The position numbers were made by a program, and so were the translations under genes. Shown piece by piece: positions 1 through 41,936 of a stretch of DNA of 41,936 nt (within the stretch, counting starts at the first letter, position 1; each line of letters opens with the position of its first letter). The stretch covers positions 1 to 41,936 of the IMG/VR virus record IMGVR_UViG_3300032235_000914, one strand, 5' to 3'. The notes under the pieces were generated by a model. That model did not search any database. It was not told the origin of the DNA and saw only the letters and a program-made list of their open reading frames with translations. Origin of the DNA: a virus.

Positions 1-1102
1 AGCTGTTAACTGTTAACGAATTCCAAGTTAACGTTGAAGTATTAAATTCTCTGAGAACCATGTTTTCGCCATTACCAAGAGCACTGGCTTTTTGCCACAC
101 GCTGCCAGTAGGAGCAGCATTGCTCTGCCAGACTGGTACACTGAAATATGGGGCTATGCTAGTTGCGGCTGCTGGATAAGTTCCTGCTGTAATACCTAAA
201 GTAGTAATAGCATTGCCACCACCATCTTGAATATTTGCAGAGGCGCCTGTTGCAGAAGCGTTTGCTGTAATTACCAATTGACCGTTTGAAACACGAGCAA
301 GAATACCTGTAACACCTGCAGAATTAATTTGTGCTGCTACTGTTGTAACGTTAGATCCACCTGTTATTGATATATTTGTTCCGTTAATTAAAACGTAACC
401 TAAACTCGCTACCACTGGATTTGTCTGTGTTCCAGTAACTGTTGGGATGCCGGTTTGCCATCCGATATTACCAACTTGTTGCCAAGTGTTATCATAGCGT
501 TTGTAGAAAACTGGGTTTTCTGAATTATATGCATTAACAATATAATCACCCACTGTGCCTACTGTGGTGTTGGGTGTAAAATTATCGCCAGCAAGATATT
601 CTGTAGAAGTAATGACGGATGTGGCTTTTTGTGTGAATGCATTGGTGCTTGCATTCCACTCAAAAATACCCCAGTTACTGTTACCAACATCTAGCCATAA
701 ATTACCTGCCGATGGATTAGACAATGGACGAGTAGTTGTGCCGTTAAGAGCACCTAGGTCAACGTCGGCTCGTTGAATATAAATCGTATTGCTAACTCCT
801 AACGCACTGTATGCGGCCAACAATCCGTATTCATTTTGCTCATCTCCGTTGATAGGAGCGCCACCGGCAGTAGTTTTAAAAATTGGTGTACCAAAAGTAG
901 TAACCAAATCACGCTGGCTAGTAATTGTATATACTTTGCCTGCATTTTCTGCCAATGTACCTGCTGCAAATGCAGTTCCACCTGGTGCAACTTTGTTTTC
1001 GGCGGTTGCTAACAAAATGTAAGCCACAGATCCCAGTGCTGCTGGTGCATAATTGCTTTCATCTATAACTGTTACTTGTACGCCTGGAGAAACTAATGCC
1101 AT
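1..1102 (-). CDS. 18: Tail sheath protein gp18 (partial, C-terminus beyond window)
   Basis: Contractile tail sheath subunit that polymerises around the tail tube. I translated this frame by hand. It opens with MALVSPGVQVTVIDESN, the N-terminal signature of myovirus sheath proteins, and stays open for about 367 codons to the left edge, so the C-terminal part is missing. A GAGG ribosome site lies about 9 nt before the ATG, and a GATAAATA late-promoter box lies 30 nt upstream. The middle carries an insert with WNAS and YKRYDNTW motifs, resembling modules in the gp14-like and gp15 proteins of this window. Sheath identity is confident; the insert's role (surface decoration) is inference. Confidence 0.88.
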   Translation of the reverse strand, partial: MALVSPGVQVTVIDESNYAPAALGSVAYILLATAENKVAPGGTAFAAGTLAENAGKVYTITSQRDLVTTFGTPIFKTTAGGAPINGDEQNEYGLLAAYSALGVSNTIYIQRADVDLGALNGTTTRPLSNPSAGNLWLDVGNSNWGIFEWNASTNAFTQKATSVITSTEYLAGDNFTPNTTVGTVGDYIVNAYNSENPVFYKRYDNTWQQVGNIGWQTGIPTVTGTQTNPVVASLGYVLINGTNISITGGSNVTTVAAQINSAGVTGILARVSNGQLVITANASATGASANIQDGGGNAITTLGITAGTYPAAATSIAPYFSVPVWQSNAAPTGSVWQKASALGNGENMVLREFNTSTLTWNSLTVNS

Positions 1103-1131
1103 GTTTCACATCCTCATTAAACTGTTAAAGA

Positions 1132-1139
1132 TATTTATC
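1132..1139 (-). promoter_or_regulatory. Candidate T4-type late promoter for gp18
   Basis: GATAAATA on the minus strand, 7 of 8 matches to the T4 late box TATAAATA, ending 29 nt before the sheath ATG. No -35 element is expected for this promoter type. Box identity is inferred from sequence and spacing only. Confidence 0.45.
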
Positions 1140-1144
1140 GAAAC

Positions 1145-1549
1145 ATGAAAAATATAGGTAGTTTGGTTCACCTTTGCAAAGGTTTAGTAAATACAAACAT
1201 GCAAAGACCTACCTGTTTAGCCTGCAATCAAAATCCATCTGCCATAAACTACATCGTAAAAGGACGTTATCACTTTAGGCGAATGTGTGATAGTTGTATT
1301 AGAAAAGGAAAAAAGCTTAAACCTGTGCCGCCCGCATGGTTTAGAGCAGGTTACAGAAAAAAACTTGTTTGCGAAAAATGTGGTTATCGAGCAAAGTTTC
1401 CAGAAAAACAAATGACTGTTTTTCACTTGGACGGTAATTTAAGAAACACAGACAGTATTAATTTAAAAACAGTGTGTTTAAATTGTAGAGTTGAAGTATC
1501 AACTTCTAAACTGCCATGGCGTGAAAGTCCAATTATACCAGATTTTTAA
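1145..1549 (+). CDS. Zinc-binding, degenerate HNH-like phage protein
   Basis: A 134-aa protein with four Cys pairs: C24/C27, C48/C51, C76/C79 and C111/C114. The segment at residues 93-114 (FHLDGN, then NL, then CLNC) resembles an HNH/His-Me finger flanked by zinc-binding pairs, but the final catalytic His of HNH enzymes is absent. It may therefore be a DNA-binding or structural zinc protein and not a nuclease. Codon 19 (ATG at 1199, MQRPTCLAC) is a plausible alternative start that removes a tail without motifs. It lies on the strand opposite its neighbours, diverges from the sheath gene, and overlaps the dNMP kinase 3' end by 17 bp tail to tail. The specific function is unknown. Confidence 0.7.
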   Translation: MKNIGSLVHLCKGLVNTNMQRPTCLACNQNPSAINYIVKGRYHFRRMCDSCIRKGKKLKPVPPAWFRAGYRKKLVCEKCGYRAKFPEKQMTVFHLDGNLRNTDSINLKTVCLNCRVEVSTSKLPWRESPIIPDF

Positions 1550-2129
1550 GTTGGGCGTATAAGTCTTCAATTGACCCATTATTGTCGATAACAAAATCAA
1601 AATCTGTAGCGGCCCAACTGTATTCACTGGCATGCACTTCGGGATGTTGAATTGGCATTAGTTCTGGGTTACGTCTGGCAACAGCAAACCAGTCTGGATT
1701 TTGTCCTCTGGTAATTCTAATCACCCTACCGCCCGCATTACGAATACTGGATATCTCGTTGGGAAAACGACAATCACTGATAACAATATTGTCTTTACTT
1801 TGACGAATTTTATTTTCTACGCTGGCAATCCAAATTTCATCGTGAAATCCTTTTCGACAAACTTCTGTGCCCCAAAGTTGCAGCACAAGCCTAGGAGTTA
1901 AATTTGGCATATTTAAACGGGCAGCCCACCATGGATCAATTTGTTCACGCCATTCTCGGGCTGTCTTTGTTCGGCCTTCTAACAGATCCCTGTCCCATCC
2001 AAACACAGACGCAACTGCATCTTTAAGAGTGGCTGCAAAGCTGTCTCTGCGAAATTCGTGAAAGTTGACCAAATAATCAGCGGCAGTGTCTTTGCCTGCG
2101 CCAATAAGACCGCAAATACCAATAATCAT
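1533..2129 (-). CDS. Deoxynucleoside monophosphate kinase (T4 gp1-like)
   Basis: Phosphorylates dNMPs to dNDPs with ATP, supplying phage DNA synthesis. The Walker A loop GLIGAGKDT lies at residues 7-15, followed by an adenylate-kinase-like core. DCRFPNE in the middle and a WGTEVCR motif are typical of phage dNMP kinases. The 198-aa length is slightly below T4 gp1. It sits 29 nt downstream of gp13. The ATG has a GGAG ribosome site held in the 3' arm of a small palindrome (2133-2147). Its 3' end overlaps the convergent zinc-protein gene. Confidence 0.9.
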   Translation of the reverse strand: MIIGICGLIGAGKDTAADYLVNFHEFRRDSFAATLKDAVASVFGWDRDLLEGRTKTAREWREQIDPWWAARLNMPNLTPRLVLQLWGTEVCRKGFHDEIWIASVENKIRQSKDNIVISDCRFPNEISSIRNAGGRVIRITRGQNPDWFAVARRNPELMPIQHPEVHASEYSWAATDFDFVIDNNGSIEDLYAQLKNLV

Positions 2130-2132
2130 AGA

Positions 2133-2147
2133 AACTCCTAAGGAGTT
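2133..2147 (-). promoter_or_regulatory. Small palindrome containing the dNMP kinase ribosome site
   Basis: AACTCC-TTA-GGAGTT on the minus strand forms a 6-bp stem with a 3-nt loop, and its 3' arm is the GGAG Shine-Dalgarno. The stem ends 3 nt before the ATG. It could mask the ribosome site, but so short a stem may have little effect. Confidence 0.4.
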
Positions 2148-2158
2148 GCTATTTTACA

Positions 2159-3328
2159 TTATCCAATGACCCATGTCAACGGTTGCGACCCATCAACATA
2201 ATTGGCTAAATCTTTTTCGAGTTGTTCCATTTCGAGCTGAGCTTCTGCTAACAATGCTGCTCCGTTTAACTGAGCGCCACCCTGCGGTCCAACAATAGTA
2301 CTGAATTTACCACGTGCCTGCCCTAATATGCTTTTGGAAAATGCCAGAGCATACTCTTGTAGCCAAGGATAGACTTGAGGGTCACTGAGCAACATACTAT
2401 CTGGCTTGTAGTTGTATATCCAAAGTAACACACTTTCAGGCTGATAGTCGTTGGTTTCATCTTGATATGTTTGAAAAGAAATCTGTGTTCTTTGCAATGC
2501 AGTACCAGTTACACTGGCTGCACCGAGAGTCTGATTAGCTAATACTGTAATCACGGTGCTGGTAGCATCAATAGTTTGTATTCTGTATTGTGTGCTGTAT
2601 CCTTGTACAGAACAATTTTGTATGTATATACTGCTATTAACTTTTAATTTCGTTTGCGGAGCTGGAAGGACAATTGTAATAACACTGTTCACTACTGTAT
2701 TTGCTGCGGTAATAGAAGTCGGAGATACCACTACACCGTCATCGTAAGGAATTTTTCTCACAAGAGTGAGTTTTTTAGTTACACGATTCCATGTATAATT
2801 AATATAACCGCCGAACATCATCATGGCTAATTCTTGGTACTGAGCAAATAATTCGTAGTTTGTTAGTCCACCTACCCTACCAGCAACTAACATATAAGTG
2901 TTCAAATATCCCGATGCAAATGGCTCAAATTGACTGGCTGTGGTTCCTGTGGTACTACCGATGCCTCGTCTAAAGATCTGTCGCACTTCCATTATATTGT
3001 TTGGCAAAATGTATTCTTGTACATTGGGCAACAGGTCTAAAAATGCGTAACTTTCTTCTACAGCATTTGACGCTTTTTGTCTGTATTTTGTTAGTGCTTG
3101 TTTTATAGCAAGATCATAGTGCTCTTTGTCTAATTCAACATCCACAATCTGATCACCTAGTCGTAGCCGGATGTAATCAGTCATTTCATTGCGAAGCTGA
3201 TTGAGAGTTTGAATCTGTTCGTTAGCCGCTATTGCACTTTCCTGGCTAATAAAACCTGGACCGTCGAGACTCTTGACTCTAAGGCTCTGATCGTTTCGTA
3301 AATTGGGTTGTATTACAACTTCTGTCAT
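2159..3328 (-). CDS. 13: Neck protein gp13
   Basis: Head-completion (neck) protein that joins the DNA-filled head to the tail. Two blocks align with T4 gp13 from memory: the N-terminal LRLGDQIVDVELDKEHYDLA helix region (residues ~55-75, matching T4's RRLGAPIINVELT) and the C-terminal LNGAALLAEAQLEMEQLEKD helix ending in WVIG (T4: [20 protein letters not shown], ending ILVG). It is longer than T4 gp13 (389 versus about 309 aa) because of a central beta-rich, Thr/Val-rich insertion (about residues 205-280). A strong hairpin lies directly upstream. Confidence 0.88.
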   Translation of the reverse strand: MTEVVIQPNLRNDQSLRVKSLDGPGFISQESAIAANEQIQTLNQLRNEMTDYIRLRLGDQIVDVELDKEHYDLAIKQALTKYRQKASNAVEESYAFLDLLPNVQEYILPNNIMEVRQIFRRGIGSTTGTTASQFEPFASGYLNTYMLVAGRVGGLTNYELFAQYQELAMMMFGGYINYTWNRVTKKLTLVRKIPYDDGVVVSPTSITAANTVVNSVITIVLPAPQTKLKVNSSIYIQNCSVQGYSTQYRIQTIDATSTVITVLANQTLGAASVTGTALQRTQISFQTYQDETNDYQPESVLLWIYNYKPDSMLLSDPQVYPWLQEYALAFSKSILGQARGKFSTIVGPQGGAQLNGAALLAEAQLEMEQLEKDLANYVDGSQPLTWVIG

Positions 3329-3365
3329 AAAAAAGTCCTGTTAGCAATATTTAGCTAACAGGACT
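3329..3365 (-). terminator. Perfect 12-bp hairpin plus U-tract between the 385-aa gene and gp13
   Basis: The minus strand reads AGTCCTGTTAGC, an 8-nt loop, then GCTAACAGGACT followed by TTTTT. The stem is 12 bp with no mismatch and the T-run ends at the gp13 ATG. This is the layout of an intrinsic terminator for the upstream 385-aa gene. The only Shine-Dalgarno-like sequence for gp13 (AGGA) lies inside the 3' arm, so translation may also be affected. Confidence 0.75.
3348..3355 (-). promoter_or_regulatory. Candidate late promoter core in the hairpin loop before gp13
   Basis: GCTAAATA on the minus strand contains the TAAATA core of the T4 late box (6 of 8 matches). It lies in the loop of the hairpin, 19 nt before the gp13 ATG, close to the 20-24 nt spacing seen at the better boxes here. 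Weak on its own. Confidence 0.3.
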
Positions 3366-3385
3366 GCGGTTTGGGGAGTTAATCG

Positions 3386-4543
3386 TTATGCTGTTTTCAA
3401 TAGCACAATATCTGCACTGATCCGCCCATTAAGCTTAGTTTCAGTGGCTTTGATGTCATCCAAAAACTTACGCAACTGGATTTTTCCCGCTTTTGCAAAC
3501 TCTTTGAGTTTTTCATCAGGCTTACGCAAAGTCTTGCAAACACTCTTATCGATATCAAATCCATCAATCGAAGTTCCTTTGATAGTGAGTTGTTTGTAAC
3601 TAGCAGCAACATATTTGCCCAATTTTCGAGTTTTAGTATTATAAATCCACAACTCCTGAGATCCAATAATATCTGCAGGATTAATAGAAACGATTTTAAG
3701 GACCTTGTCCTCTTTGGCGTACTTAAGTTTAGCCACCAACTTTTCTTTGCTAGGAGCCTTTTTAACTCTTGCTTTTTTAGTAGCTTTCTTGACGCCGCGA
3801 TATTGCTCAATTGCTGCCAGCAAATCATCTATCCATTTAATATGTTTCTTAAAATCTGCTGCTTTGTAATGACTGTAGCCCTCTTTTAGCTGAGGATCTG
3901 TTTTGAGTTGAGCTTCTTCTAGTTCGGCTTTTCTTTTTTGATATACGTTTTCGTATTTTGAAAGCTGACTTTGTACTACGTTGTTGTCAGTGAACCAGTT
4001 ATAAAACTTTACAGTGGTATTGTCTATGTCGTCATACAGACCTTCCAACTCGCCGATCAGTTCGCTGGTTTTTTCTGACAATCGGTCTTGTATTGTAGGT
4101 TTGTAGACTTCAACGGGTTTTGAACTAGTTTCCACAAGTGCTTCTGGTTCAGCTTGCTCAATTGCACTGTCTATCGTTTTAATTAAGAATTCAGTATGAC
4201 GAGTCCTAAAAGTCATTCCAGCACGACGAGCCATAATAAGACTACAGGCTGTCATTGGAATGCTTCGATCCGAACTGCGTTCAAATGCTTTAATCTGCTC
4301 TTTATTCCAACTTGGGATAGTTTTCATCCATTCTACCACATATTTTTTACAATCCTTTTGATTGTAATAATAGTTGTAATAGTAGAAACTACGGCGAAGC
4401 AAGCTATCAAATTGTTCATCTGACCAGTCTACAGATTCCTCAGGCCACTGTGGCTCGCCACCTGTATATTTTTCGTCCGCAAAAAGCGGATTTCGAATTT
4501 TAGTTTCTTTATTTTTAATCTTAATTCCAGCAACAATTGCCAT
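3386..4543 (-). CDS. Conserved-looking phage protein of unknown function (385 aa)
   Basis: I do not recognise this family with confidence. The protein is highly charged. Residues ~1-120 are rich in Trp/Tyr (SFYYYNYYYNQKD) with a helical MTACSLIMARR segment. Residues ~165-250 look coiled-coil-like, and a Lys-rich linker follows (KKATKKARVKKAPSKEK, ~255-270). The C-terminal ~100 residues appear alpha/beta (ELWIYNTKTRKLGKY). No signal peptide or membrane segment is seen. The start is supported by a GGAG site 6 nt before the ATG. Its position next to gp13 suggests a virion or head/neck assembly role; this is inference only. Confidence 0.75.
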   Translation of the reverse strand: MAIVAGIKIKNKETKIRNPLFADEKYTGGEPQWPEESVDWSDEQFDSLLRRSFYYYNYYYNQKDCKKYVVEWMKTIPSWNKEQIKAFERSSDRSIPMTACSLIMARRAGMTFRTRHTEFLIKTIDSAIEQAEPEALVETSSKPVEVYKPTIQDRLSEKTSELIGELEGLYDDIDNTTVKFYNWFTDNNVVQSQLSKYENVYQKRKAELEEAQLKTDPQLKEGYSHYKAADFKKHIKWIDDLLAAIEQYRGVKKATKKARVKKAPSKEKLVAKLKYAKEDKVLKIVSINPADIIGSQELWIYNTKTRKLGKYVAASYKQLTIKGTSIDGFDIDKSVCKTLRKPDEKLKEFAKAGKIQLRKFLDDIKATETKLNGRISADIVLLKTA

Positions 4544-4546
4544 TTT

Positions 4547-4573
4547 TTACTCCGGTTTAATTAAAATTGCCAT
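4547..4573 (-). other. Possible 8-codon leader ORF upstream of the 385-aa gene
   Basis: The minus strand reads MAILIKPE then stop, and its final GAG-TAA overlaps the GGAG ribosome site of the downstream gene. Ribosomes on this mini-ORF would end at the next gene's Shine-Dalgarno. It may be coincidental. Confidence 0.2.
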
Positions 4574-4677
4574 AGTTATATAGCTTTCTAAATTTTCCAA
4601 TGCCCGTTCTTTTTATATTCACAGTTGATAGTTCATTTTGTTATTATAACAGAAACGGTTTTTTATGTCAACATAAC

Positions 4678-4685
4678 CATAAATA
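4678..4685 (+). promoter_or_regulatory. Candidate T4-type late promoter for the gp14-gp15 unit
   Basis: CATAAATA on the plus strand, 7 of 8 matches to TATAAATA, ends 20 nt before the ATG of the gp14-like gene. It sits in the divergent intergenic region (4544-4705), which holds no gene on either strand apart from the possible mini-ORF. Confidence 0.55.
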
Positions 4686-4705
4686 TACAATAAACGGAAT
4701 CAAAA

Positions 4706-6079
4706 ATGCCTAGACTTAGCATGTGGCGCGACAACCACACAAACGATTACAAATTTTTTGATAAAAGAATATCAGAAGAATTTACCATTGGTGGCACCGG
4801 TGTACTGTTGCACAAATATATCGGCACTAATGTGCAGGCAAATGCATATCCCGCTGCAAATACAACTTCTTCTGGCAGAACATTATATTTTGGAAATGTA
4901 GCACCGTTTGAAGTTGGGCAGACTGTAAGTGGTATAGGCATCGCAGCAAATACAATTATAACAGGAACAAACGTAACTAGCAACACTGTTACTATAAGTG
5001 CCAATGTTACTTCTGCTATAACATCAGGGCAACCACTTAATATATACTGGAAAGATGCCACTCAGCCTGTTTATCAAAATCAAAGTGCTTTAAATATCCA
5101 GGATTTATTGTTTTTAGAAAATAGAGATCGAAAATATGATACTTCCGTCTATACTCTTCGGGGCATTTATACTGTTAATGATAACGATTTTGATTTAAAA
5201 CAATTCGGTATCTTTTTAAGTTCAGATACCGTGTATATGACTTTCCATCTCAATGATACTGTGGCGTATTTAGGTCGTAAAATCATGAGCGGAGATGTAC
5301 TAGAACTACAGCACAAAAAAGATTATTATCCATTAAATGAAGATATCCCTGCTGTGTTAAAAAGATATTATGTAGTGCAAGATGCCAGTTTCGCAGCAGA
5401 AGGATTTAGCCAAACTTGGTGGCCACATCTATGGCGTGTAAAACTTACGCCGCTGGTAGACAGTCAAGAATATAAAGACATCATTAATCAACTTGTTCCA
5501 GGCAGTGCTAATAATACTCCTATAGGAAACTACGTGAGCACATTAGACAAACTTATTTCAATCAACGACGCAATCATTCAGCAAGCTGAAATTAATGTAC
5601 CTAAAAGTGGCACTGATATCAATGATTTGTATATTGAACCCATAAACCCCGACGGTAGTCCAGGTGATCCAACAGGACAAACTGTGGATTTAACAAATTT
5701 ATTTGTAGATTCAACTTTGGATTTTACAAATACTCAACCAACTACACCAGACTCTAATGTGCCTGCATATCTCGGAGGCGACGACATACCTCCCAACGGA
5801 TGGCCAGTTACTGCCGGAACTAGTTTTCCAGCTAGTCCAACCATTGGAGACTATGTGTTAAGAACAGATTATGTCCCTAATCGTTTGTTTCGTTATAACG
5901 GCACAAGATGGACTAAAATCGAAGACGGTGTTCGTACCAATCTTACCCCAGGTCCGGACAACAAAACTCAGCGTAGTATTTTTGTTAACGATACTTCCAC
6001 TTATGTCAATAATGAAGGTCAGACAATGCCTACTAGACAAAGTCTCAGCAAGGCACTTACTCCTCGAGCTGACAATTAA
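4706..6079 (+). CDS. 14: Probable neck protein gp14-like virion structural protein
   Basis: Likely head-completion/neck protein. Residues ~120-260 resemble T4 gp14 in order and spacing: a QDLLFLENRDRKYD block, a FHLNDTV block, then SGDVLEL, YYVVQDASF and WRVKL before a long disordered-looking tail. It is followed by gp15, as gp14 is in T4. At 457 aa it is much longer than T4 gp14 (256 aa). The extra sequence includes a beta-rich insertion at ~40-110 (NTIITGTNVTSNTVTISANV) and a C-terminal GDYVLRTDY...RYNGTRW module. The match is by eye, so a general virion structural protein is the fallback. Confidence 0.62.
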   Translation: MPRLSMWRDNHTNDYKFFDKRISEEFTIGGTGVLLHKYIGTNVQANAYPAANTTSSGRTLYFGNVAPFEVGQTVSGIGIAANTIITGTNVTSNTVTISANVTSAITSGQPLNIYWKDATQPVYQNQSALNIQDLLFLENRDRKYDTSVYTLRGIYTVNDNDFDLKQFGIFLSSDTVYMTFHLNDTVAYLGRKIMSGDVLELQHKKDYYPLNEDIPAVLKRYYVVQDASFAAEGFSQTWWPHLWRVKLTPLVDSQEYKDIINQLVPGSANNTPIGNYVSTLDKLISINDAIIQQAEINVPKSGTDINDLYIEPINPDGSPGDPTGQTVDLTNLFVDSTLDFTNTQPTTPDSNVPAYLGGDDIPPNGWPVTAGTSFPASPTIGDYVLRTDYVPNRLFRYNGTRWTKIEDGVRTNLTPGPDNKTQRSIFVNDTSTYVNNEGQTMPTRQSLSKALTPRADN

Positions 6080-6108
6080 TATGTGCATCTAATAGAAAGA
6101 AAGAAACA

Positions 6109-7725
6109 ATGAGTTTACAAAGTTTTTTTTACGATCAACAAATAAGAAGATACATCATACAATTTATTCGTATGGTGTCAAACTTTCAAGTTGAATTTGG
6201 CAGGGATCGTAACAGTGCTATAGCATTACAACGAGTTCCTGTAATATACGGTGACAGTAGTAGACAAGTTGCCAGTATTATTCAACAAAACAGTGAAAAT
6301 GTTTTAAATGCTGTCCCAGCAATGGCTGTGTATGTCAGCGGTCTTACCTACGATAGAGAAAGATTACAAAATCCCACTTATGTAGGCAAATTAAATCTTC
6401 GAGAAAGATACTTTGATCCCGCAACTGGCCAAATGAGTACCACACAGGGAGATGTGTTTACAGTAGAGCGGTTAATGCCGGTGCCTTATAAACTTACGTT
6501 AAATTTAGATATTTGGACTAGCAACACTGAACAAAAACTACAACTGTTAGAACAATTAACTATATTATTCAATCCTGCTTTAGAAATTCAAAGCACTGAC
6601 AATTACATCGATTGGACTAGTATTACCTATGTTCTACTAACCAATGTGAATTGGAGTTCTAGAACCGTGCCCATTGGTACTGACACCCCAATTGATGTTG
6701 CAACACTGACTTTTGAATTGCCTATTTTTATCAGTGCTCCTGCACTAGTAAAGAAGTTAGGGGTTGTACAAAAGATTATTGCCAGTATATTTGACGGGGC
6801 TGGCGGTATTAACGAAGCTATCTACGATGAAGAAAACTTACTGTCTCGGCAATATTTCACACCATTGACTTACGGTGTTATATTATTTGATAATGAACTT
6901 CGATTAGTAAAATACGATCAGCACGTTACTGAAGACTTTGGCGTTCAGGTTGTCAAAGAATTACTGGCACCAGTTACAGCAAATGCCAACGTTATATTGT
7001 CTGACACTGACGGCATTTCGAATAATATGATTATATCCGGATTGAGCATTACCAGTAATGCTAATCCAACTATCACCACTGTACCAAACTGTATAGTGAT
7101 CGGTATCAATGGTGATACTGTAACCGCCAGTAATTTAATTACTGGAAATATCGGGGACAGAATTGTGTTTACTGCCACAACTCGTAAAGAAGGCCCGTCT
7201 GAGCCTTGGAGAGACTTAATTAATGTTTATGGAAATTTAGTAAATGGTACTAGTACTATTAGATTAGAACTCGACGACGGAAATGAAGTTATCGGTACTG
7301 TGGCCTATAACCCTGTTGACGACACTGCATTGCTATGGACTCCGGACATCGACACTATTCCTGTAAACACTTTAGAGCCAGTAAATGCTATAATCGACCC
7401 TCAAAGTGCTAGACCAAATAAAAATTTACAAGATTTAGCCAGTGGCACTCGATATCTATTAGTCAATGACTATGTGTCTGATTCAGGAGCTCAGCCTGCA
7501 TACAACTGGTACGGCCTTGACAATACTCTATTAGAAGCGTATGCTAATGACATTATAGAATTTAATGGACAACATTGGGTTGTGGCATTTTCTAGTAGAT
7601 ACGAAACGCAAGTCGAATATGTGACCAATTTAACAACTGGAACACAGTACAGATGGAATGGGTCAAGTTGGGCTAAAAGCTACGAAGGATTTTATCCTGC
7701 AGGAAAATGGCAACTAACGATATAA
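6109..7725 (+). CDS. 15: Tail sheath stabiliser/terminator gp15 with long C-terminal extension
   Basis: Caps the tail tube and sheath and joins the tail to the neck. Residues 1-230 align with T4 gp15: FYDQQIRRYI...VPVIYGD near the N-terminus (T4: FYNSSFRRYA...VPITYAS), PYKLTLNLDIWTSN around 126 (T4: PIKMIYELSIFTRY), then LTFELPIF. T4 gp15 ends near 272 aa, but here about 270 further residues follow. They include an NVILSDTDGISNNMIISG beta-rich domain and a C-terminal pair of aromatic modules (FNGQHW, WNGSSW). The ribosome site is weak (AAGAAAG). The 3' end overlaps the Nudix gene by 19 bp. Confidence 0.85.
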   Translation: MSLQSFFYDQQIRRYIIQFIRMVSNFQVEFGRDRNSAIALQRVPVIYGDSSRQVASIIQQNSENVLNAVPAMAVYVSGLTYDRERLQNPTYVGKLNLRERYFDPATGQMSTTQGDVFTVERLMPVPYKLTLNLDIWTSNTEQKLQLLEQLTILFNPALEIQSTDNYIDWTSITYVLLTNVNWSSRTVPIGTDTPIDVATLTFELPIFISAPALVKKLGVVQKIIASIFDGAGGINEAIYDEENLLSRQYFTPLTYGVILFDNELRLVKYDQHVTEDFGVQVVKELLAPVTANANVILSDTDGISNNMIISGLSITSNANPTITTVPNCIVIGINGDTVTASNLITGNIGDRIVFTATTRKEGPSEPWRDLINVYGNLVNGTSTIRLELDDGNEVIGTVAYNPVDDTALLWTPDIDTIPVNTLEPVNAIIDPQSARPNKNLQDLASGTRYLLVNDYVSDSGAQPAYNWYGLDNTLLEAYANDIIEFNGQHWVVAFSSRYETQVEYVTNLTTGTQYRWNGSSWAKSYEGFYPAGKWQLTI

Positions 7726-8141
7726 AACAAGGTTGCGGTGCATTAATTTATTGCACACTAACTCACAGGTATTTGTTTTTATTACGTAACGGCGGAAAAT
7801 TTCCTAACACGTGGGGAATCGTAGGAGGTAAAATAGAACAAAACGAAACAATACTGCAAGGGTTAGAACGGGAAATCAATGAGGAGTTGGGTGGTAAAAT
7901 TGATGGTGCTAAAACTATCCCCATTGAAAAATACACCAGTAACAATAACAGATTTGTTTACCACACCTTCTTAATTAAAGTAGAAGAAGAATTTATACCT
8001 AATTTAAATCACGAACACTTGGGATATTGTTGGGTACCTATAGACATGCATCCTACCCCATTGCATCCAGGTGTTTATAGAACATTTAAATTTAAAAATA
8101 TTAAAGAAAAAATTAAAGTACACGAAAAAATCATAGATTAA
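7707..8141 (+). CDS. Nudix hydrolase
   Basis: Hydrolyses a nucleoside diphosphate linked to another group; the substrate is not predictable. A complete Nudix box runs from GGKIEQNET to REINEELGG at about residues 41-62, with every G, E, R-E and E-E position of the GX5EX7REUXEEXGU motif kept. The protein is a single compact domain (144 aa). The start overlaps the gp15 stop by 19 bp with an AGGA just upstream, so translation is probably coupled. An enzyme that could act on nucleotide sugars sits next to the sugar-enzyme block, but on the opposite strand. The 3' end overlaps the convergent oxygenase gene by 11 bp. Confidence 0.88.
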   Translation: MATNDIKQGCGALIYCTLTHRYLFLLRNGGKFPNTWGIVGGKIEQNETILQGLEREINEELGGKIDGAKTIPIEKYTSNNNRFVYHTFLIKVEEEFIPNLNHEHLGYCWVPIDMHPTPLHPGVYRTFKFKNIKEKIKVHEKIID

Positions 8142-8715
8142 AAACTAAGCTTGTCCTTGGTTCTGTGCTGTGATTGGGAGGTACTTCGTGATAAAGCCAA
8201 GATGGCCACATCAATAATAATCCTGGGTAAGGCTTATATTCTGTTTTAGCTAAACTGTACCAATTGGCAGGATCTTTAATCATAAACATATAATCAAAGA
8301 AGTCTTTAAAAGGTTGATTAGGATAAAAAATAATATTGCTACTGCCAGGTGGAGTTTTAATATAATATATTCCGCTAATAGTGCATTGGCTATGCAAATG
8401 CTTGGGATGATTACTTCCCTCTTTGAAACTATTCGCAAATAGAAAAGGTTTCCAAGGAACTTTAGAAGAGTCGTAACCTTGCAATTCTAAAAAATTACAA
8501 GCTTGCTGCTGTATAAAAGATACAAATGACGAAAATTGAGGCTCGGTGGTAAGATTTCTTGTCCCGTAGGTTGTTTGCCCGTTATAATAAAATTCTTCGT
8601 TTAGTCTAGTAGATGGATTATTAAAGATATCGTCCATGGCTTTGGACATCGGTTCTAACCAATCTAAGTGATCGGATCTTCCTATGACACTAGGAAACCA
8701 ATGATCTAAATTCAT
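8131..8715 (-). CDS. 2OG-Fe(II) oxygenase-like protein (PF13759 type)
   Basis: Putative 2-oxoglutarate/iron dioxygenase, the last gene of the minus-strand block. With the ATG at 8715 (MNLDHWFP) it is 194 aa. Motifs are KHLHSQCTISGIYYIKTPPG (H106, H108), LLLMWPSWLYHEV (distal H176) and EPRTSLVFNL (R187 for 2OG), in the order of the PF13759 family. I chose 8715 because it lies one base after the upstream stop (TAA-T-ATG). An in-frame ATG at 8766 would force a 50-bp overlap with the upstream gene. The substrate is unknown; a peptide or sugar hydroxylase is possible. Confidence 0.8.
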   Translation of the reverse strand: MNLDHWFPSVIGRSDHLDWLEPMSKAMDDIFNNPSTRLNEEFYYNGQTTYGTRNLTTEPQFSSFVSFIQQQACNFLELQGYDSSKVPWKPFLFANSFKEGSNHPKHLHSQCTISGIYYIKTPPGSSNIIFYPNQPFKDFFDYMFMIKDPANWYSLAKTEYKPYPGLLLMWPSWLYHEVPPNHSTEPRTSLVFNL

Positions 8716-8716
8716 A

Positions 8717-9241
8717 TTATGTTTTATTAAAGAATAATTGAATGCTAAGTCTTGGGTGTTCTGCATGAGAACTTATCATTGATGTAGCGTGAAAAATAGG
8801 AGGTTTAAACCAAACCATTAAATTCGAGTGCGGGTATATCCACCCCTGTCCTGTGTCGGGATCGTCATATAAAAATAAACCTCCCCAATTCCAGTTCCAA
8901 TTTTCATTAATATAAATTGTACTGCTTAATCTGGGATTTTCGTCGCTGGCATCATGATGAAAATTGATTTGACTGCCTGGTAACCAAATATGCATAAAAC
9001 AGTTTAGATTTGCATATTCGTTGAATATTGGATCCATTGCTTGATATTTTTTAATAAAATAATCTCTGAATTCAGGTATAGGTAAAATCAATACAGGAGC
9101 ATAAGATCCCGCTTCTAGTCCTTTCCCCCAGCGACCCATATGGTTAACTTCGAAAGCAGCCTGCCCCTTGGATGCTTCGAATTTTTTTCTAAGTGCTGTT
9201 AGCACATCATCTTCGAGAAAGTTGGGGACCTTATAAATCAT
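8717..9241 (-). CDS. 2OG-Fe(II) dioxygenase, prolyl-4-hydroxylase-like
   Basis: Iron/2-oxoglutarate dioxygenase of the double-stranded beta-helix fold. Iron ligands are visible as FHHDAS (H95, D97) and FHATSMI (H151), with R164 in HPRLSIQLFF as the 2OG-binding Arg. The spacing fits the P4H-like 2OG-FeII_Oxy_3 group. Length is 174 aa, without the peptide-binding domain of animal collagen P4H. An AAAAGGT ribosome site lies 7 nt upstream. Its neighbours are a second oxygenase and two DUF6445-like genes. Substrates could be fibre proteins or sugars; neither is shown. Confidence 0.82.
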   Translation of the reverse strand: MIYKVPNFLEDDVLTALRKKFEASKGQAAFEVNHMGRWGKGLEAGSYAPVLILPIPEFRDYFIKKYQAMDPIFNEYANLNCFMHIWLPGSQINFHHDASDENPRLSSTIYINENWNWNWGGLFLYDDPDTGQGWIYPHSNLMVWFKPPIFHATSMISSHAEHPRLSIQLFFNKT

Positions 9242-9251
9242 ATTATACCTT

Positions 9252-9803
9252 TTAAAATTCTGTTGTTATAAAGAAAAGCTGAAATAACCTACCAGTTTCC
9301 ATATCTGATCCAAAATAATCTAAACTATTGTGAAATTGTTCGCTGCGATATAGCACCAATCGATTATAACGATTTGCTACAATATCACACAATTCCCATT
9401 TAGTCATATCCTGCGATTCGTATTCTGCTAATTCACTGGCAATCGAAGCACCAGTTTTTTTGTAACGGTATAAACCTGTGCCCCCGCTTAAAGGTGCATC
9501 TGGTGTTAAGTATAGTACACCGGCCCATGTGTTGTAATGATCTGTATGGATCCAACTACGATCTCGCGAGAATGCCATTTCAAAGCTACCAGTGGATCCG
9601 TCTGATTCGTTCCAATCGGTGACCAATCCTCCTGCATTACGTAAGATCTGTTGTATAGTGTCTTTAGTGTCTTGGTTCAAAAATGATTTAGTGCGCCGGC
9701 CTGGAAATTTAGCTTGTTGGGTAAACTCATGGCTGAGTGCAAAAGATCTTACTCCGTCAGGATTGCTATAAAAATTATCTACAATAATTAAATTTGTTTT
9801 CAT
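9252..9803 (-). CDS. DUF6445-like putative oxygenase, copy B
   Basis: 183 aa when started at the ATG at 9803 (MKTNLIIVDNFYS), which matches the start of its upstream paralogue; the in-frame TTG at 9809 is less likely. Motifs resemble a 2OG-Fe(II) oxygenase site: SWIHTDH (H86, D88), QFHNSLDYF (H158) and GRLFQLFF (R172). A WAGVLYLTPDAP strand is typical of the family. It begins 2 nt after the stop of copy A (TGA-TT-ATG), so translation is probably coupled. Catalytic activity is inferred from the motif pattern only. Confidence 0.78.
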   Translation of the reverse strand: MKTNLIIVDNFYSNPDGVRSFALSHEFTQQAKFPGRRTKSFLNQDTKDTIQQILRNAGGLVTDWNESDGSTGSFEMAFSRDRSWIHTDHYNTWAGVLYLTPDAPLSGGTGLYRYKKTGASIASELAEYESQDMTKWELCDIVANRYNRLVLYRSEQFHNSLDYFGSDMETGRLFQLFFITTEF

Positions 9804-9805
9804 AA

Positions 9806-10363
9806 TCAATAAATTGTGTCAAAAAAGAACAACTGAAACAAGCGGCCATCATATAGATTGCTTCCAAAATAGTCCAAACTACTGTGAAATAAATCGCCCC
9901 GGTACAAGACTAATCGATTATATTTGTTGGCTACTACATCGTATAAGTCCCATTTAGTCATATCTTGTGCATCATAGGACCGATCACCCATTTCAGCAGC
10001 AGTAGTTGCACCGTTTTCTTTATATCTGAATAACCCAGTACCACTACTTATTGGGGCATCAGGTGTCAGATACAACACACCAGCCCATTTATTAAAATGA
10101 TCTGTGTGTATCCAGCTGCGATTTGCTGCTGTGGTAAATTGATATGCCCCGGTGTATCCATTTTTTTCATACCAATTAGTCACTTCACCACCTGCATTCC
10201 AAATTATTGTTTGTACAGTTTCTTTGAGATCTGGTGTCAGAAAACTTTTGGTTCTTGCTCCAGGATAATTACCAGTAACATCAAATTTTTGTTGTAGTGC
10301 GAAATTCCTGACAGAATCCGGATCGCTATAGAAATTATCAGTGATTAATAGATTGGTTTTCAT
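9806..10363 (-). CDS. DUF6445-like putative oxygenase, copy A
   Basis: 185 aa, a clear tandem paralogue of the next gene downstream: both share MKTNL, DNFYS, ARTKSFL or RRTKSFL, WIHTDH and NRLVLYR. Putative iron ligands are H86, D88 and H160, with R174 as 2OG contact. The upstream GT10-like gene ends 9 nt before it and no clear ribosome site is visible. Divergence between the copies is spread through the whole length, so the duplication is not recent. The substrate is unknown. Confidence 0.78.
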   Translation of the reverse strand: MKTNLLITDNFYSDPDSVRNFALQQKFDVTGNYPGARTKSFLTPDLKETVQTIIWNAGGEVTNWYEKNGYTGAYQFTTAANRSWIHTDHFNKWAGVLYLTPDAPISSGTGLFRYKENGATTAAEMGDRSYDAQDMTKWDLYDVVANKYNRLVLYRGDLFHSSLDYFGSNLYDGRLFQLFFFDTIY

Positions 10364-10372
10364 ATAGTGTAC

Positions 10373-11218
10373 TTATTCAAGCAAAACTGTGTAAAGTAAA
10401 TTATTTTCTTCTTCAAACTTTGTTGACTTATTCAAAGCTTTTTCAATTTCGTCTTCTATTCTTTGATAAATTGTTTTTTCCCAATAGGGCTTGGCCGCTT
10501 CAAAATTTTCATGAAGATATGGCAGCATTTCATCGTAGACGTCGGGCGTTAAATTTTTTAGAATGTCATCTAGTTCTTCTATGGTGTTAAATCGAATAAT
10601 ACCTTTAGGATTGAAATATTTTTCAATATTTGTGCATCCATAATAAATGGGCACTGTTAAAGTTTTAAAGCAGTCCAACAATTTTTCAGTAAACATGTTT
10701 GTCATAATTTGATTTTCGCAGGCAATGTTAAATTTTGCATTTGCAAAAAACGGATCTTTACTGGGCACTCTCGGGGGACTACGATGCCATAACAAATCAA
10801 ATTCGCCTATAGATTTTATTTTCTCAAATCGGCGCATTATCATATATCTCATATGATAAGCAGTGCCATTTAATTTGCTGCTCATCATATAACTAATTTG
10901 ATTTCTTTTTTCTAATTTTAAATCATCAGATATCCAAGACCCAACTGCACAGAATTCTAAGGCATTAGGCAATTGTAACAATCTATCATCGTAGGTCAAT
11001 ATTAAGTCAAAGTTTTGATAATTTTCTTGGACTAGACCGCAAAACATTATATAAAGATTGGGAGGTTCGCTTTGCACCAACACTTTAAATTCCGCATCTG
11101 GACAACTATCGACAGTGTCAACACTGACCGAAATGCGTTTATTAAATTGTTTTTTAAAAGTATGTGGACTGTTGATGCCGTATCCTGGCATATATCCTAT
11201 TTGTTTAATAGTCTGCAT
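10373..11218 (-). CDS. GT10-like (fucosyltransferase-family) glycosyltransferase
   Basis: Probable GDP-sugar-dependent transferase. Residues ~165-210 carry the C-terminal signature of the alpha-1,3-fucosyltransferase family: KFNIACENQ, then FTEKLLDCFKTLTVPIYYGC, then YFNPKGIIRF (family pattern: FENS...TEK...G.VPV.YG). The N-terminal acceptor domain is divergent. The ATG follows the upstream stop with no gap (TAAATG). No GDP-fucose synthase (fcl) is present nearby, so the donor may be the product of the Gmd/aminotransferase/formyltransferase set or a host GDP-sugar. Fold assignment is fairly sure; sugar specificity is open. Confidence 0.75.
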   Translation of the reverse strand: MQTIKQIGYMPGYGINSPHTFKKQFNKRISVSVDTVDSCPDAEFKVLVQSEPPNLYIMFCGLVQENYQNFDLILTYDDRLLQLPNALEFCAVGSWISDDLKLEKRNQISYMMSSKLNGTAYHMRYMIMRRFEKIKSIGEFDLLWHRSPPRVPSKDPFFANAKFNIACENQIMTNMFTEKLLDCFKTLTVPIYYGCTNIEKYFNPKGIIRFNTIEELDDILKNLTPDVYDEMLPYLHENFEAAKPYWEKTIYQRIEDEIEKALNKSTKFEEENNLLYTVLLE

Positions 11219-11986
11219 TTAATATCTCACTATCCTTCCTGTGACCCCACACTGACCGTCTACTGTCCAGTTAACTGTTTCAACATCTTTGATCAGACCA
11301 AACAGTCTTATATACAAATGTACAGTATATTCTACATCTAATAGATAATATTTTCCGTGTTCCATCTGCACCTGTGCGCTAGCAGCCATGATAGCTTCGT
11401 AGTGATCTAATCTGTTTGTGCCAAATGCATGTACAACTGTATAAAATCCATATAGTGTGTTGTCGACTAAAATATCCCTGGGCATTGCTATTTCAGATAA
11501 ATGATTAATGTGTTCACCTGCCCACGCTAATTCTTTTTTCATAAAAAATTTATTTTTAAGCCACGGTTTAAAAACAGAAACATTGTAGTCATCGCCCAAC
11601 GTATATCTACCACAAATCTTAGTAATAAAATCAAATTTAGATAATTCTTTTTTAAAATGTTTAAAAAATTCTAAAATCATTAAACATTCACAGTATGACT
11701 TACTAGAATAAGTTCTCACTATTTCTGCTACTGTTGGATTAATTCTTTCTAAGTTAATATAGTTAAAATTAGATAGATTTAAATCGTCTAGTTCTTTAAA
11801 ATAAGTCACACTAGAGTCGACGAAATATATAGAAGCTGTTGGATCTTTTTCTTTAATATTTTTAAGTGTTTGAATAGTTTGCTCTAATCTTTGTTCTGTG
11901 GTAAAAGCTGTTCGCTTCGAAACACCTTTAAAAGATTTAGTTGGATCTAGCTCTATACTGCTGGTTACAAAAAAAGCATGTTTCAT
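11219..11986 (-). CDS. Unknown protein in glycan operon, possibly a glycosyltransferase
   Basis: 255 aa, not recognised with confidence. The N-terminal strand MKHAFFVTSSIELDP and the helix TEQRLEQTIQTLKNIKEKDP, followed by IYFVDSS, suggest a Rossmann-like alpha/beta (GT-A-like) fold. KICGRYTLGDDYN (~143-155) resembles the KxxGRY segment of some capsule sugar transferases. No signal peptide or membrane segment is seen. It lies between gmd and the GT10-like gene, so a role in the same glycan is plausible. The ribosome site is weak (GAGAGAG). Confidence 0.6.
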   Translation of the reverse strand: MKHAFFVTSSIELDPTKSFKGVSKRTAFTTEQRLEQTIQTLKNIKEKDPTASIYFVDSSVTYFKELDDLNLSNFNYINLERINPTVAEIVRTYSSKSYCECLMILEFFKHFKKELSKFDFITKICGRYTLGDDYNVSVFKPWLKNKFFMKKELAWAGEHINHLSEIAMPRDILVDNTLYGFYTVVHAFGTNRLDHYEAIMAASAQVQMEHGKYYLLDVEYTVHLYIRLFGLIKDVETVNWTVDGQCGVTGRIVRY

Positions 11987-12019
11987 ATATAAATTATTCT
12001 CTCTCAGATCAATAATTTT

Positions 12020-12991
12020 TCACTTTATTTCAGACATCCAGTGTGTAATCATTTCATCTAACATTGTTTCAAAAGTATATTTTGGTTTCCAACCTAGTTC
12101 GCTGCGTATAGGTGCGCTATCCCCTTTAAGGAACTTTAATTCTTCAGGTCGTAAAAATTTTTGATTTTGAACTACATAATTTTCGTAATTCATATCTAAA
12201 CTTTCAAACACATATTTACAAAGTTCTCGAACCGTATGACTTTCGCCTGTGGCCACTACCCAATCTCTAGGTGTATCACTGTTAATGATTAAATGCATGG
12301 CTCGGACATAATCGTAACTGTGTCCCCAATCTCGACTACTGTCTAAATTTCCAAGTTCTAATTTATCTGTTAGCCCTCGTTTAATTTCCACTGCTGTTTT
12401 AACAACCTTGTTAGTTACAAAGTTAGTGCCTCGACGCGGGCTTTCGTGATTAAACAAAATACCATTGCAGGCATGTAGCTTATAGGCATCTCGATAATGG
12501 CGAGTTAAATTATACCCCATAACTTTACTGCACCCATATGGGCTAACTGGAACCATTGGAGTAGTTAATCGTTGTACTCCATCAGAATCTATACTGTTTC
12601 CAAACATTTCACTGGAACTAGCTTGATAAAATTTGGCCTCAGGCACAAACTGCCTGTATGCTTCAAGCATATTAAGAACACCCAAGCTGTTTGTTTTAAT
12701 AGTAAATGCAGGCATATCGAAACTAATACGCACATGACTCATTGCACCTAGATTATAAATCTCGTCAGGTTTAACTTGATTTACTACATTGGCAATGCTC
12801 ATTTCATCTGTTAAATCTCCATAGATTCGTGTAATCTTATCATTAATGTGTTCTAGTCTAGAGCTTTGACCTTCAGGCACACTATGGCGTCGAACGATGC
12901 CATATACATCATAGTTTAAACTTAGTAGGTATTCTGACAGATAACTGCCGTCTTGTCCATTAATACCTGTAATCAATGCTTTCTTTTTCAT
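12020..12991 (-). CDS. gmd: GDP-mannose 4,6-dehydratase
   Basis: Converts GDP-mannose to GDP-4-keto-6-deoxymannose using bound NADP. This extended short-chain dehydratase has ITGINGQDGSYLSEYL (residues 7-22, nucleotide binding), the RR pair R34/R35, SSSEMFG (E128), catalytic YGCSK (Y152, K156) and the FNHESPRRG block typical of Gmd. Its 323 aa are slightly below the bacterial norm (~340-370). The ATG lies one base after the aminotransferase stop (TAA-C-ATG). The keto sugar is the substrate for the PLP aminotransferase encoded just upstream. Confidence 0.95.
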   Translation of the reverse strand: MKKKALITGINGQDGSYLSEYLLSLNYDVYGIVRRHSVPEGQSSRLEHINDKITRIYGDLTDEMSIANVVNQVKPDEIYNLGAMSHVRISFDMPAFTIKTNSLGVLNMLEAYRQFVPEAKFYQASSSEMFGNSIDSDGVQRLTTPMVPVSPYGCSKVMGYNLTRHYRDAYKLHACNGILFNHESPRRGTNFVTNKVVKTAVEIKRGLTDKLELGNLDSSRDWGHSYDYVRAMHLIINSDTPRDWVVATGESHTVRELCKYVFESLDMNYENYVVQNQKFLRPEELKFLKGDSAPIRSELGWKPKYTFETMLDEMITHWMSEIK

Positions 12992-12992
12992 G

Positions 12993-13709
12993 TTATTTTT
13001 TCCATAATTTCTTCTGACTCAGGTCTGCATAGTTTTCCCAACTGCCGCAGTCAGGGTTGTCATCAGGCACTTGATCCATTAAGATAATTCCGCGGGCAGC
13101 ATCTTCGGGAGTCATGTACATATGCCATCCACAAATATCACCATCGTCATTCCATTGACTTACTTCTAAATCTCTGCCATCATATCTTGCTTTACACAAC
13201 CAATCGTATGCTTGTTTGTCATCAGTTAAAATCATCCCACCCCGACCGATAGGAATGCGTTTTTTAATTTGAAAACTACAAACATGTAACCCGCCCTGGT
13301 ACATCCCACGACGCCATCTTGTAGCTGCATCCCAAATGTTGTAAGGTTTTAATTGATACATGCCCGACCATTCTTCATGTCTGAAAATAGGCACTGCCCC
13401 TGCATGAACAATGTTCATTGGTATACTCTGATACGTATGTTTAGGAATTTCTATATGCCCTTGTGCCTGCGAGTATTTTAAACTTAGAAAAACACCGTTT
13501 GTGCAACAGTCCACTGCCACAGCATAGGTTGACCCTGCAAACTTAGCTACTTTTTGTTCAAAAAGTTCTACTACGTCTCTTGGATCATTCCACGGGTATC
13601 CTAATTCTTTTAGTTGTGCTAACTCTGGACGTTGAAAATGAGGGGGCAATTTGCCCGATGGCCAACTGTTAAATTTTGTATTCATTTTGTAGTCTGAATT
13701 TGTATCCAT
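12993..13709 (-). CDS. DegT/DnrJ/EryC1-type sugar aminotransferase, short form
   Basis: PLP-dependent sugar aminotransferase, probably acting on the 4-keto group made by Gmd (perosamine-synthase type). The PLP lysine is K150 in SFQIKKRIPIGRGG (family pattern SFxxxK...GxGG), and the ring-binding Asp is D127 in IWDAATRW. At 238 aa it lacks the ~120-150-residue C-terminal domain of usual members, yet all core PLP motifs are intact and no frameshift is visible. ATG 13685 (MNTKFNSWPSGKLP) is an equally good start; neither has a ribosome site. It overlaps the formyltransferase 3' end. A reduced but active or a non-aminating PLP enzyme are alternatives. Confidence 0.8.
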   Translation of the reverse strand: MDTNSDYKMNTKFNSWPSGKLPPHFQRPELAQLKELGYPWNDPRDVVELFEQKVAKFAGSTYAVAVDCCTNGVFLSLKYSQAQGHIEIPKHTYQSIPMNIVHAGAVPIFRHEEWSGMYQLKPYNIWDAATRWRRGMYQGGLHVCSFQIKKRIPIGRGGMILTDDKQAYDWLCKARYDGRDLEVSQWNDDGDICGWHMYMTPEDAARGIILMDQVPDDNPDCGSWENYADLSQKKLWKK

Positions 13710-14367
13710 GTAATTCTAAATATGGAGTAAACTTCCCTATAGAAGTGGCTCTAATTATTCTATCTAGTTCAGTCTTATCAACTGTCATGTCAATTTTTTG
13801 TAAATTGTTAATGGCCGCAATTTTTTTTGCTTTTCCTTGCCACTTATATGTATTAGTTTGAATAGCAGTTTGAAGATAAGTTTTATCCTCTACTATTTTA
13901 TCAAATACATTAAGAAACAATCTGTATAGCATGTCTTTGCTACGGTCAGATAAAATTTCTATGTTATCTTCGGAATCTATAGGAAACTCTAAAACATCAA
14001 TAATTGCACCATTATCGATTAGTTCGTTTATAATATGTGCAGTAACACCAAACATGCTGTCATTATTATATAATGCCCAAGATGCTGCCCCACTACCTGG
14101 ATATTTAGGACTGCCAGGATGAAAATTAATAGCTGCAATTTTGGCTTTGTCTAAAATTTGCTTTGTAAGAATATGATACGATCGAAAACAAACGATGTAA
14201 TCTCCTTCCCACTCTAAGATTTTCTGTGGCAAAGGCTCATTTCTATTAGCTGAATAAACTATCTCAATGTGATCCGCATAGTCTAACAAATATTCAGCAA
14301 CTTGTAAACTTCGCTCACAGTTTTGACCTCCAAAATAAAGTACTCGTCCTAACGGTTTATTAATCAT
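13669..14367 (-). CDS. Formyltransferase-family enzyme, probable sugar N-formyltransferase
   Basis: Transfers a formyl group from N10-formyl-THF. The catalytic triad of this fold is visible: N81 and H83 in AINFHPGSPKYPGSG, and D118 in ELIDNGAIID. PKYPG corresponds to the LPxYRG loop of Met-tRNA formyltransferase. At 232 aa it is shorter than Fmt (~310 aa) and lacks the tRNA-binding C-terminal domain, which favours a sugar N-formyltransferase (WbkC, VioF or GDP-perosamine formyltransferase type). The C-terminal DRIIRATSIGKFTPYLELHG segment is often seen in this group. It is encoded directly before the aminotransferase and gmd. Confidence 0.83.
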   Translation of the reverse strand: MINKPLGRVLYFGGQNCERSLQVAEYLLDYADHIEIVYSANRNEPLPQKILEWEGDYIVCFRSYHILTKQILDKAKIAAINFHPGSPKYPGSGAASWALYNNDSMFGVTAHIINELIDNGAIIDVLEFPIDSEDNIEILSDRSKDMLYRLFLNVFDKIVEDKTYLQTAIQTNTYKWQGKAKKIAAINNLQKIDMTVDKTELDRIIRATSIGKFTPYLELHGYKFRLQNEYKI

Positions 14368-14388
14368 TTTAATTTTGGTCCTACCACT

Positions 14389-14799
14389 TTAGATAAACAC
14401 CTTGTCATCTTTTTGACCAGTGTACGGGCCAGTTTTATATTCGTATACTACAGTATCATCTTCTAGTATAGTATAAGTATGACCTCCCTCGAACGTCATG
14501 CTACAATCTCCGGTGCGTATAATTTGTTTTTCCAATAATGTACCATCAATGTCATAAAAACTGACTTCAACACTGCCTTTGATCACTACCCATGACTCCT
14601 GCGCGATTATCTGTTGAACTGGAGTTTTCTTCCAAATGTGCTGATGTGGTTTAAAAGTTTTACCCTTGTCCATACGTAAAGTGGCCAACTGCAAAAACTG
14701 ATGTTCTTCGGCTACTTCATTGCGAGCTGTAATATCATTGAGCCGATATACTGTGTGAAGATGTTTTGTGGAATTTAATTTGCTGTAAATTTTATACAT
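14389..14799 (-). CDS. Cupin protein, WbuC/FdtA-like
   Basis: Single cupin domain, 136 aa from the ATG at 14799. PHQH (H52, H54), E68 and H107 (GGHTYT) can serve as metal ligands. WVVIKGSVEVSFYDIDG and GDCSMTFEGG are the two cupin motifs. The pattern resembles WbuC-type cupins of O-antigen loci or sugar ketoisomerase/epimerase cupins; the reaction cannot be fixed from sequence. The upstream in-frame TTG at 14841 was rejected because ATG 14799 overlaps the GT4 stop by 8 nt, a normal coupled arrangement. It lies between the GT4 transferase and the formyltransferase. Confidence 0.75.
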   Translation of the reverse strand: MYKIYSKLNSTKHLHTVYRLNDITARNEVAEEHQFLQLATLRMDKGKTFKPHQHIWKKTPVQQIIAQESWVVIKGSVEVSFYDIDGTLLEKQIIRTGDCSMTFEGGHTYTILEDDTVVYEYKTGPYTGQKDDKVFI

Positions 14800-15874
14800 G
14801 ATAGAAGTTGTCAATTTTAATTTTATTAAGCCATTCGTCAAATTTGTCGTGAACTACTTGATCACTGAAATTTTGCATAGCCCAATTTCTACAATTTTGT
14901 GGATCTAGATCATGTATTTTTTCAGCTGCTCGTACAAACGATCCAAAATCTTTGCAACGAAACCCAGTTACTCCGTGTACTACACTGTCCACATAGCCGC
15001 CCCAATCAGTGGCCAATACTGGAGTCCCGCACATCTGTGCTTCGGCAGCAATATTGCCGAATGGTTCAATATAGTGCGTGGGACACATTAAACACTGAGC
15101 ACCGCCTATTAATTTACTGCGCTGTTCAGGGTTTACATACCCAACTAGCTCAACGTGCTTGGGTATAGTCCTATAACCCAGGTGCTGCAAATCCGACGCA
15201 GGACCAGCAATATAAAGTTTCTTGCCCAGTCTTTCTGTTACCTGAACACAAAGATCAATACCTTTATCGTAATTTACTCGGCCTAAATAAACGAAATAAT
15301 CTTCTTTATCTGCTTTAAATTCAAATTCGCTGGGAGTAAATGCGTTGGGAATTACTGCATCGTACCAACTGGGTTTTAACAACATCCGATGCAGACCATA
15401 ATAATAGTGCATTTGACTATAACTAACAAATGCCCTATATTGAGTATATACTGTTTCAGGCGGATACCCTATACTGGGCTCTAATAATTTTAAATCGTTG
15501 TGTGCATCCATTACGGGCTTATTGGCTAATCCGTAAAATGCCAGTAACATATCCCCAGGTTTTTTACGACGCTTCACTGCGTCAATGGCTCTTTGATTAT
15601 AAATATTTTCTAAATCTTTTCGATGCGGAAATAGATTGCCATCATTGGGCGGTGCAAACTCATCGTTGGTCACACAGACTTCGTGATCACAATCAACTTC
15701 GGCTGATTCATGGCCATAATGGATCAGATTCCAGCCTCGTTTTTTCATATTTTCAATAAACTTTAATGCTGCAACATTAAATGGATCCATCCTGTAACGT
15801 GTATGCGTAATAGCACTAGGATTAGATAGAATATGTAGTGTGGGGAAGTCTGAACTTTTAGTTGAAGTATTCAT
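14792..15874 (-). CDS. GT4-family glycosyltransferase
   Basis: Retaining GT-B glycosyltransferase, 360 aa. The C-terminal Rossmann domain holds YFVYLGRVNYDKGIDL (~193-208) and the E-x7-E nucleotide-sugar motif in EPFGNIAAEAQMCGTPVLA (~268-286), followed by GGYVDSVVHGVTGF. The N-terminal acceptor domain is diverged (residues 1-180). No membrane segment is seen, so it should be soluble or peripheral. First gene of the downstream enzyme unit, with a perfect late-promoter box 21 nt before its ATG. The donor could be the GDP-sugar made by the next genes. Confidence 0.9.
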   Translation of the reverse strand: MNTSTKSSDFPTLHILSNPSAITHTRYRMDPFNVAALKFIENMKKRGWNLIHYGHESAEVDCDHEVCVTNDEFAPPNDGNLFPHRKDLENIYNQRAIDAVKRRKKPGDMLLAFYGLANKPVMDAHNDLKLLEPSIGYPPETVYTQYRAFVSYSQMHYYYGLHRMLLKPSWYDAVIPNAFTPSEFEFKADKEDYFVYLGRVNYDKGIDLCVQVTERLGKKLYIAGPASDLQHLGYRTIPKHVELVGYVNPEQRSKLIGGAQCLMCPTHYIEPFGNIAAEAQMCGTPVLATDWGGYVDSVVHGVTGFRCKDFGSFVRAAEKIHDLDPQNCRNWAMQNFSDQVVHDKFDEWLNKIKIDNFYHV

Positions 15875-15886
15875 AGGCCATTGTAT

Positions 15887-15913
15887 TATACACGATATTT
15901 ATAGGTGTGTATA
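15887..15913. repeat. Inverted repeat bracketing the late promoter
   Basis: TATACAC (15887-15893) and GTGTATA (15907-15913) are exact inverted 7-mers with a 13-nt interval that contains the whole TATAAATA box. Possible regulator site, or a chance AT-rich palindrome. Confidence 0.35.
15896..15903 (-). promoter_or_regulatory. Candidate late promoter, perfect TATAAATA, for the GT4-gmd-oxygenase unit
   Basis: Exact TATAAATA on the minus strand, ending 21 nt before the GT4 ATG, in the only sizeable gap (15875-15933) inside this enzyme block. It is the best late-box match in the window and suggests the eleven downstream genes are expressed late, with virion proteins. Confidence 0.65.
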
Positions 15914-15933
15914 CTGTTAAATCAAATTTATTT

Positions 15934-16686
15934 TTATAAAATTGTTCTATACTTAACCGGCTGTATTTTAACTTTACCAAAAAAATGATTTGAATGTATG
16001 TAAAGTATGTTTAATATTCTTTCAGCTAAGAATGCCAAAAGTCTTTTTTCTTCTAAACTTCTAATAGAATGTATATTGTCTTGTATATATGGTAGGGTAT
16101 ATTTTGTACCTTCGTACAATTCAAAAATTATGTCAAACAACACCGAACAAACAGAATCAAAAATTTTTCTTTGTGCAAAAAACATGTTGCATGGAGATAT
16201 AAATTTAAACTGATTCAAAGACTGTATCATTTCTGGCGTAATTGATATTTTTTTTATTCTTGCCGCTTCCATCAAAATTTTTATACCTAATTCGCCGTGA
16301 TGTCTTGCAAATTGTTGCCATATACTTTCATCGACCGGGATAAATTCAGACACAAACAGAGTATTTGTATCCAATGGAAAAAAATTATTTAATTCTTCTT
16401 CATTGTAAAATCTTCTATATTGATTTGTGCCCACAAATTCGTCATCTGTATTTTTCCATACCCAATATAATCCAGTCAAATCGCCCAGCAAATAATTCAA
16501 ATGCGAAATGTTTTCTTGTGTATCGTCCAGAATATAATTTAAATCTAAACATTTTTTGCGAGTGGCTTCATTTAAAAAATGAGATCCTCCCATGATAGTT
16601 TTTTGATTATACTGTGTATGTAAGGGTTTTCTTCCGTGAAAAGAATTACAGTATAGTGTTAGTCCAAAAGGTTGATGCTGTTCCAT
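15934..16686 (-). CDS. DUF4422 glycosyltransferase-like protein
   Basis: The signature of DUF4422 (PF14393) is clear: LNYILDDTQENISHLN, then LTGLYWVWKN, then FVGTNQYRRFY at ~60-95, and SPCNMFFAQRKIFD with EKRLLAFLAERILN toward the end. The family occurs in capsule and O-antigen loci and is thought to be a sugar transferase. The ATG at 16686 has GGGA 7 nt upstream and is preferred over an in-frame TTG at 16698. It overlaps the preceding gene by 28 bp. Last gene of the upstream enzyme unit. Confidence 0.83.
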   Translation of the reverse strand: MEQHQPFGLTLYCNSFHGRKPLHTQYNQKTIMGGSHFLNEATRKKCLDLNYILDDTQENISHLNYLLGDLTGLYWVWKNTDDEFVGTNQYRRFYNEEELNNFFPLDTNTLFVSEFIPVDESIWQQFARHHGELGIKILMEAARIKKISITPEMIQSLNQFKFISPCNMFFAQRKIFDSVCSVLFDIIFELYEGTKYTLPYIQDNIHSIRSLEEKRLLAFLAERILNILYIHSNHFFGKVKIQPVKYRTIL

Positions 16687-17483
16687 ATCGATTCCCAATT
16701 AATATGTGGATCTTTTTCTAAGTCTGATTGTAAATGCAGTGCAAGAGAGTTAATCGGTATTAATCCAAGAACACCTCTTTTGGTTAACATATAATTCAAC
16801 GAAACGTTTTCTAATTTATGGGCGTCTTTTTTATCTATTAGCTCGAAAAAATAATTATATAAATCCCAGTGCTGACTGAACTGCTGATGTGATGTGAGAA
16901 AAGAACAACTCATATCGTAGTATTGTATCCAATAACCGTGTTTACCTACTATAACAGTTCTAGGAGTTTCTCTGTTTCTGTATTGAGTTAACCATGAGTT
17001 GGGATCGTTGTAAGGACTTATTATTGTGTGAGTTGTTGTCTCATTATATATTTGATAAAATACATCTATTACATCCGAAATTGCTGTTTGAGTAAACAAA
17101 TAATCATCTTGTATTTGATATACCAAATCTTTACCGTTCCGTTGAAGCCAATGATAACAGTGTTCTATACTTTTTCGAATGCCGGTTTCGCTGGTTAATT
17201 CGAGTATTTCAATTTGAATTTTATCCGACGAAAATTTTTCACCGCATTGGTTAATAAATTCTTTTAATTCTACACTGGAGTGATCATCGATTATAACAAT
17301 ATTATGTGATGCATTATGATTTTGCTCGGAGCAATATCGAACAGATTCTAAAAAAGATTTAATACATTTTTTGGAAATCAATGTTCTATCATCACTTGCA
17401 TATCTTTTTTGACTTTGATATGATTTCACGTCGCAAGTTTGTAAAGCGTAGTGTATTTGAATTTGATTTATTGCGGTCTGCAT
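16659..17483 (-). CDS. GT2-like glycosyltransferase
   Basis: 274 aa. Residues ~60-70 hold NIVIIDDHSS, the first strand and Asp pair of GT-A enzymes, and YQIQDDYLFTQ (~122-132) is the DxD-like metal/donor motif. HGYWIQYYDMSCSFLTSHQQF may form the acceptor site. The C-terminal half is diverged from classical GT2 enzymes. It overlaps the FkbM gene by 16 bp and the DUF4422 gene by 28 bp, so the three are probably translated together. Donor and acceptor are unknown. Confidence 0.72.
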   Translation of the reverse strand: MQTAINQIQIHYALQTCDVKSYQSQKRYASDDRTLISKKCIKSFLESVRYCSEQNHNASHNIVIIDDHSSVELKEFINQCGEKFSSDKIQIEILELTSETGIRKSIEHCYHWLQRNGKDLVYQIQDDYLFTQTAISDVIDVFYQIYNETTTHTIISPYNDPNSWLTQYRNRETPRTVIVGKHGYWIQYYDMSCSFLTSHQQFSQHWDLYNYFFELIDKKDAHKLENVSLNYMLTKRGVLGLIPINSLALHLQSDLEKDPHINWESIWNSINLLD

Positions 17484-18205
17484 AATAAATTATTTCCAAT
17501 GGTTTCATACCCATAATCGAATTGATCTAAAAAATTTTTAATGTCTTCAATAATAGACTTTCTATTGTCAGAATGTTCAATGAATACTACTGGAAAATGT
17601 TTCTTTATTGTTTTAGTGGCACCTATTAGTACATCTAAGTCCATGCCTTCGACATCAATTTTAAGTAAGTGTATTTTTGGTATGTTGTGATATTCTACAA
17701 ACCAATCCAATGTATTGATCTGAACAACAATCTTATTGTGCGTAGTCTGTGAAATAACATTCTCAACTAAACTGAATGTTCCATAATCATTTTTCTCAAA
17801 ATAATTTGGTTCTTCAAATTCTATCTTAGTATTTTCCTTACCTAGACCTATATTGTATGTGTATACATTATAGAGATTATTGATGGCTGCATTGCCAGAT
17901 AACATTTGGAACACTTGTCGTTGAGGTTCAAAGGAATATACCTTTCCTTTTGGAAATGCTTTCGCCATCCACGTTGTAAATGTTCCTATGTTTGCACCAA
18001 TGTCAAATATCACTGGTTCTGAAAATTCTTTAATTGATTGATAACAGTTGTATGCTTCTACCGTTGAAGTATTTCCATGATCTAATAGCCATTGACCGTG
18101 ACCGACCTGTTCATGGTTGCAGTCAAATCTGTTAACAATCATTAACCCGTGATCGCAACTCAGTAAAACATTTCGGTGAACTTTGTCACCTATATTAAAG
18201 ACCAT
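17468..18205 (-). CDS. FkbM-family methyltransferase
   Basis: SAM-dependent O-methyltransferase. The SAM-binding motif I is VIFDIGANIGTFTTW (~65-79), followed by KVYSFEPQRQVFQML with the acidic ribose-binding Glu. LLKIDVEGMDLDVLIGA (~173-189) is the diagnostic FkbM segment. 245 aa. The ATG follows the upstream stop after one base (TAA-A-ATG). FkbM enzymes in phage and surface-sugar loci often methylate glycans, so sugar O-methylation is the likely role (inference). Confidence 0.9.
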   Translation of the reverse strand: MVFNIGDKVHRNVLLSCDHGLMIVNRFDCNHEQVGHGQWLLDHGNTSTVEAYNCYQSIKEFSEPVIFDIGANIGTFTTWMAKAFPKGKVYSFEPQRQVFQMLSGNAAINNLYNVYTYNIGLGKENTKIEFEEPNYFEKNDYGTFSLVENVISQTTHNKIVVQINTLDWFVEYHNIPKIHLLKIDVEGMDLDVLIGATKTIKKHFPVVFIEHSDNRKSIIEDIKNFLDQFDYGYETIGNNLLCRPQ

Positions 18206-18206
18206 T

Positions 18207-18809
18207 TTATTCTTTCAATTTTACAAATGCAGTTTGAAAAGAATCCGGTAAATGTATTAGTTCTATCTGATGCCAGTGTGACTGTATAAACATTTCAATG
18301 CCCATTCTAGGTGAAAGTTGTACTGGAGCACTGCCGTGTTCATCAACTAGTTTCCAACCTATAGAATCATCGCAGAGCATGACTCCGCCAACAGGCAATA
18401 ATCTCCATGATAACACCATGTCTTCTAATACTGCTGCTGAAGAGTGATCACCGTCAACAAAAATAAACTCAACTTTTTCTTTTTGATGAATTAATTCAAC
18501 AAGGGCTTCATAGCTATATTTGTTAATGTAGGTTACATTGCCCACACATTTACTTAAATTATATTCAAAAGTTCGTTTGATAGTTGCAAAATCAAAAGCA
18601 TGATTATCGTTTAAAGTTGTATGTGGGTCTATAGCATATATTTTAAACTTATCATTATGAATTTTACCAAACTCCGATACCCAAAACGTAGTTATTCCTT
18701 CGAAACAACCAATTTCTATCATTGTGTTCGGGACACCATATTTTTCAAATAAAAATTTGATATTGGTCTGTGTTCTTTCTCTGCCCATATCAACAGTTGA
18801 AATATACAT
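18207..18809 (-). CDS. Class I SAM methyltransferase (Methyltransf_24-like)
   Basis: About 200 aa from ATG 18809. Motif I is MIEIGCFEGITTFW (~30-43), IYAIDPH follows as motif II, and VEFIFVDGDHSSAAVLEDMV (~113-132) is characteristic of the Methyltransf_24/cephalosporin-hydroxylase-like group, then GGVMLCDD. I prefer 18809 to the longer ATG at 18890 because it lies one base after the upstream stop (TAA-T-ATG); the longer form would overlap the previous gene by 80 bp. Target unknown; probably a sugar. Confidence 0.82.
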   Translation of the reverse strand: MYISTVDMGRERTQTNIKFLFEKYGVPNTMIEIGCFEGITTFWVSEFGKIHNDKFKIYAIDPHTTLNDNHAFDFATIKRTFEYNLSKCVGNVTYINKYSYEALVELIHQKEKVEFIFVDGDHSSAAVLEDMVLSWRLLPVGGVMLCDDSIGWKLVDEHGSAPVQLSPRMGIEMFIQSHWHQIELIHLPDSFQTAFVKLKE

Positions 18810-18810
18810 A

Positions 18811-19419
18811 TTAGCTATTCCGTTTAGCCCAATCCTCAAACCTGCCGGGTTTGTGTACTCGAATAAAGATATTAATACTCTCTGCAACATTAGCCATGGT
18901 ATTTAAATTAATGTCGAGCTGTTTCGGTGCTAACATACCATCTTGTTGTTGCTGTAACCAATAACCAACCATATTGTAAGTTGTGTCATATACTTCAAGA
19001 TCAACGCCGTGATATAATCCATACGTACTATCACTTAATTTTTTTGCAATAGATTCAAAATTTACTTTTTGATCAAACATTTTAAATGTTTTAGCTGATA
19101 GTGGGCGAACATGTGTATAGTCATCCCAATATAAATCGCAGCGATGATGTGGTACGTTAATAAACCATTCGGCACCATCTTTACTGACTCTATACATTTC
19201 TTTGATGATATTAGTAAAAACTTTTGGATTTTGTCCAAGGTGCTCTAATATATTATCAGCATTAATTTTGTCAAAGAAATTATCTTCGTAGGGCCAAGGA
19301 GTAACTTCAAAGTCTAAAACTTCATCTGGATTACATTTTGATTCTATGTCTACATTCCAATGATCGTAGAGTTTTTTAAAGCCGCAGCCCATGTTTAGTT
19401 TTGTATGCTCAGGTATCAT
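18811..19419 (-). CDS. Class I SAM methyltransferase
   Basis: 202 aa. KLNMGCGFKKLYDHWNVDI (~7-25) is the SAM-binding motif, DNILEHLG (~55-62) the motif-III-like post segment, and EMYRVSKDGAEWFINVPHH follows as in Methyltransf_11-type enzymes. There is a good AAGGAAAT ribosome site 6 nt before the ATG. It stands between the sulfotransferase (9 nt gap) and the second methyltransferase. The pattern is common in surface-glycan loci; substrate unknown. Confidence 0.82.
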   Translation of the reverse strand: MIPEHTKLNMGCGFKKLYDHWNVDIESKCNPDEVLDFEVTPWPYEDNFFDKINADNILEHLGQNPKVFTNIIKEMYRVSKDGAEWFINVPHHRCDLYWDDYTHVRPLSAKTFKMFDQKVNFESIAKKLSDSTYGLYHGVDLEVYDTTYNMVGYWLQQQQDGMLAPKQLDINLNTMANVAESINIFIRVHKPGRFEDWAKRNS

Positions 19420-19428
19420 AATATTTCC

Positions 19429-20229
19429 TTAAATCCAGGCATCCCAAAAAATTTCGCGATTATATTGTTCATATAAATCCAAACCAAGATATTCTACGCA
19501 ATTGACCGTTGTTTTTTCAAGAGAAGGTTTAACTTTGTGTAGGTCTGGTAATCCTACTGCAAGGTCATTGTAATTTTCAGTTTGTTCAATTTTTTGATAA
19601 TCGTGTTTAAAATCTGGTAATTCAAAGAAGTCATAGATTCTTTTCGTCTGACTCTTCGGACTGCTACAAAAACGATTATAATCAATAAATAAAAATCTAT
19701 CAAGGTAACCCATAGTAATCGCATCTTTTAAATTTCTATGGCTTAATCCCATTGCACCATCCGGCCCAGCATAGTAATATGCTCTTGAAGCAATACTCGA
19801 TCCTTCTCTGAGATGTGCATCGACATTTGTAAAAAATAAGGGATTCTCTTTACGCATTCTTTCAAATGAAGTTAGAATCTCCGCTGGATTTCTGACACAT
19901 ATAATCATCTTGACTTGTTTCTGCAAGACTGCTTCAAGTTGTCCAATTAGTGGAACCCATCCTCTGTCTTTGTCAAAAACTATGGGTCTATCTATGTGCG
20001 AATAATATCCATCGAGCACACTGTTCAAAACACCAGCTTTTGCCTGATCATTTCGATATTCTTTATTTGATTCAATACTACTCCAACTAGCATTGATAGA
20101 TCCAAAAATAGATGCCAATGAACTTACTGATTCACCGTGAATTTCTGGATTTTGTTTAAGTAAGTTTGTTATAAGGGTTGATCCGGACCTGGGTAGGCCA
20201 GAAATAAAATACAAATGTTCTTTTTTCAT
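19429..20229 (-). CDS. PAPS-dependent sulfotransferase
   Basis: Transfers sulfate from PAPS. The 5'-phosphosulfate loop is ISGLPRSGSTLITNLL (residues 9-24) and the 3'-phosphate site is ICVRNPAEILTSFERM, with R113 and S121 in the expected spacing. 266 aa, with no signal peptide or membrane segment, so it should act in the cytoplasm. GGAG lies 6 nt before the start. Together with neighbouring transferases and methyltransferases it suggests a sulfated glycan or sulfated tyrosine/sugar on protein; the substrate is open. Confidence 0.85.
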   Translation of the reverse strand: MKKEHLYFISGLPRSGSTLITNLLKQNPEIHGESVSSLASIFGSINASWSSIESNKEYRNDQAKAGVLNSVLDGYYSHIDRPIVFDKDRGWVPLIGQLEAVLQKQVKMIICVRNPAEILTSFERMRKENPLFFTNVDAHLREGSSIASRAYYYAGPDGAMGLSHRNLKDAITMGYLDRFLFIDYNRFCSSPKSQTKRIYDFFELPDFKHDYQKIEQTENYNDLAVGLPDLHKVKPSLEKTTVNCVEYLGLDLYEQYNREIFWDAWI

Positions 20230-20297
20230 TTAGACTCCAACTAATTTAATGTATATCAATATAAATATATATCTTATTTGTTGAAGCTTTCTTTTTT

Positions 20298-21329
20298 TTA
20301 TTTCGGAAAAAGTTTTGTTAATTCTTGCGAGACTTCTTCAAATGTTTCTTTCCATTTACCAAATTTTTTCTGTCTAAAAACTCTTGTTGAGTCTTGATAC
20401 CATGGACTATGTTTATCGCCACATGCCCAAACATGATAAGGTAAAAGTGGAACAATTACCCAAGTTGGTTTACCCATGGCTGATGCTATATGAGCAATAC
20501 TAGTACAAGATGTTATTACTAAATCTAAGTTTTGTATACATGCAACAGTATCTTCCCAAGATATAATTAAGTGTTGTAGATCAGAGATTTCATCGGGCAA
20601 TTCTCTCAAATCTGTATCTCTTTGCAAACTATAGAACTGTATGTGTTCATTGTCTTTATAGAGATTTGTCAACTTTTCTGCTGGAAATATTCTGAATTGT
20701 TGATGTTCAAACAATGGACTTCCGCTCCAGCGAATACCCACTTTAATTTTTTTCTCCGTATTCAACATTGTTTTCCAAATATCAACACTCTCATTTTTTG
20801 CAAAAATATATGGTTCATTGGGCAGAGTCTCAAATGTATGCCCAAATAACCAACTACAACTAAAACCAGGAATCCAATAATCGTGAAAAGTTGAACTTAC
20901 TTCATCCAACGTTATACATTTGTGAGTTCCTGGAATTCTAAGAAAAACTGGATGTAAGGATTTGTCACAACAAAGAATTGCGATCCCGCCTCTTTTCCAA
21001 ACTTCTGTTGCAAATCTTGCGTATATGATTTGATCGCCGAAACCACATTCCATGTTAAGTATAACAGTTTTTCCTGTTAAATCGTCTTGCCCATTCCATA
21101 TAGGTTTGGTGGTGTTTATTTTTCCGGATCCATATACTTTAAGACTTCTGCCATATTCAAGACATTGAAAACCCTCTTGTAATTTACCTTGATTAATTAA
21201 GAACCAACCACGATTAAATTTTGCCCTTGGATCAGTAGGATCATTAGCTTCCATTTGTTCTGCAAGTTTCCATCCTTCTGCAAAACGGCCGCGGATCATT
21301 AGATTTAACTGTTGATCTATTAGATGCAT
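20298..21329 (-). CDS. TPR protein with GT9/heptosyltransferase-like domain
   Basis: 343 aa. Residues 1-65 form about one and a half TPR-like helix pairs (AEGWKLAEQMEANDPTDPRAK, FNRGWFLINQGKLQEGF). From ~88 a GT-B-like domain follows: ECGFGDQIIYARFATEVWKRGG (~94-115), VGIRWSGSP, FYSLQRD and LVITSCTSIAHIASAMGKP (~268-287). The last is the typical GT9/GT41 donor-site block. Such TPR-GT proteins are linked to protein or surface O-glycosylation. First gene of the upstream enzyme unit, 24 nt downstream of a late-promoter box. Confidence 0.8.
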   Translation of the reverse strand: MHLIDQQLNLMIRGRFAEGWKLAEQMEANDPTDPRAKFNRGWFLINQGKLQEGFQCLEYGRSLKVYGSGKINTTKPIWNGQDDLTGKTVILNMECGFGDQIIYARFATEVWKRGGIAILCCDKSLHPVFLRIPGTHKCITLDEVSSTFHDYWIPGFSCSWLFGHTFETLPNEPYIFAKNESVDIWKTMLNTEKKIKVGIRWSGSPLFEHQQFRIFPAEKLTNLYKDNEHIQFYSLQRDTDLRELPDEISDLQHLIISWEDTVACIQNLDLVITSCTSIAHIASAMGKPTWVIVPLLPYHVWACGDKHSPWYQDSTRVFRQKKFGKWKETFEEVSQELTKLFPK

Positions 21330-21353
21330 AATGCAACTTTCTTGTAAAATATC

Positions 21354-21361
21354 TATTTATG
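21354..21361 (-). promoter_or_regulatory. Candidate late promoter for the TPR-GT/sulfotransferase unit
   Basis: CATAAATA on the minus strand overlaps the stop codon of the RCC1 gene and ends 24 nt before the TPR-GT ATG. 7 of 8 matches to the late box, with the same spacing as the other candidates. Confidence 0.5.
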
Positions 21362-24300
21362 TAAGATTTCTCAGAGCTAAAGTAAAATTTTGGCCTGCAC
21401 TAACCGCAATCCACGAACTAGAACCTATTTGAACTGGTGATGATTTACCGAGTGTGACCGTGGTGTTGTCGCCCAGTTGTCCATATTGGTTTCTTCCCCA
21501 GGTGAACAATTGTTTATCTGATCTTATGGCTGCGGTGTGTCCATCGCCAGCACTCACCGCCGTCCATGAACTGCTTCCAATTTGCACTGGTGATGATTTA
21601 TTGACTGTGGTATTATCACCTAATCGACCATAAGTATTTTGACCCCAAGTAAACAATAATCTATCACTTCTAATAGCCGCTGTGAAAGCGCCGTTGCCCG
21701 CAGCGGCGCTCACAGCCGTCCATGAACTGCTTCCAATTTGCACTGGTGATGATTTATTGACTGTGGTATTATCACCTAATCGACCATTAGAACCTTGACC
21801 CCAAGCAAATAATAATCGATCTGATCTAAGTGCTAGAATGTGATTACCCCCAGCACTCACCGCCGTCCATGAACTGCTTCCAATTTGCACTGGTGATGAT
21901 TTATTGACTGTGGTGTTATCACCTAATCGGCCGTAACTACCCAAACCCCAAGTAAATAGTGTACCACCAGATCTAATGGCTGCTGCGAAATAACTACCAA
22001 CACTAACTGCTGTCCACGAACTTGATCCTATTTGGACTGGTGATGATTTACTGATAGTGGTACCATCACCTAGATTGCCCTGGCCACCAAAACCCCATGT
22101 AAACAATAATCCATCACTTCTAATAGCTGCTGTCTGAATACCGCCAGCACTTACGGCAGTCCAACTACTGGATCCAATTTGCACTGGTGATGATTTACTG
22201 ACTATAGTGCCGTCGCCCAGCTGGCCTTGACTACCACCGCCCCAGGTAAACAATAAGTTGTCAGATCTGATTGCTGCTGTATGGGATCTGCCGACCGACA
22301 CTGCTGTCCACGAACTTGATCCAACTTGAACTGGTGATGAAAAATTAGAAGCATTATTACCTATTAGCACTGGTGATGATTTACCGGTTGCGGTGCCGTC
22401 ACCTAAGCTTCCAAAAGAGTTGAATCCCCAAGCGTACAATAATCCATTAGATATAATAGCATCAACCCAGCCGTTACCAACACCTATTGCGGTCCAACTA
22501 CTGGATCCAATTTGTACTGGTGATGATTTGTTAACTGTGGTACCATCACCCAATCGGCCGTAACTACCCAAACCCCAAGTAAATAGTGTACCATCAGATC
22601 TGATAGCCACGGTGAATGCTACACTAGCACTTACTGCCGTCCATGAACTAGAACCTATTTGAACTGGTGAATTAGTATTTAAAAGAGTATTACCCAAAAG
22701 AACTGGTGATGATTTGCTGACAGTGGTGGCATCACCAATGGCACCTTGAGTATTGAACCCCCAAGCGTACAGTAATCCATCGGATCTGATGGCCTCCGTA
22801 AAATTACTAAAAGAACCCACTGCCGTCCACGAACTGCTTCCAATTTGCACTGGTGATGATTTACCGGTTATAGTGCCGTCACCTAATTGTCCATCAATGT
22901 TAGTACCCCAGGTAAATAGTGTACCGCCAGATCTAATTGCAGCCGTGTTAGAAGTACCTGCAGACACTGCCGTCCATGAACTGCTTCCAATTTGAACAGG
23001 TGATGATTTATTGACCGTGGTACCATCACCTAATCGACCAACTGTCGCTAGGCCCCAGGTAAACAGTGTACCACCAGATCTGATAGCTGCTGTGTGGGCA
23101 TAGCCAGCACTTACTGCGGTCCATGAACTGTTTCCAATTTGCACTGGTGATGATTTATTGACCGTAGTGCCGTCACCTAATCGGCCAGTAACACCAGAAC
23201 CCCAAGTAAACAGTGTACCACCAGATCTAATAGCTGCTGTGTGCGTATAACCAGCACTTACTGCTGTCCATGAACTAGAACCAATTTGAAATGGTTGTGA
23301 TGTGTTGGCAACAGAACCATCACCCAATTGACCTTGAGTGTTGAATCCCCAAGTAAATAGTGTACCACCAGATCTGATAGCCACACCGTGGCCTAGGCCA
23401 GCACTTATTGCTGTCCACGAACTTGATCCTATTTGAACCGGTGATGATTTGTTGACAGTGGTACCATCACCTAATCGGCCATTACCACCAGCGCCCCATG
23501 CAAATAATAATTGATCTGATCTAAGTGCTAGAGTATGAACACTACCAGCACTTACTGCCGTCCATGAACTGCTTCCAATTTGAACAGGTGATGATTTGTC
23601 AATTTGGGATCCATCACCCAATTGTCCAAAATTGTTTCGACCCCAGGTAAACAATAATCCATCTGATCTTATGGCCACTGAGTGAGCACCATGTGTGCTA
23701 GTGCTTATTACAGTCCAACTAAAGACTTGAGTGCTGGGTGTTCCAAGTTGTCCAAAAGTATTTTGTCCCCAAGTAAATAATTTACCATCTGAGTCAATAG
23801 CTGCTGCGAAATAACTACCAGCACTTACTGCTGTCCAAGAACTGCTTCCTATTTGAACTGGTGACGATTTGCTGACAGTGGTACCATCACCTAATTGTCC
23901 AGAACTGTTAAGTCCCCAACCAAATAGTGTACCACCAGATCTAATAGCTGCTGTCTGAGCTCCGCCGGCACTTACTGCCGTCCATGAACTGCTTCCAATT
24001 TGAACCGGTGATGATGCGTTGGTTACAAGATTATTACCAAGTTGGCCATTGCCGTTGAAACCCCAAGTAAATAGTGTGCCGCCAGATCTGATAGCGGCTG
24101 AGAAGGCGCCATTGGCAGCAGCACTTACTGCTGTCCATGAACTGGATCCAACTTGAACTGGTGATGATCTGTTAATGGTATTTAGAACACCTAATTGGCC
24201 AGTATTGTTTCTGCCCCAAGTAAATAATAATCCATCACTTCTAATGGCGACTGTATGAGTTTGACCAGCACTTACTGCGGTCCAACTACTTGATCCAATT

Positions 24301-24731
24301 TGAATCGGTGATGATTTATTGACCGTGGTATTATCACCTAGTTGACCAACACTATTGAGACCCCAAGTAAACAACAAATTATCTGATCTTATAGCAGCGG
24401 TGTGACCTCCACTAGCACTTATTACAGTCCAACTAAAAACATCAGTTGCTTTGCCAAGTTGACCATACGTTCCCGCACCCCATGCATACAAAAATCCTGG
24501 AGAAACGGCTACACTTCCGGCCGCAGCAAACATGGTGCCAATGTCTACACCACCTGCCTGAAAATTAGTAGTTCCAAAAGCTGTGCCGCCATTACTCACA
24601 CTGTAGTAATAGTTAGAGATATCGGTGCCGGCCACTGTATAACTTACATCGGCTCTTTTTGAAGATGAGCCTATGGGTTCAAACAGTGTGTCTAGATCGG
24701 AGCCGTTAAATCTAAAACTTGTGGTTGGCAT
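21357..24731 (-). CDS. RCC1-repeat beta-propeller tail fibre/adhesin, 21 repeats
   Basis: 1124 aa. Residues 1-78 resemble other phage fibre N-termini (SFRFNGSDLDTLFEPIG). From ~79 the protein is built of RCC1 repeats of ~50 residues, with consensus SSPVQIGSSSWTAVSAG, then HTAAIRSGGTLFTWG, then GQLGDGTTVNK. I count 21 SW(T/I)(A/V) units. The chain opens with the second half of a repeat (LYAWGAGTYGQLG) and ends with the first half (SWIAVSAGQNFTLALR), as expected for ring closure. Twenty-one is three times the seven blades of a classical RCC1 propeller. Two repeats carry extra SSPVL insertions. A receptor-binding role is likely by context. Confidence 0.85.
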   Translation of the reverse strand: MPTTSFRFNGSDLDTLFEPIGSSSKRADVSYTVAGTDISNYYYSVSNGGTAFGTTNFQAGGVDIGTMFAAAGSVAVSPGFLYAWGAGTYGQLGKATDVFSWTVISASGGHTAAIRSDNLLFTWGLNSVGQLGDNTTVNKSSPIQIGSSSWTAVSAGQTHTVAIRSDGLLFTWGRNNTGQLGVLNTINRSSPVQVGSSSWTAVSAAANGAFSAAIRSGGTLFTWGFNGNGQLGNNLVTNASSPVQIGSSSWTAVSAGGAQTAAIRSGGTLFGWGLNSSGQLGDGTTVSKSSPVQIGSSSWTAVSAGSYFAAAIDSDGKLFTWGQNTFGQLGTPSTQVFSWTVISTSTHGAHSVAIRSDGLLFTWGRNNFGQLGDGSQIDKSSPVQIGSSSWTAVSAGSVHTLALRSDQLLFAWGAGGNGRLGDGTTVNKSSPVQIGSSSWTAISAGLGHGVAIRSGGTLFTWGFNTQGQLGDGSVANTSQPFQIGSSSWTAVSAGYTHTAAIRSGGTLFTWGSGVTGRLGDGTTVNKSSPVQIGNSSWTAVSAGYAHTAAIRSGGTLFTWGLATVGRLGDGTTVNKSSPVQIGSSSWTAVSAGTSNTAAIRSGGTLFTWGTNIDGQLGDGTITGKSSPVQIGSSSWTAVGSFSNFTEAIRSDGLLYAWGFNTQGAIGDATTVSKSSPVLLGNTLLNTNSPVQIGSSSWTAVSASVAFTVAIRSDGTLFTWGLGSYGRLGDGTTVNKSSPVQIGSSSWTAIGVGNGWVDAIISNGLLYAWGFNSFGSLGDGTATGKSSPVLIGNNASNFSSPVQVGSSSWTAVSVGRSHTAAIRSDNLLFTWGGGSQGQLGDGTIVSKSSPVQIGSSSWTAVSAGGIQTAAIRSDGLLFTWGFGGQGNLGDGTTISKSSPVQIGSSSWTAVSVGSYFAAAIRSGGTLFTWGLGSYGRLGDNTTVNKSSPVQIGSSSWTAVSAGGNHILALRSDRLLFAWGQGSNGRLGDNTTVNKSSPVQIGSSSWTAVSAAAGNGAFTAAIRSDRLLFTWGQNTYGRLGDNTTVNKSSPVQIGSSSWTAVSAGDGHTAAIRSDKQLFTWGRNQYGQLGDNTTVTLGKSSPVQIGSSSWIAVSAGQNFTLALRNLT

Positions 24732-24738
24732 TTATTTT

Positions 24739-25053
24739 TTATTGTCCAGGTTGTTCTTCTACCGTTGGTTCTGATGGAGCTGGTTCTGATGGAGCTGGCG
24801 GAATTTCTAATATGTCTCTATGCTCATATACTTCACCGTTTTCGATAGTATAGTTTAGATAATCAGACATTTTGTGTGTTGTGGGATCAAACGGTGTTGT
24901 GTCTCTGATAATTTTAACAAAACCATTTTCACGCATAAAGTTTTCATCAACTTTACATTTTAGATGAAAATTGTCATGCTCATTCCAATTTTGTGGCAAT
25001 AAGTCATAGACACCTTTAAGTTCACCGTCGACTAAATTTGCATATACTGTCAT
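24739..25053 (-). CDS. Small tail-fibre-associated protein
   Basis: 104 aa. [23 protein letters not shown] is a start often seen in small proteins beside marine phage fibre genes. The C-terminus is a Pro/Glu-rich tail with a repeated [11 protein letters not shown]. It overlaps the upstream collagen-like fibre by 4 bp (ATGA) and has a TAGGAG ribosome site. A fibre-assembly chaperone or minor fibre component is plausible, but no catalytic motif is visible. Confidence 0.65.
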
Positions 25054-28000
25054 TTGTTTTCTCCTATTTGATGATATTTTTCAAATAAAATATTTATTTT
25101 GGACTCTAATTCTTTTATTGATTTTTGCTGCTCTTTTATTGCTTCAATTAGTAGTCCAATAATACTGTCATATGACACAGATTTAGTTCCATTTTCATTG
25201 GTGTTGACAATTTCTGGTATAATAATTTCAACTTCCTGTGCAATTATACCCATTGCTTTATTCTTATTGTCTTTCCATCTGAATGTTACCCCTCTCATTT
25301 GCAACAATTTATTCAATGAATCTTCAATAGTTTCTATATTTTCTTTGATATTTTTATCAGACAATGTATTGAATATTGTTGCATTTAATGTGCCAGTTGA
25401 CGGATTAAAATATAGTTTTGTACTACTAGCTTCAGCGGTTTGATTTGATCCAATTGCTGGAACAAATACTGGATAATGATTGGCGTTCGTTGTGCTTTCT
25501 TCTGTTGCATTAATTGTTGTACTTGGACCAGCAGGTCCTTGCGGTCCTTGCGGTCCTGTATTACCTATGGGTCCGATTGGACCTTGTGGTCCTTGTGGCC
25601 CTGTATTACCGATTGGTCCGATTGGTCCGATTGGACCTTGCGGTCCTTGCGGTCCTGTATTACCTATGGGTCCGATTGGACCTTGTGGTCCTTGTGGCCC
25701 TGTATTACCGATTGGACCAATCGGTCCGATTGGACCCTGTGGACCCTGTGGCCCTTGTGGTCCTGTGTTACCTATAGGTCCGATTGGTCCGATTGGTCCT
25801 TGCGGTCCTTGCGGTCCTGTATTACCTATGGGCCCGATTGGACCTTGCGGTCCCTGTGGTCCTGTATTGCCAATCGGTCCTTGTGGTCCTTGTGGACCTG
25901 TATTACCGATTGGACCTTGCGGTCCCTGTGGTCCTGTATTGCCAATCGGTCCTTGTGGTCCTTGTGGACCTGTATTACCAATTGGACCTTGTGGTCCTTG
26001 CGGGCCTGTATTACCGATTGGCCCTTGTGGCCCTTGTGGGCCTGTATTACCGATTGGCCCGATAGGCCCGATAGGCCCTTGTGGCCCTTGTGGCCCTTGT
26101 GGCCCCGTATTACCTATAGGACCGATTGGGCCTTGTGGACCTTGTGGCCCAGTATTGCCAATTGGACCTTGTGGCCCTTGTGGCCCTTGTGGCCCTTGTG
26201 AGCCACCTGCTAATAAGTTAGTTCCTACTCCTGCTGCTGCGGCAGTGACATCCAAATAAGCACCACGATTAGTTCCGCCGGCTTCAAAGAATCTTAAAAA
26301 ATTTTGATGTACATCAATTGTAACACCGCGTACTATTGTTGTGTTAGTTGCTGAATTAGCCAGGAATATCTCCCCACCTTCGTTGCCACTTTGGTAGGTA
26401 GATTCAAGATTACCGTTAACTTTGATGCTTACACCATCATACTGTAATCCTGAACTTCCAGTAACAACGTTACTAGAATTTCTGTATATGATCTGATTAG
26501 CACTTCCTGCAACAGGTCCGGCTGGTCCTTGTGGTCCTTGTGGTCCTGTGTCACCGATAGGTCCTTGCGGTCCCTGCGGTCCTGTGTTACCGATAGGTCC
26601 TTGCGGTCCTTGCGGTCCTGTGTTACCGATAGGACCCTGCGGTCCTTGCGGTCCTGTGTTACCGATAGGTCCTTGCGGTCCTTGCGGTCCAATTTCACCC
26701 TGTGGTCCCTGTGGCCCTGTATTACCAATTGGACCCTGTGGTCCCTGTGGGCCGATTGGTCCCTGTGGCCCCTGTGGTCCTGTATTACCAATTGGTCCTT
26801 GTGGTCCTTGTGGTCCTACTGCTTGTTGTCCGTTAGCATAAAAATAATTACCAGCATATATATTTCCGGCAATGCCCGCGCCACCGGCAACTACTAATGC
26901 ACCTGAGCCAGTAGAAGTCGAAATAGTTGAATTAGCAAGGATTAATTCACCAGATTTAATCGTGCCGTATGTACCAGTGATAACGTTGGCATTAACATCT
27001 TCTGTGGCACCCGAACCTAACCACTCAAGATAACCAGTCTCATTTTGCCACCCTAAAAACGCATTACTATTTTCTGTTTTATAATAATGAAATCTAATAC
27101 CTATGTCTTTGCCATCATTGAATGTTAGATTGGCTAAGTTCGGTAAAGTATGCAATTCAATGATACTATCAGTGAAATATGTATTATTCGATCCAGATGC
27201 AATGACATTGCCGCTGACTACTAAGTTACCGGTAACAGTTAAGTTACCAGCCACTGTAGAATCTGTGTTTGCGTAAAAACTGTTTAACGTTGCCAGTCCA
27301 CTAGTACCAATAGTTGTAAATAGTCCAGTGCTTGGTGTCAAATTACCGATTGGTGTGTTTTGTAGCCCACCAAATGCTCTAGCTGATCCACCCGCATTTA
27401 AATTACCGCTTACGCCAGTCCCACCTAATACAACTAAAGCACCAGTGCTGGTACTAGTAGAAGCTGTGTCATTGTTAAAACCAGCAATTTTACTGCCAGC
27501 AACTGTAACAGATAATGTATTATTGCTATTTTCTGTGTAGAAACCGACCTGACTTGATTCTATGGCCAAAGGCGGATTAGTTACATCGTTTGTCTGTCCA
27601 TTGACTAGTATTTTCTGATTATCAATGCTGTGATATGATGTTCCTTGATCGGCAAAAACAATCATACTATAACTAGCATAGAACCCAGTGTCAGTTACTC
27701 CTTTTCTCCATACCAGTGATGGTGATACAGCGTTACCATCTGAAAGTATGACTTGGCCGTTTGATGTAACGTTGCCGCCTGTGATATTACCAGTGACGCT
27801 TACTGTAGTAAATTGACCAGTGCTTGGTGTTACGTTACCAATTGGTGTATTTTGTAGACCACCTGTTGCTGTTAACGCACCAGTACTGGCATTAAATGTA
27901 AATTTTGGCGTCGAAACGTTGGGAGTTTGATTTGATCCCGCAGCACCTACCATCACAGGATATAATATTGTTGTACTTGTATTATCTGTGGCATTAATTA

Positions 28001-29381
28001 TAGTTGATGGGCCAGTGGGCCCTTGTGGGCCAGTGTTACCAATGGGGCCTTGTGGGCCTTGTGGGCCTTGTGATCCTGCTCCACTTGGACCTTGTGGTCC
28101 TTGTGGTCCTTGTGATCCTGCTTCACCTTGCGGTCCTTGTGGTCCTTGTGGTCCTGCTCCACTTGGTCCTTGTGGTCCTTGTGGGCCAGTGTTACCAATG
28201 GGGCCTTGTGGGCCTGTTTCACCCTGTGGTCCTTGTGGGCCGGTATTACCAATTGGTCCTTGTGGTCCTTGTGGGCCAGTGTTACCAATGGGGCCTTGTG
28301 GGCCTGTTTCACCCTGTGGTCCTTGTGGGCCGGTATTACCAATTGGTCCCTGTGGTCCTTGTGGGCCGGTATTACCAATTGGTCCCTGTGGGCCTGTTTC
28401 ACCCTGTGGTCCTTGTGGGCCGGTATTACCAATTGGTCCCTGTGGGCCCTGTGGTCCTACTGCTTGTTGTCCGTTGGCATAAAAATAATTACCTGCATAG
28501 ATATTTCCAGCAATACCCGCGCCACCAGCAACTACTAACGCACCTGACCCAGTAGAAGTCGAAATAGTTAAATTAGCAAGAATTAATTCACCAGTTTTAA
28601 AAGTTCCGTATGTGCCTGTGATAACATTAGCATTAACATTTTCTGTAGCGTCTGCACCTAACCATTCCAGATAACCAGTTTCGTTTTGCCATCCTAGGAA
28701 TGCATTTTGATTATCTGTTTTATAATAATGGAACCTAATACCTATGTCTTTGCCATCATTGAATGTTAAGTTTGCCAAATTTGGCAGAGTGTGTAATTCG
28801 ATGATGCTATCAGTGAAGTATGTATTATTCGATCCAGATGCTATAACATTACCACTTACTATTAAATTACCATCAACTGTAAAATTACCAACGACAGTGG
28901 AATCTGTGTTGGCATAAAAACTATTCAAAGTTGCCAACCCGCTGGACTGAATTGTAGTAAATCGACCCGAACTAGGGGTGACGTTTCCTATAGCAGTGTT
29001 TTGAATACCAGCTTGGGCCTGTAACGTAGTGCCTACTGTAGCAGATCCATTAGCTGTTAATGCTGCGGCAGTAATATTGCCAGTGGCACTTACTGTGGTA
29101 AATTGACCACTACTTGCTGTTCCATTGCCAATAGGTGTATTTTGTATTCCACCCTTGGCCTGTAATGTAGTAGTGGCAACTACACTGGTATTAACTGTAA
29201 GACCGTTTACTCTGGTATTGCCCCCTGAAACTATGGTAGTATTGCTGAATATAGAATTAGCAATAAAAACGTCGGGATTGGTTAAAAGACGTGTCCAAGT
29301 ATTGTTGCTGCTGGTATACTCATAGGTAATACCGTTGACATTTGCACTTTGACCGTTGGTTGGATTACTAGGAAACGACAT
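25050..29381 (-). CDS. Collagen-like tail fibre with C-terminal S74 chaperone domain
   Basis: 1443 aa. Three Gly-X-Y tracts (about residues 308-458, 854-956 and 1059-1286), mostly GPQ, GPI and GNT triplets, are separated by beta-rich modules. Two of these are copies of a [18 protein letters not shown] module that also occurs in the 1605-aa fibre. Four copies of a TPIGN...FTT motif occur. The C-terminal 103 residues are an intramolecular chaperone/peptidase S74 domain: SDKNIKENI (S1341), [15 protein letters not shown] and [11 protein letters not shown], then a coiled coil. In this family the domain trimerises the fibre and can cut itself off before the Ser. Trimeric fibre is expected. Confidence 0.88.
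25525..26205 (-). repeat. Collagen-coding tract A
   Basis: Tandem 9-nt Gly-X-Y codons in higher-order 27-45-nt units ([15 protein letters not shown] type), about 227 residues. Near-identical units make it a likely slippage and recombination site. Confidence 0.85.
26514..26818 (-). repeat. Collagen-coding tract B
   Basis: Second Gly-X-Y tract of the same fibre, about 100 residues of [12 protein letters not shown] triplets. Confidence 0.8.
28008..28458 (-). repeat. Collagen-coding tract C
   Basis: Third Gly-X-Y tract, about 150 residues. It has several exact copies of a [18 protein letters not shown] unit and GPSGAG breaks. Confidence 0.82.
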
Positions 29382-29452
29382 TTTTTACCTTCTATATTAT
29401 TTAATTATCAATTATTTCCATAATCCATGTTTGTGTATCTTTATCATAATGA

Positions 29453-30046
29453 TTATTCATATAATATATTAACTGATCCAGCGTCAAAAGTGTCAGTGCC
29501 ATTTACTGTGGTTAATCTTACTCTATCTAAAGTGCCACTCAGAGATTTAGCACCACCAGTGGAATATATGTAACCGGCCGCGCCGCCGGTTCCAGCCAAA
29601 CTACCCATACAAGTCCAAGAGTTTGTTGAACTAGAAAGTAAAGTAAGAATAACTGTCCCATGCAATATATGACCAGCGCCACCAACTGAGAATCCAAATC
29701 CAGCCGTGTAGTTTGATCCAGCGACTGTGGCTCCGAGAAAAGTTCCAACTCCTAAATAGCCAGTGTTTTCAATTCCGCCTGAATCTCCAAGTTGTACTAA
29801 CCAGTTACTAGTACCACTAGTACTCACACCACTATACATAATTGTAATTCTTTTTACCCAACTTGGTATGCTAGTGAAATCTATGCTTGTGCCGCTGGTC
29901 GATGCTTGTGCTGTCCCTAATACCAGTGGTTCCACTTGTGATCCAGAAACAAATAAATCGCTGTTTCCAGAGACAATTACATTACCAGTAACTGTTAAAT
30001 TACCTGAAGTGTTGATTGTGTCTATTGCTGCTGTTCCGTATGCCAT
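29453..30046 (-). CDS. Small tail fibre/receptor-binding-like protein
   Basis: 197 aa. The N-terminus has the [16 protein letters not shown] repeat style of the larger fibres. The body (LGTAQASTSGTSIDFTSIPSWVKRI, then NWLVQLGDSGGI, TGYLG) matches a beta-sandwich domain common at the C-terminus of phage fibres. It ends with RLTTVNGTDTFDAGSVNILYE. AAGGAA ribosome site. Likely a short receptor-binding or accessory fibre protein. The 71-bp gap to the collagen-like fibre holds only that gene's leader. Confidence 0.72.
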   Translation of the reverse strand: MAYGTAAIDTINTSGNLTVTGNVIVSGNSDLFVSGSQVEPLVLGTAQASTSGTSIDFTSIPSWVKRITIMYSGVSTSGTSNWLVQLGDSGGIENTGYLGVGTFLGATVAGSNYTAGFGFSVGGAGHILHGTVILTLLSSSTNSWTCMGSLAGTGGAAGYIYSTGGAKSLSGTLDRVRLTTVNGTDTFDAGSVNILYE

Positions 30047-30061
30047 TGTATTAGTTCCTTG

Positions 30062-30805
30062 TTAAGCCCAGGTGCCTATGCTAGTATTACTTCCTGCTGC
30101 ACCGACTGGCCAAATTGAGAAGTAACTACCAATCGCTGTTGTGTATGCTCCTCCTGGCGCCGCACTTAGTTGATATTGAGGTATAAGTGTTCCGCCTGTG
30201 TTTACTGAGATAGTACCGTTTACTTTATAAAGCCGACATGTAGTTGCCGCTGCTTGAGCACCGTTAACTAAAAAAGAGCTTAAAGTTTGTATATAATATT
30301 GAAAAGAAACTCCATTTGCAGTATCAGTAAAGGTAGTAGTATTAATTGACCCGGATTGAAGCCAGTATGCAACATTGTTTATTGTTGCTGTTCCGCCATA
30401 TAACAAAGATGTAGTGTGTGATGTGGCGCCTGCAGTTTTACTTAAGGCATACACCCCTTCAAAATGATAAATGGTGTTGGAGCTTAGAGTTACACCAACA
30501 CCTAGTATACTCTGTGCTGTATTAACATTTGATCCAACTAATGCACTATCCAATCTAAAGTACTGTGCGCTAGAAACTAAACCACGCTGGGTACTTAGTG
30601 GAGTAAAATATAATTCTCCACCATCATATTCCAAAGTTCCTGCATTTGCTGTACTTAATGCAGTATTAGCAAGAACAACTTTGCCTCCACTGCTAATAGT
30701 TAAACCTGTAGTACCATCGCTTTGTAATTGTAGTATGCCTGATCCGTCGGCCGTCTGTACCAGACCTGTGGTTGATGTTGTTGATGCGTTTATTGTGCTT
30801 GCCAT
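30062..30805 (-). CDS. Tail-fibre-like structural protein
   Basis: 247 aa. N-terminal ADGSGILQLQSDGTTGLTI and LANTALSTANAGTLEYDGGELYFTP are segments seen in phage fibre and tip proteins. The rest is Ser/Thr/Gly-rich beta structure with an aromatic YHFEGVYALSKTAG region typical of a globular tip. It ends 15 nt before the next fibre gene. No enzyme motif is seen. Probable receptor-interaction protein. Confidence 0.7.
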   Translation of the reverse strand: MASTINASTTSTTGLVQTADGSGILQLQSDGTTGLTISSGGKVVLANTALSTANAGTLEYDGGELYFTPLSTQRGLVSSAQYFRLDSALVGSNVNTAQSILGVGVTLSSNTIYHFEGVYALSKTAGATSHTTSLLYGGTATINNVAYWLQSGSINTTTFTDTANGVSFQYYIQTLSSFLVNGAQAAATTCRLYKVNGTISVNTGGTLIPQYQLSAAPGGAYTTAIGSYFSIWPVGAAGSNTSIGTWA

Positions 30806-30812
30806 ATTTAAT

Positions 30813-31181
30813 TTATTTCTCTATTAAATTCCAATTACTGTCTTCTTCATTCCAAAAATAAGATTCACCATCATTCGGATATGGAACTGGACTTTCCCAT
30901 AGCCAAGTGTTTGTATTCAGTACCCAACTTGAAAAAGGTTGCTGTGCATAAAAAACATCATTTTCTTTATCATACGTATAGCCAACGCCGGCATAATTTC
31001 CACGCAATGCAATACCATTGTCAGGTAAACCATCAGGACCATAGTGTACGTTTCCTCGGGTATTGAAACTAGTTTGTATCCATTCGCCTGGAATAGAATC
31101 AATAAATGTATTGATAAAATCTTGTTCTGCCACAATGACTTGTAAAACTTTTCCTTCAAAAACTTTTGCGTAATGACTCAT
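30813..31181 (-). CDS. Small virion-associated protein (MSHYAKV family)
   Basis: 122 aa. The family is common in marine phages and begins MSHYAKVFEGKVLQVIVAEQ, with a central NTRGNVHYGPDG and GNYAGVGYTYD, and a SSWVLNTNTWLWESPVPYP end. The function is not known; the gene usually sits among fibre genes. AAGGAAAT ribosome site 8 nt upstream. Confidence 0.72.
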   Translation of the reverse strand: MSHYAKVFEGKVLQVIVAEQDFINTFIDSIPGEWIQTSFNTRGNVHYGPDGLPDNGIALRGNYAGVGYTYDKENDVFYAQQPFSSWVLNTNTWLWESPVPYPNDGESYFWNEEDSNWNLIEK

Positions 31182-31193
31182 TTTAATATTTCC

Positions 31194-32207
31194 TTATGCT
31201 GTAAAAGTTCCAGATGAAGTAAAACTGTGAACCCAGTAAGTAACATTTCCAGACGTATATGTTGAAACGGTTCCACCGGTGCCTATTTGAGCCGTGCCTG
31301 AGTACGAAATAATTACGATGCCAGAACTACCGGATCCGCCCAATGTTCCACCACCACTCCCACCCCCTCCGCCTCCCCCGCCACCACTACCAGTATTTGG
31401 GGATGGCGCTGCGCTTCCATTAGTGTTACCAGAACCACCGGCACCCCCTATAGATGATCCACCTGCTCCACCAGTTCCACCTGCTCCACCGCCTCCGCCC
31501 GCAGCATAGGTCACAGACGATCCAGTGATAGTTGATGCGGTGCCAGCTCCGCCTGCACCACCTACACTGGTGCTAGCTGAATTTGAACCTGCTGCTCCCG
31601 ACCCGCCACCGCCACCGCCTGCTGAAGATGCACTACCATTTCCACCTGAACCATTTCCTCCATTATTGCCTTGCGGCGGTGATAATACTGGAACGTTGCC
31701 ATTATATCCTGTACTGGTACCAGGTGCGCTGGTATATCCACCACCACCACCACCCGATCCACCAGTGCTACCAGCACCGTTGAAGCCACTGCCGCCGCCG
31801 CCGCCAGAAGAAACCAGATCTGTTGTGAATGATGAATTACCGCCTGCAGTTCCGCCGACATAAGTCGATGCAGATGTGCCACCTGCTCCCACTATTACTG
31901 TATATAAATTTTTGCTTGTGACACCCAATGTACCAGTACGATAACCGCCTGCACCGCCACCTCCTGCAGTAGCATTTGTCGATCCAGCACCACCACCAGC
32001 ACCACCACCACCGACAATTAAATAATTTATAGTATAGTTAAGACCTTGAAAAATACCTGCCCATGAAGATAACACCGGACTATACCATTCAATATATCCT
32101 AACGTAGTATTGTAACCTAATTGTCCAGCACTGGGGTTAGCAGGGCGGCCCGCTGAAGTCCAACTTGGCAATACCATTCCATTTGTTCCGTCTAATGTTA
32201 AAGCCAT
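31194..32207 (-). CDS. Glycine-rich tail fibre/adhesin
   Basis: 337 aa. The N-terminal ~55 residues (MALTLDGTNGMVLPSW, PSAGQLGYNTTLGYIEWY) are a standard fibre attachment module. From YLIVGGGGAGGG on there is a long Gly-rich domain with runs of 5-9 Gly ending in SGIVIISYSGTAQIGTGG, matching Gly-rich adhesin domains. The C-terminus is beta-rich (YWVHSFTSSGTFTA). Polyglycine stretches of this type form helical sandwiches at the tips of T-even-like adhesins (gp38-like), so a receptor-binding tip is plausible. There is no sequence match to gp38 itself. Confidence 0.8.
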   Translation of the reverse strand: MALTLDGTNGMVLPSWTSAGRPANPSAGQLGYNTTLGYIEWYSPVLSSWAGIFQGLNYTINYLIVGGGGAGGGAGSTNATAGGGGAGGYRTGTLGVTSKNLYTVIVGAGGTSASTYVGGTAGGNSSFTTDLVSSGGGGGSGFNGAGSTGGSGGGGGGYTSAPGTSTGYNGNVPVLSPPQGNNGGNGSGGNGSASSAGGGGGGSGAAGSNSASTSVGGAGGAGTASTITGSSVTYAAGGGGGAGGTGGAGGSSIGGAGGSGNTNGSAAPSPNTGSGGGGGGGGGSGGGTLGGSGSSGIVIISYSGTAQIGTGGTVSTYTSGNVTYWVHSFTSSGTFTA

Positions 32208-32252
32208 TTTTGTTAACCTTTTATCCTTTTACTATATTTTAATTTGATCATT

Positions 32253-34787
32253 TTATAGTACCACCCATTTTTGACCTGATGCTATAGTAATTGTTACTCC
32301 GTCTTGTACTGTTAGCGGTCCTACACTAACTGCACTATTACCAGCTGTAATAGCCACATTTGAAGTAATAGTGGTCAAATTGTAGGTTACAAAACTGCTT
32401 ACACTTCCGCCACCCCCAGCTGGTCCAGCCGGACCTTGTGGTCCTTGTGGTCCTTGTGTTCCTGATCCTTGTGGACCTTGTGGACCTGTATTACCTTGCG
32501 GACCTTGTGGACCTTGCGCTCCATTATTTCCTGCTGGTCCTTGCGGGCCTTGCGGGCCGCCTGCGTTTCCTTGTGGTCCTTGTGGCCCTTGTGCTCCAAT
32601 CACACCCTGTGGTCCTTGTGGACCCTGCGAACCTTGTGGACCGCCTCCTGGGCCTATAGCTCCCTGTGGTCCTTGTGGTCCTTGCGGGCCCGGAACATTA
32701 CTGACACCACTGGGTCCTTGTGGTCCCTGTGCACCTTGTGGACCTGTTCCACCAGGTCCTTGTGGGCCTTGTGGTCCGATTGGTCCTTGTGGTCCTTGTG
32801 GTCCTGCTCCACTTGGTCCTTGTGGTCCTTGTGGTCCAATTGCTCCTTGTGGTCCTGTATTGCCAATTGGTCCTTGTGGCCCTTGTGGCCCTTGTAATCC
32901 TGACGGTCCTTGCGGTCCTTGTGGGCCGCCGCCAGGCCCTTGTGGACCAGTCGTACCCTGTGGACCCTGTGGACCTTGAGGCCCAGGATCTCCTTGAGGT
33001 CCAAACTCTCCTGCAGGACCTTGTGGCCCTTGTGGTCCTTGTAGTCCTCGTGGTCCTTGTGGCCCTTGTGGCCCTTGCGGTCCTCGTGGACCTTGTGGAC
33101 CCGATGCTGGACCTTGTGGCCCTTGTGGCCCTCTAGGCCCTGGAGAACCAGCTGGTCCAGCTGGTCCTGTTTGTCCTTCTAGTCCTTCGGGTCCTTGTGG
33201 TCCTTGTGGTCCTTGTGGTCCTCCTGCAGGACCTTGTGGACCTTGCACTCCCCTAGGTCCCCTAGCTCCTTGTGGACCTTGTGGTCCTCCTGAATCTCCG
33301 CTAGGACCTTGTGGTCCTTGTGGACCTTGTGAGCCTTGTGGGCCTTCAAATCCCTGTGGACCTTGTGGTCCTGTTTCTCCTTGTGGACCTTGTGGACCAC
33401 CTGCAGGGCCTTGTGGTCCTTGTGTACCTGTGTTACCAATTGGACCTTGTGGACCTTGCAATCCACGAGGTCCCTGTGGACCTTGCGCTCCATTATTTCC
33501 TGCAGGACCTTGTGGTCCTTGTGGACCACCTGCAGGGCCTGTATCACCTTGTGGTCCTTGTGGTCCTTGAGTTCCGGTTTCACCTTGTGGTCCTTGTGGT
33601 CCTCTTGTTCCCCTGGGGCCCTGCGATCCTTCATTTCCTTGTGGGCCTTGTGGGCCTTGTGGTCCTCCGCCCGGACCAACATCTCCTTGTGGGCCTTGTG
33701 GACCTTGTGCGCCTTCAGGACCTTGGACTCCCGAAGGACCTTGCGGACCAATATCCCCTAAAGGACCAATTGGACCTTGTGGACCTTGAGCGCCTTGTGG
33801 GCCTCGTGGACCTTGTGGACCTTGTGCGCCTTGTGGTCCTTGTGGTCCTTGTGGACCGCCTGCATCTCCTTGTGGTCCTTGTGGACCCTGAAGACCGGTA
33901 TCCCCAAGATCCCCAATTGGGCCTTGTGGTCCCTGCGGCCCTCTTGGACCTTGTGGGCCAATTACGCCTTGTGGTCCCTGCGGCCCTCTTGGACCTTGCG
34001 CTCCTTGTGGGCCCTGTGGGCCCTGTGAGCCAGTATTACCAATTGATCCTTGTGGTCCTTGTGGTCCTTGTGCGCCAGTAACCGAACTATTTCCTACTAA
34101 CAAAGAACCGTTAGCCGACACACTTAAACTGGTATCTCCCAGATAAATGGTGTTTGCAGCTACATACAAACTTCTCCACCGATTGGTAGAACTACCTAAA
34201 TCATAAGTTACATTAGAAGATGGGATGACATTCTGAGATACATTACCTAAATCAACATTGGCTGATCCGGTGATAGAAACTGTTACTTCAGTTCCGTCCA
34301 CTGTTGCGGTTACGCCAGATCCTGTAAAATCAAAACTAGATACAGTGCTGGTCAGTAAAGATCCGTTATTTTTAACAGCAATGTTAGCCGAACCGACCCC
34401 GCCTGTGCCTTCAGTATAACCAAATGCAGGCCCGGTTACATCTACCCAGTAATAGCTAATACCATCAAATTGATATTCATATACAACATTGCTAGCAGTA
34501 TCAAACCATTGATCCCCGGGCACATTACCTGAAACTGGAGGCACTGTATTTGCAGTAAATGCCTGCGGTTTACCGAATTGAGCTCCATTTGCATAAAAAT
34601 AATTATCCGTCGAAATAGATGTAACCGCGGCATTATCTGCATTTAAATTGCCTGCAATCCCGACTCCACCAGATACAGTTAACGCACCTGTACTGGTATT
34701 AGTAGATACGGTATTACCATTAATCACCAAATTGGTGTCAACTGTTGCATTTCCGTATATTCTTGTTCCCGATAAGAGTTTTGCCAT
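32253..34787 (-). CDS. Long collagen-like tail fibre
   Basis: 844 aa. Residues 1-235 form a fibre stem ([19 protein letters not shown], then [19 protein letters not shown], then [20 protein letters not shown]). Residues ~238-792 are one almost unbroken Gly-X-Y tract of ~185 triplets, rich in GPQ with GPR, GDT, GAQ and GGP variants. The final ~50 residues are a small beta domain ([18 protein letters not shown]) that may register the trimer. More varied and charged than the tracts in the S74 fibre, so probably older or under different selection. No S74 chaperone is present. Confidence 0.85.
32412..34074 (-). repeat. Long collagen-coding tract
   Basis: About 1.66 kb of 9-nt Gly-X-Y codons, the longest such tract here. 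The opposite strand also reads as Gly-Pro-Cys-like triplets in parts, an artefact of codon symmetry. Confidence 0.85.
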
Positions 34788-34807
34788 AGTTGTATTTATT
34801 CAGTCAT

Positions 34808-35035
34808 TTAAACGGGTTTATCAACTTCATCGAAGTAGGTAGACACCAGTAGTTTTCCGTCGGCTGTTTCTCGTTTTGCCACACCATTCGAAATTGGATT
34901 GATGGATATTTCGTCAAGTTCCGCTGCAAACATATTATTAGGTGTTAGTTTAATCACAGACAGAGTCACTTCGTCGAACTCTCCGCTAATTGATAATATA
35001 CCAGTGTTTGTTAATCTACTTGCTATTATTGCCAT
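34808..35035 (-). CDS. Small fibre-locus protein (75 aa)
   Basis: MAIIASRLTNTGILSISGEFDEVTL, then NMFAAELDEIS, is a start I have seen in small proteins of the same position in marine T4-like phages. Function unknown. Start and stop overlap the upstream fibre by one base (TAATG), so it is probably translated by re-initiation. It ends 20 nt before the collagen-like fibre. Confidence 0.65.
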   Translation of the reverse strand: MAIIASRLTNTGILSISGEFDEVTLSVIKLTPNNMFAAELDEISINPISNGVAKRETADGKLLVSTYFDEVDKPV

Positions 35036-38000
35036 TATTCAAAAACCGTATCTAAACTGTTAGTGGCAGCATTATAAATTTGATACACAGCACTTACACT
35101 GTTTGCAGCAACAAACCCAACTCGTTGACTGACATACACATTACCAGTAACACCAATACCACCTGAAACAACAATAGCGCCCGATACATTACTAGTACTA
35201 GTGATACCACTGTTAGCTATAATTCTTCCGTTACCACTTTGATATGTTAAGTATGTTGCCCCAGCAAATGCGCTGCCATTGTTGAACTGTACTTGTCCGC
35301 TAGTACCACCGGCGCTAGTTGTCAATGGAGTTCCGTTGGCAAAGAAGAAACCACCTGCTAATATATTGCCTACTGTAGCATTTCCAGTTACGCCTAAAGT
35401 AGTACCAATGGCTGCACTGGTATTAACAGTTAACCCATTAACTGTGCTATTTCCACTTACACTTTCTGTTGTAAAAATTGCTGTACTTGGTGCTACATTG
35501 CCAATTGGTGTAGCTTGTAAACCACCCAATGCACTCAATGTGGTAATTGCTGTTATAGATCCATTTGATGTAAGAGCTGCACCAGTTATATTACCAGTAG
35601 CACTTAATGTAGTAAATTGGCCTGTACTGGCACTTGCATTGCCAATTGGGGTGGCTTGTAGCCCACCTAATGCCTGTATTGATCCTGTTGCTACTTCACT
35701 GCCAGTTAATGTTAAACCAGATCCGTTAATATTACCAGTTACGCCTAAAGTTGATCCAATTGTGGCTGTATTATTAACAGTTAAATCTGCCACAGTTGCA
35801 TTACCTACTAAACCTAATGTAGATCCGCCATTAATAGCACCAGATACACCTAACCCACCGGTTAATACTAATGCACCAGTGTTCGACGTTGAACTTACCG
35901 TACCGGCATCATTGAATGTAGCGACCACACATGCAGCCAATAATCCACCTGTGTGAATTTTAAGAGTTTTACCAACTGTGTCTGTACCAATTGTTAAGTT
36001 TACACCGCTGGTATACAAATATCCGTCTCTTGGGCCTGACACTGTCCAAGTACTTTGATTCCAGCCGCTACCATTAATACCCATGTCGATAAATTTGGTA
36101 GTGTCTGTTCCGTCATCTGCTGTGGCTATAAAATCTGAACTTGCTGCTCCGCCAGTACTTTGGTTCTGTATTTGTATCTGAGTATATGTATTAGCAGTAG
36201 TGGTCGCCACTATTAACGGATTTGTCAATGCGATTGCTGTTGCATTACCAAAATATGCTACACCATTGGCATATATGTTACCACTAAAGGATGCTCCACC
36301 ATTTACCTGTAATGCACCAGTAGAAAGACCGGTACTTGGTGTAGCATTTGCTAAAATTATTTCACCAGTTTTAAAAGTTCCATAACTGCCAGATATAATG
36401 TTTGCATTTACATCTTCAGTGGCACCGGACCCGAACCATTCCAAATGTCCGGTGGAGTTTTGCCAACCTAAGAATGCATTATCATTTTGAGTTTTATAAT
36501 AATGAAACCTAATACCTATATCTTTACCGTCATCAAAAGTTAAATTTGCTAAGTTCGGTAAAGTATGCAATTCAATGATACTATCAGTGAAATATGTATT
36601 ATTCGATCCAGATGCTATAACATTACCACTGACCACTAAGTTACCAACAACAGTTAAATTGCCGCCAACTGTAGAGTTAGTATTTGCATAAAAACTGTTT
36701 AGTGTTGCAAGCCCGCCGACAGTCAGTGTTGTTCCAATAGTGCTTCCATTATTAACTTGTAAACTACTTAATGTAGCCGCACCTGTTCCGCTTAACGTAC
36801 TAACAATGGCAGTATTTCCGCCAGCAGATCCCAAAGTTCCGTTCAGTGGTCCATTAAACGAGCCAGTGGCAGTGTATGTACTACCAGTATAGTTTGTTCC
36901 TGTATTACCAACAGTAGCAGATTCTATTGTGGCAAATACTCCATTAACTGCCCTAATATTTGCACCAACTATATTACCAGTTACACCTAGCGTAGAACCA
37001 ATAGTAGTTGAATTATTAACTGTTAATGCATTAACTGTGGCATTGCTTGTTGCACTTAAAGTGCTGACTATGGCAGAGTTGCCGCCTGCAGAACCCAAAG
37101 TTCCGTTCAGTGGTCCATTAAAAGATACTGCGGCAACAAAAGAATTTGCAGATATAAAATTAGCACCAGTGATATTTCCGCCCGACCCTGTACCAACTGT
37201 AATATTGGATACAACATTTAATGTTGTACCGATAGTTGCAGATCCATTAACCGTTAACCCAGCGCCGGTAACATTACCTGTAGCACTTACTGTGGTAAAT
37301 TGGCCTGTACTAGCAGTGGCATTACCAATTGGTGTATTTTGTATACCGCCCGCTGCACTTAATGTTGTTCCAGAAGTAATAGATCCGTTACTGGTCAGAG
37401 CCGCACCAGTTATATTACCTGTAGCACTTACTGTGGTAAATTGGCCAGTACTAGCAGAGGCATTACCAATTGGTGTACTTTGCAGACCTCCATCAAAATC
37501 ACCAGCTCCCCTTGCTACTAACGAACCAGTTAAAGTAATACCATTACCGTTGATATTACCTGTTACACCAATAGTAGAACCAATCGTAGCTGTTCCATTA
37601 ACAGTTAATGCACTTACTGTGGTGTTACCGCTAGCACCTACTGTAGTGAATAATGCTGTACTCGGTGTTACGTTACCAATTGGTGTAGCTTGTATTCCAC
37701 CTAGTGCCTGAATTGATCCAGTTACTACTTCACTGCCGGTTAGTGTTAGTCCTGTACCGTTAATATTACCAGTAATTCCCAGTGTACCACTAACTGTTGC
37801 ACTGGTATTAATTGTTAAAGCATTAGCAGTAACATTTCCTGCTACAGATAATCCACTAAAAATTGGACTGTCGTTTGTGCCTACTCCCAGATCAACTACG
37901 TAATTTGTGCCAGCCGAAGTTGATACAGTTAAATTACCTGATGCATTATCATACGAAACATTGCTTACACCTGCTACTGCCACATTACTAATAGCAGTTA

Positions 38001-39852
38001 CTCTACCTTTTTCATCTACTGTTACGCTAGGAACAGAACTGGCATTCCCATAAGTTCCTGCAACTACTCCGCTGTTGACTAAACGTGAAGTAACAATGTT
38101 ACCATTTGAATCTATAACATTATATCCGGCTACATTAACAGCCAACGAACTTAGTGTACCTCCGACCGTAACTAAGTTAGTTGCTTTATCAAAAGTAAAT
38201 CCGCTGGTTCCGTTAATCGAATTATTATCGCTGAATAATATCTGAGTGTTTGCCGCAGTACCAGTGAAGTTGCCAGTAAAATTACCACTGAAATTGCCAG
38301 TAAAATATGGTGCGCTTACGTTACCTGTGACTCCAATGTTTCCGGGTGCAGTTAAATTACCATCTGCGTCAAAACTCCATGTATACGTAATATCATCAGT
38401 GTTAGTAGCAATACTAATAGCGTCGCTGGAACGTAAATCGACAACGGCTGCACCCATAAACAATGCTGTACTATCATCTGCTGTGGTTGTTAAGTATGCT
38501 GTATTAGGACCAAAGCCAACAAGGTCCAACTTACTGGCGCTTGCTGTAAGTATTGATCCAGGCACAGTTAATTGACCATCTGCGCCAAACGCCCAAGTTT
38601 GTGTAGCACCGGCATCTTTAACAACTTTGATTTCAGCGGTGCCGTAATCAAATTTAAGTTCGCCGCCACTACCTCCGCTCACTCCACCGTTATGTTTCAG
38701 AGTCAAGGTGTGTCCTGGGGGATTAGTATTAAATACCGTACCTATCGAGGTATCCCCTGCAAGAACTGTTGGTAATGTTAGACTACCATTTGTGTCAAAA
38801 TTCCAAGTATTAGTTCCTGCTGTGGTTACACTGACATTACCATTTTCATAAACTTTTACATTGCTATTTCCATTTTGTATACTGGTAGCATCTATGCCAG
38901 TTAAAAATCTTCCATTACCTAAAAAATAATTTCCTGTTACGTTGCCTGTTATATTAGCAGAATTTGTTAAAATTAAATTAGCAGATTTGATTGTTCCATA
39001 TGTGCCAGAAACAATATTACCCACTTCAGCTGTTACATTAGAATAGTATTCAAAAAATCCAGAACTGTTTACTCTACCAAAAAATGCAGATCTGCTGCTT
39101 GAATTATAATAGTTCGTTTTAATTCCAGAATCGTAACCATTGTTAAACGACAGCGGAGCTCCATTGGCTCCGGTATTTAAGTTAATAATAGGATCTTCGG
39201 TGGTTAAATTTTCAACATTAAAATAAGTAACATTACCTTCAACTCTTAGATTTCCCCCAACCACCAAATTACCGCTAACACCCAATGATGATAATACACC
39301 AACCGACGTAATATATGGTTGTGATACTGTGGTTATTGTTCCGCCTAAATTGCCGGTGTAAATAGGTAGTAAAGCAGCTACATTAGAATTTCCAAAATTT
39401 CCATTGGCTAAATTATTATTGATGTATAAGTTGCCGTCGATTACTGTAAGATTTGCGCCAGCCAATGTTAAATTCGAACCTATATATACTTGGCTAAACT
39501 GTCGAGTAACATTGCCTAATGTATATACATTCGACACTGTTGGTACTAAATTTGAATTTATAGAGTCGATACTGCCAATTGGTACTCCGTTAGGATAAAA
39601 TGCTCCAGAAGTGATAACATATCCAATTGATTCAATATTGCCATATGCGAATAAGTTACCTGTTCTTACGTTAGTAGTTGTAACTATATTATTGGCAAAG
39701 ATGGCGTTTGCATTTATGGTAGTTATACCATTACCATCAAATACAGAGTATAATTCGGTAAAATTATTGTTAACTTTTGTAAAGGCGACGCTGACTGTAT
39801 CACCAGTTTGAGTGTCTGGACCTGAACCCAAATTTATTATTTGTTGTGACAT
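35035..39852 (-). CDS. Large modular tail fibre (1605 aa)
   Basis: Begins MSQQIINLGSGPDTQTGDTVSVAFTK, a standard N-terminal attachment module of marine phage fibres. It then consists of many beta-rich repeats: VTGNINGTGLTLTGS, five copies of a TPIGN...FTT unit, two LNGTLGSAGGN units, and STSNVSGAIVVSGGIGVTGN-type strands. One copy of the [18 protein letters not shown] module (~1080-1150) is shared with the S74 fibre; a diverged relative is near ~220-290. No collagen tract and no S74 domain are seen. It is the longest protein of the window and probably a shaft or long fibre. Weak GGAAA ribosome site. Confidence 0.83.
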   Translation of the reverse strand: MSQQIINLGSGPDTQTGDTVSVAFTKVNNNFTELYSVFDGNGITTINANAIFANNIVTTTNVRTGNLFAYGNIESIGYVITSGAFYPNGVPIGSIDSINSNLVPTVSNVYTLGNVTRQFSQVYIGSNLTLAGANLTVIDGNLYINNNLANGNFGNSNVAALLPIYTGNLGGTITTVSQPYITSVGVLSSLGVSGNLVVGGNLRVEGNVTYFNVENLTTEDPIINLNTGANGAPLSFNNGYDSGIKTNYYNSSSRSAFFGRVNSSGFFEYYSNVTAEVGNIVSGTYGTIKSANLILTNSANITGNVTGNYFLGNGRFLTGIDATSIQNGNSNVKVYENGNVSVTTAGTNTWNFDTNGSLTLPTVLAGDTSIGTVFNTNPPGHTLTLKHNGGVSGGSGGELKFDYGTAEIKVVKDAGATQTWAFGADGQLTVPGSILTASASKLDLVGFGPNTAYLTTTADDSTALFMGAAVVDLRSSDAISIATNTDDITYTWSFDADGNLTAPGNIGVTGNVSAPYFTGNFSGNFTGNFTGTAANTQILFSDNNSINGTSGFTFDKATNLVTVGGTLSSLAVNVAGYNVIDSNGNIVTSRLVNSGVVAGTYGNASSVPSVTVDEKGRVTAISNVAVAGVSNVSYDNASGNLTVSTSAGTNYVVDLGVGTNDSPIFSGLSVAGNVTANALTINTSATVSGTLGITGNINGTGLTLTGSEVVTGSIQALGGIQATPIGNVTPSTALFTTVGASGNTTVSALTVNGTATIGSTIGVTGNINGNGITLTGSLVARGAGDFDGGLQSTPIGNASASTGQFTTVSATGNITGAALTSNGSITSGTTLSAAGGIQNTPIGNATASTGQFTTVSATGNVTGAGLTVNGSATIGTTLNVVSNITVGTGSGGNITGANFISANSFVAAVSFNGPLNGTLGSAGGNSAIVSTLSATSNATVNALTVNNSTTIGSTLGVTGNIVGANIRAVNGVFATIESATVGNTGTNYTGSTYTATGSFNGPLNGTLGSAGGNTAIVSTLSGTGAATLSSLQVNNGSTIGTTLTVGGLATLNSFYANTNSTVGGNLTVVGNLVVSGNVIASGSNNTYFTDSIIELHTLPNLANLTFDDGKDIGIRFHYYKTQNDNAFLGWQNSTGHLEWFGSGATEDVNANIISGSYGTFKTGEIILANATPSTGLSTGALQVNGGASFSGNIYANGVAYFGNATAIALTNPLIVATTTANTYTQIQIQNQSTGGAASSDFIATADDGTDTTKFIDMGINGSGWNQSTWTVSGPRDGYLYTSGVNLTIGTDTVGKTLKIHTGGLLAACVVATFNDAGTVSSTSNTGALVLTGGLGVSGAINGGSTLGLVGNATVADLTVNNTATIGSTLGVTGNINGSGLTLTGSEVATGSIQALGGLQATPIGNASASTGQFTTLSATGNITGAALTSNGSITAITTLSALGGLQATPIGNVAPSTAIFTTESVSGNSTVNGLTVNTSAAIGTTLGVTGNATVGNILAGGFFFANGTPLTTSAGGTSGQVQFNNGSAFAGATYLTYQSGNGRIIANSGITSTSNVSGAIVVSGGIGVTGNVYVSQRVGFVAANSVSAVYQIYNAATNSLDTVFE

Positions 39853-39865
39853 CCCGTACTTTTTC

Positions 39866-39891
39866 CGATTTTAAGTATTTAGTTAAAATCG
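39866..39891 (-). repeat. 9-bp inverted repeat with late-box-like loop before the 1605-aa fibre
   Basis: CGATTTTAA and TTAAAATCG are perfect arms with an 8-nt loop. The loop holds the TAAATA core of the candidate promoter. No T-run follows on either strand. Confidence 0.5.
39877..39884 (-). promoter_or_regulatory. Candidate late promoter for the 1605-aa fibre
   Basis: ACTAAATA on the minus strand, 6 of 8 matches to the late box, ends 24 nt before the fibre ATG, the same spacing as the better boxes. Confidence 0.35.
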
Positions 39892-39906
39892 AATATAGTA
39901 CATTTC

Positions 39907-39930
39907 GGTAAAGCGGATGACCGCTTTACC
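39907..39930 (-). terminator. 10-bp GC-containing hairpin after the rightmost fibre gene
   Basis: GGTAAAGCGG-TCAT-CCGCTTTACC on the minus strand begins 2 nt after the stop codon of the preceding fibre. The stem is perfect but lacks a U-tract, so it may be an RNA 3'-end or processing structure and not a classical intrinsic terminator. Confidence 0.5.
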
Positions 39931-39932
39931 TA

Positions 39933-41936
39933 TTATGATCTGCCAACAACTATTTCAAGTATAGTAGCAGGAAGATCGTCAGTTGCAGTAAAGTTTTCCA
40001 ATGATTTACCCACTACGCTGCCAACAACAGGAGAACTACATGCAGTTACATGACCGTCTGGCGCAGTGACTAACATATCACCTTTGCCTACTGGACCAAG
40101 AACTTTGGCTGGCACTCGTCCCTGGAGTGCAATTATTGCTGTAAATTCAGACTGTAAATTTGAATTCATCAAATAAGCAGGTTTTTCTGAAATTACTCCA
40201 GCAACTTTTGTACTCATGTAGTTATTACTAATAGTAACTTCTTGCTCTCCGTCAAACACCATTACTGTTCCAGTTTGATATTTTGCATCAGCTTTATATA
40301 TTTCTGCAAGGTCAGCGTACAAGGCAGAAGTTGCGGTTCCCACAAATCTACCACTAATAACGTTACCACTACTACCGCCAACTACAGTAAGATTTCCCAC
40401 TGATGGTATGTATCTTAAACCAGGATCATCTGCAGATGCTGTTTGAGCAGACCCTACGGCTGCAACGAACACTGGATAAAAAGTGCTTGATGTGGCAGTA
40501 TCTGTTGCACTAATCGACGTGCCTGGGCCAGCTGGTCCTTGCGGTCCTTGCGGTCCCTGCGGGCCTGCTACAGAACTAGGATTTCCTTGCGGTCCTTGCG
40601 GTCCTTGCGGTCCTGTTGGTCCTTGCGGTCCCTGCGGTCCCTGCGGGCCTGCTACAGAACTAGGATTTCCTTGCGGTCCTTGCGGTCCTTGCGGTCCTTG
40701 TGTTCCTTGTGGACCTTGCGGACCTGCTACAGAACTAGGATTTCCTTGCGGTCCTTGCGGTCCTTGCGGACCCGTTGGACCTTGTGGTCCTTGTGGTCCT
40801 TGTGGTCCACGTGGGCCTTGTGTTCCTTGTGGACCTTGAGCACCTAACGCACCATTTAAGTTAACTGACCAAGAATTATAAGTTCCTGATCCAACCGCAT
40901 AATCTATATTGACTACCAATGCTCCGGTAGTAGAATTGTAGCTAGTAACAGTTCCTACCATGTAGTTTGAACTGTTATTGCTTATAATAATATTTTGTAC
41001 AGCAGAGTATGCTAACCCTGTGCCCACTGTTAAGCTCTTTGATCCGGTTCCTATTGCTAACGAGTCTGAACTTGTGGTATTATATTTGTCTCCAGGTCCT
41101 GTTGGTCCTTGCGGTCCTTGCGGCCCTGTTGGTCCTTGCGGTCCTTGCGGTCCTTGCGCTCCACGTGGGCCTTGTGGTCCTGCTACGGTACTAGGATCTC
41201 CTTGCGGCCCTTGTGGACCACGTGGTCCTTGTGCTCCTTGTGGTCCTTGTGGTCCTTGTGGTCCTTGTGGTCCCTGTGGTCCTGATGCACCTACTGCACC
41301 ATTTAAGTTAACTGACCAAGAACTATAAGTTCCTGATCCAAAAGCAGAATCTATATTAACTACTAATGCTCCAGTGGTGGAATTATAACTGGTAACTGTT
41401 CCTACCATGTAGTTTGAACTGTTATTGCTTATAATAATATTTTGTACAGAAGAATACGCTAATCCTGTGCCCACCGTTAGTGTCTTTGATCCGGTTCCTA
41501 TTGCTAACGAGTCCGAACTTGTAGTATTATATCTGTCTCCAGGTCCTTGTGGTCCTTGTGGTCCAGTTGGTCCTTGCGGTCCTGCTACAGAACTAGGAGT
41601 TCCTTGTGGTCCTTGTGGTCCTTGTGGTCCTTGTGGTCCTTGTGGTCCCTGTGTTCCCTGTGGTCCCTGTGGTCCAGGGGCACCGTTAATATTAACGGCC
41701 CAGCTACTGTACGTACCCGATCCAACAATTTCTGTTATTTCTGCTACAAAATTTCCTGTTCCGCTATTATAAGAAGTAACCGTACCTCTCATTAAATTAG
41801 ATGAATCGGTAGCTATAACGATAGGTTGACCTGGGCTGTAAGCTAATCCTAGTCCAATAGTTAATGTTTTAGATCCAGTAGATATACTTAATGTGTTTGA
41901 ACTACTAGTTTGATAAGAATCACCGCTGGGTCCTTG
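39933..41936 (-). CDS. Repeated collagen-like tail fibre (partial, N-terminus beyond window)
   Basis: The frame stays open for 48 codons upstream of the first Met (41792) to the window edge, so the true start lies outside. At least three tandem cassettes each pair a beta module ([22 protein letters not shown], then [20 protein letters not shown], then SWSVNLNGA) with a Gly-X-Y tract; the right edge cuts a fourth. The C-terminal ~180 residues ([53 protein letters not shown]) form a domain common at the end of marine phage fibres. A hairpin follows the stop. Fibre identity is confident. Confidence 0.83.
40522..40845 (-). repeat. Collagen-coding tract in rightmost fibre (first of three)
   Basis: Gly-X-Y codons with three exact [14 protein letters not shown] interruptions. 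Two further short tracts of the same type lie at about 41094-41290 and 41541-41684, each before a copy of the beta module. Confidence 0.8.

Follow-up and report, generated by a model that had tools for sequence, protein, structure and literature searches.

Introduction

The nearest known cases to the protein described here are the single rings of RCC1 and UVR8, tandem RCC1 arrays of bacteria, and DDB1. RCC1 and UVR8 (PF00415; PDB 4dnw, 1a12) are single uninterrupted rings. T9SS surface proteins of Hymenobacter carry RCC1 arrays of 14 blades, with uniform linkers and apparently in tandem. The chain of DDB1 does not pass strictly ring after ring: its propeller BPC is completed by the N terminus. 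DDB1 also has 21 repeats in three propellers, BPA, BPB and BPC, which are WD40-like (PMC3938054). Among phages, RCC1 repeats occur in three PHROG families (4219, 7220 and 16766) and in many BFVD viral models. An initial annotation of the present locus regarded a phage fibre made almost entirely of such repeats as unusual; with matches in 26 of 50,697 phage records, RCC1 arrays are not very rare in phages. The gene reported here very probably encodes a phage surface protein with three seven-bladed RCC1 propellers nested as P1(P2(P3)), an architecture that recurs recursively across its relatives.

Gene and repeat array

The window (i.e., the whole stretch of DNA analysed, 41,936 nucleotides) is a 41.9-kb IMG/VR viral contig with T4-like tail genes. 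The open reading frame proposed by the initial annotation is real, and the encoded protein consists of a 76-residue N-terminal domain followed by RCC1 repeats up to the C terminus.

21357-24731, minus strand: RCC1 gene, ATG start, 1124 aa
24504..24731, minus strand: N-terminal domain, residues 1-76, with three motifs like F-x-V-x-G-x-D-[LI]

Pfam identifies RCC1 (PF00415) with an E value of 4.6e-203 in 20 stretches, at 658 bits against a curated cut-off of 21.7. The count of 21 repeats, originally made by eye, is borne out by 21 SWTAV anchors, at which the protein was split, and by 21 places found with RCC1 in a six-frame search. The F/Y-T/A-W-G motif has 20 strict matches and one deviating form, LFGWG. 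A regular repeat is 49 aa long and comprises strand B (SWTAVSAG), strand C (HTAAIRSDG), strand D (LLFTWG), a GQLGDG loop and strand A (SSPVQIG). The half-blades that had been noticed at both ends are present: the array starts with a D strand alone ('FLYAWGAGTYGQLG') and ends with A-B-C, giving 21 blades in total. The human RCC1 ring has the same permutation, starting with D and ending with A-B-C. The repeats had also been called nearly identical at the DNA level, which is overstated. Thirteen repeats of 147 nt average 71% identity (60-84%), and the longest identical in-register run among them is 42 nt.

Residues 1-76 are 53-86% identical in relatives with arrays of 7 to 63 blades, and a Pfam search with them was without match. 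They are a probable attachment module. In many nested RCC1 proteins (L046, L056, L117, L067, L013, L039) a short stretch resembling MLLIEQLLAK takes the place of the 76-residue domain at the N terminus; some of these proteins adjoin a longer version of the 104-aa protein described below.

Linker classes and proposed ring assignment

The linkers from strand D to the next strand B, measured core to core, are nearly all 16 aa long. Two short linkers (S, 6-7 aa), after blades 0 and 5, are without the SPVQIG strand (A); two long linkers (L, 29 aa), after blades 12 and 14, contain it twice. The order of these markers, S0, S5, L12, L14 and the end at 21, reads as balanced brackets and yields 7, 7 and 7 blades: blades 6-12 are P3, blades 1-5 and 13-14 are P2, and the N-terminal D strand with blades 15-21 is P1. 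With the markers placed at random, such a parse has p = 0.0018 for this protein alone. The elements are as follows, in the order of the chain.

24453..24494, minus strand: first element of P1, a lone D strand, residues 80-93; completes the split blade with the C-terminal A-B-C
24435..24452, minus strand: short linker S0, residues 94-99, ATDVF region; opening bracket from P1 to P2, 6 aa against 16
23742..24434, minus strand: left part of P2, blades 1-5, residues 100-330, from the repeat parse
23721..23741, minus strand: short linker S5, residues 331-337, PSTQVF region; opening bracket from P2 to P3
22692..23720, minus strand: innermost guest P3, blades 6-12 and closing strand SSPVLLG, residues 338-680, assigned with AF2 and the UVR8 match
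22674..22691, minus strand: L12 connector between two A strands, residues 681-686; closing bracket within a 29-aa linker with two SP strands
22359..22673, minus strand: right part of P2, i.e., the host A strand, blades 13-14 and closing strand SSPVLIG, residues 687-791; 5 + 2 = 7
22341..22358, minus strand: L14 connector, residues 792-797, NNASNF; closing bracket, P2 done and P1 resumed
21360..22340, minus strand: main part of P1, blades 15-20 and the terminal A-B-C (blade 21), residues 798-1124; 6 + 1 split blade = 7

In the proposed mechanism the short linkers would open a guest propeller and the long, double-A linkers would close it. The chain would make strand D of P1 and exit by a short linker, bypassing strand A. 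It would then begin P2 at strand B, build five blades and exit again, after which all of P3 would be built and closed by its own strand A. The chain would resume at the missing strand A of P2 and finish that ring, and the C terminus would complete P1. Short linkers would lack strand A because the outer chain exits after D and the guest starts at B; long linkers would hold two A strands because the guest needs its own while the outer ring is still short of one.

The initial annotation had proposed three seven-bladed propellers and implied that they close one after another. The grouping into three sevens agrees with the bracket parse and with the multiples of seven in relatives, but the consecutive order does not, as the markers lie after blades 0, 5, 12 and 14 and not after 7 and 14. 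A tandem grouping with borders at blades 7 and 14 was accordingly rejected. The alternative that blades 1-7, 8-14 and 15-21 form three tandem propellers, with the short and long linkers mere loop variation, does fit the total of 21; RCC1 repeats could close into a ring wherever seven follow one another, and two Hymenobacter proteins resemble plain tandem arrays of 14 blades. It is nevertheless improbable: the S and L positions miss the tandem borders, the bracket rule holds in many relatives, with seven blades at each level, and loop variation gives no account of each S missing, and each L gaining, exactly one A strand.

The bracket rule in relatives

Relatives were gathered from IMG/VR and phage records, a profile of the B-C-D core was built, and all open reading frames were parsed. 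The S and L thresholds were set after three proteins had been seen. Classing linkers by length alone fails at linker 13 of L016, in which the D-A loop is shortened and strand A is present; the presence of a P-x-x-[IVLM] strand was therefore added as a criterion. The formula C(6(k+1),k)/(k+1) supplied the null counts; for the window protein it agrees with the value obtained by exact counting.

Blade counts lie at multiples of seven in 25 of the 33 complete relatives with an N-terminal D strand. Most of the remaining eight are one blade off, consistent with blades missed by the HMM. Where an S is followed by an L with no marker between, the two are exactly 7 blades apart in 40 of 54 cases. Modules of the form S(a)S(7)L(b)L, in which a ranges between 2 and 5, have a + b = 7 in 15 of 16 nonredundant cases. 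The exceptional module and three similar 14-blade nodes divide 7 + 7, with an odd linker exactly 7 further, as read by eye; these nodes are in L056, L124, L167 and L035.

Automatic parsing gave seven blades per level in ten nonredundant complete proteins. Addition of new loci, of L081, and of three proteins completed by eye for a missed marker or blade brought the perfect parses to fifteen phage proteins, with 14 to 63 blades, 2-9 propellers and a depth of 2-6. The markers completed by eye are in L016, L166 and L175a, and the missed blade of the 63-blade protein was checked. When equal numbers of S and L are scattered at random, the parses have a log10 p of -12.2 in the three proteins from which the rule was formed and of -56.4 in the twelve others, three of them completed by eye; these values are indicative, as they treat the proteins as independent and cover parsing proteins only, and nested layers may be copied together, so that neither proteins nor layers are fully independent. 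There is no plausible way in which selection among about 30 candidates could remove this margin.

The window protein itself has the bracket structure in full (S without A, L with two, seven per level). ORF 1 of L175 resolves its 63 blades into nine sevens at a depth of six, i.e., nine rings in 3,197 aa. In L013 one host ring holds three guests, and L081 has six rings in a linear stack, most with four blades outward and three returning. Relatives without S and L linkers (L018 and two of S-SRM01) have 7 blades, and both linker types are also absent from two Hymenobacter proteins whose 14 blades lie in tandem.

Two nested RCC1 genes with different trees lie close together in L175 (63- and 21-blade open reading frames) and in L012 (28 and 20 blades). 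L015, L127 and L110 have RCC1 open reading frames of 4,000-4,800 aa, in which about 55-83 cores were detected and the markers are mixed; the first of these has glycine-rich inserts as well. A second linker style, with LGRxINRSSPVQIG and odd linkers of 17-18 residues at sevenfold spacing, was observed in L027, L048, L131, L037 and L086. It suggests guests placed between blades (A to B) and not inside a blade; this is a post hoc reading of the sequences and was left out of the bracket counts.

Exceptions and changes in blade number

The second open reading frame of L012 has a guest of six blades. Totals are unbalanced in L009 (34 blades) and L051 (46 blades). L009 is almost identical to L011 but lacks one whole repeat, at whose borders lie about 70 identical bases. 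L051 exceeds L081 by four blades and has one extra left unit that lacks a right partner. These two may be recombinants or assembly errors. Change of blade number by recombination of repeats, as initially suggested, may thus occur (L009/L011, L051/L081), but such changes break a bracket. In L081 and L051 the successive layers, with 4 blades on the left and 3 on the right, look like copies made outward; left and right halves would have to be gained jointly. Several divergent arrays have no HMM parse (L060, L130, L139, L176, L177).

The same two pairs are what could be said for the arrays being partly assembly artefacts whose exact numbers mean little. This is very improbable: artefacts would disrupt the sevens rather than give rise to them across many divergent proteins, which come from different samples.

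Structure prediction

AF2 was run with a 30-row register-matched alignment on a piece made of a host blade, S, seven guest blades, L and a host blade, with window residues 298-744 as the first row. For this 9-blade piece, whose boundaries were cut according to the nesting hypothesis, pLDDT was 89.2 and pTM 0.76, and strands were predicted for all blades. Both A strands of L folded as strands. Confidence was lowest at the S connector (S5 had the lowest block pLDDT) and between the A strands of L. Each of the seven guest blades, i.e., those of the innermost ring only, had B, C, D and A. A Foldseek search with the model returned one complete seven-bladed UVR8 propeller at TM 0.85-0.89, normalised to the target, and because of this match the nine blades are read as containing one closed ring of seven blades, not of eight or nine. 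By extension, the interrupted host rings would also close as seven-bladed rings, with the outer A strand, some 365 residues on, pairing with the host strand D.

Prediction in parts thus supported a seven-bladed guest, but the full protein (1124 aa, 7-row alignment) reached a pLDDT of 35 only, with no RCC1 match and no ring, and this model is unreliable. The missing ring in it would fit an uninterrupted superhelix, or one large ring with all 21 blades. Such a fold is hardly credible given the confident seven-bladed ring in the 9-blade piece (UVR8 TM 0.88) and the clustering of blade counts at multiples of seven.

Gene neighbourhood and function

The loci of relatives share a conserved cassette order: S74 fibre, 104-aa protein, RCC1 protein, 343-aa protein and sulfotransferase. 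In the window these neighbours are:

25050..29381, minus strand: collagen-like tail fibre with Peptidase_S74 chaperone (Pfam, PHROGs), upstream in the cassette
24739..25053, minus strand: protein of 104 aa immediately before the RCC1 gene; its own gene overlaps the S74 fibre gene at the latter's end
20298..21329, minus strand: conserved downstream protein, 343 aa; its S-SRM01 relative is annotated as a TPR protein
19429..20229, minus strand: sulfotransferase (Pfam), a conserved downstream member of the cassette

In relatives, too, a conserved S74 fibre C terminus lies upstream of the RCC1 gene. The 104-aa protein is about 80% identical and in the same place in L009-L012 and L016, and is longer and more divergent elsewhere; it may be an adaptor or fibre chaperone. 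Positions 8131-21329 of the window, within the tail-gene region, hold a cluster of genes for 2OG-Fe(II) oxygenase, DUF6445, fucosyltransferase-like protein, GDP-mannose dehydratase, glycosyltransferase and sulfotransferase. This cluster may modify glycans of the host or of the virion.

Mass spectrometry of phage W70 virions detected RCC1 proteins (PMC11370258). Because the N-terminal domain carries 7 to 63 blades, an S74 fibre adjoins and W70 virions hold RCC1 proteins, the likeliest role is that of a modular adhesin whose length and branching vary. The assembly, stacked or branched, could form a fibre-like virion adhesin beside the S74 tail fibre that touches host surface glycans. A role in chromatin or Ran exchange is implausible; the name is inherited from the repeat. 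Nesting might be real and the role other than tail adhesion, e.g., a free or secreted decoy, or decoration of capsid or whiskers. Placement on the tail is predicted here from the gene neighbourhood, and many genes that modify sugars and sulfate stand among the neighbours. Such a role is nonetheless rather unlikely, since the position after the S74 tail fibre is conserved in the examined loci and in Synechococcus phage S-SRM01, and RCC1 proteins are present in the W70 virions.

The module would be recursive, with relatives of 1 to 9 propellers in linear stacks or branched trees; many of these relatives have the same conserved N-terminal domain. A broader reading, for which we see even chances, is a context-free architecture in which one repeat, two bracket linkers and a fixed seven allow arbitrary trees, and in which phages would vary the trees freely while the anchor stays constant, building adhesins that differ in length and branching as a modular means of altering reach or multivalency. 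If nesting is right, a sequence rule assigns near-identical blades to rings, which ordinary tools cannot do, and a domain can be inserted into its own copies repeatedly with folding retained. It would also explain how phages lengthen and branch a surface protein with all rings intact, and it raises the questions how left and right half-rings come to be gained jointly and whether folding runs from the innermost ring outward.

Comparison with known systems

A search of the open-access literature gave no description of recursive, nested or interrupted propellers. Text matches to 'RCC1' in PMC12906663 are names of algal strains and not the repeat protein.

The phage RCC1 proteins (PHROGs 4219, 7220 and 16766; S-SRM01, W70, BUCT-ZZ01) have the same repeat family as the window protein, and those of cyanophages share its fibre-gene neighbourhood. 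S-SRM01 has two members of 7 blades and BUCT-ZZ01 has 14 blades. Unlike the window protein, single-propeller phage members have no S or L linkers. Annotations of phage members give only 'regulator of chromosome condensation' or 'BNR repeat' and do not describe nesting. The Hymenobacter arrays likewise have no S or L linkers. DDB1 belongs to an unrelated blade family and has one fixed arrangement, without variable recursive nesting and without bracket-like linkers. With RCC1 and UVR8 the window protein shares blade sequence and fold (TM 0.85-0.89 to UVR8), but its rings would be inserted into one another between strands D and A. None of these nearest cases has the variable recursive self-insertion proposed for the window protein and its nested relatives.
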